The notes under the pieces: model-generated | Database searches by the model: none | What the model was told of the DNA's origin: nothing | What the model saw: only the letters and a program-made list of their open reading frames with translations | From: Apiotrichum sp. Y4204 | Lineage: Eukaryota > Basidiomycota > Tremellomycetes > Trichosporonales > Trichosporonaceae | Reading direction: 5' to 3' | Length of the DNA stretch: 64,000 nucleotides | Assembly: GCA_025531455.1 (NCBI GenBank) | Contig: JAMYHL010000003.1 | Coordinates: forward strand, 434,001-498,000 | Position numbers and translations under genes: made by a program | Shown here: piece by piece, positions 1 to 64,000 of the stretch | How positions within the stretch are numbered: the first letter of the stretch is position 1 | How the letters are laid out: each line of letters opens with the position of its first letter

Positions 1-218
1 TTACGGCCGTCTCGCGCGTCATCTTGTCGGCGTGCAGCTCCCTCCTTGAGGGCCAACTCCGCGGCCGCACCATGTCTGTGCTCGTGCAGAGTGTACAGAA
101 TATACGAAACTCCGAGCCAGCTAGAACATGTCACATCGCTGCATGGAGGGTACAACACTTGGAATCGTCCAGACTTCCTTGCGGATTTGACTTCTTACAG
201 ACAGACAGATATCATCCG

Positions 219-3200
219 TCATATCATAAATATGCTGAATGCGCGCACACGGACATCCTCGGAAGGGTGCTTCCGGAGCTTCCACACCACGTCCCTCCAG
301 GGCTGCGGCCATTCTCCCCTGTTCGCATCCTCCGCCAGGGCACATGCAAATACGGCAACACTGTAGGTCGGTTCGTCGGCGAGCTGCTGGGCAGCTTGGA
401 GGGCGGTATCCGCGGGCAAGGCGCGCAAGGCGACTAGAAGGTCGGCGACACGTGCATCGCGGGAGACTCTGTCAATGAGCGTTGGCGTTGCAGCAAAGGC
501 CGCTCCCACGGCTTGGAAGTGGGCGATGATTGCTGCCGAGTCGGTATCCGCTGGCTCCAAAGATACTGCGAGCGGTATGCCGGCCAAGGACGCGTATTGA
601 GGGTGTTGCAACAGCAGATCCGCAACATCCCGGCATATCCTTCGAGAAGTCCTCGCATTGTTGGCGAGAGAATCGACGATGGCTTCAATGCGGCGGTATT
701 TTAGCATATCGCCGGGATCTGAAGCCTGGTCCCGAATGAGAGTATCGATGGCTTCGCACAGAGCTTGCGCGTCATTGTTGGCCAGAGAGATGGCGCCCGC
801 GAGAGCAATATACCAGAGCTCCTCGCGATAGACGTACGCGTCATGGGTCGTGGACTCGAGATTTGTGATGGCCAGGTGGGCCAAGCGGCGGCTAATGGCG
901 GGCAGATCAAACTTCGCCACATGATCAGAGGAAACGTTCAAGAGGCCCCGGTCGAACCACCCTGCCGCAGACTTGACGACATCGGAATATGGCGAGTGCA
1001 GCAATGTCGACACGAACTTGACGTACGCGGGGTACAGCTCCACCGAAACTTCAGTGGAGACAACAGCTGTCCGAACATCCTCTTCTGGGTCAATCGAGGC
1101 CACGCGGAGAATGTCCATGCTCTGCAGGGTGTTGAGAAGTGTTTGCAGCGTGGTCTGTACGCAGAGCACGCGAATGTCGCGATGAGTATGCTTATTTGAC
1201 ATTAGCGAGATGACGCACTCGACCTGTCGCGATATCGGAAGGAGTCTGGCAACGAGACCGAGGGCCGCCTTCCGGGTGACAACCTTGCTACCGGATGTGG
1301 TGAGCATGGTAGCGACAATCGGCTCGACCTCTGATGGGCGCAGGAGCTGGGCAGTCTCATATACTCTTGGGGAGGCGATGCGGGCGCGGTCGTCCGCACC
1401 ATACGAGAGCAGGACCGAAAGGTGGGACTCGGACCCTCCCAGGGCGTAGAGACCGGCCTCTGAAAGACGGACGTCGTCGGAATCCACCCATGAAACGGCT
1501 CTCGCTGCTCCGCCTGGCACGATGCTGAAGCCCCGGACGTATTCTGCGCGCCTTTTTGTTGTCACATCTTCGTCGTTGGCATGCCTTTCGAGGTGATCAC
1601 AATATTGTTTCATTTGGGAACTGGTCCAACACTGGACAGCCTTCTTCGCCGCGTAAGGAACCATCCATATGTTCTTGCGATCGGAGAAATGGCCAATAAG
1701 GGGTCCCTTCAAGACCTTTTCGATGAGATCCGTCCGTTGGAGGGTAATGATTCCCGCCATCGTGGGCAAGAGCGCAGAAGATGGATCGATTTCGAGCGCG
1801 ATGCCGGCCCTTTCGCCTTGCGTTTTAGCGGGTGTGAGCCAGCAGAACAATGCCGGCAGCTTGAAATCATTGTCGGCCAGTTCGTAGACCTGTCGGACAG
1901 TCTCGTACAATCCCCGTAGTGGGACTCCGCGAGGGCCAAGTGTACTGACGACGGACAGCACAAAGCCCCAATCCTTGTTGCTGATCGCATCGGCTAGACT
2001 AGGCTTGAGAATCTCGTACAGCGCCTTGGCGTCCTTTAGGGTGATTTGGCTTTGGGTCATAGACGGAATGTTCCAACCCCCATACGGAGCATTATCTTTC
2101 TGAGACGGATCTTGAAACCACCCCAGTGCCCAGTTGACAATGGTCGGGTTTGTAGGAAAAGATCTGAATAGATGAGAGACGGTCTGCGTGAGATACCACC
2201 ACAACGTTTCGACGCCGTAATCAGTAGCATCTTGGCGGAGTTGGTCGAGGATGGCGCGCGCCTTTGGGGTCCACAGGGAGGCGCGAGTATATGACAAATC
2301 TGTGATAAAGCCAGCTCGAACCTCGGCGCGATCGTTGCGTGTTCGCTCGACAAACAGTTGCAGGAACTCGGTAAACTTGTCCGAATCATTCTCCTCCCAG
2401 AGAAGGAAGTTTGCAAGGAAATACTTCCACGCCAAGTAGCGATCATCGCCGTCGCTGCGCCGCGTGCCGGTCAAAAAGTCCTCGCGCACCTCACCGGGAG
2501 GCAAGAACCGCTTTCTCGACAGTGCCTCCATAAAGGCCGTATCGCCATTCACGTGCGGCCTAATCAAGCTGGCGGCAGTCTCCTTTGGGAGGCACTCGAG
2601 GAAGCAGTTGTTGAGTTGACCATGTTTCAGAATGTCGAACGCAGCACCCCGCTCAAATGCAAAATCGCACACGGCTTTCCGTTCCGGCATCGGAAGCATC
2701 AGGAGGTAGTATTGGAAAAGCCACTCGTCTGCCGGTTTGATGCCAAGGAATTTGTCGAGCTTGGGTGACTTTGAGCGGAGAAGCTTTCTCAGAATGTCCC
2801 GCGTGATGTGGCCACAATAAGATCCGATGCATTCATGGTCCAACCAGGCTTCCGGATCGAGACTCTCTGGAGGCGGTCGGTCCTTCTTGGGAATGAGATT
2901 CTCCAGGAAGCGATAATCGAGGTCGTCCGGAGAGTAGACAAGCTCTTTGAGGCGACTAAGAAGCTCGGCAGTGAGGGGCCTGGGGAAATGCTTGACGACT
3001 TCGTCCCAGGTATCCGATGACGGCTCGAGCACATTCACCAACGTATTGATGACAATGAGTGGGTGCCGCTTGGTGATAAACCGCCAATCCACCAGCTCAA
3101 CGAAGTGCGCCAGATGCTGCTCCACCAGTTCCGCAGAGCAGGACACGAGCACCCCCGCAGCGGCGCGGTCGCCCCACTCGGCGCGGACGCGTTCGAAGAT

Positions 3201-3602
3201 CTTGTCGGCGAGCTGGGGACGCTGAGAGAGTGCGCCCGCCGCGGTGATGAGGCGGCGGCGCGCCCGCGGCGCGTCGTCCAGCGCGGCCTCGAACACCGCA
3301 TCCGGCACGGGGACGCGGTGCGGATGCCGGATCGAGCATCCGATAGCGATACGAAACTTGCCGGGATCCGTGCTCCCGATGGCTTTGGTGATCCACTCGA
3401 GATTACGCGACGCGACGGCCACGAGCCCGGCCAGGCGCACGGGATACACGCCTCCGCGGGTCTCGAGCTCGGCAACAACCGCGGCGGCGTCGGATGGCGA
3501 GAGACTGCGCGCGTACCGCGTGACTTCCCGGTCGCGGCGGGGTGCAGACAGGGGTTCCACACGCGCGAGGAGCTCCGTCACCGCCTCGGAGACTGCGAAC
3601 AT
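219..3602 (-). CDS. Large HEAT/ARM-like alpha-helical repeat protein (uncharacterised)
   Basis: A single uninterrupted reading frame of 1,127 aa, unusual here because most neighbours have introns. I do not recognise a named family. The sequence is a long run of amphipathic helix pairs with no signal peptide or membrane segment. Several stretches read like HEAT/ARM repeats, for example the C-terminal HPSEDVRVRAFSIF and, about two thirds along, an SPYSDVVKSAAGW block. An alpha-solenoid scaffold is therefore an inference from periodicity, not a family match. The start codon is the first ATG, at 3602. The frame ends in TGA 219 bp from the window edge. Cytosolic scaffold or adaptor roles are possible, but nothing in the neighbourhood narrows this down. 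Confidence 0.85.
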   Translation of the reverse strand: MFAVSEAVTELLARVEPLSAPRRDREVTRYARSLSPSDAAAVVAELETRGGVYPVRLAGLVAVASRNLEWITKAIGSTDPGKFRIAIGCSIRHPHRVPVPDAVFEAALDDAPRARRRLITAAGALSQRPQLADKIFERVRAEWGDRAAAGVLVSCSAELVEQHLAHFVELVDWRFITKRHPLIVINTLVNVLEPSSDTWDEVVKHFPRPLTAELLSRLKELVYSPDDLDYRFLENLIPKKDRPPPESLDPEAWLDHECIGSYCGHITRDILRKLLRSKSPKLDKFLGIKPADEWLFQYYLLMLPMPERKAVCDFAFERGAAFDILKHGQLNNCFLECLPKETAASLIRPHVNGDTAFMEALSRKRFLPPGEVREDFLTGTRRSDGDDRYLAWKYFLANFLLWEENDSDKFTEFLQLFVERTRNDRAEVRAGFITDLSYTRASLWTPKARAILDQLRQDATDYGVETLWWYLTQTVSHLFRSFPTNPTIVNWALGWFQDPSQKDNAPYGGWNIPSMTQSQITLKDAKALYEILKPSLADAISNKDWGFVLSVVSTLGPRGVPLRGLYETVRQVYELADNDFKLPALFCWLTPAKTQGERAGIALEIDPSSALLPTMAGIITLQRTDLIEKVLKGPLIGHFSDRKNIWMVPYAAKKAVQCWTSSQMKQYCDHLERHANDEDVTTKRRAEYVRGFSIVPGGAARAVSWVDSDDVRLSEAGLYALGGSESHLSVLLSYGADDRARIASPRVYETAQLLRPSEVEPIVATMLTTSGSKVVTRKAALGLVARLLPISRQVECVISLMSNKHTHRDIRVLCVQTTLQTLLNTLQSMDILRVASIDPEEDVRTAVVSTEVSVELYPAYVKFVSTLLHSPYSDVVKSAAGWFDRGLLNVSSDHVAKFDLPAISRRLAHLAITNLESTTHDAYVYREELWYIALAGAISLANNDAQALCEAIDTLIRDQASDPGDMLKYRRIEAIVDSLANNARTSRRICRDVADLLLQHPQYASLAGIPLAVSLEPADTDSAAIIAHFQAVGAAFAATPTLIDRVSRDARVADLLVALRALPADTALQAAQQLADEPTYSVAVFACALAEDANRGEWPQPWRDVVWKLRKHPSEDVRVRAFSIFMI

Positions 3603-4364
3603 GGCTGATAGCTGTTACTGCAGATGTTGAGCTTGTTTCGGTATGTTGGCCGGAGGTGATGGTCCAACAGGTTGGCGGGGCACGATTCCGTAGGATGCGG
3701 CTCCTGGCTGATACTGTATATGCGACGAGACAGCAATGCACTGTCGCGGCACACCGATGGAGGCGCAACCATCTGCCGCGTCAGCTACATTCACCTCCCA
3801 CAGCTCCGTTGGAAGCTGTTAGACCTGTCAGGTTTATTCCAGGAAATGCAGGATCACGTCGGTCGCGGAAGAGACGAGGATGAAACACCCGCGAGATTGT
3901 GCTTTGGAGGATGGTGCGTATGGGATAAGCATCTAGCCCGCGCTGTGCCTTAATGCATCCGCCAGGGCCATTGAGCAGCCGATTTGATCCATCGATCCGA
4001 GCGGAGCACGTACTGCAATACACTTGCTGTGGTCCATGTCCCACTCTGACCTCCGACGCCGCAGGCGCCGGGGCGTGTTTGTGTCCGGCCATATCTACAG
4101 AATATACAGAATACACAGAATCTACGACAGAATCTACGGAGTCTGCAGAATGATCAGAATCTACATCAGCCGCATAATCTCCGAAATGGATCTACAGAAA
4201 CCACAGAAACCACAGAATATCCGGCATCTTCACGATCTACCTGCACCCGTTCATCCGATCTCCAAGATGGTCAAGAGACCACGATCTCACTAATTGCCTC
4301 TCGCTCACGGTCCGCTGCGCCGCTGCTCCTTGCTCCTTGCCCCCCGCGAGCAGCTTTCCAAAAA
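3603..4364. other. Intergenic region between the helical-repeat gene and tRNA-Ser
   Basis: Upstream region of the minus-strand helical-repeat gene. It contains a degenerate short-repeat array (separate entry) but no convincing coding frame. Short open frames here are below 125 codons and lack coding character. Confidence 0.5.
4093..4220. repeat. Degenerate ACAGAATCTA short-repeat array
   Basis: About a dozen imperfect copies of a 7-11 nt unit around (CT)ACAGAAT(A/C), with spacers such as ATATAC, ACAC and CTACG, followed by ACAGAAACC variants. It looks like a decayed microsatellite. Isolated related units occur at about 99-110 and 51400-51470. Confidence 0.6.
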
Positions 4365-4468
4365 GGTGCGACAGAGATTTGAACTCTGGCGACTTTCGTC
4401 AAATGATCACAGACCTGCTCTCGCAGAGACATTCGAATCATTCCCCTTAACCGCTCGGGCATCGCACC
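4365..4468 (-). tRNA. trnS(CGA): tRNA-Ser(CGA) with intron
   Basis: On the minus strand the acceptor halves GGTGCGA and TCGCACC pair perfectly, as does the T-arm stem CAGAG/CTCTG around TTCAAAT. The anticodon stem AATGA/TCATT encloses TTCGAA, giving anticodon CGA, plus an intron of about 24 nt after position 37. A long variable arm (GAC-GAAA-GTC stem) is the class II hallmark that fits serine. Five T residues immediately downstream (4360-4364) are a standard Pol III terminator. The gene is 104 nt without CCA. Confidence 0.92.
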
Positions 4469-4741
4469 TTGAAATTTGCGCCAAACCGCTCGTTTTGGTC
4501 GCGTTCGCGCCTGCGCTCGCTGATTAGATAGCGAAGCGACGAAGAAGGGCTAGAAGAGTGGAGAGTGCATTCTGCTGCAGGGTGCCCTGTTTCGATTGAA
4601 ATCAGTCGCGGGTGAATGGCCAATCACTGGGCCCGAGGGACAACGCCACCGACGCGTCACGCGTCGCTCGCAACCTCCCGATATAACGCCAGTGCAGTAC
4701 TCTTTCCATGCATCAATCCGCATTTCTCATCATCACGCACA

Positions 4742-5993
4742 ATGTCGACCCAGAGCGAACTAACAGCCATCTTCGCGACCGTGCGTTTCCCTTTTGGCGC
4801 CTGCGGCGTGACTGACCCCAGCACCGACAGCTGCTGCAACAGCTTCAGGCGACCGACTATGCGGCGCCGATGCTCGCGCAGGCGGAGCGGCAGCTCGCCA
4901 TGTCGCGCGGAGAGGTGGCCGCGGACCGCTCGACGCTGGCGGGCCTCCAGCAGCGAACGTGAGCTACATAAGCACCTCTTCTCTTCTGACGGCAGGAAAT
5001 CCGAGCTCAAGGACTGGGAGGATATCAAGGGGCGCACAATCAAGCGCCTGTGGGTGAAGATCAAGCACCCGGTGCACGGGCGGCAGCGGCTGTCCGCGAT
5101 GGAGGACAAGGAGGAGAAAGAGTACATCGCGGCATTCACGGCTGAGCAGACTGCGCGCGCGCGGCTGGAAGCTGCGGAAGCGCAGGTCGCCTCGCTGGAT
5201 CGGCAGGTTGCAGACGTGAGCCGCGCCGCGGCCGAACACGAGGCGGTGAAAGGCCAGCTGTCGCAGCTGTACAGCCGCGTATTTGATGGTCCCACCCCGG
5301 CGTTCCCCTTTGAAGACGTCAAGGAGCAGGCGTACAATGCCGCCCTGGCGCAGTATAACCACGTATGGAGGTGTGGAGAGAAGTAACTGATCGACAGACG
5401 CAAGGGGTGGTGTTTAACGAGCGGCGCGCGCTCCAGCTGCTCGCGCAGGCAGAGGGAAACATGGCCAAGGCGGAGAAGATTTCTGCGGCTGTGAGTCTGA
5501 GCAAATGCCATGAGGTTAACGGCACGCTGACCCCAGTCCACCGACTTTGCGACGATGAACGCGTATGGCGGGGAGGACGACTGGGCGCTCGTCGAGAAGA
5601 GCGAGTTTGCAAAGGCGCAGCGCGAGCTCGACCAGGCCGCGCTCTTCGTGCAGCAGGCGCGGCAGCTCGAGCCGGGCATTCCAGGACTCATGGCCGTCAA
5701 CCTCCCCACGGGGTGAGTGCCGAACTAACCTGCTCATATCTGACAGCAGGAACCTCATCGCCGACATCTTCTTTGACACGACCTGGTCCGAGCTGCAGTT
5801 CCGCGCGCGCGCGGACCAGGCGACCGCGGACATCCAGGCCGCGCGCCGCGCACTCCAGGGCGTCATCGACCAGGCGACGGCGTATACCGCGCACATTACC
5901 CAAATGGCGCAGCACGCACAGGGGGCGCTCGAGGCCGCGCGGGCCGGTCTCGAGAATACCCGCCGCGACATCCTCCTGCACGGCGGCCAGTAG
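4742..5993 (+). CDS. Conserved fungal coiled-coil protein, function unknown
   Basis: Six exons. Introns lie at about 4781-4830, 4959-4995, 5363-5397, 5491-5536 and 5713-5749, all GT-AG and 35-50 nt. Joined, they encode roughly 330 aa. The protein is strongly helical: an N-terminal coiled coil (QLQATDYAAPMLAQAERQL), a basic segment KDWEDIKGRTIKRLWVKIK, a second heptad-rich Ala/Glu/Arg stretch, a short SRVFDGPTPAFPFEDVKEQ block, and a C-terminal coiled coil ending HGGQ. From memory this resembles a widespread uncharacterised fungal family with the same GPTPxFP block and a DxxFDxxWxExxF-like segment. No signal peptide or enzyme motif is seen. The ATG at 4742 is chosen because exon 1 splices in frame and the upstream ATG at 4616 lies in what looks like promoter sequence. 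Confidence 0.8.
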
Positions 5994-6102
5994 TGTGAAA
6001 ACTTGAGCGTTTGGGACTCTTGTAACTTCATAATGCATCATAATACCCGACATTGGCGTCCAGCCTCCCCAGAAGCGATTGTATCTCAGAATCCCTCATT
6101 CC

Positions 6103-7378
6103 TCAGGCGGTCAGATCAAACACGACCTTGCCAATCTTGTTCTGCTCAAACAGCTTGTAGTACTCCTCTGCGTCATCGAGCGCAATCTTCTTCTGGATGA
6201 ACGAGTTGAACACGTCCTTGTGCTTGCGCAGCACGCCGAGCGCGCCCTCAAAGTACGTGAGCACCGAGCACTGGCCAAACTGGAAGCGCACGCTGCGATT
6301 AGCAAATATACAGTGCGAGCACTTTTCTCACTTTTTGAGGTAGAGGTTGCGGCCGGCAAAGGTAATGTCGTGCGAGTGGACGCCGCACGAGGACACGACG
6401 CCGCAGGGACGCACGAGGTCGAGGGCCTTGAGGAGCGCATCAGTATGCCCGACGACCTCGCACACTGCGTCGGCGCCGCGCCCCTCCGTCGCCTCGAGGA
6501 CGGCCTTTTGCAGCTCGCCGTCCGGCAGCGCAATCGCCCCGTGGGCCCGCGCCGCCTCGAGGCGCATCTCGCTGAGGTCCGTCGCGAATACCTTGTCGAA
6601 CATCTGAACTGCCGAGGACTGCTGTTAGATTGAGAATCGTTTGTATGGCTTACAATTGCGCAGAGTCCAACTGGGCCGCAGCCGATAATGACACAGACGC
6701 CCTCCTTTGTCTTCTCGACATCCTCGACAATATTGCCCGTCATCGCGCGCCCGCTCTCTCCCTCAATCATGAGACGCTTTGCTCCTGCCGCGACAAAGTA
6801 TCCTGTCGGGAGAATGTCCGCCATGATCACCAGGGTGCTCTCGTCAATGTCTTCGGGCTGACGCCACAGGAAGCTGTCCGCCAGCGGGATGCGCACGTAC
6901 TCGGCTTGGCAGCCGGGCAGGCGGCCCACACCAAAGACTACCGCCTCGGGGCAGCGCGCCGTCTGCCCCTTGTTGCAGTAGAAGCAGGAGCCTGCCGTTA
7001 GTAGGTAGTAGCACAGAGGGATTCCTTGCGACGTACCGCACGACGCGGCAAAGGGCGTGATGACCCTGTCGCCGACCTTCCACTTGGACACCTTGTCGCC
7101 GACCTGGATGATCTCGCCGACGACCTCGTGCCCGACGATCATGTTGGGTGTGACCGGCAGGTGGCCGCGGTAGAAGTGGAGGTCGGAGCCTGGCGTCAGC
7201 GATACAGGATACATCCCACAGTTTAAGTACACTAACCGCAGAGACCCGCGGTCGAGACCTTGAGAATCACGTCCGTGTCGAGCTCGATCTTGGGCGTGGG
7301 CACCTCGGCGACCTTGACCTCGAACGGCTTGATCATGGTCACGGCCTTCATAGTGGGGGGGATGGCTCCGAGCGTCAT
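6103..7378 (-). CDS. Zinc-dependent alcohol dehydrogenase (GroES-like, MDR family)
   Basis: A spliced gene with introns at about 7190-7236, inside the structural-zinc segment near 7000, after GCGPVGLCAI, and near 6300-6330. Exon 1 begins with ATG at 7378. The protein has LCGSD (catalytic zinc Cys) and GHEVVGE (catalytic zinc His-Glu). The structural-zinc cysteines are spaced C-x2-C-x2-C-x7-C (CGSCFYCNKGQTARC), exactly as in classical ADHs. A Rossmann glycine motif GCGPVG follows. The C-terminus is VVFDLTA. It should oxidise or reduce an alcohol/aldehyde with NAD(P) in the cytosol. The substrate cannot be read from sequence; the overall pattern is closer to the secondary-alcohol/formaldehyde-type COG1063 group than to yeast ADH1. 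No targeting signal is evident. Confidence 0.9.
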
Positions 7379-9213
7379 TGTGGCTAGAATATGTGGGTAA
7401 GCTGGGCAGAAGCGAGAGATTGATGGGGGAACACGAGCGTGCTCTGGACGTTATAGAATACCGGCTCACCGGTCATCAGTGAACCGGAGGCCATCTCGCG
7501 TCGTGCATTGTGCATCGTGGTGGATAAGAGCAGTGGAGATGGTCAACAATGTCTCACATGCTCTGCGTGCACGGCGTTCGGTATTCCCCAGAATGAGTCA
7601 CGGGATCGAGGCGTTGTCGGCGCTGAGCGTCCCCATTCCTTCCATTTCGGCGGCCAGAGGATGCACGCGTCGCCATTTCTCGTAACAGCGCTGACGCCTG
7701 CCCACATAGAGCTTTTGCTACTGTGCATGTGGAGCATGTGGTTACATGCGGTGGACGTGACTTCAGAGCATTCCTGGACATCTCCGCTGTTGACAAGAAA
7801 GGGGACTGACGAGAGGATATATCCGGACTTCTTCCGGAGCACCACCGAATCGGCCCATGGTTCTGAACACTCATGTGTGGAAGACTGAACACGCAACGCT
7901 GATGATGATAAGTTTCTTCTTCACCCAATGCCTGCCCTTTTTTTGATTCCGGACTCCAACGGTTCCTGGTCGCGGTGGTCGATGGACACTGAGAAGATAA
8001 CATGGGGGCAAGGTAATTATGCCTTTTGAGAAGCCACGCGCATCGGACTGTCTACTGGAACCCGTAGGCCTCCAGCCCGTTCTGAGGACGGAATTCGGTG
8101 AGTACATTAACAATGGGGTCCAGACACATCTGCTTCGTGTCATCGAACAAATCTCGAGGGTCTGATAGTTTGGGTTGTTGAAAGGCAAACTGTGAACTGT
8201 GTGAACTGTGCTCACCCCCGTGCTTCCGACGAACTGGCATATTGGCTGCTGAACGGCATTTGTACAACAATAACAAAGTACTTATCGCACGTCTGATGAC
8301 ACGTTCTCGGCGCTTTTGGGAGCTCCCCGCTGAATCGTGAAACTGCACCAATATATCTCTCATTCCTCACTGATCCAACGACCCTCTTGAACTCTTGTTA
8401 ATTCCTGTATGTTGTCCGAGCGGCGGCTGTCAGATAGGAGAAAGCAATCTTGAATGTCCCAGCCGCGATCTGAGCTAGGCCAATGCTACCCGCTACCTGC
8501 ATACCTGTAGCGCACAGCCCTCATTCGATCACAGCCTCCCTATCATGTCCGGCCCCGTAGAATCTTCTGCGCTTCTGCGTGCACGGAGCAAATGTTCGCG
8601 TTCAATCGCAATGTCTGTCGTGGCGCGTGGAATGAGTCGAGCCCAGAGTCCAGAGGCCAGAGGCTTATTAGAACATTACCTGAATGCCTGAAACGCGGAA
8701 ACGCTTGGCTCGCAGCTCGTGGGGGGCTGGGGGGCAAAAACAATGGCTTCGGAAGAATGCGGAGTGGGCGGCCTACGGTGGGGTCTAGCAACGCTGAACT
8801 TTAAAAAGCATGTCGCAGCGCGTCTAGCGCGCCAGCGCGCCAGCGTCATGCGTCATGTCCCGTCCGGTCCCGAACTGTAAATGGGGACTGTGCCTGGGCG
8901 AGATTGTCCGTCTCCTCCCAAAAGACAGTCTTATCGGCGTGGGAATTGATAGGAAAACGAGTAGTAGGAACAATAGACCACTCACATTGCACCGTTTCCT
9001 TCGAACTCTTTCAGCGCTTCTAGCCTACATGGATAAAATCTTTCAGCCATACGTGTCGGGATCGATCGGGCAGTGCGGATGATAAGTTTGTCGGAGTCGA
9101 ACGGAAAAGGCACAGTACATAAGAACTCTGGATCTCTGGACTGAACATAGATAGCTCTCCAGCACTCAGCAGTACACACCAGACACCAGCGCACCACAAT
9201 CGCATCTGCCACC
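7379..9213. other. 1.8-kb intergenic region, divergent promoters
   Basis: Lies between the ATG of the minus-strand alcohol dehydrogenase and the plus-strand gene at 9214, so it should hold both promoters. Open frames on both strands are short, overlap each other and lack splice-extended partners. Short GCGCGCCAGC and GTCATGC duplications occur near 8820-8860. I see no RNA gene. Confidence 0.5.
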
Positions 9214-9933
9214 ATGGCCACCGCAACATACACCCGCCCCCAGCAGTCCAAGACGGACCCCGAGGCTCTGGTAAGTCGTGCCCTTACTCAAAGATGAGAC
9301 CCGCCTAACAGCCAGAAGCGCAGCCTCCCCCTCCCCACCGCCGCAGACATTGCCCTCGACGCGACACCGCGCGTCCTGAACCGCAGGATGGAGGCGATCC
9401 CCGAGGACATGGACTGGTCGCCGCCCTCCACTCCCGAGCTCTCCGCCTCGGCCTCCTCGTCGCGGCACAACTCTCTCCCCTCCACGCCCCTCCTCACGCC
9501 CTCTGTCCCCTGCCTCCCCTTCACCCCCTATCCCCTGGAGGACAAGCAGGCAACAGACTACTTTGGCGAGCACGAGCACCACCACGGCTTGCGCGCCAAG
9601 CTCGTCGCATGGGGTGCAAACCACCTGCACGCGCTGGAAGCCTTTGTCGCGCAGGATGAGGAAGGGTCTACCTGCGTCCCGGCCCCAAGAGTCGTTCCCG
9701 AGAACGCGCGCATCGAGCCCGCATCAACTGGCGCACAAGTCCGCTTCCTCGTCCGTCCCATGCCCCCGAAACACGAGGCGCCGAAACCCCAGACGAAGAG
9801 CAGCTATACCCAGCGCCTGTCGCCCATCCTTGCGGCCGTTGCGTGTGCGCTCCTCGGATACGGCGACGCCGAGGACTTCCTCGGTGACGAGGCGTACGAG
9901 TTTGCAGAGGACGGATTCGACCTCGAGTTGTAG
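9214..9933 (+). CDS. Small unknown protein with acidic C-terminus
   Basis: Two exons (9214-9270 and 9316-9933) joined through a 45-nt GTAAGT intron encode 224 aa. The start has a good context (CACCATGG). The product is hydrophilic and Pro/Ser-rich in the middle (SPPSTPELSASASSSRHNS), then has a His-rich EHEHHHG patch and a moderately hydrophobic helix (ILAAVACALLGY). It ends in an acidic tail. No signal peptide and no family that I recognise. The helix is too short and too near the end for a confident membrane call. It may be a lineage-specific regulatory protein. Confidence 0.7.
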
Positions 9934-10206
9934 ATATAGAGGGGACGGTTGTAGATTAGGGCATAGTGTATATAATCAATACAGCATACAATACAGCACG
10001 ACCAGCATGAATAGATCAATGACATGAACAGTATATGATATGATGCAGGGGTCGGGGCAGGAGAACACGGACTGCAGATGATCGAAACGTGATCGTCCTG
10101 GACTACAGCCTGATAAGCATGATAAGCCACCCCACACAGGCCACCCTGCTCTCCCCCGCAACTGCCCTTCTCTTCTGTATCCCTGCATCCTACCTAATCT
10201 ACAACT

Positions 10207-11529
10207 CTAGAGCTTGGACTGCGGCTGCTCATTGACAAACAGTCCCGCCACGCCGAATCCAGTACCCGCACACATGGAAGTGACGAAGAACTGGGCGTTT
10301 GTGCGGCGCGCCTCGGCAAGCGCGGTGGTGACCTGCCGCGCACCCGTCGCGCCGAGGGGGTGTCCGAGCGCGATTGCGCCACCGCACGGGTTGAGCTTGT
10401 TCATGTCAAACTTGAGCTCCTGGGCACAGTACAGCGCCTGGCCCGCAAACGCCTCGTTGATCTCGAAAATGTCAATGTCGCCAACTGACAGGTGCGTCTT
10501 TGCGAGCAGCTTCGGGATGGCCACTGCCGGTCCGATGCCCATGACGCGCGGCGGCACGCCGGCAGTCACGACCTTGCACACCTTGCCGATGATCGGCAGA
10601 CCGAGCTCGTTCGCGACGGAGCGGCGGGCGAGGATGAGCGCCGCCGCGCCATCCGTGAGCTGCGACGCGTTGCCCGCGGTGGTTGTTCCATCCGCCTTGA
10701 ACGCCGGCTTGATCGACGCGAGCGACTGGGCAGTCACGCCGTACCGGATACAGTCGTCCCGTGTGACTGTGGTGCCGTTCACGGTCACGGGGGTGATCTC
10801 CGAGTCAAACTTGCCAGCCTTCTGCGCCGCCTCCGCCTTCTGGTACGAGCTCGCGGCGAACGCGTCCTGCGATGCGCGGGGGATGTTGTGGCTGGGTGTC
10901 AGCTGGAGGAACGACTCGCGCTCAGCTCAGACTTACTCCGAGACGACGTTTTCGTTCGTGATGCCCATGGGAATGATGCAGTCGGCGGCCACTGCCATCA
11001 GCTTCTACCCTCTAGAGAATTCACTCACACTGCGTGCCGAGGACCTCTTTGGACGTCGGGTGGTCGAGCGGGTTCTTGTTATAGTGGTGGGTCATGCTCT
11101 CGCACCCGCCCGCCATGCCAATATCAATATCGCCCGCAAGGATCTCATTCGTGATCGTCCAGATGGCCTGGAGAGAGGAGGAGCACTGGCGGTTTACGGT
11201 CGAGACGCTCGTCTCGACCGGGATACCCGCATGCAGCGCCGCCATGCGGGTGATGCTCGCGCCGCCGCGCGGCGTGCGTACCGTGCCGACCTGGATGTCC
11301 TCGATCAGCGCGGGGTCAATCCCAGCCGCGGAGATGGCGCCCCGGAAGACAGCCGCCATCATGTCCTCGTACCGCGCGTCCTTGAGCGCGCCCTTGTGCG
11401 CCTTGCACATTGGCGTGCGCTTCGCGGACACTACCTGTCAGTTGTGGGTCTTAGGGCAGCGCAAAGGCCACACGCACCAATGACGACGTCGTCGGGGTTT
11501 TTGGCGAGGAGGGCTGCGCGTCCAGACAT
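10207..11529 (-). CDS. Peroxisomal 3-ketoacyl-CoA thiolase (acetyl-CoA C-acyltransferase)
   Basis: Four exons. The three introns end at a GTAG acceptor after VVI, at GCAG before LAADCIIPMG, and at CCAG before HNIPRAS. All thiolase landmarks are present: the acyl-carrying Cys in NRQCSSSLQA, the NEAFAGQ segment, GHPLGATGARQ with the catalytic His, and the second Cys in SMCAGTGFG. It should catalyse the last step of beta-oxidation, cleaving 3-ketoacyl-CoA with CoA. The C-terminus is Ser-Lys-Leu, a canonical PTS1 for peroxisomal import. The N-terminus (MSGRAALLAKNPDD) lacks the PTS2 nonapeptide usual for peroxisomal thiolases such as yeast POT1. Length, about 415 aa, is normal. Confidence 0.93.
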
Positions 11530-12430
11530 GGTGAGAGTGATGGTGGAAGAGAAAAACTCATTGCTGGACAAATGCTGGATGTGGGACCGTTATATTGCAT
11601 CGCGGGGACAATGGGTGTGATGCAAGAATCCGAACTCCACAATCCACTGCTGTCTACCCCCAGGAGAGTCGGCTATAGCTTTGCCCCGCAGCAATCTCCA
11701 TCTCCATATCCCGGGAATAACCCTGGAGCTGTCGGCCAACGCCGAACTCCGCCCCAGCCAGCCCCCACACGTATGACTCATGTCCGCGGCCGGCGGCGAC
11801 AACGCGACAGCGACGACAGCTTTGCAACGGCCGGAGCGATCTCCGTAGATCCGGAGATAACAGTAACCGTGCTGCGGTTATCTACAAGATGCATACCTTG
11901 ACTTGATCGTTCAACTTACATCTTGATCATTCAAGAATGACAACGTGCTTGCCCGCGGTTTGTCCCCGTCCCTGCCCAATCGAGACAGTTCCACATTCCC
12001 ACCACTGACCGAGGAGCCGACGCCTGCCGACGCCATTCAGCACTGCTTCTCATGACGCCAACAGCCGAACAGACGAGGACGCAAGCGCTGCCGCCGAGAG
12101 CCCGCTACCGCACTGGAAGCAGCGTTGGAATGGAGTGTATAGCATGCACTACTAAGTACTGATGGCAGGCCAGCAGGCCCCCAGGTTATGCGCTGACGAG
12201 GCTGGACGGCCGGATGCTTTCAATTGTCTTACTTGTCGCATACCGTCTTTGCCGTCTCTGCCGTGCAACGTGCCGCGGCTGATTGATTCCTGCCGAACAG
12301 TGCTCGTCACCACCCCGGCGTCCGGCAACAACAACAAACATGCGCATAAAAAGGACAGTCGAACTGAAGAGACATGCAATTCAGCAAGCAAATTCTTCTC
12401 ACTCTCTCACCCGCATTACATCCTCTCACA
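11530..12430. other. Divergent promoter region, 0.9 kb
   Basis: Separates the thiolase (minus) from the quinone-oxidoreductase-like gene (plus). A TATA-like CATAAAAAGG lies at about 12344, roughly 85 bp before the plus-strand ATG. No coding frame is supported. Confidence 0.45.
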
Positions 12431-13601
12431 ATGCCCCAGATGCAAGCTCAGTGGACGCAGACCACGCGCGGCCTGCCGTGGGACGTACTCACGCTCACCA
12501 CCGGCGCGGTCCCAACTCTCCCCCCACCCGTCCCACTGCCCAAGGACGCCGCCCAGCCAGAGGAGTGGCTCTTGATCGACGTCGCCTTTGCAGCTCTCAA
12601 CCCCGGTGCGATCTGGCAGATGGTCCTCCTTCCCGACCGGATGCGTGCCGCCAACAGCGTCCCCGAGATGGATCTGAGCGGCACGGTCGTCGACGTGTGG
12701 CACCCCGACGAAACCGCAAAAGAGGGTGCGCGCTTCGCCGTCGGCGACAAGATCTGCGCCATGCTCCCCGCCGCCTTCCTCCTCCCTACGGGAAACGGCG
12801 CACTCGCAAAGCGGATCCGCATTCCCGCGAAATACGCGGTCCATAAACCCCGCGACACGACATTTGCGCACGGCGCCGGCGCCATGCTCGCGGGTCTGAC
12901 TGCGCGCCAGCTCGTCCTCGAGTCGGGCGCAAAGACCGGGGACCGCGTGCTGATTAACGCTGCGTCGGGTGGGATCGGGCACCTCGTCGTGCAGATGGTG
13001 CGGAATGCCGTCGGACCCACCGGTTTTGTCGTGGGCGTCTGTGGGGCGGCGAAGGCGGAGATGATCAAGTCGCTCGGTGCGGATGAAGTGAGTCGAGCCC
13101 GTGGGCACTAGATGAAACTAACCCCAGACAATTGACTACGCCGCGCACTCCGACCTGGGGGCCCACCTCACTGCGCGCTTCGGCGCGTCCCCGTTCGACG
13201 TGGTAATCGACGTGCTCGGCAAGCAAGCGCTGTACGCCGCTTCGCCGCGCTTTCTCGTCCCTGGCGGCCTGTACGAGAGTGTGGGAATCAAGCCCCCCGG
13301 TTTCTCGATCCCCGACTTTTTGCGGGCCGTGTGGAAGATGAAGCTCAACGAGTGGTGGCCGACTACCGCGTGGCTCGGCGGTGTGGGGAGGAAGTGGGGC
13401 GCGTGTGCGATGATGTCGCCCACGCTGGCGGACCGCCAGGCCGTGGTGGATATGCTTGAACGCAAGGAGATCAAGGTCGTGATTGACAGTATCTTCGCGT
13501 TTGAGGAAGCGGATAAAGCGTACCGCCGCCTTGGGGAGGGGCATGCCGCGGGCAAGATTGTCGTCAAAGTCGACCCGGCCATCGGGGATAATGAGTGCTA
13601 G
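12431..13601 (+). CDS. NAD(P)H:quinone oxidoreductase-like MDR enzyme (zinc-independent)
   Basis: Two exons (12431-13087 and 13128-13601) flank a 40-nt intron; the product is about 376 aa. It is a medium-chain dehydrogenase/reductase of the quinone-oxidoreductase/enoyl-reductase branch. It has an N-terminal GroES-like fold with ALNPG and PEMDLSGTVVDV, then the nucleotide-binding AASGGIGHLVVQMVRNAVG. A VIDVLGKQALYAASPRFLVPGG segment and a typical DKAYRRLGEGHAAGKIVVKV C-terminus follow. The zinc-ligand Cys/His residues of alcohol dehydrogenases are absent. Probable NADPH-dependent reduction of quinones or enones in the cytosol. Its divergent pairing with the thiolase gene does not by itself prove a shared pathway. 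Confidence 0.88.
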
Positions 13602-13752
13602 ATGACGAGGTGTGTCTGTGTTGAGCAGTATAGTAGTACCGAATCCAGTGTTTCATACAAGTAACGAGAAGCCCAGTCGCCGAGAGAGTAACAAAAATAC
13701 CAGTGCATGTAACTATAATATACGAGCACACAAGAAAGTTCCAACTATATAA

Positions 13753-14527
13753 TTAGAAAAGAGCAAGCGCACCAAGCACGACCGCAGCGACACCAGCAGC
13801 CGACGCGCCAAGAGACATGGCGCCGCTGCCCGGCGCCGAGGTAGCCGGGCCAGAGGGAGCGGCGGTGCCGCTCGAGTTGGTGCGCGTGCCGTTCGCCGCG
13901 CCAGAGGGGCTGGGGGCGCCGGTCGGCGCCGCAGCTCCAGAGGTCGCGTGGGAGTGCCCATCGTCCGCGTGGGAGTGTGAGTGGTTGTCCTCCCCGTGCG
14001 AGTGGCCGTCGCCGGTGCCGTTCGTCGGCGCGGCGGGCGCGCCAGTCGCCCCAGCAGACGCACTGCCCGAGGGGGCAGCAGCGGTACCCGTGGCGTTTGG
14101 CGCGTTGGTAGCCGCCGCGCCGCTCATGGCGGCGTTTGAGGCCGCGAGGTTGGTGCACATCTTCTTGAGCGTCTCCCCGATCGAGGCGCCGCGAGCCTGG
14201 TCAAATGCGCCGGCGGTAACTGCGCAGGACAGGCAGCTCTCGACTTCGGCCCACTTGTCGTCCTGTCGTTAGAATTTGGAGTCTGAGGCACTCACGGGAC
14301 AGAGGGAGCCGCAGACTGCGTTGTCGCCCGTGTGGCAGCCTGCATACCCGGTGCTGAGGGTTGTGCACTGCGCGGCACACGACTCGGGGAGGAGGGAGGC
14401 GAGGCCCTGCCGCGCCTCGAGGCGGAGGAGGGCGTCGGGGTTGGGCGTCGCGGTCGCTGGAGTTAGATACGTAGGAGGGAGGTGGGGGCATACCGAGGGC
14501 AGCGGTGAGGAGGAGAGCGGGGAGCAT
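13753..14527 (-). CDS. CFEM-like, His-rich, GPI-type cell-surface protein
   Basis: Three exons, 234 aa. Residues 1-12 form a signal peptide (MLPALLLTAALA). Residues 38-101 hold eight cysteines spaced C-x3-C-x9-C-x7-C-x3-C-x10-C-x2-C-x22-C, preceded by a Pro. This is close to the CFEM fold, although the fourth and fifth Cys are C-x3-C instead of CxC. A Ser/Thr/Ala/Pro-rich stalk contains a His/Asp cluster (DGHSHGEDNHSHSHADDG) likely to bind transition metals. The protein ends in a small-residue site and a hydrophobic tail (AAGVAAVVLGALALF), as expected for GPI attachment. CFEM proteins in fungi bind haem or act at the surface. Regulation by iron is suggested by the GATA-type inverted repeat about 190 bp upstream. 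Haem binding is not proven: the diagnostic CFEM Asp position is uncertain. Confidence 0.82.
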
Positions 14528-14719
14528 TGTGCCGAGACGATGGGGGCATTGTTCTTCTTCTCGTCGCTTCATGCCTATATGTACTGTATTCTGGCGGCGG
14601 TGCTGAAATCTGCGACTGGGTGGGGAATAGTCTGGTCGGCCGGCTTCGGGCCCGGTGAGCTGCAAGACTGGGCACGAGCGGGACGACAGGCAGCATTCAT
14701 TCCAACTTTGACCCATCCC

Positions 14720-14770
14720 GTTATCTGATTAGACGCCCACTCCGCCCAATTGCCAAAGTAATCAGATAAC
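14720..14770. promoter_or_regulatory. Perfect inverted repeat of ATCAGATAA (iron-type GATA sites)
   Basis: GTTATCTGATTA (14720-14731) and its exact reverse complement TAATCAGATAAC (14759-14770) are separated by 27 bp. Each arm contains ATCWGATAA, the consensus reported for fungal iron-responsive GATA repressors (Sre1/Fep1/Urbs1 group). The pair lies 193-243 bp upstream of the minus-strand ATG of the CFEM-like gene. The surrounding 14528-15071 stretch holds nothing else I can identify. Confidence 0.6.
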
Positions 14771-15071
14771 CACACTACCACCACACCGGCCGAAACACCT
14801 CGGCCACGCCCTGCCATATGCCCTGCCAAGCGCCGGTTCCTGCCAGGCCGCGGCTGCTTGAAATGCACGCAGGCCAGGACTTGGGGAGACGACGCACGGG
14901 GTTCTAGAGCCTCTACGCTACCGCATGCACAGAGTCAGAGTCAGGTTGGTCGGAATCTCTCTCCTGGGCCGTTGTCTGGGCCGCAGTCGTTGACGATCCC
15001 TGCGTACAGTCGGGCCCGACTCTCTTTCTCCTATCAGTGTGGCGTATCTACATAGACTGCGCCACAGAGAT

Positions 15072-15692
15072 ATGTCCAGGAGATATCGAGTAGGTCCATC
15101 GCGTACCAAGCGCTGAGAAGCTGAGAGCAGCTAGGGCAGAGCACAGCACGAAACCCACCCCGCCACACCGCCGAACGAGCGCACACCTATCGCCACCACA
15201 GCCCCCGCCGCCCATTCCCTCCTTGCGCCGCTCCTCCGTGCTGTCGAGACCGCCCTACACGTCGCGGTGCCCGGCGTGCGCCCCGCCCTCCAGCCGACAG
15301 GCGACCGCGGGCGCACCGTTCTGGTTCCCGAGCGGCTTCCGGCCATTACACACCAGCCGCAGCTCGTTCTCGTGAGCACGCTCGCGAACATCTATCTCGT
15401 CATGTATCCCCCCGGATCTGACTGAATGCGTGTCGGGGCCACGATCGACTGGACGGCCACCGCGTATGGCAAAGTGTACGAGCATCCGGAGGCGCCGCGC
15501 GAGGCGCGGCTGCGCCACGAGCTGTTCCTCCGCGCGCTGCGGCGCGTCGTCGGCGTTAGGAGTACGCCGCCGCGTGTTGTGATAAAGGCCATGATGCGCG
15601 CCGATGCTGTTGGCGAGTGTGAGCCGGGAGACGAGTCGGAAGAGGATGGGAGCGGCGAGGAGGAGATTGACCCCGAGATGTTTGGGGGATAG
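15072..15692 (+). CDS. Uncertain spliced gene with acidic C-terminus
   Basis: The supported part is an open frame with protein-like character. One block runs from about 15135 to 15422 and includes LLAPLLRAVETALHVAVPG. A second block, from 15426 or 15483 to 15692, is helical and ends DESEEDGSGEEEIDPEMFGG. Both are in the same frame but are separated by an in-frame TGA at 15423-15425. A phase-0 intron 15372-15482 (GTGAGC...CGAG) would remove the stop. A phase-0 intron 15090-15134 would attach the start MSRRYR at 15072. That model gives about 154 aa. The second acceptor skips an earlier AG, so the model is tentative. No family recognised. It could equally be a broken gene. Confidence 0.4.
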
Positions 15693-15870
15693 GTGTGGTG
15701 TTGTATCTGCCACATTGATCACACTGATGACCACCACTCGCAACGACATCATCTACGGCGTTCTCCACCGATTCCAACTTCCATCTTGGCCATCTCCATC
15801 ATCTTTCACTCCTCATTCCCGTATACCCAGTTCCAAAAAGCATTCTCGAGATGTCCTCAAGAGGCAGCAT

Positions 15871-15950
15871 GGACGAGTTAGGAATCGAACCAAAGACCTT
15901 TCCAAATCACCGATGCGAATGGAACGCTCTACCAACTGAGCTACACGCCC
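15871..15950 (-). tRNA. trnA(CGC): tRNA-Ala(CGC) with short intron
   Basis: Minus strand: acceptor GGGCGTG pairs with CTCGTCC, including the alanine identity pair G3:U70. The D-arm is GCTCAGTTGGTAGAGC. The anticodon stem TTCCA/TGGAA encloses TTCGCA (anticodon CGC), and an 8-nt intron (TCGGTGAT) follows position 37. The T-arm has GGTTCGATTCC. There are U6:U67 and U51:U63 mismatches, both shared with the Ala(AGC) gene at 36.2 kb. A T5 run lies about 30 nt downstream (15835-15839). Confidence 0.88.
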
Positions 15951-16073
15951 GCCACGAGCCGCGATTAGGACAGCGTCTCCGCATCACAACGAAGATCGTA
16001 GTCGTTGCAACGCATTACGGTACATCTTGTAGATCGTATCCTATAGTATTATCGTGTCACAGCCCACTTCTAT

Positions 16074-17533
16074 CTAAAAGTACACCTCCTCCACAGTCAT
16101 CCACAAGTCTTTGGCCGTCTGGAGGCCCGCGGCGCCGTCCGGGGTCGCCATGGTCGCCATGCACGCGAAGACGGCAATGTCACGCTGGCAGACCGGACAC
16201 TGTGTGCCTCTTGTCTGCTGGAACCACGACTGGAGTCAGCACACCCCAAAAACGGGGACTCACCGGCCAACACTCGGTGTGCACCACATGTCCACACGGC
16301 GGGGAGCACGTCTCGGACGCGGCGATCGGCGTGCGGCACACGGCACAGCAGTGGTTGAGGTTGAGCGGCTCCTTGACGCTCGCGCGCACGCGGTGTTGGT
16401 CGAGGTACGCTGTTGCGCGACGCTCGCGTTCTCTAGGCCCGGCGGTATCCAGTGCACGGGCAATGTCGTGCACGACACACGCACGGTCTCGCAGCGTCCG
16501 CGGAGTGGTATATGCGAAGCGGCGGAGATCCGTGTCGAGCTGCCATGCGCGCTCTTTCACCCCTGCCGCGTCGTACGCCCCATTCACCTTTGACCTCCAG
16601 CTCTCCTTCACGGCTGCGAGGAAGGGCGCTGCGCCGCCCAGCGGTGGGGTCAAGGGGCGCACAGTGTCGTTCGCGAGCAGATCGGACGGCAGAGACTTCC
16701 ACAGGGCATCCGCGTCGCCTTGCCCCGTGCAGTGCGTCATTGCATCGTGCAGCAGCGCGGCTAATGTCAGATCCCGGTTGCATACTGGACAGCGACAGGT
16801 GTCGGCATTTTCTAGCGTGGTCTGCCGTCAGCACAGGCCAAGGTTGTAGTGACGCTCCTCAGAGTCCATGGTCGTCTGGCTCTCCTGGTCTCCGCCCGCC
16901 ACGCACCTGAATGCACGAGTAGTGAAAGTGGTGGCCACACGGGAGACGGGATGCCTGCCCCTCAAGCGTTGCCCAGCACACCCCGCACGCGCGCCCCGTT
17001 GGCGGGACGTCGCGGCCGAGCATCTGCTGGGCGAGATATCGCCGCTGTCCCGGGCGGAGGCGGGTAGTGAGGAGGGACAGCGCGCGGAAGGCATCAGCCG
17101 CAGCCATCGGGTCTGAGGCTTCGGAGATGTCTGCAGCGGGAGACTGGGCGTTTCCGCTGTCCCTGTCCGCGCCGGGGGCCGCGGCGGTCGCGAGATGGGT
17201 ACGGAGGACGGCGATGGCGCGGTATGTGCGCTCGAGGACGGGATCATCGACGCGCGCGGTGGCTGTCGAGAAGCGTGCGGGGAGCGCGTAAACGTGCTCG
17301 TTCGACCCGCGCGGATAGCCCGTCACGGCAGCGCCGTATGCGACGGCCAGCCGGCGGCGGCGCTCCTGTGTGTCTCGCCGGCGCTCGGTGGGATTCAGCG
17401 GCGGAGGAGGCGGCGGCGCCGGCGGGGGACGCACGACCTCGGGCGCGGGCTCGGGGTTCATGACGTGCAGCGAGTGCATTTTGTCACTTGACATGGTGGT
17501 TGATGGCTGCTGGGGCTGTGTAGACGGGAACAA
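16074..17533 (-). CDS. Protein with two RING-H2 fingers, probable E3 ubiquitin ligase
   Basis: Three exons encode about 445 aa. The N-terminal third is low complexity with a polyproline run (residues ~37-50). The first RING-H2, split by an intron, reads CGVC...CGHHFHYSC...CPVC. A helical linker of about 130 aa leads to a second RING-H2, also split by an intron: CCAVC...CGHVVHTEC...CPVCQRD. The protein ends WMTVEEVYF. Two RING-H2 domains imply E2 recruitment and ubiquitin ligase activity, but the substrate is unknown. There are no membrane segments. The start could be ATG 17533 or, with a better-looking context, ATG 17494 (MSSDKMHSLHV). The domain arrangement differs from RBR ligases because there is no IBR between the fingers. 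Confidence 0.85.
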
Positions 17534-18263
17534 GAGTGGAAGAGAGACGAATCAAGTGAGAAGGCTGTGCTGTTTGCCGTTGACTTTGCTGTTGTGTCGT
17601 GTTGTTTTTGTTTCGATTTGATCGGCGTGAGTCAGAAGGAAACGGCAGGATAAGTAATTCAGGACATCAGGATCACCAAAGTGCCGATCATATGCATATG
17701 CTTATTCAAGCTTATGGACTAATGGACTTAATGGGGGTTGTCGGGTCGTCTCGCTGAGGGGGCCTCGGCCTAGGACTACACACATCTTATGCTATGTCAA
17801 ACGTCAGCAGCGCGGGTACCTGGAGGGGCAGCGCGGCAAAGTATCGGATGCATTGCGCGGCGGAGTATTACGCAGCAGATAGAAACTCTGATGTTTACAA
17901 AAGTGATGCATGCCGAGAGAGAGGAGAATGGAATGCCCCGAGTGTCGCGCAGCCCGCCTGGAGCGGATGAGGTTATTTCAACCGTCATCGCTGCAACCGT
18001 CGGGCTTTTGTTGTTAGACCTCGACCCATTCCAGTCCAGCTCATTCCAGTCCAGCTCATTCCAGTCCAGCTCCAGTCCCGCTCCCTCATCTCCCCATCTC
18101 GGCAGCACCTCTGGAAACATTCCCCAGGTGAGCGAGCACACCTGCCGTTGTTGATTCCTGCATCCCACGATCGTCGAGGGACAGCGGTTTTGATATCGGA
18201 CATGTCGTGACTTTGCACTCGCACCGCCTCTCCCGTCACCGTATTTTGCCCTTGCACCACACC
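17534..18263. other. Divergent promoter region, 0.73 kb
   Basis: Upstream of both the RING gene (minus) and the module-repeat gene (plus). Apart from the 3 x 15-bp repeat at 18027-18071 I find no coding or RNA feature. Confidence 0.45.
18027..18071. repeat. Three perfect tandem copies of a 15-bp unit
   Basis: CATTCCAGTCCAGCT is repeated three times head to tail, followed by a partial CCAGTCCCGCT. It lies about 190-240 bp before the ATG at 18264, in promoter or 5' leader. Confidence 0.8.
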
Positions 18264-21200
18264 ATGGCATCATTCGAGTACCACCACTTTCGCCAGCTCC
18301 GCCATCCCGACGTCGACCCGCACTATCTCGACATCCAGCTCGACCACCTCTCCGATCTCGACAAGTATGGCGCGCAGTGTCCGACCGGCCTCCCAATCTT
18401 CGCCGTCATCGCCCCTGGCGTGCTGGTCGTGACGTTTGAGGGGGATCCGCCGTCGCTCGCATCACTCGGTCCTGCCATCTTTCAGCTGAGGGGCAAGGGC
18501 GAGGTGGTCTGGGCGGCCGACTCGACAACTCCTGGATGGCGTCTGCGAGAGCTGAGATGGTACGCTGACGAGCTGTCGCTGCTCGACACGCCCGACTTTG
18601 ACGCCGTCGTCGACTGCGCGTTCGAGCCCTCCGTCGCCGAGCGCGTGCGTGCACGCCGAGTGACTGGTCCCTGCCCGCGCACAGTCTGCAGTCCAGAGCC
18701 GAACCTGCAGGTTCTCGGCAGGGGACGGTACTTGCTCACGTTTCCGAGCCACGACGGCGCGCCAGAGTGGTGGTCGCACCCTGTCAACGTCGACATCCGC
18801 AACGAGATTATAGTCAACCACCACCAGGACACACCGCGCTGGCGCTTTGACGAGATCCGCGAGTATGTCATCCTTCTCGCTGACATCCATCTCGAGGCCG
18901 TGACTTCGGATCCGGAGCTCGTGGGATCGTCCGTGGGCGGCAAGCGGGGAACAGGGACACTGCGCCGGTCGACGTGGAGTCCGCGAGTCGCGCGCAACGG
19001 CAGCATATCGGACAATCTCGCAATGCAGATGAATAACCTCCATCTCGAGCGTGCACCGCCAGCAGGAGGGCCGCGGCGGGCGTCCGAGCCGATGACCACG
19101 CTTATGACAAAGCAGAGCATGATCACAGAGGAGCCGATCGAGGAGGTGGAAGCGTCGGTGCGGTGCGAGATTGTCGGTCATGGAGCCTTTGCAGTGATAT
19201 GGTACGAGCCGAACGCTATTCCGGAAGCGTGGCGGTCTTTTCGCGCACGCGTGCAGCTCCTCGCGCGCGGGGCAGTCATCGATATCCATCACGACACGCC
19301 TGCCGCCGTGCGCCGCGAGCTGACCGCCGCCGCGGTCGATCTCTACCTCCGGCTCGGGACGGCCGTCGCCGATGTCTCGGCCGTCTTCTCGCTCTCCATG
19401 CCAACGTACCCCATGCTCTACGCCCTGCTCCCGACGCCGGACAAGACGGATCCAACAACTATACCGCCCCCGCCGGCCCACGCTGGCCGTGTGCTCATCG
19501 AGATCCACAGCCGCGCCGCGCCGCCAGTCACGGCCCTGCCGGAGCGCCTGCCCCGCCTCGTCCTCCCCGACCCTCCGAACAACGTCTTCCGACTTCAGTC
19601 GCCGACCCCGCGCGCCGACGACCCAACTTTTGACCTCACTCCCGCGGCTGCCGCGCACTCACACCATCTCCAGAGCGTTCCCTCGCAGGAGATCAACCGC
19701 CACGCGGTCTACCTCTGGGCGTTGAAGGAGCTCATCGGAATTGCCGACCACGTCCCTCTCCCTGTCCTTGACATGCTAGCTCCTCCTGTACCTGCTCGAA
19801 CATTGCCTCCGGCCCTACAAACCAAAGCTGTCTCCCCACCAGAAAAGCCGACATCCGTCCCCTCATCTGCCACCTCTGCCCATGCCTCGCCTATGGTGAA
19901 CAGCTCCAATTCCCAGCCTAACTCTCAGGCTGTAAACACCAACACCGACTTTATCGGCATTGGCGTGCTGGACGTCACCCTTCCGTTCTTCTCCAACACC
20001 AAAGTCCGCGTTTACTTCATGAGCGAATCGGAGTACTTTTTCGAGGTCGCAGACATTACGCAGATCTCGCGCCTCGCGGAGCTAGGGGTCCATCTCGAGA
20101 ACGGCCTCGGCATGCAGATCGAGGCGTGGACAAACGTCAAAGCCATGCTGCGGTGGTATGCTCCACAGCTCCCGGCCTCGGCACTGGTCCCGCACCTCCC
20201 GGATCTTCCACCAGGTAGGGCACGTCTGGGATTCGCGCCGCATGTGCTTCGCCCACCGACGCCGTTCCCACCAGCGGCTGCAGCCGGCGACGCTACCGCG
20301 CTCCCGAAACTACGTCCCCGCGGACAGGGCGTTTACCATCTTGAATGGCCGGAAAAGCTGGGTGTTCCAGTCACGCAGATTGAGATTCGCGACGGCCGCG
20401 TCGGGATCCACGCGCATCGGAGTACGCCGAGTCCGACAATGGTATCTTGGCTCGCTGTCGCGATCAAGCTGCTCTTCGAAGAGTCTCCTGCGCCGTCACT
20501 CGCCCAGTTCCCTCGGAACCCGGGTCTGCAACCACAGCCGAGCCTACAGCCTTCACGGAGCCCACCACACGCACAGAGCCCGCCGCACGCCCAGAGCCCA
20601 GGCGCACACACACCCAGCACGCCGAACAACCCCCGCCGCCTCTCGGGGATAGGCAGCGCTTCGCCGCGCGGCTTCCCCACGCGCCCCGTCTCTCCGCCAG
20701 CAATACCGCCCCTCTCCCCACCGCGAACGAGTCCCAACCCGCCGCACACCCACAATCTCCCCTCCCCGCCGCGCGTCAGCCCAAGCTTGAAACCCGCGGC
20801 GTATCCCTATCCCCCGCGCGACATGTTTCCCGTGCCACGGCCATATGCCGCCGCGCCGTTTGACCTTCCTAATGGCCACGGGCAGAGTGGCGGGCACTTT
20901 TCACCCAGTGGCCACATCGCTCGCAACGCACATGACGGACTCGGGGGAGGACGCACACACAAACACGGCGGGCACACTCCATCGCGCTCGCCGCCGCCGC
21001 ATGGCCCTCTCCCGCGCTTCCCGACGGCGCACAATCGCAGCTCCTCGGTGTCTCCGGTACTAACCCCGCCCTGGGGTCCGCAAGCCCCGCAGGCGTCCCC
21101 CCACTCCCATTCGCCATCCCAGCCACATCCCCACCCCCCCCACTCCCACCCCCACTCCCAACCCCCTCCCGCGTACTCTCCCTCCCATCCTCCCCGGGGA

Positions 21201-21284
21201 ACACCAGGCAAGGAGGGTCCCAACGCATGGCGCAACTCGCAGCCGCCTCGTGACCCTCGGGCCCACGCTCCGCATTATGGCTGA
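18264..21284 (+). CDS. Large unknown protein: repeated ~80-aa modules plus Pro/His/Ser-rich tail
   Basis: Intronless frame. I start at the second ATG (MASFEYHHF, context CACCATGG), giving 1,007 aa; an upstream in-frame ATG at 18207 would add 19 aa. The first ~770 residues contain a degenerate module seen at least four times. It begins G-x-G/A-x-hydrophobic (GKGEVVW, GRGRYLLTF, GHGAFAVIW, GQGVYHLEW), has a central W and an I-x-I strand, then a segment with a TP (RSTP, HHDTP) and ends in an amphipathic helix rich in W/L. The last ~250 residues are disordered (PHAQSPPHAQSPG, HPHPPHSHPHSQPP). No signal peptide or membrane span. I do not recognise the module. A scaffold or nucleic-acid/protein-binding role is speculation. 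Confidence 0.8.
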   Translation: MASFEYHHFRQLRHPDVDPHYLDIQLDHLSDLDKYGAQCPTGLPIFAVIAPGVLVVTFEGDPPSLASLGPAIFQLRGKGEVVWAADSTTPGWRLRELRWYADELSLLDTPDFDAVVDCAFEPSVAERVRARRVTGPCPRTVCSPEPNLQVLGRGRYLLTFPSHDGAPEWWSHPVNVDIRNEIIVNHHQDTPRWRFDEIREYVILLADIHLEAVTSDPELVGSSVGGKRGTGTLRRSTWSPRVARNGSISDNLAMQMNNLHLERAPPAGGPRRASEPMTTLMTKQSMITEEPIEEVEASVRCEIVGHGAFAVIWYEPNAIPEAWRSFRARVQLLARGAVIDIHHDTPAAVRRELTAAAVDLYLRLGTAVADVSAVFSLSMPTYPMLYALLPTPDKTDPTTIPPPPAHAGRVLIEIHSRAAPPVTALPERLPRLVLPDPPNNVFRLQSPTPRADDPTFDLTPAAAAHSHHLQSVPSQEINRHAVYLWALKELIGIADHVPLPVLDMLAPPVPARTLPPALQTKAVSPPEKPTSVPSSATSAHASPMVNSSNSQPNSQAVNTNTDFIGIGVLDVTLPFFSNTKVRVYFMSESEYFFEVADITQISRLAELGVHLENGLGMQIEAWTNVKAMLRWYAPQLPASALVPHLPDLPPGRARLGFAPHVLRPPTPFPPAAAAGDATALPKLRPRGQGVYHLEWPEKLGVPVTQIEIRDGRVGIHAHRSTPSPTMVSWLAVAIKLLFEESPAPSLAQFPRNPGLQPQPSLQPSRSPPHAQSPPHAQSPGAHTPSTPNNPRRLSGIGSASPRGFPTRPVSPPAIPPLSPPRTSPNPPHTHNLPSPPRVSPSLKPAAYPYPPRDMFPVPRPYAAAPFDLPNGHGQSGGHFSPSGHIARNAHDGLGGGRTHKHGGHTPSRSPPPHGPLPRFPTAHNRSSSVSPVLTPPWGPQAPQASPHSHSPSQPHPHPPHSHPHSQPPPAYSPSHPPRGTPGKEGPNAWRNSQPPRDPRAHAPHYG

Positions 21285-21680
21285 CTGGACAGTCGATAGA
21301 TTACAGTATGTATCCTTGATAACACTTCTGTGTGCAACCAGTCCGGGTGGTGGAGATATCCTGAGCAGCCGAGGAGGCAACTAGAGCAGCCGGGGCACCA
21401 CACTGTTCAGTCTGTGAAACAGCAGTGCAGCCTGAAGAAAAGAGAGGATAATCAACCCGACGGTCTTTATCTTGGGACGTCAATATGATTATTTAACTCG
21501 CCTTCGGTCTACAGTGTCATCTCCCCGATGTAACACTTAGATCTCGACTTCGCTCTTCGTATGAATCTGATTCTGCACTGATTCTGCGTCTGCCCTAACA
21601 CGATACATATTTCCGTATTGATCCTTCAGACTTCATCCTATCACACATTTTGACAACACCACCCACACTGATCTCCCTGC
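21285..21680. other. Convergent 3' region, 0.4 kb
   Basis: Between the 3' ends of two convergent genes. AT-richer, with no coding signal; it should hold both polyadenylation regions. Confidence 0.4.
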
Positions 21681-23627
21681 CTACTTTTTAGCAAGGACCG
21701 CGGCGGCGCTTGCGCGACGCATATGCTCGTGCTGCTCCGAGTCCATTTCCTCCTTGTCGCCCACCACGCGGTGCTCATGCACCGTCGGGCGCCAGCTGCT
21801 GGAGCGCCACGCTGGGACGCCAGAGCGATACAGCTCATCCACTTCCTCGAGGGAGATGCCGCGGGTCTCGGGAATGAAGAAGTAGACGTAGACCACAGCG
21901 GCCATAAGGCAGCCAAAGAAAATGAGCAGGATGAGGGGCCCAATGTGGTCGGCGATGAGCGGGGACCAGTACGAGAGCATCCAGTTCCAGAACCAGTTTG
22001 AAGCAGAGCCGAGGGCGATGGCCTTTGGGCGTACACGGAGCGGGAACGTCTCGCCGAGGATAACCCACGGCGTCGGGCCCCAGAACAGTGAGAAGAACGA
22101 CACATGCAGCAGCGCAAACGCGATAAGCACGTTACCGCCCATCTTGCGCTTTGCCTCCGAGACGCCGGGCATGTCGGTGAAAAAGTGTCCGACGAGCGCG
22201 GCCACGATCGCGCAAATGGCCATGAGCACAGCGCCGATTAGCAGCGACTTGCGCCTGCCCAGGTGCTCGATCGTCCACATTGCGGGGAGAACCATCGCAA
22301 AGGAGACGCCGCCCATGAGCACCTGTATGGTGTACGAGTTGAGGCTCTCGATCTTGGCCGCCTGGAAGAACACGGGGCCATAGCTGCTGTCAGCGCCCAT
22401 CTTCGCGTCTCCCGCGTCTCTCCCTCGCGCAAACGCACTAGTAATAATAATTTTGACCCGTGAGCTGCTGCAGCCATTGGATAACCATGCCATTCATCGT
22501 GCGCTTCCACACTGGGAGTGTCAGTGTTGAGAAAAACGAAGATTGAGTGGGAGAACCAAAAAAATGGGGTGAAAAGCCGATCTCGGCGAATAACCTCAAT
22601 CTCGGCAAATTTCGGGTACTTTATTTCCAATGAAAAGCGACTCACTCATGCCACGCTTGGAGAAGCACTCGAGCCAGCCAGCCTTGCCCTCGGCGTTCTC
22701 GGCCGCGATGGCCTCCTCGAGCTCGTCGTAGATTTCTCGCGTAAGTGCCGAGTCGACGGTCGTGTCGTTCAGCGTCGCGATGGAGCGTTGCGCCGCCTCG
22801 GCGCGGCCCTTGCCGAGCAGCAGGCGGGGCGACTCGGGGAGCGAGGCAGCGCCGAGAATGAGAAGCAGGCCCCACGCGAGCTGGAGGCCGACGGGGATGC
22901 GCCACGATGCCGAGGACTTGAGAGAGTGGGTCGCGAGTGTGATGAGGTATGCGAGGAAGAGGCCGCTGAGGTGAGATTTGGTGTTCTTGCGGATGAGACT
23001 CACGTGATAATCTGTACCTGGTAAAGCACCAGGAGAGTGCCGCGGATCTTCTTCGGCGCCGCTTCGCCGATATACAGCGGTACAATGGCAGAGAGCGCAC
23101 CGACGCCGAGGCCGGCGACGAACCGTCTGTCGTTAGGTTCCAGACATAGGCACGGGGCCGACAGCCCCACTCACCCCACGGTGATTTGCGCCATCCCAAA
23201 CGCCGCGGTCTGGATCACGGTCCCGATTGTGAACTGACATGAATCAGCGCTCTTCCAGCAAGTGTACTCACAATTGCACCCCAAAACATGATCGAGTATT
23301 TGCGTCCGAGCCGGTCAGATGTGAATGCTGGTCGTGAGCTACATCCCATGGAGCTTTTATGACATACCCTGCAGGAGAGCACCAAAGAAGGTACCTGCTG
23401 AAAGAAGGGATGTGATGATGCTTTGCCGTTGGGACTTGAGTACCCATTCACCGTTCTCGAACTCGCCCATCGTCTTGACAAAGTCCGGCTGTTGTCAGAA
23501 CAAACAAGGGCCAAGCTACCCGACTGCGACTCACCATGATCAGGCAGCCGGCAATGTACCCGATATCATAGCCAAACACCCACCCACCGAACGCCGCGAC
23601 GAAGCAGACGAGGATTGAGCGGCGCAT
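21681..23627 (-). CDS. MFS sugar transporter (hexose-transporter type)
   Basis: Eight exons, seven short introns, start [23 protein letters not shown]. Sugar-porter signatures are all visible after splicing: DRLGRK in loop 2-3, the [22 protein letters not shown] signature ending [15 protein letters not shown] in the central loop, QQLTGQN followed by a Tyr run at TM7, [21 protein letters not shown], and the [15 protein letters not shown] motif after TM12. Twelve membrane spans are expected; it should act at the plasma membrane as a sugar facilitator or proton symporter. The specific sugar cannot be told. A phase-1/phase-2 pair of introns flanks the small TM7 exon. Its promoter carries the 22-bp-phased direct repeats listed separately. 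Confidence 0.92.
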
Positions 23628-24351
23628 GATGATAGGAACCCTGTGGAGATGGGTGTGTTCTTATCGTTCTTCGTGTAGGATAAGGGATGGCCCCACGGGG
23701 GTCACTCGGGGTCTTATATAACATGATGGCATCGCAGTCTGATAAGCCGTGCGCAGGGTCAGTGAAAGCCGGGTATGCCGCCGGATAGCCTATGGCTCTT
23801 GGCATGTGATTGTGTTTTGGCGAGGCCGGCGAGGATGGGGAAATGGTGCAGCGCCGAACGGGAATATGTCTGGTATCGAACGGGAATGACACCGAAGCCG
23901 AACGGGAATAGCAGGACGTAATGGCAAGATATCCCCCGAGAATTCCCCGCCAGCTCCGTCCGGCTGTCACTCGGACCCTCGTGCCTTATGATATCCGTTC
24001 AACCGGGGCCTGGTCAGACCCAATGGCTGAGAAACGGTCGCAGGACTGCTGTCTGTGGCTGCGTAGGGGGTGATATCCGTGACATCCGCGTCATGATATC
24101 ATGTTTCAACACCCCACTCGTTCTCCCTGACCGGGCCGGGCGGTTTCCGGAGTGGAACATCACATGCCAGACCATGCCAAGATCCAGAGAGTTTGTGTTC
24201 TGCTCTGCACAAAGGGCAAGTGCCTCGCCGTATCTCCGACGCGTTCATAGACCCACTAATCCATCCTGGTTGGCAAAAGGATGCAAACAATAGACATCCT
24301 CACATCCACATCCATCCATTTATTCATATTGTCAATTACAAACCCCACGCC
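23628..24351. other. Promoter of the sugar transporter and 3' flank of the next gene
   Basis: Holds three CGAACGGGAAT repeats. No coding frame with support. Confidence 0.45.
23855..23909. promoter_or_regulatory. Three CGAACGGGAAT direct repeats with exact 22-bp spacing
   Basis: The 11-bp word begins at 23855, 23877 and 23899, i.e. every two helical turns. It lies 228-282 bp upstream of the sugar-transporter ATG. The bases between the copies differ, so the words are conserved above the spacers. This suggests a cooperative regulator site rather than a simple satellite. Confidence 0.6.
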
Positions 24352-25106
24352 TCACTCGCCGTCCTCGCCGTTCAGGTCGCTCTTGCCCTCGGCGGCCTCG
24401 CTGGTATTCACGCTGGTCGTATCATCTTCTTCCCCATCCGCACCGAGGACTGCGAGTTTGATGGACATGTATTCGACAAGCAGAGGCTCGCCTTCGTAGC
24501 CCGGGGCGAGTACAGCGCGGCTTCGGGAGTGGGAAGTAGAACTGGTATCAGCATGAACATGGCTGTCAAGGCATCTTACCCTCCTTGGTCATGGCCATGG
24601 TGCGCGTCAGTTCCGCCATGGTGCGTGTAAGCTTGACGAGCTGTCGAGCCGTCTGCTGGCCCTGGATGTGCTCGAGATACACAGCGGCGGGGACGCGAAG
24701 GACAGGGGCGCTGTTGTCGCGAATATTCGGATCAACCCCTGGGCCGGTGCCGCCAAGGATGGATCCGGGTGTTGGCACCGCGGTGCCAGTCTCGGTGAAG
24801 TGAGTTTGACCCTAATGCGTCAGAGGACTGGAGCGGAATATAAAGACTTACGGCGAGAGGGCTCTTGACGCTGGGTGAGCCGGCGCGGTGTTCCTCTTCC
24901 GAATCGGTGGCGAAGTACGCGCTCCAGTCGCCCTGCTGTGTGTGTCAGGGAGGAAGACGCGCGGTCACCTGCACGCAAGAGGAAGGCGGGGACGTGTGCA
25001 GACTTACCTCGGCGGCGATAGGGAAATGACGGCCGTGGTTGACAGTAGGATGGTTCTCCTCTTCGTCTGGGTCACTATACTTGCGCTTGCGAGTCGTGGC
25101 GGACAT
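24352..25106 (-). CDS. Small acidic protein with basic N-terminus, unknown function
   Basis: A spliced gene starting MSATTRKRKYSDPDEEE (possible nuclear localisation signal RKRK). Exon 2 begins QGDWSAYFATDSEEEH after a CACAG acceptor. Exon 3 carries HIQGQQTARQLVKLTRTMAELTRTMAMTKE, a short amphipathic coiled coil. The last exon encodes VEYMSIKLAVLGADGEEDD and ends GKSDLNGEDGE. The last junction is unclear: the obvious CAG acceptor gives another frame ending sooner, whereas an acceptor at CTACGAAG keeps the acidic frame. Joined length is about 175 aa. No family recognised. The basic start, coiled coil and acidic tail would fit a nuclear partner protein. Confidence 0.6.
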
Positions 25107-25972
25107 CGTGACTGCAGCGGAAAGAATGAGTTGATGGTGAAGCAGAAGAGCGTGAATGTCATGGGGACGAGCTTTTATGAGGTTCTGGACGGGCCGCGCG
25201 TTGCTTGCCAGCTTGGCCAGGAGATGACACGACTTCACGCCGATTAGCGATTCGCGCGGGCTCGTGCAGTATTCAGAACTTTTACTGTTTCCAGTTCCTC
25301 ACATTGCTACATGTACTGCTCACATGCTCATATGCTAACACGCTCACACGCTCACAGAGGATATGCACAGGGATATGGCAATCACACCGCCACACATCGC
25401 GCGCGGCGTCCGAGCTGGTTCCCGCGGCTTCTTCTACTACGTTAAGACGCGATGTTGACCAGAACTTCGGCCTGGTAGATAGTCGCCGAGGTTTGAAGCG
25501 CGAAGATAAAAGCCGAGTGGAGCACCGCCATTCCAGCGCCCCAGCATTCGATCGAGATTGGCGCAGCGCATAGCGACGAAGAGATAGCGTCCTGAGCAGA
25601 CCACTGTCGAGACTTGATGCAGGATCGCCATTATGCCTCTGCGCATCAGTCATCGAAACTGCCACTCACTAGTGCAGCTTTAGCGGCACATAAAGGCCAG
25701 GATAGGTGTGTTCCTCGCGCATGTGCTTACGGCGCCAGTCCGCATGTTATCAATGGTCAGCCTGCCCTAACGAGCCCCCATGTTCTATTTTGACACAGGA
25801 CGAGTTTCTAGCACCGTGAAACTCGGTAGAAGGCTGTCGATGACGCAGGTGGCTCATGTCAACGGACTGCATTCAACTACAATTCCGGAACATTGTACTT
25901 TGGACTAGACTTGCAGTCGAGCTATTATACTGCGCGCTTCTGATTCATTCCATTCCTTGCCCTGTTCTCAGC
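25107..25972. other. Intergenic region, 0.87 kb
   Basis: Upstream of the acidic-protein gene and downstream of the carboxypeptidase gene. Near 25317-25357 there is a degenerate 10-bp tandem repeat of CTCACATG/CTCACACG type. Nothing else supported. Confidence 0.4.
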
Positions 25973-27847
25973 TCACAGCGGCGCACGGTGGGCCTTGAGC
26001 ATCTGGTTCATGGTGGTGGTCGCATTTGTCCCGTTACCGCCCATCCCGCCGTCAAACGACTCGACGCGGCCGAGCATCCACTCGAGGTTGAGCAGGGCCG
26101 CGCGCGGCTGGTACTCGGGGACCATGTGGCCGGCCATGAAGGTCTGGACCCACATGAGGCCGCGCTCGTGGTGGTACGTGCCCATGTGGCCCTGCGGTCC
26201 GTTGAGGCCCTCCATCTCGTTGGCCTTGAAGACGGGAGTCCACTCAATGTCGGGCTCGGAAACGATAAACGGCGTGCTCGGGGCGGACTGGAAGCCGAGC
26301 TGCCCGTTCCACGTCATGTTCTGGATCGCGAGCAGCGTGCCGTTCGTGATGATAATATAGTCAAAGTCGCCGTTTGCCACGAGCACGCGGTTCGTCTTTT
26401 CGATGACCTTGGGAAGGACGTGCTGGATCGGGTCGGGTGAGTTGTCGCCGTTGAACTGCGGACCGCCCTTTCCGAGGAACACGGGCTCGACGGAGCACAG
26501 CGCCCACTTGAGGTCGGGCGCGTGCAGTGCCTTCTTGACGTCCTTGCGGTCAAAGTACGGCGGGTTTCCCGGGTCAGAGTAGATGAAGGCACCGGGGAAG
26601 CCGAGCGAGTCGGAGGGGAGGGGGCACATCATGTTCTGTGGTGAGCGACGAGCTCATCAGAGTTTACTCACGACCTCGTAAGGGTTGAAGCAGGGGTTGA
26701 CGCTGAAGGCAACGGTGTAGATGTCGCTGAAAAGGTCGCACGACTTGTTGTTGGCGTCCATCTTGGGGTTGCTGGGGTCAAAGCTAGTCGGGGGCTGGAC
26801 GCCGGAGGGCGGGAAGACGAGGTACTTGTCAAGGAAGTCTGCATAGCCGCACGACTTGTGGCGACCCCGGATGTCCTCCATGTACGACTCGTTGAAGCCG
26901 AAGAGATTCATGTTGGCCTCGACGAACGGCACGGCGGGAATCTCTTCCTGTACAGTGTTGTACTCGCCAATGCAAGGATCGTAGACGATGATGCCTGCGG
27001 TTAGGGCACGCGCATTGGGGACAGCTCACCATTGAGATCAAAGTGTTCCGTGTTGTTGGCATCCACCATCGCCGCACCAATGTACGGCACATAGCGGCCG
27101 GCGTACGACTCGCCGGTGATGTAGATCTTGTAGTTCTTGACGCCAAACGCCTCCTGCCAGCGTTTGAACCACTTGAGGAACGGGGCGGTGATGTCGTCCT
27201 CCGAGGTGGCATACGGCTTGCCGACCGAGAAGCCCGTGCCAATCGGCTGGTCGACCCTGGGAGGTGAGCATTCCCCAGAGTCAGTTACTCACCAGAGCAT
27301 GTTGGTCCGCGTCGACCACGCGTACGGGTTGGACTTTGGCGCAAACGTGCCGGGCATCCAGCTGATGGGCCCGTTCTCCTGCCAGAACGCGTTGGCCGAG
27401 CTGCATCCCGGTCCACCATTCAGCCAGATTGTAATCTCCTCGACCGGCTCGCCGCCGCTGCGGGGCGCAAAGTAGAAGAAGAGCGAGCCTTCCGTCTTGT
27501 TTTTCGGGTCCACCTCAAGGCTGCCAGAGTACAGCTCGCCAAAGTTGAAGTTGACCTCGGGGAGCTTCTTGACGAGGAATTCTGCCGTCAGCCGCAGCTC
27601 TCCTGGTGCGACTCGACTCACTCTCAGTCTTCTTGTTTCGGAACTGGTACTTTGTCTTCTCGGGTTTGGACTCGTTCTTGTCGTTCCACCGGGCGGCAAG
27701 CTGGTGCTTTTCCTCAAAGGCGCGACGCTCGCGAAGGGCTTCCTCGCTGCGGGCACGGAAGCCAGGGGGCTGGCGCATCGGGCCTGGCTGCGCGGAGCCG
27801 AGACCCGCCAGCGCGAGGACGGTGAGGGCAGTGAGAGGGGCCCACAT
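25973..27847 (-). CDS. Secreted serine carboxypeptidase (peptidase family S10)
   Basis: Five exons. A signal peptide MWAPLTALTVLALAGLGSAQ is followed by a basic propeptide-like segment. Family S10 motifs are in order: the oxyanion segment WLNGGPGCSS, VDQPIGTGFS, the nucleophile Ser in TGESYAGRYVPYIG, the catalytic Asp in NGDFDYII, and the catalytic His in AGHMVPEYQP. Several N-x-T/S sites (NKTEG, NESY, NNTEH, NGTL, NMTW, NGTNATTT) predict N-glycosylation. No transmembrane tail is present, so it is likely secreted or vacuolar. It should remove C-terminal residues from peptides at acidic pH. Frames joined at all four introns without irregularities. Confidence 0.93.
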
Positions 27848-30240
27848 TGGAGTATAAGGGAGTGATTGAGGGGTTGGGGAACGGTCAACTGCCGCGATGG
27901 GGTTATATATGCTCTTCTTGACCGCTGGACATGCGATGGTTAGGGAGCCAGGTCAAGCGTGAGGCGCATGGCGCATTGCGAAACCAGGCGAGACAAGGCC
28001 CGATTGTTAGGGTTGAGTGACGCTGTGTCCATGCGGTCAACCATGGTCAACAACTGTCCTTGCGCTCTTGCCCCCCGGCCTTCGCAAAGAGATTAGCCCT
28101 GGGGCCAGCAGGAATGAGAGTTGCCCCGCGATAAGGAGCTCGGTTCTGTGGGCCTGATGCATGACGAACGAGCGAGGTCGGGCAGCGGCCCGGATGTTCT
28201 GTTTGGTCGAGTGAGATTCGGGAGATAAGCTCGTACATGAAGGAATATTGCGCGGCATGCTGTCACAGGTCCCAGAAGCGAGACTTAGCGCTAGCTAAGC
28301 TAAGAATAATGCTTTTCGGATGCGGCCCTCATACCGCAGCATACAGCCGCAGTCCCACATGCGGACATGTACATGACATGACATGTACATGACCCGGGAC
28401 GGAGCCAAGTATATGACCAGGTACGCAGGTGAGTGCGTTTAGTGCCAGAAGCGCAGAAGCAAGATGTGAACAGATGCAGCACAAGGTACAATTGTGCGTG
28501 TGCGCGTGAGCAGGGTCTATGTACTGTCCCCGGAGATGTGGGGGGACCTGTGGAACCCGTCGCGCGGTCGGGGGTGTGGTCCCACATGCTACCATTCAAT
28601 CAACTGACGACATCCATGGACCTCCGACCAAAAGGACCTGAGTCCCAGAGCTGATACCCCACAACCCCATTATCAGAATGGGGCGGTTTGATCTCTCATC
28701 TCGTCACAAACTCGCACGAGGAACGCGAGATACCAGACTCCCAGATGGCGGCCCGTTCCAGTTCGTTCCCTAGATCCCCCCTGCATGCCCGCCATCTTGC
28801 AATCCGTCATCCTGCAATCTCTCACGCAGTCCACATTCTGGAAGGCATGGAAGTAGAAGCAGAAGGCGCAGACCCTCCCAGACCGACGCCGGCACCACCG
28901 CCTCCGCTTCTCCCGGGACCCGGCCCGCGGGGCGCGTCGCCGTCGCTCGTATAGTGTAGGTGGTTATCACTGGTCGTTGTGGCGCACGCCGTGCACATCC
29001 GACCCGACCGCTGTTCGACTCAGCGTGCGAGCACGATGACCGAGCTGGGCATCCGGTAAGGTCACCCTTTTTGGGAACGAGCTTCTGCGAGTCTGCGTGG
29101 CTGTGGGGAACCGGTGGCTCGGGGCATGGCATCCACAGTTAACTCGAAGCTTGGAGATCAATTCAAGAGCATGCAAAGTAGTGCCTCGCTGACGAGAGAA
29201 CATGACGGCACGAGCGCGGAAGAGGATTGGGTTGGGGCCTGTGCCAGCGGTGCGACTTGCGACAGTCTTGCTCTCGCGGTCGTGCACACCGAGGACGAAC
29301 ATGTGAGCACCGAGCAAGCGGAAACTATGAATGTCGTCACAAGTCCCTATAAGTTTCACTGGGGTATTGACGGCATACGGCATCGATCTGCCAAGCGTGC
29401 CATATGTCCGCGCTCGGTGAGCCAGGAATAAACCTTGCAACCTCGCGCACATGTGTGGCATGCTCGGCGTTGGCCGTCATGCGCAACCGAGACCTCAAGT
29501 CATTCTCCCGGGCCCCGGGTTTATATTCCCGGCCGCGGCGGGCGCCAAGATCCGAGCCAAGTGGGCCTGGATGGAACCAAACAAAATACCGACGAGCGAT
29601 CGCCATTCACCGAGATATCGAGATAACGACCCGCTGACAACCCCCATCCATCGCATTTGGATCTGGACACACGTTCCCATTCTTGCATAATCGTCTCATT
29701 CTCACTCTCTTTGTCCCCATCGCAATCGCTGATCTGTGCGTCCCGCCCCTCGCTGACGCCACAGCTCAGGCCCCAGGGTTGGCGGTCCCCGGGGCGCCAC
29801 CTACGAAGTATAATAGACATGGTGGCCCGGATTCGTTGCGGAAAGATGAAAAGAAGGCGGTGGACAATGGGATGAGTGGTTGCTGTGTAGGGATCGAGTA
29901 GAGAAGACAGGATGCTTAGCTTCTGGTGTGGGCTGTTATATGTCCAGGCGCCGGTCGTGAGGGAGCTGATTGGGAGGCGCTGTTTCTTAGCACGTTGCTC
30001 TAAACAACAGATTGCGATAAATCTGACACATTGTGTATGAGAAGTTTCACACAGGAATGGAGCGGTGACCGGATGGATATGACTTGGGGACTTGAAGCTT
30101 GAAGAACGTGAGGAATGAACGTGATCCATGTCTGCACTTCATATCAGCTTATCAACACAATGTCGCTGTAGAGACCGCTCAGTGTCCATCGACATCCCCA
30201 ACACCTCCAGTCGCCGACAGCTCCTACCTCATATCCTAAC
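27848..30240. other. 2.4-kb intergenic region
   Basis: Divergent promoters of the carboxypeptidase and the MFS gene. It contains two copies of ACATGTACATGAC at about 28368-28393 (each with a palindromic CATGTACATG). Open frames are below 165 codons, on both strands, without coding character or splice partners. No RNA gene seen. Confidence 0.45.
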
Positions 30241-31930
30241 ATGGAAACGACAGACGGGCCCGGAGCCAGCGGCTCCTCAAACGCTTCAACACTTCCAGAT
30301 TCCACTCCACTTCCATCGCCAGACATGCCCCCAGCGTCCGGCCGGAGCGACAGCCCTCCTCCCCCTCACCTCTCTGCTGAGCGCCGCCAGCAGCCCGAGT
30401 TCCCGGCCAACCACCCAGTCAACACGCTCAGCAAGGCACACAAGACTGCCATCCTCGCAACGCTGGCGTTTGCCGGGATAATGGCCCATTTCTCGTGGGT
30501 CCGCACTCCGGGAAACCACTGATCCCAGGGTATCCATCATCCTCACTTCCTTTTCGTACGTCCACCACCCTCGTCCCAGCTGACCTCAGCCCCATCGGCG
30601 CGACATTCAGCGTCGCTCCCTCCCGTGTTCCCAGCACGATCGGGTATGCGCTCCTCGGCATTGCGCTCGGCCCGCTCCTCTGGAACCCTCTGGCGGCGAC
30701 TCTCGGCCGGCGGGCAGTGTCCGTGTGGGGCTCGGCCCTCGGGCTGCCAGTATGCGTGTGGCTCGCCCTCTCACCGACCTTTGCGTCCTTCTCCGCCGCC
30801 CGCGTCGTCGCCGGCGTCCTCTCCGCCTGGTCCCAGACTGTACCGCCATGTACAGTGGCCGACATCTACATTCCCCAAGTCCGCGGCGCCAGGATGAGTG
30901 CATACGGCACCGCGGTAGTCATCGCCCCGGCCATCGCACCCTTCTTCGGCAGCCTCATCGTGAACGCCACCTCGTGGCGCGTGCTCTTCTGGTTCGTCCT
31001 CGGCCTCAGCGCCGTGCAGCTCCTCGCCTTTGTGTTCCTCGTACCTGAGACGCTCTGGGTCGAGGACAGGGCGGAAAAGGAAACCCGCAGCGTATCACTC
31101 CCCCCAGGGATGCTCGCGCGCCCGGGGCACGTCGGGCCCGCATACATGCCGTGGCGGCGGCCGCGCGCATTCCTCCGCCTAGTCGTCTCCCCCCTCCAGA
31201 TGGTGAGCCCCAGATCAGATCCAAAACGCCCGGAGCTCACACGCACAGCTCCACTATCTCCCAATCACCGTTCCGTCATTCTACTACGGCTTACTCTTCG
31301 CGTGGAGCGTCGGACTGACGGTTGTGATCCCGCAGACGCTTGAGGCGGCGCCCTACTCGTTTTCGCGGGTGGCTCTCGGGTGTGCGTTTCTCGCGTTTGG
31401 GACCGGCGGCGTCGCTGGCCACTGGGCCGGCGGCGTCGTGGGCGATAAAGTGGTAACATGGCGAGAGAGGCGGAATGGGCACCGGCAGCCCGAAGACCGG
31501 GTGTGGACCCTCGTCCCCATTTTGCCGGTTATGCTCGTGTCGCTTGTCGTCGTCGGCGTGTGTATTGAGAAACAGCTGCACTGGATCGGAATGCTGATCG
31601 CGGGAGGCGTATACTGGTTCTGCCTCTCCGCCGCGACGGGGATCATCCAGACTGTGAGTGGATACGCCGATGAGGCTGATGCAGTACACTCTCGAATGCC
31701 ATCTCGCGCGCTGTGTGGATATCGGGGCCGTGTTCACGTTCTGGAAGATGATGTGGGGCTACGTGAACCCGTACTTTGCGCTGGAATGGGGTGTGCGCTG
31801 GGGCTTTGTTGCCGCGTACGCGACGCAGGGGGCGCTCGCCGCGGGACTCGGCGCGCTGTTGTGCGCTGCGCTCCTGTGGAAAGGCCGTGCAATTCGCCAA
31901 TGGCAGGGAATGCCCGAGTTCCACAAGTAG
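30241..31930 (+). CDS. MFS transporter, DHA1-like (drug or polyamine type)
   Basis: Five exons; introns near 30496, 30559, 31202 and 31653. The N-terminal ~60 residues are Pro/Ser-rich and cytosolic. Membrane spans begin at TAILATLAFAGIMAHFS. The transporter has ALGPLLWNPLAATLGRR (motif A-like loop), the antiporter-like stretch VVIAPAIAPFFGSLIVNATSWRVLFWF, VFLVPETLW after TM6, and a C-terminal bundle finishing with QGMPEFHK. This layout fits the 12-TM drug:H+ antiporter group in the plasma membrane; the substrate is unknown. Joined length is about 515 aa. The very short exon between the first two introns (about 30 nt, VSIILTSF) is needed to keep TM1 intact. Confidence 0.85.
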
Positions 31931-32122
31931 GTCTTGTAGCTTTGTTTTTAGAGGGTATAGTGTCCATACGACGGGTACATATTGGCACATGGGATAACAA
32001 CGATTCTCAATTCGGGTAGACGGGGTATACTGTACCGATCCTGTATCTTGCCTGGTGTCGCCTTCGCTCATGATATAACGATTAATATTCACAGGCCAGT
32101 TTCCAATGTCACATTTGGCGCT

Positions 32123-34765
32123 CTAGTTCATGCGCACGCGCAGGAGATAGCGGAGGCGCACCTGGTCGACGTCGTACGTGATGTACTCGTTGTACTGGAG
32201 GTACGCGTCCTTGATGTTCGTGTCACCTGGCTTAGCGGCCACGACATCAGGCTGTTGTCAGCTCTTAGTTTCACATAGACCCACCATCTTCACGCCCTCG
32301 AGGCTCGGGTGGATGCAGCCGGCGTCCTTCCACTCTGAGGGGCCGACGCGGCCCTGGCCCCACGTCGAGTGCAGACCCTTGGCCTTGGCGTCATCGCCGG
32401 CGTTGTACGACGCGTTCGTGAGCTCCTGCATCGGGTCACCCAGCTCGGCCTCGCACAGAAGGAGAAGGCCGGTGCGCTCGGAGAGGTGGCTGCAGCAGTA
32501 GTTGGCACTCTTTGAGGCCATGTCCGCGAGGTAGATGCCCTTGCCTGGAGTGTAAGTACGTGTGTAGGGTGAGGCAAGGTTGTCATGCCAGCTGTGCTGT
32601 GACCTGGTCCAGCTGGCGAATGGCTCTCCAATACCACACTGCAGCACTCACCAAACATGTAACCGGAGACGGGTGCCTCCGGAGGAGCGATACGAAGTCC
32701 CTGCGAGAGGATACCACCAAAGTTGGTGCATCTGAGGTCAGCTACGAGATCGAGAATGAGCTGACACTTACCGAGAGCCGCTATTGAGAAAAAGGAGAAA
32801 GGCCAAGAGGAAGAAGAGGAGATATATCAGCAACAGACAAGTTGAACTGCTTTTCACTGCACTCACTGCCAGAGGAGACGGCGGTCAGAAGGGACGCTTG
32901 CGTACTCGCTCTTCTCGAAGCGCTCAAACTCGCCGTTCCGCTCAATGCGGAATACGCTCTCGAGTGCAAACTTCATGTGGTGGGTCGCACCCTTGGTCCC
33001 AAGGAGGTACTCTTCGATGTTGGTGAACTCTGCCGACTTGGGGTCGAGAGGTGTCATTTCCTGCATGTTGAGCGCCGCGAACTGACGGTCGTATTCGTGC
33101 TCCGTTTGCTGGTTTTTCTTCCCGGCGCGCTCCTTCTTCATTATCGCCGCGGCCTCCTTCATGTCACCAAGAGAGTCGAGGAGGTCAATCTCCTTCTTGA
33201 GCATCTGCTCGGTCGAGATGACAGGTGGACGGTTGCGACCGAAGGCGTGGGGGATGACAGAGTAGAACTGGTTCGAAAGATGTTCGACAGCCGCGCCATA
33301 TGCCATGTTGTACTCCTTCTGTGCCAGAGATTGGTCGTCGAACAGCGCGGCGAGATCTTTGAGCGCCTGGAAACCCTTCAATATGGTGCTCTTCGCAAGC
33401 TGGGCGTTAGTGGGAAAAAGATTGGGCAACGCACCTTGCCGAGGGGCAGCTTGTTAGCATCATAGTTGAGGTCGGCCATGGTCGCCTGCATGAACTTGAG
33501 GTTGAAGATGAGGCCCATGAGGGACTGGAGCTCGGGGTCGAGCTTGGACTCTGGCGGCTTGTAGTCGTCGTCCTCCTCGTCCTCCTCGTCATCATCAACT
33601 TCGGCCTCGTCCTTGTCATCCTCATCGTCCGAGTCCTCATAGCTGCGTTCGATGAAAGTGTACTTGCCCGGCTTGGCCTTGTCGTTACGGTTGTCCCAGG
33701 TGAGGCCTGACTTGTCCTTGAACTTCTTGCTGTAGTTCTTGATCGCGTCATCGAGCGTGCCCCTACCGAGGAGCGCACTCTGGCCCGTCTCGCCAACACG
33801 GCCCCAGCGCGTCCACGTCTTGTGGTCACCCTTTGAGTTGTAAAGGAGCTGGTATTAGTGGGTGAACATGCAAATAGGGAACCCACCTGGACACGGTAAA
33901 ACTTGTTGTTGTTGTTGGAAGCGTTTGTCTGGTTGAGCGACGCGTCGAAGGGAACGCCCTGGGGGTCTATGTACACCTGGTAGCCGTCATGGGGGAAGTG
34001 CTCGTCGACGGGAATGTTGAGAACCTTTGTCTGTGCCTTCTTGTCGGCCTTCTTGCCCTTGGTGTCCTTGGCGACAGCCTTGGTGTCAGGCTTGACGTCA
34101 GGCTTGGTGTCCTCGGCGTCTTCCTCGTCCTCGTCGTCGGCCTTTGCGGCAGCCTTCTTGCCCTTCGCAGCGGTCTTCGGTGCCGCTTTGGGAGCCGCTT
34201 TGGCAGTGGCCTTGCCCTTGGTCTTGCTCGCGGGCTTGGTATCGGCAGCTGGGGTCAGCTCAGCCTGCGAGACGATGAGCTCACCGTCATCACTCTTGGT
34301 CGAGGCAGCGCGCTTCGTCCGCTTCTTCGAGGACGGCTTCTCCTCCTCCTCCTCTTCGTCTTCCTCGTCGTCCTCGGGCGCGGCGCGCTTCTTCCCTTTC
34401 GCCATTGGAGCGCCATTCGTCACAGGCTTGAAGACAAAGTCATCCTCCTTCGCCCTAGCCCCGTCCTTCTCGCACTGCAGCAGCCAGTCATACGACACGA
34501 TCTTGACGTCGCTCCGACCGAGCGCGGGCTGGAGCTTGGCGCCCTCAGCATCAAAGTACGTCTGCGTTGTGATAACATGCGTAACTCCCTTGGTGACGCT
34601 GCTGTGAGTTGCGCCGCCGAGGCGGGCGATGAGCGTGCTGATGCTGCCCTGCGTCACGCCCTTCGGGAAGGTGCCCGCCACGACGACGAGGCAGTCCTTG
34701 AGCGGCTGGGCGGGCGGAGCGGCGGCCGCGGCTGCGGCGGCGCGAGCTGATTTGCGGGGTGGCAT
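32123..34765 (-). CDS. Poly(ADP-ribose) polymerase (BRCT-WGR-PRD-catalytic)
   Basis: Seven exons, about 760 aa. An N-terminal BRCT domain (residues ~20-110, ending [13 protein letters not shown]) is followed by a long Lys/Ala/Asp-rich nuclear linker, a WGR domain ([13 protein letters not shown]...LTWDNR), an acidic insert, a helical PARP regulatory domain ([17 protein letters not shown]...), and the catalytic domain. The H-Y-E triad is complete: [23 protein letters not shown] and QYNEYITYD. This predicts true poly- rather than mono-ADP-ribosylation, in the nucleus, in response to DNA breaks. There are no zinc fingers, as in other fungal PARPs. A 9-nt microexon at 32772-32780 completes the catalytic His codon. 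No ortholog exists in S. cerevisiae or S. pombe. Confidence 0.95.
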
Positions 34766-36147
34766 CGGGTGGGGAGTGGTGAGGATTAAATGAAGTCGAG
34801 AATGGGGATTGGAATATAAGAGAGAAGGGGGATGAGAAAGAACGAGGAGGATGATAAGAAATACGAACGAAGAATAAGAAGAGTAACAAAGAAAGAAAGT
34901 GACAGAGAATAAAGATTTCTGGAGAGAAGACGAACACAATAACGCGCAAAGATGACTGGACTACGCTCAGCTCAATCTCGTCACATCAGAAGATCGTCGA
35001 CCCATGCCCATTCATCATCCACTCATCCACTCATCTGTATGTCTGCACTCAGTGTCGATTCCACGCAGATCCAATCCAATCAACTACACTGGACTGTTCT
35101 GTAATCGCGTCGTACGCACGACCCCACATTTCTAACCGCGCCTAAGGGCCAGGGGAAAATGGGACAGATCGGAAAGAAGAGCTGAGACGTGAGACGCGAG
35201 AAGGGAGAGGGAGTAGAATGGAGGGAGAGAGAGAGGAGAGCGAGATGAGACGAGCGGCGCACCTGGAATTCCGACAATTCAACTCTCTCTCCTGACGGAC
35301 TCTCTGCTCTGGGGCCCAGCCCGGCTCTGCTAGCTCTGTTCCGGCTTCTCCTCCCTGAGCCCATCCGCGTCCCGTTCCGCCGTGGCGCCATCTCTTGTTG
35401 CTCGTCCTCTGCAGAAACGTTCATGCTTGCTTCATATGCTTGGCGCCGGCCGGAGATGCGGAGACCAATCAGCGCGCCGCGTCGCATCTCTCGTTACGGC
35501 ACGACACGGTGGTGGCGGCGGCGGCGCTGCCCACCAGGCACGGAACAAGACTACCTACTGGGGTTGACTGGACTAGCTTGACTGTTCTGCGTTTAGCAGC
35601 GCAGCTTAAAAGTGTTCCTAGTCCAGCGGGCGTTTCTCCATCCTCTACACTTGCCCGTAATAGTTCCTGACAAGCAGTGCCCGATCGCGCTGGATGGCGG
35701 TGTACCATTGCACTGTCGGTTGCCTGATTGAAACCTGCTGCAAGAATGAGGAGCGAACACTGTCGACAGACGGACAGCGCGACAGGACATAGAAGCTGCA
35801 AGGTTCCGCATTGACCACGATGTACAGTACACGCACGTTCAAGAGCTCAGGAGCTTGCGTTCACAGGCGAAACGAGCAATTGACATAAATTGATAGGGCG
35901 CTGAGATCAGAAGATCTGATACCGGTTGTGTCGGCGAGTTGAGTCAACCGGTTGAGTCAACTGATTGTGCTTCTGGCCCATTATCGGTCCAGTCAACCAT
36001 CGTCACCAATGTAGTCTCATCAGATAAGATCACATCGATACCCTTAGTCTCCAGTGGTTCGGTCTTCGTCGTTCCATCCCTTCTTGAAGCCTCATGAACC
36101 TGGAAACTTTTGGGCAGCTCCGGTCATGCTCAGACTAAGCAAAAAAT
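34766..36147. other. 1.4-kb upstream region of the PARP gene
   Basis: Purine-rich near the PARP start and again at 35200-35250 (GA repeats). It carries ATCAGATAA at 36019-36027 and the paired TGAGTCA motifs listed separately. No gene supported. Confidence 0.45.
35938..35962. promoter_or_regulatory. Two TGAGTCA (AP-1/Gcn4-type) motifs in a near-palindrome
   Basis: TGAGTCA at 35940-35946 and 35953-35959 stand 13 bp apart, each within GTTGAGTCAAC and around a CCGG centre. TGAGTCA is the established core of fungal bZIP factors of the Gcn4/AP-1 class. The nearest promoter is that of PARP, about 1.2 kb away, so the target is unclear. Confidence 0.4.
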
Positions 36148-36235
36148 GGACGAGTTAGGAATCGAACCAAAGACCTTGTCAAGATAGGAGTTGGATCCTG
36201 CTAATGACACGCTCTACCAACTGAGCTACACGCCC
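36148..36235 (-). tRNA. trnA(AGC): tRNA-Ala(AGC) with intron
   Basis: Minus strand: same acceptor (GGGCGTG/CTCGTCC with G3:U70), D-arm and T-arm as the Ala(CGC) gene at 15.9 kb. The anticodon stem TGTCA/TGACA encloses TTAGCA, giving AGC. A 16-nt intron follows position 37. Six T residues immediately downstream (36141-36146) form the Pol III terminator. The same two U:U mismatches occur in both genes. Confidence 0.9.
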
Positions 36236-38154
36236 GGAAATATTCGGAATTCCGAGCCGGCCTTCACATATCGACCCGTGTTTTTCTGCGGGATGGCCCG
36301 TTGATTATCTGATTCAGGCAGAATCGACATCAATTGACCGAGACCTTGTAGCACCATCTATTTCTTGTCTCCAACTCAAGAACGCACTCATTCACAGAAA
36401 GCTCCGGAGAGTTAAGAGGCACCCTCTGAGTCACAACGTTGAACGAGATGGAGCAGGTTTCATGTTCCTAGGCTTGACTGTCTTTGCGCTCAATTCACTA
36501 CTACTGCACTACTGTCTCCTCTCTCGTCGCTCTCCAACACATTCCTCGCTGCCCCACCCACAGCAAAAAAAGGAACACTACACGGATCGGCCTGTCTCGC
36601 CCCCCTCCCCATTCATTCTTTCCTGATGGTTTGATACGTATCCTTGTCTCTTTATACTCTCCCCCATGGCCTCATGACATCAATTGGCGTTCCGCGATTA
36701 TCGGGGCGCGACACGCCGAGGGACCTCGACTCAAGACCGACGAAAGAGGCTGCACGCTTTAGGAATGTAGGAGGTCAAAACCGCGCGCGCATCACGCATC
36801 GCCAGACACGGACGCGCCACACATCGCGCGCATCGCGAACAAACGCCATCGCACCAGTCCAAAACGCCAGCACCAGAACGCCACCGCGCACCGTGGCGGC
36901 CCCTTCCCCCTCTCCACCCCCTGGTAAGGTGGTAACGGACGAGGGTATCAGCTGAGAAGAAGCAGCTAGAGCAGAGGCGAGGAGAAGAGCTGAAGGGCAT
37001 CCTCGGTGCGCGGCCCGACTGGGAAAGCAGAGCTCTTTTCCACACTCGACTGTCGAGACAGAGACTCAGAAACATACAGTTTCCACATACCCTTGTTCTC
37101 TCCTGCATGTCCTGGCTGGTTCCTGCAGGTCTCGACGTCGACTGGCGCGACAAGACGTCTCATCATGCCCAGCAGCTGCAGCAGCAGACGTCCCAACACA
37201 CACCCTCATCGTGGACCTCAATGAGTGCCTTTGGCTGCAGAAGCAGAAGCAGACACAGACGCCAACGCCCCTCTTGTACCTCTTGTCCCTCTTGTCTCGA
37301 CCTCGATCCTCGATGGGCCTCGACGCTCGCTCACTCCTCCAGCTCCTCTCTCCCCACCCCAACGCACGCGACACACGATGCACAAGCGTGTAGGATCTTC
37401 ACTCATTTCCCCCTGCGGAGCATGCTGTCCGGACTGACCAGCTGACCACCTTTGGCGCACCTGGCGCATCACTCCCTCCGACACTCATGGCCCCCCATTC
37501 ACTCCTACCAGCTGCCAGTTGGGCAGTTGTCTCGCAACGACCTCGGATTCCAATGTGTATGTACCGGACTCTGGCCCTCCGCTCCCCTCGTCGTCGTCCT
37601 TCTTTTTTTCCTCCTCCTCCTCATTCCTCTCCTTCTCTCTCTTTCTCTTCTTCGTTGTCGTTGTCATTTTCTCGTTCCACCCTCTCCTCCCCTCTCCCTC
37701 GGCGTTCGTACTTTCGCAGATCCGCGCTGCGTGCACTTTGACAGTGCAGTCGGCCTCGAGGCTCTCGCTTTCTTTCCTTTCATTTCGTCTTCCCAGTCCT
37801 TGTCTTCGCTTTGGTAGTATCAGTTCACGACGATACTCAACAAACGAAGATCATCGACCGACCCGCCGCTCACTCTCACCTCCGCCGCGACCACCATTCG
37901 TTTTCTCTCCTTCTTTCCGAGTCTGTAAAGCCTGGCGCCTCAGCCCTGGCTCCGCCGTCGCTGTTCGACAACCCCGGCGCCAGCACCAGCTACCTCTCAC
38001 CTAGCTGCAGTTTGGTCACCAAGAGATACCCCCTCCCCTCCGACCACTTCCCACTTTTCAATCCCTCACCGTCCTCCTCCTCGCTGTGGTCACTGGCCGG
38101 CCGCTGGTCCGCCCCGCTTCTGCCCGCATACTTAACCCGTCACAGCTATCTACG
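36236..38154. other. 1.9-kb pyrimidine-rich upstream region of the Zn2Cys6 gene
   Basis: Contains long C/T-rich tracts (for example about 37600-37680 and 37765-37935), as is common in fungal promoters and long 5' leaders. Open frames here are low-complexity Ser/Pro/Leu products of those tracts. TTATCTGAT at 36305-36313 is one more iron-type GATA word. No gene supported. Confidence 0.45.
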
Positions 38155-41100
38155 ATGGCCGAGGAACAAGTCCAACCTGGAGGACACAAGATCCAGTGCA
38201 AGCTCGAGGAGTCCCCCCGCCCGAGCAGCGCCGGCGCCGCCGCGTCTCCCAGCAGCAGCGTCGACAGCAAGCGCTCCCCTGACCGCGAGGAGCCCGCCGA
38301 CGCCGAGCCCAAGCGCCGTCGTGTACTGGTGCGTCCTGAGTTGATAGCTGTGCTGACGCCAGCGTGCATGTGATGTCTGCCGCCGGTACGTCTCCGATCT
38401 CCCATGCCTGAGCTCGTGTTGTGTTGCGTGCATTCCGCGTCCTGCTCATCGCGGACATCAGTGTCCGCAGTACATGCTTCTTCGCTGCCGATCGGGCATT
38501 ACTTGATGATGCACCACTGACTTCCCAGACGCAAGATCCGATGCGATGGACCAGGGCCCAATGCTGGCGATGGCAGTGAGTATGGAATGGACACCAGGAA
38601 CGAGCGCGTCGCAGGATCACAGGGACATGGGGGGGTGACTGGCGTGTAACTGGCGTTGTGGCCCTGTGCAGTATGCTGCTTGTGGTGGTTTGAGTCCTCC
38701 TGAGAGAGTCTCGAATCTCGAGACTTGAGGCTCGAGAGCTCGAGAGAGTGACCTCGGCAGCATGCCAGCCACAACGCAGCCACCTGGCGCCACAGGATCA
38801 CAGGATGCACTGGACAGGGTGCAACACAGGCAAACATCTGTACCGAGGTGGATCGATTTGACTGACACCTTGTCACAGAGTGCACCCACTGCCGTGACAA
38901 CAGCCTCCACTGCACCTATGTCAACGAGCCATCTCGCAAGACTGCCCGCCCAGGGTGAGTAAAGCATGAACCATAACATCAACTCACACTGCAGGCTCAT
39001 CACCGCGCTTACTGAACGCAACCTTCGCCTCGAGTACATTGTGCAGCAGCTGCAGCCGGGCCTCGACATTGAGGACTTTGTCGGCCCTCCTATTGACACT
39101 GACACCTTTGACGAGGACATGCATCGGGAGACGCTGCTCGCGATGAACATCCCGCTGCTGCCCGACTTCAAGAAGCTTGGCCATGGTGGCATTGGCAGCA
39201 CCCCAAACCTGCGCACAACCGCCACCCTGCCGCGTCGAGCGACCCCCAAACGCCATGCGTCATTGTCCACCTGCCCGGGGAGCACTGGCCCCTTCTCCTT
39301 CAGGCAGGTCGACGACCCTTGCACAGCCCAGTTTTACGGCCGCGCCGCAACCTGCAACCTCGTGCATGCACTCAACAATGGTGGCGACCTCGGGTTCGCA
39401 AAGGAGCTCCAGCAGGTACGCCGTGCGGCCTTTTGGACTGTTCCCGAATGGGAGGCCGTCGCCAACAATGATGGTTGCGGTGCCTTCGACACTGCGGTTT
39501 GGCCCGAGGATGACCAGGCCATTGTTCTCGTCGATGCCTACTTTGCCCATGTCAACACCCTCTTCCCGCTCTTGCACGCCCAGACCTTCCGCAGGCAGTA
39601 CTTTGCACGTCTTTATGCCGGTGACAATGGGTTCGCGAGGGTGTGCCTTATGGTCTTTGCAAACGGAGCTCGCTTTGCCGCTGGTGCGCACTTCGCCCAG
39701 TGGCAGGGCTCGTCTGACCCGGCCTCGGCTGGATGGAAGTATCTCCGCAGTGCGGTGTGCAGCCTCCCCAGTCTGCGCGAGAAACCTTCGCTTTTCGGCC
39801 TTCAGACCTCGGCGCTCATGTGCATGTTCCTCCGCGGCAACGCCGACGCCAACACCATCTGGGCCATCGCTGGCTCTGCCCTCCGTTCGGCACAGGTGTT
39901 TGGTGCTCACGTCCGCGTCTCGCCCGCCTCCACTCTTGCGGAGCTGCAGGACCGCGAGCAGCTTGCCCGCGCCTTCTGGTGCCTCTACCATATCGACCGC
40001 TCGATGTGCGCCGTCCTCGGCCGCGCGGTGGCGCTTCCCGACTCGGAGATCACCTCTGCCTTCCCCCGTGCTGTCGACGATGTATACTGGACCCAGGAGG
40101 CGTTCCTCGAGCAGCCAACTGGCGTGCCCTCCAAGCTTGACGCTTTCACCCACGTTCTCTCTCTGGACCGCATCGTGAGCACTGCCCTCGAGACCATCCT
40201 CGCCTCGACGGACCGCTCAGCGACAACCCCGAATGCCCCCGCGCCGAGCGCCCAGATGATTGGCCTTGTGTCGTCTCTCACCACATGGTTCCGTGCCCTC
40301 CCGGCCCATCTCCAGTGGAGCGAACACACGGCGACCCTTCCTGATGACACCCTCCTCGGCCTCGCTCATCTCCACGCGCGCTACCACTGGGCAGTCATCT
40401 ACGTGCACTACTGCGGCGTCGCTGCGCGCGAGTGGACTCCCGGGCAGAGCCTCGACTCGTCGATCCAGTCCGCCAAGGCGGTGTTCACTATCTGTGACAC
40501 CCTTCTCCAGCACAAGATGTTTGCTGGTGGTGCTCGCCCGATGCCCTTCGAGTTCATTGACTACGCCTGGCTTGCGGCATCGATAACCCTGATCGCCATC
40601 AACACGTCCGCTCTCCCTGTGGCCGAGTACGATTCGGCCATGGCTGGCGTCAACTCGTGCATTGCTACTTTTGTTCAGATGGAGAGCGTATCCCGCAGGA
40701 GTGGGCAGATGGCGGACCTGCTCAGCGTCATGGCTCGCAACGTCGCCATCCAGGCCAAAGGCTACCCTGCGATCCAGGCAGGTGTCCACCCTCAGCCCTC
40801 CTTCACGGTCGCAACCCCGCCCTTCACCGAAGGCACGACTTCGCCGATCACGAGTGACAGCCCATACTCTCAGCAGAGCATGCACTCGATCTCCTCAGCA
40901 CCCGCCACAGCCTTGCACACCCCGCCCGCGCCACCTCTTCTCACCCCCGACCAACTACTGCCAGACTCCTTCCCGTGGGTTCTCCCACCTCAACAATATG
41001 CCGACCTCTACTACCCGCACCAACCGCCGATGTACTACCCCGACGCTGTCCCGTCTGCTGCCCTTGGTGCTGGCATCTCGGCCGCAGCGGCAGCGTCGGT

Positions 41101-41341
41101 CCTGTCCATGACGGTCCCGGGCGACAGTTTTGCTCGCACATCCCTCTCCGCGACAGCCTCGGCCCCCAAAGTCTCGCCAACAGACCCCAACGGCGCCCCC
41201 GTTCCGGTCATGTCCTCCCGCTCTGACGAGCAATGGGCACACCTCATGCCTCCCTACGGCTTCGCGCCGTACGGCCCCGTGCCGCACAATCTCCAACTCC
41301 AGAGCCCAATCAGCGGAGAGCTCTTGACCCACCATCTTTAG
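38155..41341 (+). CDS. Zn2Cys6 transcription factor with fungal_trans domain
   Basis: Starts MAEEQVQPGGHKIQCKLEE. A KRRR stretch leads into the binuclear cluster C-x2-C-x6-C-x11-C-x2-C-x6-C. The cluster is assembled from three exons (...RACDVCRR / RKIRCDGPGPNAGDG / KCTHCRDNSLHC...), with introns at 38331-38361, 38385-38527, ~38575-38878 and ~38955-38993. A short coiled coil (LITALTERNLRLEYIVQQL) for dimerisation follows. The middle homology domain (DQAIVLVDAYFAHVNTLFPLLHAQTF...) contains YLRSAVCSLPSLREKPSLFGLQT, typical of fungal_trans. The C-terminus is Ser/Pro/Thr-rich, probably activating. It is nuclear. Target genes are unknown; the 300-nt third intron is long for this genome. Confidence 0.92.
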
Positions 41342-42487
41342 GGCTAACAACCTTGCATTCACACTCGTTCCCGTCTCACACTCGTTTCGCCTGTCCTTTT
41401 GTTGCCTCCCTGTTCCGGTCCACGTTCCTTTGTCTCGTCTCCCCACTCCCACCGGGCCAGGCGCCCAAAGTCCTTCCTTTGGTATCCGCTCCCTCCCCTA
41501 TCGTATTCGTCCTTGACGGACACGGCTGATGCATTTTACGTACCGCCGACCTAGCACGAGCATCAGCGCCGCAACCCCAGGTCGGAACAAGCAAGCGATC
41601 GCGGAGGGAGTCTCCTTCGCGCGCCGGTTTCTGACCCACACAGCCTCCCCACAACTGACACATATACAAGGGCATCCCGCCGGAGGCGCCGGCACTGGCG
41701 CGCGAGCCTCGGCGCACCGTGCGTCGTCCCAAAGGAGAACAGAGGACCACGCCGTCGGCCTTGAGGGTGCGGAGGATAGACGCTTTCGGCAGCTGTCACT
41801 CCCCCAACGCGTGTGTCCCGACCCGAACCCCACCGACGCATGGCAGTCAACTGGATGTTCTCGCCCGAAACAGCCGTCCTGGTCTGTGCGCGGGTGTCTC
41901 GGCTTTGCCGCGCCGGGCGCGTGGACTCGCGATCCACATGGTATACAATCTGCGACTCATGGGTGGGGAGGCTTCAGGCTACTGGACTTTTGAGAATGGC
42001 GCTCAATGCTCACGCATCCCGGCTCCGGGGTCTATCGCACCTCCGGGATCTATAGCACTTGCGGGAGCGATCTGACCTTCGGCACCTATTTCACCTTTAA
42101 TCGGTATCCAAGGAGGTCAACGGGGGCTATTTCACCTTTTGGGCATGAAGCGCGTCAATGGACCTTGTGAAGGACTCAAAGTAGTGCGCATGAGCCTAGA
42201 GGTTCGGACATATCCAACTCCGCCCTCCGCGAGCTTTGGAGACGTGCCATCATGATGGCTTTGACACACAACAGGGCTTCCTTACCGGGTCTTCCCTCGA
42301 TATCGGTCGCGTTATTGGTCGCACTACCAACTTCTTCGCGCCAACGCCTCGAACTTCGACTTGCTGGGAAGTAAAGCTCACATACTGCCCACTGTGCATG
42401 ACTCTGACGCTACTGCTGACACAATTGCATTGCTGGACCTGAAGCTTCTGGGACTGATAATACTTTGATTGTTCTGTGATTTTCCCC
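41342..42487. other. Convergent 3' region, 1.15 kb
   Basis: Between convergent 3' ends. Short imperfect duplications occur at 42025-42145 (GGGTCTATCGCAC/GGGATCTATAGCAC and CTATTTCACCTTT twice). No coding signal. Confidence 0.4.
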
Positions 42488-43461
42488 TTACGAAACCCAC
42501 GACCCACCCTGCCATCAGCGCCGCATCTCACCCCCGTACTCACGTTGACCTGGTACGCCTGCCCGCTGACAAAGTTCGAGTCGGGGCCGGAAAGGAACCT
42601 GGTGTGAGCTTCAAAGGGGGGGATCCAAAGGGGAAGAAAAGACTCACGAGACGAGGTTGGCAACGTCCTCGGGGTCTGCGTTGCGGAGCATGGGGTTGGA
42701 AGCGGATTGCTGCTGTCAGCAGAGACAAGTTCCTTAACTCACAGATTCAGTCAGCCCGCCAGACTCGGTGCCTGCGCGGGCGCCAAACTCCTTGTCGATC
42801 TTCTCCCACATGGGCGTGATGACCGGTCCGGGGCAGTAGAGGTTGGCCGTGATCCCGTGCTTTCCCAGCTCGCGCGCGGCATTCTGGTTGATCGCGCGGA
42901 GCGCAAACTTGCTAAATGCTGTGAGTTTTGTCGATTCTGGATTCTGCGGCTTACCTGGCGGAATAGACCGTGAGCTGGGGGAACGCCTCGATGCCAGCGA
43001 CGGAGCAGGCGGCAATGAGCTTGCCCCCGCTTCCCTGCGCGATAAACTGTCGCGCCGCAGCTTGGTACAACAGCAGCGTGCCGCGCGTGTTGGTCGCATG
43101 GACGCGGTCGAGGAGCTCGGGCGTAATGTCGAGGAACGAGTCCGTGGGCGCGATACCCGCGTTGGCAATCATAACTAACATCAGCCCACATATACTTTCT
43201 TCATTTACCATCCAGTTTGCCCAGCTGCGAGACCGTATCGCGGACCAAAGCGTCGACCTCGGTTTTGCTCGCGACGTCGCACGCGACCACGGCGGCGCGG
43301 CCCCCGAGACCCGCGACCTCGCCCTCGACGGCGCGCAGCTTGTCCATGCTTCCCGGGAGGTCGGAGAGGGAGACGGCAAAGCCGTCACGCGCGAGGCGGT
43401 GCGCGATCGCGCGGCCGATGCCCTGTGCTGCGCCGGTTACGATTGCTACGCGGGGAGGCAT
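42488..43461 (-). CDS. Short-chain dehydrogenase/reductase, acetoin/2,3-butanediol dehydrogenase-like
   Basis: Six exons, about 265 aa. Start MPPRVAIVTGAAQGIGRAIAHRL (TGxxxGIG cofactor motif). ACDVASKTEVDALV, NAGIAPTDS and the active-site set with S in IAACSVAGIE and the Y-x3-K motif YSASK follow; the YSA/SK junction is formed by a TTTAG acceptor. CPGPVITPMWEKIDKEFG matches the meso-butanediol dehydrogenase/diacetyl reductase group. The last exon gives the normal SDR ending GQAYQVNGGSWVS. An acidic residue after the second strand (SLSDLPG) suggests NAD(H). The exact substrate is an inference. Cytosolic, no targeting signal. Confidence 0.88.
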
Positions 43462-46400
43462 TGTGTACAGAAGGATGGGGCGGAAAACAGGAAACGGGGA
43501 ATGGGGTACGTGGGATGATGAGGGGAAGAGGGAGCGAGAGGCCTCACTTATGTACATGTACGTGCCCAGCTTCCGCTCTCATATCCACGCTGGACCTCAC
43601 ACATCGGCTTGGCCTGCCTCCGCTATTCACACGCCGCAACGCCGCAGTGCCCGACGCCGTTGTCCGACGAGCAAGAAGGCAAGCGAGGACAGTAGAGGAG
43701 GCGGATCGGGCCGCCTGCCGTTGACGCTGTGGCGCGCATGCCATTGTTGGCGGCGCCACATGTGACCCGCCGCAGAGGTGAGACATGGTACAATGGAATG
43801 GACAATAGGTGAACTTGTTCAGTGGTTAGAGTCCTTCGGGGAAAGAGGTACTCGTTCTTCTTGTGCATCACCGTGCATCAGTGTACATCATGGAAGACCA
43901 GGGGATGACCGACGTCTATGGCTGTCTAACTGCTGACAGCTGACTTGCACACGCCAGCCGCCCCGCCAGCCGCCACATGCCACGCAGCGCCGTCGCCATA
44001 CGCCATTGACACCGACGTCATGTACGCTGGGGTGTTGAATATCCGGCCGGACAGCGAGGTCAACTTTGCTGGAATCGGATGCTGAGAACACCGAGAACAC
44101 ACTGAGAACATCTGGCGAAAACATCCGATACCCGGGATAGGACCTGAGATCGGCGATCGGGTCGAGACCTGGAAGGGGGAAGGGGGCGCGGGGGTGCGGG
44201 CGCGAGGGGATGGGGAGGACAGAGGGAGGGAGGAAGGATGGAGGGAGTACCAAAGAGGGAGAAGAGAAGGAGGGGGCATATAGACGATATTGTAAAGGAT
44301 AGAGAGAGAGGGGCGATAGGTGCAGCCCGGTTCCGTTACATTAGGCTGTCCGACGGCTGTCATCGTCTCTGACGGTGTGCCCGGCTTCGGGCGTCGGACA
44401 TATGGGCTGAGATTTGGTGGAATGGGAGAGGCAAAGGGAAGAGGTGGGGCTGAGGAGAGGGCAAGGGGAAGAAGCGAGCTGGAATGATTGGGGCCAGGCA
44501 GAGACCAGACCCGGCTGAGAGAGTTATTGGATAGGATAGACAGCTGACATTGGACTGGTCTCACTGGTACCATTGGGCTAGGATGCGGCGACGATGTCCC
44601 AGACCTCTGACGTTACACCGCGATATCGGTATCGGTCTCTCGGACTAACTCGAGAGTCGTAACGAGGGGCAGGGTCTCGAGACGACACCTCGAGCCACCG
44701 CGACACCTCTGTCTCTGACGACCACCGCGTGACGGCAAGCTTGATATCGGGGAATATTAGGAGATGTCGGGGGACTGAGATCGGTTGGGAAGGCTGCGGC
44801 AAGTCCGAGATTAGGGAGGTCAAGCGAGGCCCCAATGATCCGGTCGAGCCCAGAGCCCCAGAGCCCCCGAGCCCCAACCCCCCCAGACCCCGCTCAGCTC
44901 AGACGCCGTCATCCCAACGACTAGCCCGACGCCACAGGTCCCGGGTCGGGACTTGGGTTCTAGCTCCCCGGAGATCTGGTTGTCGCGCCCCGTCAAGCTT
45001 CTGATGCTTGCCATACTCTTCGGGGTCTGACCGAGAGGGGTCAGCCGCCCTAGAGCCGCGATAGAGCCGCGATAAAGGCAGGCGTCGTCATTGTCGTGAT
45101 GGCTGGCTGGGATCTGGGAGTCTATCTGGAGGTCGGCAATCAAAGGGGGGAGGTAGGAATGGAAAGAAGTGTGGGGAGCTCCATGGCGGATGCGATCTCG
45201 CTGAAGGGTAGCTAGACGCCCTGTGTCGTCGTATGTCTCTGGGGATGACTCTTCATTGCTCGATGTGTTGGACGTTGGTGGGGATCACTGCAATGAGACG
45301 AGTGTAGGAAGTCCCCACTGACAATGAGTCACTTGGTGTAATGACAGCCCTAGCCACCGCCAGTAGGACGGACGTCGCATGTACTGTAGAATTTTGCTCC
45401 CTCGCAGAGTAGCCTCCAGCTCCCGCGGCCGCGCCCTTCCACCGGCTGGCACTGTCACGGCTAGGGCGCAGTGCCTCGTGGAGCGTGGAGCGTGGGGTGT
45501 GGAGCCTTATCTCCAAGATACTGTAATCAATAGCCGAGATGGTGAGGTCCCGTATCAGCGCTGTTATCTCCTGGACGCAAGTTTGCTCCCACACTAGATC
45601 AAGAGGGTTGTCGCTCTGCACGATCCCCGCTCCTGAGCTCCCGTATCGTCGAGGCGACAAGAGGTCGACGACACCCGAAGACGAGCAGAAGCAAAGGGAG
45701 ACGCAGAGATGCAGGTCGCGGGGTCGCGGGGTCGGCGGTTGGAGCTCGAAGGCCAAGGTGTGACTCGGAAATGTTATTGAAGATCAAGTGGTGGTTGCCG
45801 AGATGGCGAGTGCCGGCATTGGAGCCACATGAAAGTTACAGGGCGGAGCCTGTGCTAACTGGGCGGCGCTAAGCGAGCTTACACCTAGTCCTGGCCGGCA
45901 CCGCTGCGTCTGATTCACCGCCTCGACGTTTGCTCTTGTTCTTGTTTCTAGTTTCTTGTTCTTCTTGCTCTAGCGTTTTCTATTGTCACGGATTGCAGTG
46001 CGCGGGGGTTGCCGCGCAGCCGGCGCCGTCGTCGAGGCCGACTCGGAGAGCAACGCGCAGCGGCGCAACGCTCCCGGTTCCCGTCCCCCCGCACGACTGC
46101 AACCGAGCTTTTGCATGGTGTCATGTCAGGTCGTGGGTTTCACTTCGCGTAGTGGGCACCGTGTTCGCTGTTGTTGCTCGTTTCTCGGCGCGTTGGGCCG
46201 TGATGGATTCGGGGATCTGCACACTGCCACCGGGACGCCCTTGGCCCTTGGTCTCCCGCGATGTTCTCTTGACAGAAGAAGAAAGAACGAGGCGGAGACA
46301 GGCACCGCAGGACCCAGCGCAGTGGGACAGAAAGCAGAGAGGGCGCTGAATGCATGTACTTGAGACTATGATGATCTGCATTGCAGCATACACTACAATG

Positions 46401-47789
46401 CTAGAGCACCTGAGATCTCGAGGCACGGAGGCTGGCGTAAGCTTGTGGTTGCGCTGTGCGATTCCCGTGCCGTGCGCGAATGTGAGATCCTGTGCAGACA
46501 AGGTCCAGCTACGCTGTGCTGGGTTTGATTCCTGTGCATGGAGATGGCAACGGAGGGGGCGATGGCAACGAGAGCGGATGGTAGAGGCACGCGGGACGTG
46601 GACCGAGATGGGGCAAGATGAGAAGATGAAGATGGGAAAGACAGGGCAGCCAGGGATACCAGGGAACAGTGAGATTCGGCTCCTAATTTTTTGTTGTTTA
46701 TCGGTAGCAGAAGGATACGAGATGGAGAACGATGAACTCATAGGCACATCGACCGAGATCTCGGCAGAGGAGCAGCAGCGACGTGTCAGGAACTGCAAGG
46801 TCCGACGAGGTACTCTCAGGACCGCCCAGGCCCGCTGCCTCCACTGATATCCTGCTGACAACTTGAATGACCACAGAGTGACACGATGCCAGGAGATGCC
46901 AGGAGCAGCGTAGGTTTGACCCGACAACGGGAAAAGCTCGGGCGCCAAGCTCGACAAGCTCTGAGCGCAAAGCATAAGGCGCTCGCTGCTCATGAGCTCA
47001 TGAATTCATGTCATGTCTCCAGGCACCGGGACCGGCCATGGAGTTTATCAACGGCCTATCAACCCACCTGTCAACCAGCCTTCACAGCTATCGCAACAAC
47101 AACAACAAACCGGCGAGACGGCGCACATGGCCGACCAGCCACACCGGTGCTAATTGTCCATTGCGACTGCTATCTGTCGCGCTGCCGCCGTCACCGCCTT
47201 GCCTTGCCGAGTGGCCAGTCGTCGAGCACACGCCGTTGCGCGGCGACGAACGGGACGACGTGCACCGCAACCCATCAGGGTATCGCCGAACCGGAACTGG
47301 CTTCACTTGTCGACGGAGCGGCGCTTGAGAGGTGTACAGAACATTGTCTGAGGATCTGGGACATGTAGATGAGATGGTGGAGGTGTAGCAACGCGTTGGC
47401 CGGTGACGACAACGCACCGGGTAGCTCGCGACAGTCGTCGGCCGTTGCTCTCGACGGCATCGGAACGCAGACATCGCTCGAGTTGGACGCTGCTTTCCAC
47501 GATCTTCCATTGAGGACTCACTGTGCAGCTCTCCGCAACTCGTCCAACTTGGACGTCGGACAATCACTTCCTCACCGTAGCACCATCAAATCCTCACCGT
47601 CCTCATGAGAGTCCTCATAGACTGTTATGAGGCCAACGACCTCGCCATGAAAGATATATAAACGGACGTCCTCGACGTCCAAAAACCTCATCACAACAAC
47701 CTCTTCACAGCTCTACAAGTCCTCAGCACTTCCCAACCCTACCACACCTCCATACTTCGTGCTTCGTACTCCTCAGCCAAACAACCACA
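43462..47789. other. 4.3-kb region with no convincing gene
   Basis: The longest gene-poor stretch of the window and less GC-rich than its surroundings. The longest open frames (minus strand 46121-46993 and 43926-44573) are Ser/Cys/Pro-rich, show no motif and have no spliced continuation. Pyrimidine-rich tracts account for the second. It may hold non-coding transcripts or only promoters. No tRNA, transposon end or long repeat seen. Confidence 0.45.
47655..47662 (+). promoter_or_regulatory. TATA box of the lectin gene
   Basis: TATATAAA, 128 bp before the ATG at 47790, in an otherwise non-repetitive promoter. A strong TATA element fits a regulated secreted-protein gene. Confidence 0.5.
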
Positions 47790-48369
47790 ATGCTCGCCTC
47801 TACCCTCATCACCATCCTCACCGCCGCCTCGGCGGCCATGGCCGCGCCCGCCCCCCAGCGCACCATCCCCTCGGGCGGCGACCCCGGAGAGGGCCGTGTT
47901 GTCGGCACCCGCATCCGCCTCAACTCGCACCGCAACATGTGCCTCTACGTCCAGGGCTCCTTCCAGAACAACCGCGAGGCCCGTCTCGGCATGTGAGTCT
48001 TGAATGCTTATCTTATGTCTTCCTCCAGTTCCTTACTGACCCACCAGCCGCACCTGTACCGGCCAGGAGGACGAGCGCTTCGAGGTCAAGCCCGAGGGCC
48101 ACATCCAGCTCCTCGGCACCGACAAGTGTGTCGACGTCATGGACGCCAAGGTCGGCTCGCCGCTCACCGTCTCGACCTGCCCGCCCACTGACCAGATCAT
48201 GAGCTGGGTCTCGGACGGTGTCGACACCCGCTTCCGCTTCCGCTTCTTCAACCCCAACATCAAGCTCTGCATGGACAACTCGTACGGCAAGGTCGAGGAG
48301 GGAAACCAGGTCTTTGTCTGGCCGTGCATGGACGGCAACAAGAACCAGGAGTGGGTCACCGCTGCCTAA
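47790..48369 (+). CDS. Small secreted ricin-B-type (beta-trefoil) lectin-like protein
   Basis: Two exons (47790-47992, 48048-48369), 174 aa. The signal peptide MLASTLITILTAASAAMAAPAP is followed by a short propeptide-like stretch. The domain runs VVGTRIRLNSHRNMCLYVQGS... with six cysteines (NMCLYV, RTCTGQ, DKCVDV, STCPPT, KLCMDN, WPCMDG) evenly placed in pairs, as in the three subdomains of a beta-trefoil. A QxW-like NQEW stands at the end. R-type trefoils bind galactose-type glycans. This is the lectin fold alone, with no catalytic toxin chain attached. The role may be glycan binding at the cell surface, or interaction with other organisms; ligand unknown. Confidence 0.8.
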
Positions 48370-50170
48370 GCCAAAACCGTATCGAGAGTGTAAGAGTAGA
48401 GTCTCATTATAGAAGCAATAATCGGCAACTACGCCTGCCACATGTAGAATGCATCCCTAGGACAACTTTGCCCAAGAGCCAGTGGAGCGAGCTCAGCATG
48501 CTTTACATTGCCTACACCGAGAAAGAGCCAGGTGGGGTTCAACAAGCGCAACATTGGTTACACCTTCAAGCTGTAACTGAATGACAAAACCGACAAAAGA
48601 CAGGGGAGCGAGCCTGATGGCGTGACAATGCTAACACAGTCCGACTTTGTGAGCAATGCTGATAGTAGCAGCCCGGCGATACTAACAGCAGCGCAGGTCA
48701 CAGTTACTGAATACTCTGCGTAGAGTTACTGGCTCTCACCCAAAGAAACAGTGATTGGTACTCACCCAAGCCCAACCTTCGCCAGAGCTTCATGCCTCCC
48801 TATCTTCATCACCATATCATCACTTAGCAACACACATGTAATCTGGCACGGTCATTACCGTTCAACAACGCACAGGCAGAAGGCAGAAGGACTCAACACC
48901 GATGATGGTTGCAAGCTCTTCACTCACACATCACACAGCATTTGCCCCATTACCAGCTTGCGAAGCCTCGCCTACAAGCATCGTCGATCCAAATAGACAC
49001 ATCAGTTCCGAGATATCGAGATCCACACTGCGAGATCACGCGCCGCGCGCCGCGAGCGACACCCGCGGATTGCGGGATGCAAGTTGTGTTGCATCCGCAC
49101 GTGTGGCTGTGCCACGACTGAGGACCGGGGTAGGGACGTGTGAGGTGCCAGGGTGTGGACGACGTCGGCCATCCGGATGATGCACATAGTGACCTTATAG
49201 AGTACAGTATGGTGAGATGGGACGAGGTGAGATGGGACGAGGTGGGCCATGCGTAGGTGCTGTACCTGTCGTGCTAAATGGGGCCTGCAGCCTGCAGCTT
49301 GCAACTTGGTCGGATGTGGGATGCATGGGTGCCATGCTGTCGACCCAAGGACAGTCATAGGACAGTGCCACGACAGTCCCAGCGGCGACCATCCACTTGT
49401 CCGCGTCCACGCATGTCCTCATCGCGCCCAGCGACGGCCATCACCTGACTGACTCCTGTGTAAACCGACTTGCATGCATTTTGTATCTGAACAGTGCCCG
49501 CCGCCGCCCGCGGACCGGCGAGCGAGGAACAGACACCGAGCTACAGAGTATACAGCATTTGGCGGCACACGCGAGGTGAGCTGCGAGATTGCTTGCTGGT
49601 CAGGTGGAAAAGTAGCCGAGGCCGAGAACGCCCCACACATGGCATGCATGCGCTATACCGCACTGCCGCGCTGCACACGCTGCCGCCATTGTTATTGTCT
49701 CAGGTCCAGAGCCCGTTGTCTCCTGCTGTATATCCTTTCGACGGCTGTACCGCTGCTCGGGCAATGTTCCGGCCGCGGCAGCATCGGCGCCGGACATGCC
49801 GGCCCCGGAACCCATCTGGGCCCAGCACAGAGCTAGCCCACCAACTGATACTCACCTGATTGAGCATTGTCGCGCTCTAATCTCGGCGGTGAGTATTCCG
49901 AGCGCATGCATGCAGAGCAGAGCAGAGAGATGCTGTTGCCAGGCGAGAGATGGGAGATGCGAACAGCCGACAGCGTGCCGGACAACGGCAGGTGACCTTG
50001 CATATATGCGATTGTGGGCTCGCTTCATGTCCCGCATTGCATCTCGCTCGACCTTCTGTTTCCAGGCCTCCAGACATCAACACACGCAGCAGTAGCGACA
50101 GCAACGACGACACATAACAGCCCAGCAACCCCACTACCTCTCCCCATTCCCACCTCACTCCCCTCCCACG
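48370..50170. other. 1.8-kb intergenic region
   Basis: Between the lectin gene and pobA. GGTGAGATGGGACGA is tandemly duplicated at 49211-49240. A TATA-like CATATATG at about 50001 lies 170 bp before the pobA ATG. No coding frame supported. Confidence 0.45.
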
Positions 50171-51358
50171 ATGACGGCCCCGACCAAGACGACGGTAGGC
50201 ATTATCGGTGCTGGGCCGGCCGGCCTCCTCCTCGCGCGGCTCCTGCACAACGCGGGGATTGACAGCGTCGTCCTCGAGGCCAAGGATCGGGCGTACGTCG
50301 AGCACCGCCAGCGGGCCGGTATTCTCGAGCAGGGCAGTGTCGACGTGCTGCGCGAGGCGGGCGCCAATTTCCGAATGGACAAGGAGGGTCTCGTGCACGA
50401 CGGCGTCGAGCTGCTGTTCAACAAGAAGCGGCACCCGATCCATTTCCCCTCGCTGACTGGTGGGCGGACGGTCATGATCTACGCGCAGACCGAGGTGTGC
50501 AAGGACCTCATCGAGCTGCAGATCAAGGAAGGCGGGCCGCTTCTCTTCGAGTCCCCCGTCGCCGGCATCGAGGGCGCCGACACGGACCACCCCAAGATCC
50601 GGTACACCCCCAAAGGCGGCTCTGAGACCGTCCTCGAGTGCGACTATGTGATTGCGTGTGATGGATTCTGGGGTGTCGGCCGCCCCACCATTCCCGAGAA
50701 GCTCTCCAAGTCGTACGAGCGCACGTATCCGTTCTCGTGGCTTGGTATTCTTGCGGATGTGCCCCCCGCCAACGAGGAGCTCATCTACGCGCGCCACGAG
50801 CGCGGCTTTGCGCTGCTTTCGATGCGCTCCCCCACCGTCTCCCGCTACTACCTCCAGGTACCTGCCGGGACGGACGCCAAAGACTGGAGCGACGAGGAGA
50901 TCTGGGACGAGCTCGAGCGGCGCTGCGAGACGACCGACGGCTTCAAGGTCGCCCGCGGCCCGATCACGCAGAAGAGCGTCACCCCGATGCGCTCGTTTGT
51001 CCATGAGCCGATGCAGTACGGTCGCGTGTATCTCGCCGGCGACGCGGCGCACATTGTACCCCCCACAGGCGCCAAGGGACTCAACCTGGCGTTTGGCGAC
51101 GTCGTGACCATTGCCCGCGCGCTCAAGCACAAGGTCAAGACGGGCAGCGACGAGCTCCTGGACGCGTACTCGAACACATGCCTCACGCGCGTGTGGCAGG
51201 CCGAGCGCTTCTCGTACGACATGACAAACCTCCTCCACACCAACCCCGAGAGCACGCCATTCGAGGACAAGCTCCAGATTGCCCGCCTCACACGCATCGT
51301 GTCCAACCCCCAGGCCGAGGCAGACATGGCCCTCGCATACACCGGCTTCCCCCTGTAA
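50171..51358 (+). CDS. pobA: 4-hydroxybenzoate 3-monooxygenase (p-hydroxybenzoate hydroxylase)
   Basis: Intronless, 395 aa, almost the exact length of bacterial PobA (394 aa in Pseudomonas). The FAD dinucleotide motif GIIGAGPAG is at residues ~10-18. RQRAGILEQGSVDVLREAG, ACDGFWGVGR (DG motif, FAD/NADPH), YPFSWLGILAD, the substrate-side RYYLQVP and GDAAHIVPPTGAKGLNLA (GD motif) align block by block with bacterial PobA. It hydroxylates 4-hydroxybenzoate to protocatechuate with NAD(P)H and O2. It is cytosolic, without targeting signal. Lack of introns in an intron-rich genome and the bacterial-type sequence suggest acquisition from bacteria. It is about 2 kb from a salicylate-hydroxylase-type gene and 7 kb from an aromatic aldehyde dehydrogenase. 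Confidence 0.95.
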   Translation: MTAPTKTTVGIIGAGPAGLLLARLLHNAGIDSVVLEAKDRAYVEHRQRAGILEQGSVDVLREAGANFRMDKEGLVHDGVELLFNKKRHPIHFPSLTGGRTVMIYAQTEVCKDLIELQIKEGGPLLFESPVAGIEGADTDHPKIRYTPKGGSETVLECDYVIACDGFWGVGRPTIPEKLSKSYERTYPFSWLGILADVPPANEELIYARHERGFALLSMRSPTVSRYYLQVPAGTDAKDWSDEEIWDELERRCETTDGFKVARGPITQKSVTPMRSFVHEPMQYGRVYLAGDAAHIVPPTGAKGLNLAFGDVVTIARALKHKVKTGSDELLDAYSNTCLTRVWQAERFSYDMTNLLHTNPESTPFEDKLQIARLTRIVSNPQAEADMALAYTGFPL

Positions 51359-51462
51359 TCCCAGTTGTAACTTTTATTCGGGTGTTAGGATGCATCGAGA
51401 CGTACAGAGTATAGCATGCGAGAGTACAGATCAGTGGGGCTACAGAATATGCTACAGATCAA

Positions 51463-52509
51463 TCACAGTTCAAGGTCGCGCAACAGCGACCGAGAATGTA
51501 TGTGTTCTATCGTGACGAGCTGGAAGGTCGTGCTCCCCACCCGCGCAGCGTACTCGTCGTCAGTGAGGGCCGTGAACGGCAGGGAGTCGGGTTCTGCCTC
51601 TACTCCATCGAACGCAAAGTGGCGCCGCCGCTCTCTAACTCTGGCAGCGAGGTACGCGCAGACGTCCCCACCAGCTCTCCACAGGCCATCACGGTACGCG
51701 GGCGAGCGGGCGGCGAGGACATGGCCGATGTCTTCCGCGCCAACGAGGGTTAATTCCGCCTTGGAGACAGCCATCGCGTCTACCAAACTCGCGAGCTCGT
51801 CGTCCGCCTCGGGCGCCTCGCTGATCGCCCGCGCATTGGCAAGTACCGCGTGCTGCTCGTGGGAGAAGGACCAGTAGTGGAATACAACGACTATCGACGC
51901 GGTATCAGGCAGACGCGGACGCAGCGGCGCGCGGTACGGCATGATGTAATGCCCCGAGTGGAGAGTAATGTGGACAATGACTGGCAACGCCGCGGCGCAG
52001 AGATGCAGCGCGAGCGGGGCGAAGGCCGGACTCGGGCATTCCGGAAGGTGCGTGAACCCCACGACAGGAGACGGGGGGTACTCTGGCTGCGCGGTGTGCA
52101 CGTCAGTGAGGCGCGTAAGGCGGGGCGTCAGCGGCGCGAGAAAATGAGAAACATCAGCGTGTCCGGGTACATCGCGTTCGGCGGGCTCGAGCGGCACCGA
52201 GATGGTGAGTACCCCAACGGCAGTGAAGCGGATGGACAGCGGCAGCGGGATGGGCGTCTCCCCGATCCATGCAGTCAGACTGCCTTGTATGCGGGACACG
52301 GGCGCGCCGCGGGGGTACAGCGAGCGGACGTCGAGCTCGAAGCCGCCGAGCCGCGTGAAGCGGCGAATGGATAGCGCGAGGTTGGCGGTGAGGACTTGTT
52401 CGGCGCGTTTCTTCACGTCGCGGGAGACGAGCCGGAGAACCAAGAGGGCTGACGGAGCGGAGGACGCGATGATCGCGTCCAGGAGGTGCGGATAGGCGGT
52501 GGCGTCCAT
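51463..52509 (-). CDS. F-box-like protein of a Trichosporonales-type family
   Basis: Intronless, 348 aa. The N-terminus (YPHLLDAIIASSAPSALLVLRLVSRDVKKRAEQVL) has the spacing of an F-box-like helical motif: PHLLD-I, a hydrophobic helix, then LR-SRxxxxxA. The rest is a beta-rich domain without obvious repeats, signal peptide or membrane span. From memory, many intronless paralogs with this N-terminal pattern exist in Trichosporonales genomes; I cannot check copy number here. If the F-box is real it could recruit an SCF ubiquitin ligase. Its tail-to-tail position next to pobA is probably incidental. Confidence 0.7.
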   Translation of the reverse strand: MDATAYPHLLDAIIASSAPSALLVLRLVSRDVKKRAEQVLTANLALSIRRFTRLGGFELDVRSLYPRGAPVSRIQGSLTAWIGETPIPLPLSIRFTAVGVLTISVPLEPAERDVPGHADVSHFLAPLTPRLTRLTDVHTAQPEYPPSPVVGFTHLPECPSPAFAPLALHLCAAALPVIVHITLHSGHYIMPYRAPLRPRLPDTASIVVVFHYWSFSHEQHAVLANARAISEAPEADDELASLVDAMAVSKAELTLVGAEDIGHVLAARSPAYRDGLWRAGGDVCAYLAARVRERRRHFAFDGVEAEPDSLPFTALTDDEYAARVGSTTFQLVTIEHIHSRSLLRDLEL

Positions 52510-53166
52510 CGCGGGTTGGGGGGACCGGGCGACATGGTGCTGTCTTGTACATGTGCATTATAGAATACAAAGAAAAAGATGGAGTTCTGGGACGATATCG
52601 TCCTCGCGTGCTCGGATAAGACGAGGATGTGACGGACGACGACACCCAGGGACGAGGGACGAGGGACAGGCGATGATGGCCTGCGCTGATTGAGTTTTGT
52701 GGCGATGATGCCGTGATAACGCTGTCCGCTGCCAGTTGCCCCTTTGGCATTGTGATACTGCGACAGTAGGACATTGGGACACTATGTGCGTGTGCTCATT
52801 GGGAGAGATCATAAGAGATCCGATCTAGGATCTCGGCATGGGTGGTGCAGGAGGAGTCTGGAGGACGAGGTTGCAGGACCGTTGCAGATTGGAACATGTT
52901 CGATCATAAAGGCAACGGGTGGCACACTTTGTCTGTACGTGTGTGATTTTCCTCTCGTCTCCTGTCTGGTCTGTTCTCATGTACACACAGTCGCGAGCGC
53001 GCGTGCGATGGATCTCCTTGTGCTCTCCTTATGGCACTCTCTGCTCCTTCTCTCGCATGCTAGTATTGCATACAATCCAATGCCCAACGAACAGAAACTA
53101 CGATGAATGATACTGATCCAGGTTATACACAACGTCCTCCCGCGCTCTATCACACATTCGGCTCTC
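52510..53166. other. Intergenic region, 0.66 kb
   Basis: Promoter of the F-box-like gene and 3' flank of the salicylate-hydroxylase gene. Only short unrelated open frames. Confidence 0.4.
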
Positions 53167-54657
53167 TCACATGCGGGCAGCGGGGGCCTTGGCCTTCTCT
53201 TCGCGGAAAAGGGCGTCGAACGCCTTCTCCGACTCCTTGGTCACGTCGTACAGGAAGAGCTTGTCGTGGACTTCGCGCGAGATCATCTTGTCGGGGTTGG
53301 CGCCCTCGTTGGCGGACTGGAACGCGGCGAGGACAGACTCACGGTCCTCGGTGAGCAGACCCTTGCTGTTCTCCGCGGCGGTCATGACGGCCCAGTCGGT
53401 GCGCGGCTTGCGGATGCGCTGGTACACCTCGAGAGCGGCGTGAATGTCGTCCTTGGAGGTGATCTTGGAGAGCACGACGCCGAGGCACGCGGCATCCTCA
53501 ATGGCCTGCGCGGCGCCCTGGGCAATGTGCGGGAGCGTGGGGTGGCATGCGTCGCCGACGAGCGCGGCGTTGCCGTCGACCCACTGGGGGAGGGGCTTGT
53601 GCACGCGGAGCTTCCACTCGAGGACCTCGCCCTCGGGGACGAGGTTGAGGAGCTTCTGGACACGCGGGCAAAAGTCGTGGAACGTCTTGAGCATCTCGTC
53701 CTTGGATCCCACGGCGGTCCACGTGTCGGCCTGGACGAAGCGGCGGTCAGGCTGCGTCGTGCTCATGTTGAACAGGTCGCCCTTCTCGATCGGGTACGCG
53801 ATAATGTGGCGGCGCGCGCCGACCCAACGGTAGCTCTGCGTGCCGGTGAAGAAGGGGACGAGCTCGGGGTCCTCGTTGATCGCGGAGCGGCGCACCATGA
53901 TACGGTACGCGGCCTGGCCCGTGTCCTCGACCTCGTCCTTGATTCCCGTGCGGGCATACATTGCCTCGCGGGCCTTGGACTTGACGCCGTCGGCAGCAAT
54001 GATCACGTCCGCCTGGATCCACTGCTTCTCGTCCGTTTTCCGGTCCTTGACCTGGAACTGCGTCTTGTCAAAGTCGTACTCGGTGATAAAGTTGCCAAGG
54101 TGCAGCTTGACGACGCCCGAGCGCTCAGCACCCACAATGAGGCACTTCTGCAGCGCCGCACGGTGCACAGTCGTAAATGGGTATCCGTAGTTCTCCTTCA
54201 TGTAGCCCTTGTACGACACACTTGTGAGGATCTTGTCGGTAGCACAGTCTGAGTGAGTCAGTTCTGGTTCTGGTTACTGTCCAGTGGAGCCTCACGCCCA
54301 AGCTCGCTGGCCTCCCGCGGGCTACTCACCAAGCACGTTGGCAGTGGTAATGTCCACGCCCTCGCCGGCACACACGTCGAGCACGCCCCAGTTGTCGAGC
54401 ACACGCGCAAGGTTGGGCGGGATGTTGATACCCGCGCCGACCTCGCCAATCTCGGGGGCGGCCTCCCACACGTGGATGTTCGTGAAGCCCTGCTTGGCGA
54501 ACGCGACCGCCGAGCCCATGCCGCCCATTCTGCGGGTTAGCAAGGTTTCTCGTGATGGTGACTGCTGCTCCGGGCGGTGGGACCACCAACATCCCGCCTA
54601 CTCTACTCACCCGGCACCGATAATGTGGATTGCGAGATCAGGAAGAGGAGGCGCCAT
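53167..54657 (-). CDS. FAD-dependent salicylate hydroxylase-type monooxygenase
   Basis: Three exons; start MAPPLPDLAIHIIGAG with the first intron splitting the GxGxxG motif (GAGMGGMGSA). About 445 aa. VWEAAPEIGEVGAGINIPPN (ribose-binding Glu and AGI), IIAADGVKSKAR (DG motif) and AALVGDACHPTLPHIAQGAAQAIEDAA (GD motif) define a class A flavoprotein monooxygenase. HPTLPHIAQGAAQAIEDA is typical of salicylate 1-monooxygenases and related 3-/6-hydroxybenzoate hydroxylases. Most likely it converts salicylate to catechol with NADH, O2 and CO2 release, in the cytosol. The neighbouring pobA and aldehyde dehydrogenase support aromatic catabolism. Exact substrate remains inferred. The C-terminus is KAPAARM, not a peroxisomal signal. 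Confidence 0.88.
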
Positions 54658-56731
54658 AGTGATTGATGTAGTCTGGTTCTGCAGTGTCTATGAGTCGAGA
54701 GGGTCTTCGTCGAGGTGGAAGCTGAAGAAGCTGGAGGAGGTGTGGATGATGGGAATCGCAAGAGTCACCTGCTGGGTATATGAAGTAATCTCACAGCCTA
54801 CAGTCTCGGTGCAGAGCCCCGCGCAACATGTCCCGCGTGCGTGTTCCGGGCGGCGGAGGCTCTACTGGCTCTGCTCGAGCTGCACGGCTGCTAGCGAACT
54901 GGGAACATGCATGTGTTCAGAGCATGACGACCGCGGTGAGCGGCCATCTAACGTCCGTCGACCCCGTGACACCTGTGGCCTTGCGGTCGGCAACTCTTGT
55001 ATGGCTCGCAAAGTGCGGCTAATTTTTCCTGCGCATTGCGCATACCAGACCAGCCCACCCGAACCCGCATGACCACAGCCTCAGCTGACTTTCTAATTTC
55101 TGTATGCATTGCCCACCCCCGGCATGGCCCTTGTACGCATGGCCACACACTGCCCTGTCTCCCAGTTCGGTGTCTTGACGGTTGCCGCTGAAGCGAGACC
55201 GAGGGCCTGGGTGGATGACGGCATACCCGGCGCCGGCGCCACCAGTCCCATTTGCAGAAGGCCAACCGGCCCCGGATCTTCCGGTTCCAGCCAGGAGAAC
55301 AACCCACCAAACAGTACGGTACAATCTCACACCGACAAACACAATCACACTCCGCACACCACACTCAGTGCACCAACCTCCATCCCCCGTCCGCCGTTCT
55401 CCAATCTCCGTGCGTGCTCCGTGCCGTGCGGCCGTGGCATCCGGGCTGTTATCGCCAGAACGGTGTGATTCGGGGCGGCGTATCGCGGAAATCTAATGTC
55501 CAGCAGGACGCGTCGTTTGAGCTACGAGGATATCGCCTGCTCTGTACTTCGTTGGTTCACTTGGTTCACTTGCATCTATCTCGCTTGCTTACGTGGATGG
55601 TGGTCTGCTGTGTCCATTCACGACCGAGATAATCCATGGATAAGACCTTCCCAAGACGCCGCTGCGGCCCGCACGTTTGCTGTGCCATCAGCTCGATGGC
55701 GCGCAAAAGTGCGGCGTATCGCGGGAATTTGATGTCCAAGGATAAGCAAGTCCAGACAGACGCGTCGCGCCTCGTGGTAGGCTGAACGCGTCTCGATCAG
55801 CGTCTTGTGTCACTAGCGACCCTTGGAACAAAGACTCAGACACTGCAAACGAGCCGACTCTGCAACAAGTTACTGATTAATGACGCTGTCGGCGTTCCGG
55901 CCCGGACACTTTGCCGGATATCAAAAGCTCTGAAGACCGTTGTGACCCTCCGACCTGTGACACTGACACTTCAACCCCAAACGAAATGTTACTTCTGATC
56001 ACGACTGACGAGGTCGATAAACCTAGGCAGATTTCCCTTATCTTCAAGGATCGCGGCAGCCAGGAGACGGGAAGAGACCGAAACTGCGGGCGATCGAAAC
56101 ATACAAAGGACACGCATCCCCAACTGTCCCTCATGCCTGCCGTGGGTCTCAACCGTGCCCTCCAACGTTTAGCTACTTGCTGCTCATCACAGCTTGAAGA
56201 CCGTATCTCCGGGGTTCGGGCCCAATTCCTGCGGTAGCTCTCAAGCTCGTGGTTTATCCCACCGAGGCTGTAAGCTGAAAAGTCAGTCACGGCAAACTCC
56301 ACTACGTCCGTGAGGAACGGCTCTCGTACGTGTTGGGGAGATGTTGAGAAAGCGCGGTGGGGCCTTCATGGTTTTGTAACAAGGGTATTGCCAGCTACCC
56401 CACGCGCGCACTGTCTGTTTCCCCCTTGGCCATGCCTTTGTCACTAATGATACCCGATACGCTCCACATCGACGTCACAGTCCTGGGATCCACGCCCAGT
56501 CTCCTGAGATGTGGGGGGTGCCGGTTTTTGTCATGCTTGACCATTTCAACCCCCGTTTGCGACCTCGTGGGAGTGGAACGAGGAACGAGGCACATGTCGC
56601 CGAGCGGAAGTCAAAAGTCTCCGCTGGGAGACAGCAAAGTCCAAGCCTTATCGGCTGTTTGGTGACTCATGAATGATCATGAGTGATGATCAACCCCGCA
56701 GTGGGCCCCTCACCTTTCAGTTATCCGAGGG
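54658..56731. other. 2.1-kb intergenic region with a dispersed direct repeat
   Basis: Upstream of the salicylate-hydroxylase gene. It contains the direct repeat listed separately but no supported coding frame. Open frames up to 260 codons at 54284-55072 overlap real exons antisense. Confidence 0.45.
55475..55767. repeat. Pair of diverged direct repeats
   Basis: GCGGCGTATCGCGG followed by AA, a T/C-rich spacer, ATGTCCA and finally GACGCGTCG occurs at 55475-55515 and again at 55711-55767. The second copy carries an insertion of about 16 bp before GACGCGTCG. Origin unknown. Confidence 0.55.
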
Positions 56732-57060
56732 CCTCAGATCTGATTGACATAGGAGGGTTCGGATTACGAGAGGGCATCTTGAGGAGCGATATCGATAATA
56801 ACCCCACGCTGCCGCGACTTCCAGCCCCGAGCTCCCAGCTCGCATGCGGCCTTCGTTTGTTCAAACCCTCAGATCCGAATGCCATACTGCAGGGTCCAAA
56901 TTACGAGGGGCATCTATTATTGTCAACTGACTCAACCAGACTAATGACAACCCCGCGCCGCCAGCCCCGCCTCCCAGCTCCCACTCGTCCGTGCAAGAAC
57001 TTCAGATCCAGATGCCATACTGTATGGTTTGGGTTACGAGTCGGGGATCTCGAAGAGCGT
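56732..57060. repeat. Three diverged tandem copies of a ~135-bp unit
   Basis: Copies start at 56732, 56867 and 57001, each with CTCAGATC or TCAGATCC. The later two continue GATGCCATACTG or GAATGCCATACTG. All three carry a GGATTACGAG/AAATTACGAG/GGTTACGAG block and a GCATCT/GGATCT block. The first two also share a CCCAGCTC-rich end. The third copy is partial. The array ends about 440 bp upstream of the secreted-peptide gene at 57498. Confidence 0.65.
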
Positions 57061-57497
57061 TGCGTCGCTGGTGCTCGGGTGTAGCTTTGGGTCTACAGTA
57101 CATGTGCGGCCAGTCGTTCCTTAGCTGTAACGGCATCGGAAATAAACCCAAGATCCCAAGCGACCGTCGAGCGGACCCATGGGTCGAGTCACAATGACAT
57201 GGACGGTTGGTCACCTCACCGACGAGATGGTTCGTAGGAGCTTCCGACAATGGGTGTGCTGGAAGGTTTCGGCGAGGTGGACTATAGCGCTGCCTGTAGC
57301 TCTCCAAGGCTGGTGCTCCAAGCTGGGGCGAACGAGGTCCAATCTATAAGAGCTATACTCCAACGACCGAGGAGAGATAAAAGGGGTGCCATACGACCAC
57401 TCATCCCCACAAGCCGCTCTCTCCTTTCTACCCAGTCGCTAGCAATCCTAGCATCTCGCGAGCTCGATACTTCACATACACACTCCACAACCTCACA

Positions 57498-57856
57498 ATG
57501 AAGCTCGCCCTCATCCTCACATCCCTCATCGCTCTGGCTGTTGCCGCTCCTGCTCGTACGTTTGTCTTTAGCAGTCGCACCTCGCCCCTCCTATCCAGCC
57601 ACTGACACCAGACTACGAGGAGCGCGACGCCCTCGCTGAGGCTGACCCCCAACATGGCTTCGGCGGCGGCGGCTGCGGTGGCGGCCACAACCCCGTGTGC
57701 TGGAAGCGCGAGGCTGAAGCCGAGCCCGAGCCGGTTCCCGAGCCCGAGCCCGAGCCCGAGGCTGAGGCTGAGGCTGACCCCCAACATGGCTTCGGCGGCG
57801 GCGGCTGCGGTGGCGGCCACAACCCCGTGTGCTGGAAGCGCGAGGCTGAAGCCTGA
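57498..57856 (+). CDS. Secreted repeat-peptide precursor with Kex2/Ste13-type processing sites (alpha-factor-like)
   Basis: Exons 57498-57555 and 57612-57856 join through a 56-nt intron (GTACGT...ACCAG) to give 100 aa. Residues 1-17 are a signal peptide (MKLALILTSLIALAVAA). The mature part contains two identical peptides QHGFGGGGCGGGHNPVCW, each followed by Lys-Arg. The spacer from the first KR to the second peptide reads in perfect dipeptide register EA EA EP EP VP EP EP EP EA EA EA DP, all X-Ala or X-Pro. The first peptide is preceded by DA LA EA DP. That is the substrate pattern of Kex2 endoprotease plus Ste13-type dipeptidyl aminopeptidase. Each peptide has two Cys before a C-terminal Trp, as in several ascomycete pheromones. 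A TATA-like TATAAG lies at 57345. A signalling peptide is inferred; an antimicrobial or metal-binding peptide is the alternative. Confidence 0.85.
57641..57853 (+). repeat. Two identical 81-nt units, 132-nt period, within the peptide gene
   Basis: 57641-57721 and 57773-57853 are identical base for base, from GCTGACCCC to GAAGCC. Perfect nucleotide identity, including synonymous positions, indicates a recent duplication or ongoing gene conversion. The spacer between them is a degenerate GAGCCC/GAGGCT hexamer run. Confidence 0.9.
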
Positions 57857-57949
57857 GCCGGTTCTCGGGCGCGAAGCTGAACATGAGCCAGACACTGAAA
57901 GGCTGGACTCGGCTTCCGCGGCGGTGGCTGCAGCCGCGTGTGCTGGTAA
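57857..57949 (+). pseudogene. Decayed third peptide copy downstream of the stop
   Basis: Starting at 57911, in the same reading frame as the CDS, the codons read G-F-R-G-G-G-C-S-R-V-C-W followed by TAA (57947-57949). This keeps GF-x-GGGC, VCW and the Trp-stop ending. It lies 123 nt after the equivalent point of copy 2 (period 132). Between lie TGA codons at 57854, 57878, 57884 and 57896. Shifting by one base at 57854 opens a spacer-like frame (EPVLGREAEHEPD). A 75-nt GTGTGC...AAAG intron (57827-57901), phase 0 at both ends, could alternatively bring it into the product. Confidence 0.6.
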
Positions 57950-58297
57950 ACGTCTCCGCTGAGATAGGGCCTCTGGCGTCAGGAGTTGCGCGCAGACTGG
58001 TCTGTGGAACTAGTTTTAAATTATCTGGAGTAACGTAAATGATAGGAAAGCGAGGTTATGTTATTCCTACAGAGCAGATGTTGGTTTATGCTGCACAGTG
58101 GCCAAGTTGGGTCAGAGGGTGTTGTCCGTTTGACGTGGTCCATGGTGCTCACTTGGTGCTTCACGGTTCGCGGAGATGGTAGAGTTGGTCAGTGACCACC
58201 ACATTCATTCGCCCCCGGGGTCAGGAAACTACTACTGATAAGGCTACATAAACCGCGGAGGGCCGCCCTCATCGCCAGCCGCACACCCGGTTTTTAA

Positions 58298-59970
58298 TCA
58301 CAGCTCAAAAATGTTGAGCGGAAGCGCGTGCGGGTCTTTGACGACCTCGATCGAGCGCGTCTGTCATCAGAATCCCACCTTTCCCCTCCCCTTGCCGGTA
58401 TCTTACCTGGGTAAACGACCGCAGCCCCTCGACGCCATTAAACCTCCCCCAGCCCGACGACTTCCACCCACCATGGGGCACGGTCGGCGGGTCCGCGGGC
58501 GTGGGCGCATTGACGTGCACTGCGCCCGCCTCGATCCGCTTCGCGACGGCCGTCGCGCGCTCCACGTCCCGACCCCATACAGCGGCAGCGAGACCATACG
58601 GCGTGTCATTCGCGATGCGGACCATCTCGTCAATGAGCGCCGCCTCGTCCGCGTCCGGAACGGAGACAATCGCCGCCAGCGGGCCGAACGACTCATCGCC
58701 GTAGAGCTGCATGTCGGGGGTGACGTCCGCGAGCATCGTGGGAGTCACAAAAGCGTCGGCGTCCTTCCGCAGCCCGAGGACGGGGGACGCGCCGGCGCCA
58801 ACGGCCTGGGCGATGAGAGAGCGCACGCGCTCCCCCGAGGCGGGGGTGAAGAGCGCGCGGGGCTGTGCCTCGACGGCTTCCCATGCGCGCGCGAGGGCGG
58901 CAAGCAGTGCGTCCCGCTTCGAGGCGGGGACGAGGATGCGTTCCGTCGACATGCAGATCTGGCCGGCGTTCATGAACGCGCCGAAAATGACTGGTGTTAA
59001 TGGGGAAAATGGGGTTAGGCTTACGGTGGGAGGCGGCCGTGTCGAGGTCCGCGTCGGGGAGGAGGATGACTGGCGCTTTTCCCCCGAGCTCCATCAGTGT
59101 CGGCTTGAGGTGTTTTCCCGCAAGAGACGCAATGATGGACCCGACGCGCGTGCTGCCCGTAAAATTGACGTGCCGCACGCGCGTATCTGATACGAGGAGG
59201 GTGGTGAGCTCGGCCGCGTCGGCGGGACACACGTGCAGCACGCAGAGCGCGTCGCGCGGCAGGCCGGCGGCATACAGGAGCTCGGCCCAGAGTGCCTGCG
59301 ACCCCGGGGTGGTTTCCGAGGTCTTGAGCACGACCGTGTTGCCCGCCAGGAGGGGGGTCGCGATCGCGCGCACGGTCAGGACGTGGACCTGGAGTCAGAT
59401 GAGGCAGACGGAAAGTGCGGAATAGATGGAAAAGAGTTCGCCACTCATCCGACGTCATAGACTGAACTCACAGCATTCCACGCGGCAATAGCAAGACAGA
59501 CTCCATACGGCTCGCGGCCGATCGTTACAGTACCTAGCGTCAGTCATAACTCCCATTGACCACGCACCATGCTCGAGCGCAACCTCCTCCTCTTTCAGCG
59601 CCGCCTCCGCACTTCCAGCCAGGGTACGCAGTGCGCCCGTCGCCATGCCGATCTGCGCAACGGACCACCACTTTGTGACGCTGGTTTCCGCCATGTTGCT
59701 CTCGACAAGCCTAGCCGCCCACCCCGAGGATTCATCAGAGAGGATCTCCGCCGCACGCGAGAACACTGCTGCGCGCTCCGCGAGCGGCGTAGATTTCCAC
59801 TTTTGCAGGCCGGAAGAGAGAGAGTCCAGCGCGGATGTGATGTCTGCGGGGGTGCTCCGTTCCACGCTGTGCACGACGCCCTTTGACGGGTGGGAAATGG
59901 CGAATGTCGCGGGGGACGCCGACGGGCGCGGGACGAGGTTGCGCACGAGCGCGGAGAGGGTGCGGCCCAT
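58298..59970 (-). CDS. Aromatic aldehyde dehydrogenase (vanillin/salicylaldehyde dehydrogenase type)
   Basis: A spliced gene, about 500 aa, start MGRTLSALVRNLVP. ALDH landmarks: AAWNAVHVLTVRAIATPLLAGNT, NFTGSTRVG (cofactor), MELGGKAP with the catalytic Glu, and the catalytic Cys in FMNAGQICMSTERI. ESFGPLAAIV and GWKSSGWGRFNG follow. A last short exon ends HALPLNIFEL. The NAGQICMSTER form is the one seen in vanillin and salicylaldehyde dehydrogenases rather than in acetaldehyde or betaine-aldehyde enzymes. It would oxidise an aromatic aldehyde to the acid with NAD(P), feeding the hydroxylases at 50-55 kb. The N-terminal MGRTLSALVRNLVPR is basic and amphipathic, so a mitochondrial signal cannot be excluded. 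Confidence 0.9.
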
Positions 59971-62134
59971 GCTGTGGGGTGTTGGCTGTGTGAGCTGTTG
60001 GGTTTCTTTGGAGGCTGGTGGTGGTGAGGGCGGTGGTTGAGATATATATATTTGTATCTCGGTTTATGCGGGGTGTAAACCCGGAGTCCGGCTAGCCCAC
60101 CTCGGCGTATGGACGAGTGTATGAGTAAGTTCGGGCTTCCAGCAGTGGTCAGTGCAGTCGTCACTGTCAGTTAGCGCGAGTGCAGCATGTGGTGGGCGGT
60201 ATGCGGGAGATCGATTAGGATGCAGTAGGAGTGTAGTGCGGTGAGTGATTGGGTTCAAGATGAGATGGCAAGAGGAGATGGGAGATAAGAACGGAGTCCG
60301 CCGTCATCAAGGCGAAACCCTCAGGGACCGGCACAGGCGCAAAGCGGACGACGGCGCGGCTCAAACTCATGACTCCAAGGCCGCAAAGGTCAGTAAATGT
60401 GTCGATGCTATAAGCACACGCCCCACCCTAGCTCGAACTCGAGCCAGAACAATCAGACTCGACTGGTCTGAGACCAGCTGTCCCCCACTGTCCGTGCTCG
60501 ACAGGTGCCTGATTATAGAGTCAGTCCCGCATGTGTGCGCGCCATTGGTCAGTGAGAGGTCACCGCAGCTCACTCAGCTCACTCCGTCGCACTCCACCTC
60601 ACAGCACCAGCATGATCCAGCATGACCCCCACCCCAAGCAGCGTGGCGAGCACGCGGCCGCAATCAGCAACAGCCAACCAACACCCCGTCTCGGCGCCAT
60701 GTATGGTCTCGGGGCGCGGCCGCGCCGCCCAGCGGGTGTCAGTTATGCTACGTGACTCGCGACTGACGGCGCGGTGACCGGTGGCGCGTGATCAATCCCC
60801 CGGTTAACTGGTTACTGGGCGGCACTCTCGGCAATTGGCGTGCGTGCGTCGCTGCCTACGCCACTGATGTGTGACCTCCCATGGCCCAATGAACCACCGC
60901 GCGCCGCGACACCTCGTGTGTCGCCATGTGCGGCGAGTTTGAGCACGCCATCAGACATGGCCGCCACAGCCCCAGGGCACGCTGACAAACGACGCGCGTG
61001 CCATGCCAAGGCAGCAAGGCAGGCAAGGAAATGCATTCCGGTAGTAGTGCGTGGATATCGACTTTCCAGCGATTTCCGCCACCGCACACAGTTCCCCGCA
61101 GGCCGCAGGGATGCTCCCCACCGGACCGCGGAAATGAGAATCCCGGCCCGATCACGACTCTGGGACTCTGGACTCGAGACTCACGACTCACCCCCTCCCC
61201 GCACACACCGATTGCGATCGCGGCGGACGGACAGTGACTACCGGGGCGGGCTAGCGCGCGGCGCGCGGCGGGCCGCGGGGCGCCATGCATGTCCGGGGAT
61301 GGGCTGTGGACCTTTAGGTCTGTGGGTCTGTGGGCCTGTGGGCACGGAGGGAGAGAAGGGGAGTCACGGGTCCCGGGTCCTTGGGTTACGGACTTGGGCG
61401 AGGTGTCTCGGTTGTGGTCCCTGGGCTCGGGCTTCCTATCTACAGTTTCGCGTGCCGTGTTGTGCAGAGTCGGGTTGGGAGAAGTGAGGGATTAAGTCAC
61501 AGAAGAAGATATGAGAAGCAACGAGCAGAGCAGAGCAGATCACAAGAGACCGAGGAGTACCCGATTTGTGGTGGTGGCGAGGGCCCCGCCGGTTGTCCTT
61601 CCGTTGCCGGCTAGCGCACGGGGAACGCTCGGACCGAGAGGAAGTGCGGCATGAGGATGAGGGTGATGATGATGATGATGATGATGGCGACGATGACAAG
61701 ATTTCATGTGTATCATTCTGCGGGGAGATGGGAAGGATCGAGGAGGGCTGGATAATTGCAATGAATGTCATGTTGTTTGTAATTTGACCGACAGGATTGT
61801 GTCTTTCATCTCTCCATCGCCATCTCTCCATCTTCTTCCTCTTTCCATCCATCTCTCTCTTGTCTCTCTCTCTCTTTCTCACCATCACCCCCGTCGTCGC
61901 CGTCGACACCGACACCCCCCTCATCCTCATCCTCCTCTCCATCCACGTCCCCACACATCTCCGACCTCTCCTCGGCATACCTCCATCCCCTCTCCAAAAC
62001 AAAACCTTAGTGCTCTTCCGTCGTCATCGCACCGCATCGCGCACCGAAGCGACTCACCGACATCATCCTCGCCATCACATTCCGTCTCACCACCACCCAC
62101 TCGACTTTACTCGCCTCGCGCATCCTCCGCGCAC
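59971..62134. other. 2.2-kb divergent promoter region
   Basis: Between the aldehyde dehydrogenase and the right-hand Zn2Cys6 gene. Contains GACTCTGG/GACTC low-complexity sequence near 61140-61190, an (TGA)n microsatellite at 61664-61687 and strongly C/T-rich tracts at 61800-62000 leading into the factor gene. The open frames there are translations of these tracts. Confidence 0.45.
60042..60051 (-). promoter_or_regulatory. TATA-rich element of the aldehyde dehydrogenase promoter
   Basis: An alternating TATATATAT run about 72 bp upstream of the ATG at 59970, a suitable distance for a TATA box in this compact genome. Confidence 0.45.
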
Positions 62135-64000
62135 ATGTCGTCTGCACCATCGGTGTTCCCCGTACGTCGACGCCGTGCCCGTCGTTGATTGCTGACACTG
62201 CGGCCACTTTTGGATCCTCGGATCTCTCATTTCCTCGTTGCTCGCTTACCCCCTACTCGCTGTTGCTGCGTTCCCTCGACCAACTCTGTCACATCTCGCC
62301 CGCCGACCATCCTGCAGCCCATCGCCCCGTTCAGCTTCACGCTCGGCACGGGCAACGCGCTGCGCAAGGCCAAATCCGTCCAGAACTGCAGTGGTGAGTA
62401 ACTGAGTCACTGTGGGGCCCGCCGGGGAGCGGGAGTGGTTACCGACCATCAACCGAGATGGAAGTCACACCCCGCTCTCGTTCAAGACACAGCCGACCCA
62501 GCAATGCAACAGGCTTGATCCAGCAGCTGACACTCCCAGCATGTCGTCGACGTAAGACCAAGGTGCGTTGTGCTTCCCCCGCCTGACACCGCGGTCACGC
62601 CGACGCACGAGCCCCGCTGCGGGGGGGTCCAACGTCCCTATGCTCGTGCTCGTGCCCGACGCGTCGTCTCCTTGCTTGACATCGCTGACAGTAGTGTGAC
62701 CGCCTCTGGCCGTGTACGCCGTGCAAGGACCGCGGCGAGGCAAAGCAATGCGAGCAGTACATCAAGGAACCGAGTGACCGGCCAACGTGAGTGGGAAACC
62801 GGCCGCTCAGCTGACACCAAGGGGCTATACCCATGTGCTCGACACCTCCATCCTCGCGAATCGTGTCGCCCAGCTCGAGTCGGTGCTCTCGCGGCTCCTC
62901 ACGCGCGTTGACAATGTGGATGCGTACCAGGATTTGCTACACGAGTGGAAGGATCCTCTCCCGGTGTACAAGCACAAGGACGACGTGGGTCATCCCGCAA
63001 AAAGGGAGCGGTCCAACACGGTCACATCGAAACATGCCGGCGGTAGCAGCGACGACGGAATGGACCTCGACCGTACCGGTGCATCGACGCAGCCCGTAGG
63101 CGCGCCCACTGGATGCAGCAATGCATCGTCCAGTGCCCGTCCACTTGAGACGCCGGAATCCGCCACACTGCCGCTCTCCGTCCCCAGTCTCCCTGCAGGC
63201 CCGCTTGCTGCCCCTCGCCAGTCCGTGCCGACGCTCCTCCCCACCCCGCCAACCAACATGTACGCACCGAGTACTGGCACGCCGTCCACGGGCCTGAATC
63301 TCTCGTACCTTCCGGATAACGAGCCGTGGATCGCGTTCGACCGCAACCGCCCGTCCTTCCCAATGCAGAATATCGGCAGCACGAACGGCAACGGCAGCAC
63401 CGAACCAGCGAGCAAAGCGCCGAGCGTCCACGAGCACGACGCTGCTCTCGCCCTCGAGGGCATGGCGCTAGGCCGCGACATCTCGGAAAACCTCCCCGGA
63501 CTGCCTCGCGCCAATGCGCTGGCCCCGCAACGCGAGAACGACGAGCCGACACCGGGGTCCCCGCTCACCTTCTCGTCGTTCATACAGCACAAGCGATCCA
63601 TGAAGGATGCAGGCGGGCTCAAGTCGTTCCCGGCCGTCGCGCGGCTGCCGAGTATCATTGTTGGCAAATATGTCATCACGCACTTCCTGGAACAGTGAGC
63701 TGCCACGGTCTTTTTCCAAGCTGACATCAGTGTCGACTTTCGCTGGCGATGCTTGCACCGTCCGACGTTTGAGGCGCAATACAACCAGCTATCCGGCCGC
63801 TTACGTTCCAAGTCGGTCGACTTTTATCGGGAAGAGCTGAGCACGCTGGCGCTGTACGCGACGTGCCTTGCTGTCGGCATACACTTCCTGGACGAGGAGG
63901 GATATCGGGATCTCAACATGACTGAAGAGCAGGCGGAGGACCTCGCAGCGACATGCTGGGACGTGTCGTACCAGGCCCTCGAGGCGTCGGACTGGATGCA
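62135..64000 (+). CDS. Zn2Cys6 transcription factor, 3' end cut by the window
   Basis: Start MSSAPSVFP (62135), then an intron of about 150 nt. The zinc cluster comes from successive exons: ...KSVQNCS / ACRRRKTK / CDRLWPCTPCKDRGEAKQC..., giving C-x2-C-x6-C-x5-C-x2-C-x8-C. A coiled coil follows (LDTSILANRVAQLESVLSRLLTRVD), then a long Ser/Pro/Thr-rich linker and the start of a fungal_trans middle domain. That domain (KYVITHFLEH...DFRWRCLHRPTFEAQY... and LYATCLAVGIHFLDE) is entered through an intron at about 63695-63730. The frame is open at the window end (SDWM). It is nuclear. Its place beside aromatic-catabolism genes makes a pathway regulator possible, but this is only positional. Confidence 0.88.

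Follow-up and report, generated by a model that had tools for sequence, protein, structure and literature searches.

In the available text of Le Marquer et al. 2019 (PMC6339444), CaaX-type peptides are the only kind of basidiomycete mating pheromone, and the locus studied here raises the question of what a precursor built like an ascomycete alpha-pheromone is for in an apparent member of that phylum. The gene lies in a 64,000-nucleotide stretch of DNA from Apiotrichum sp. Y4204, analysed as a whole and referred to as the window, and an earlier note on its letters had read it as a Kex2-processed repeat protein yielding a signalling peptide with a role outside mating. We report the architecture of the gene, the family of loci to which it belongs, purifying selection on the gene and its second copy, and the presence of enzyme genes of the types that the reading calls for.

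Direct reading gives a two-exon gene at window positions 57498-57856 with a product of 100 aa, MKLALILTSLIALAVAAPAHYEERDALAEADPQHGFGGGGCGGGHNPVCWKREAEAEPEPVPEPEPEPEAEAEADPQHGFGGGGCGGGHNPVCWKREAEA; these coordinates are exact, and the two exons and the two identical 18-residue cores with Lys-Arg described in the earlier note were confirmed by this reading (Table 1). A second copy (homeolog) lies on contig C6. The start of the protein is hydrophobic and signal-like (judged by eye) and ends in AVAAPA, the intron interrupts a His codon, and AAG CGC (Lys-Arg) directly follows each of the two cores. The core has the arrangement C-x7-C-W, with two His, no Lys or Arg and no Tyr, and the protein ends in KREAEA, with no CaaX box. 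As had been claimed, the spacers consist of in-phase X-Ala or X-Pro dipeptides up to the Gln of the core, i.e. 12/12 after Lys-Arg (core 2) and 4/4 after Glu-Arg (core 1). The gene has both marks of the alpha type (phased X-Ala/X-Pro dipeptides, and two Cys with a Cys-Trp end) as well as the repeated near-identical cores with Kex2 sites of a Kex2-processed repeat protein (KEP), the site before core 1 being EER: this core is preceded by HYEER, with no dibasic site. Stop codons separate the relic of a third repeat, GFRGGGCSRVCW, from the gene, and this relic is missing in the C6 homeolog though the flanking sequence is retained there.

Table 1. Features of the window gene (window positions) and loci of the family (contigs of the same genome)
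Feature	Position	Strand	Remarks
TATA-like element GATAAAAGG	57376..57384	+	122 bp upstream of ATG
Exon 1	57498..57555	+	ATG, signal-like MKLALILTSLIALAVAAPA, first base of split codon; direct reading
Intron, 56 bp, GTACGT...ACCAG, phase 1	57556..57611	+	length and splice sites the same in the C6 homeolog
Exon 2: pro-region, two cores, spacers, stop (TGA 57854-57856)	57612..57856	+	
N-terminal spacer DA-LA-EA-DP	57626..57649	+	4 X-A/X-P dipeptides after Glu-Glu-Arg
Core peptide 1, QHGFGGGGCGGGHNPVCW	57650..57703	+	18 residues
Lys-Arg (Kex2-type) site 1	57704..57709	+	
Spacer EA EA EP EP VP EP EP EP EA EA EA DP	57710..57781	+	12 in-phase dipeptides
Core peptide 2	57782..57835	+	identical to core 1
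Lys-Arg site 2	57836..57841	+	then tail EAEA
Third-repeat relic, core-like GFRGGGCSRVCW	57911..57946	+	beyond stop codon; direct reading
Locus A	C106 (window) and C6		
Locus B	C139		three NSGWGQGGCGGHACW and two DSWGRGPCSGEACW
Locus B, second copy	C94		three DSWGRGPCSGEACW and one DSWGRPPCSGEACW
Locus C	C152		five QWGAGTCSGKACW
Locus C, second copy	C20		at least four QWGAGTCGGKACW; contig ends there
Locus D	C102 near 478 kb		one RWGGGCGGQPCW
Locus E	C102 near 537 kb		three QWGGFGGGQRDPQW

The assembly comprises 48.9 Mb in 182 contigs, with the window on contig C106, and C6 carries a colinear copy of the window region with 88% identity over 10.4 kb. STE3, the kexin P-domain and a DPPIV-type gene were also found on two contigs each, and a hybrid or otherwise doubled genome fits these data; hybrids are known in the Trichosporonales according to the available parts of two studies (PMC6730849; PMC6642101). 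The C6 homeolog retains the intron, the splice sites, both Lys-Arg sites and the dipeptide phase. The cores of the homeolog lack Gln-His and so have 16 residues, and its spacers hold 4 and 10 dipeptides. Over the 92 aligned codons of the A pair there are eight synonymous and five non-synonymous differences (pN/pS 0.20, Fisher p 0.004), while pN/pS is 0.14 (p 3e-6) for the C pair and 0.39 for the poorly aligned B pair; these p-values are optimistic, the codons of repeats not being independent of each other. Purifying selection acts on the window gene and its C6 homeolog, and core A is constrained between the two, Gln-His excepted. Repeats are alike inside one copy and different between homeologs: Gln-His is present in the two repeats of a copy or missing from both, and GGK (4/4) stands against SGK (5/5), as expected for arrays making one product. 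Since the homeolog keeps splice sites, Lys-Arg and phase, and loci of unlike DNA repeat the layout, the architecture of the window gene is more than chance. The TATA-like 9-mer GATAAAAGG is also present at -114 in the homeolog.

Two antisense frames over the locus were rejected as genes. The longer (193 aa) is unconserved, with three synonymous and ten non-synonymous differences as against 8/5 in the sense frame; the shorter also gives 8/5, because its wobble position is common with that of the sense frame, but has internal stops and was treated as a mirror of the repeats.

At least five loci of this kind (A to E) are present in the genome, and three of them are open homeolog pairs. A six-frame genome search with the window protein as query gave seven matches on four contigs. 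The pattern Cys-Trp-Lys-Arg followed by Asp or Glu matched 29 times, 21 times in loci A to E and eight times elsewhere (reversed control, 10), and a stricter pattern, in which Trp-Lys-Arg is combined with two acidic X-Ala/X-Pro dipeptides, 16 times, always in loci A to E (reversed control, 2). No array was seen in the frames (11 to 95 aa) at seven of the eight pattern matches outside the family, the eighth being on C150. Two further weak matches in the family search of the genome lie on C57 and C117. Locus D has a single core, behind four dipeptides, and is therefore no repeat protein; no second copy of it was found in the pattern and family searches of the genome. The second copy of locus E, on C1 (C1:855801-856800), is degenerate, with one repeat and an in-frame stop codon, and is a loss of a family member in one subgenome; hence not all members can be indispensable. 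Loci A and C (C152/C20) have in common a phase-1 intron just after ...AAPA, which argues for common descent of these two loci; B, D and E are readable without an intron. TATA-like boxes were located at -113 (B), -108 (C) and -118 (intact E copy), with no match to the pattern at D or at the degenerate E copy, and comparison of the five upstream regions gave no 9-mer common to three of them and a single such 8-mer (with its complement), so that TATA-like boxes are the only promoter feature put forward.

The spacers provide some insight into how the precursors might be matured. The number of dipeptides per spacer is 4 and 12 in A, 4 and 10 in its homeolog, 3 and 6 in C, and 3 and 4 in E, such that in A, C and E unequal spacers (3 to 12 dipeptides) reach the same core residue within each protein. 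Processing is likely because the phase is kept though spacer length changes, which is what a dipeptidyl aminopeptidase would require. The B arrays fit less well: trimming from Lys-Arg ends early, at VVER, AVEER or (I/V)LEER, and as it stops before the core, an extra cut after Arg, at (V/L)-x-E-R, would have to follow. The accessible portion of PMC8528282 describes an extended Kex2 motif in which Glu is tolerated at P2 and an aliphatic residue preferred at P4; at the EER site before core 1, P4 is Tyr in the window gene and Asn in the homeolog, neither of which is aliphatic. Since core 1 stands behind this non-dibasic EER, classical release on the N-terminal side would apply to core 2 only.

Profile searches of the genome revealed kexin P-domain matches on C114 and C149, each across one stop codon (probably an intron), and DPPIV_N matches on C153 and C57 in frames of 778 aa, of which the C153 copy has an N-terminal membrane anchor (by eye) and a GWSYGG motif. 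S10 carboxypeptidase exons matched 18 times in the genome, with none assigned to Kex1. The genome thus appears to hold the gene types for a Kex2/Ste13/Kex1-style maturation, and the Kex2/Ste13 part of it, as proposed in the earlier note, is supported by the dipeptide register together with the kexin and DPPIV-type genes. An S10 serine carboxypeptidase gene is also present in the window (matched part 26075-27540, minus strand), approximately 30 kb from the peptide gene. C6 carries a second copy of this carboxypeptidase gene, the last exon of which is a weak match to yeast KEX1 in PDB (E 1e-4). No membrane anchor was seen by eye at the end of this carboxypeptidase, and it is therefore probably not the Golgi Kex1.

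On the proposed route, kexin (Kex2) would cut the secreted precursor after Lys-Arg, a Ste13-type dipeptidyl aminopeptidase would trim the N-terminus through the phased X-Ala/X-Pro dipeptides up to Gln, and a carboxypeptidase would trim the C-terminus. The predicted product has 18 residues and a Cys-Trp end (16 residues, without Gln-His, from the homeolog).

Fourteen distinct cores were compared with respect to cysteines, i.e. nine from this genome, one each from the public proteins P0001 and P0007 and three from P0008 (see below): ten have two Cys, four have none and none has one. Outside this count stand the degenerate C1 copy (no Cys), the window relic (two), P0009 (none, and of doubtful kinship) and the published QSWGGCGGRGTPCW (two). 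The number of residues between the Cys is 7 in A (C-x7-C-W) and 4 in B, C and D (C-x4-C-W), with no Cys in E, and outside this genome it is 8 in P0001, 7 in P0007 and 6 in QSWGGCGGRGTPCW. The two Cys seem to be gained or lost together, like a pair working together, and a disulphide is plausible since core cysteines occur paired or absent. For the Fusarium oxysporum alpha-pheromone, the available text of PMC7289986 reports that the disulphide (oxidised form) abolishes activity. Metal binding, raised earlier as an alternative role, has lost ground, since the N-terminal Gln-His is missing from the homeolog and so is no constant feature; the remaining His and the Cys might still bind metal.

The closest published case is QSWGGCGGRGTPCW of Trichosporon (Cutaneotrichosporon) oleaginosus, for which Le Marquer et al. 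2019, in the part of the paper at hand, note STE13 signatures, a likeness to Sordariomycete alpha-pheromones and a suggested non-sexual function; for the same authors, the STE13 signature singles out hormone candidates (PMC6339444). Compared by core, this KEP shares with the window gene Lys-Arg, STE13-type spacers, a Gly-rich core, two Cys and a Cys-Trp end, and differs in having another core with C-x6-C; one protein is reported there, against at least five loci here. When five distinct cores were searched in the open-licence literature, QSWGGCGGRGTPCW alone was found, in PMC6339444 alone, and no further study of such peptides in Trichosporon turned up in that literature. Judged by its sequence, the window gene falls into a class already described in 2019, the alpha-pheromone-like KEPs of Basidiomycota. 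New are the members, the multigene family, the evidence from selection and register, and the finding that Cys are paired or absent.

Ascomycete alpha-pheromone precursors, which have a signal where the window gene has a signal-like start, share with it tandem cores, Lys-Arg, X-Ala/X-Pro spacers, Trp, two Cys and the Cys-Trp end. The F. oxysporum pheromone is given as WCTWRGQPCW (C-x6-C-W) in the available source, and locus D here ends in GGQPCW. In contrast to Sordariomycete alpha-pheromones, the cores here are longer and Gly-rich, with Cys spacing of 4 or 7 versus 6 in F. oxysporum, and the host has STE3 and a likely CaaX pheromone, with no STE2 detected in a search without a positive control. 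A role as quorum signal is reported for the F. oxysporum alpha-pheromone (PMC7289986, available text). Among Agaricomycetes, KEPs with STE13 motifs are reported from Pleurotus and Lentinula, with detected peptides ending in -AADW (PMC9769878, available text); they too are basidiomycete proteins with KEX2 sites, X-A/X-P motifs and a Trp end, but the peptides quoted are short and without Cys, the hosts are mushrooms and the sequence is another. Umemura 2020, as far as the accessible text goes, reports 1.00 KEPs per strain on average for Tremellomycetes and one KEP type common to Yarrowia and Cutaneotrichosporon (PMC7329392).

In a protein search with E up to 1, six proteins matched and P0001 alone was accepted as a relative; P0002 (E 1.1e-6), a Tyr-rich protein, was not. 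Composition alone can raise such matches. The B copy from C94, used as query in a protein search, gave no match. A family profile run on the 8000 best-sharing candidates gave 12 matches, of which P0001, P0007 and P0008 were taken as relatives. P0001 and P0007, both from public contigs, carry QGFGGCGGWGGGPQCW twice and QSGGFGGCGGWGSPACW twice, respectively, with phased spacers and monobasic or KK sites in places; counted from the monobasic sites, their dipeptides (5 and 5 in P0001, 6 and 6 in P0007) agree in phase. The Lys-Arg-released stretch before core 2 of P0001 ends early, at VVEG, and the RR-released stretch in P0007 likewise ends early. P0008 (Vanrija albida Q8F55_000669) has three cores with an APRW end, KR or RR sites and no Cys, and its pairwise similarity to a B copy is weak (E 1e-4). 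Three other profile matches, P0010, P0011 and P0013, have WGCGQRGQPCGK or GCGARGQGCWK repeats (GQPC or GQGCW cores) and are apparently ascomycete-type alpha-pheromone precursors; the remaining matches look unrelated.

With respect to mating, STE3 was found on C13 and C51 in a profile search. A CaaX frame, MDAFTATTIEAPRNYEDDRLYDYGSCTIA (MDAFTA...CTIA), lies on the minus strand within C13:121680-126000, approximately 5.5 kb from STE3, and was the only ORF to pass the filter among the four loci examined. We take this frame to be a typical tremellomycete CaaX precursor, and it is probably the mating pheromone gene. The CaaX precursor profile PF08015 had no match in the genome (a search without a positive control), and the CaaX gene therefore rests on the reading of one small ORF on C13. 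A looser filter added one other ORF, present in both copies, which was not credited as a pheromone. STE2 (PF02116) had no match at E up to 1; this search too was run without a positive control, though the same type of search found STE3. Of the enzyme and receptor genes that the earlier note wished to see looked for, kexin P-domain and DPPIV-type genes were thus found and STE2 remained unmatched. According to the available text of Sun et al. 2019, each MAT allele of Trichosporonales has one pheromone gene near STE3 (PMC6730849). The window peptide was set aside as the mating pheromone of the species, a role that is superfluous with the CaaX frame sitting near STE3; with STE3 and a nearby CaaX frame in the genome, no mating role is expected for it, in keeping with the role other than canonical mating pheromone proposed earlier. 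STE3 and the MDAFTA...CTIA frame on the same contig, and a relative in Vanrija albida among the profile matches, point away from an ascomycete host and bear out the description of the DNA as apparently basidiomycete. Together with the pheromone gene near STE3 and the published T. oleaginosus peptide, the V. albida match makes a tremellomycete of the Trichosporonales the probable host.

Pfam was run on 10 of the 27 listed window ORFs; five matched (FAD_binding_3 twice, Aldedh twice and Fungal_trans) and five had no match. An aldehyde dehydrogenase (58308-60063, minus strand) adjoins the peptide gene, two FAD-binding monooxygenase-like frames lie upstream of it (50096-54273), and two long open frames, 222-3614 (minus strand, 1131 aa) and 18132-21281 (plus strand, 1050 aa), are without Pfam match. 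Beside the family loci, nine of the 26 listed ORFs were scanned and all nine belong to ordinary families (one below cut-off); no receptor was among these nine, and receptors with many introns could escape such a scan.

Taken as a whole, we consider it rather probable that the window peptide is an extracellular self-signal, not a mating pheromone, which would be sensed at the surface or after import; most likely it would serve to sense density, development or a partner, in parallel with the CaaX/STE3 mating system and not in its place. For the window peptide we infer processing, secretion, signalling and a dedicated receptor. Import and sensing inside the cell, in the manner of Qsp1, would be a version of this self-signal and overlaps with it in probability; we regard it as possible but somewhat unlikely. 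Cryptococcus neoformans is a tremellomycete, and its Qsp1 is a short Gly-containing peptide with a C-terminal Trp. Qsp1 is a secreted peptide, as is predicted of the window peptide, and is reported as a quorum signal, and the lack of an STE2 match here (in the search without a positive control) is in line with import; however, maturation of Qsp1 by Pqp1 takes place extracellularly, its uptake goes through Opt1, and the KR/X-A/X-P layout goes unmentioned for it in the source text available.

That the peptide acts instead on other organisms, as an antimicrobial or competition peptide, seems unlikely. The product is small, of secreted type, Gly-rich and Cys-containing, cores differ between loci, and Le Marquer et al. 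list an effector function among options that do not exclude one another (PMC6339444, part at hand), but Lys and Arg are absent from the window core (which has two His), the precursor carries the signature that these authors use for hormone candidates, and the core is under the constraint between homeologs described above. Less probable still is a structural or surface peptide that coats hyphae or cells, as with the Rep1 peptides of Ustilago: Kex2 processes Rep1 to peptides that form hyphal-surface fibrils (PMC8528282, accessible portion) and Gly-rich cores could aggregate, yet Rep1 is reported without the STE13 signature in the available text of PMC6339444, and here this signature is phased and conserved. 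A dikaritin-type ribosomal peptide natural product, cyclised by UstYa-like enzymes, has the same precursor layout (a signal, here a signal-like start, then repeats and KR) and is very improbable here, given no UstYa (PF11807) match in the genome (search without a positive control), no Tyr in the window core, and matched neighbours that are aldehyde dehydrogenase and FAD-binding enzymes.

Returning to the self-signal that we favour, it is conceivable, and we put it forward tentatively, that Trichosporonales have a multi-channel system in which some five alpha-like peptides, matured by Kex2 and Ste13, act through non-STE2 receptors beside CaaX/STE3. If so, the alpha-type signal would either predate ascomycete mating or have been reinvented independently of it. 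Finally, a conserved alpha-type family beside STE3 and an apparent CaaX pheromone provides a concrete case for non-mating signalling via the alpha-type route, with exact peptides now named for synthesis and testing, and a receptor to seek.
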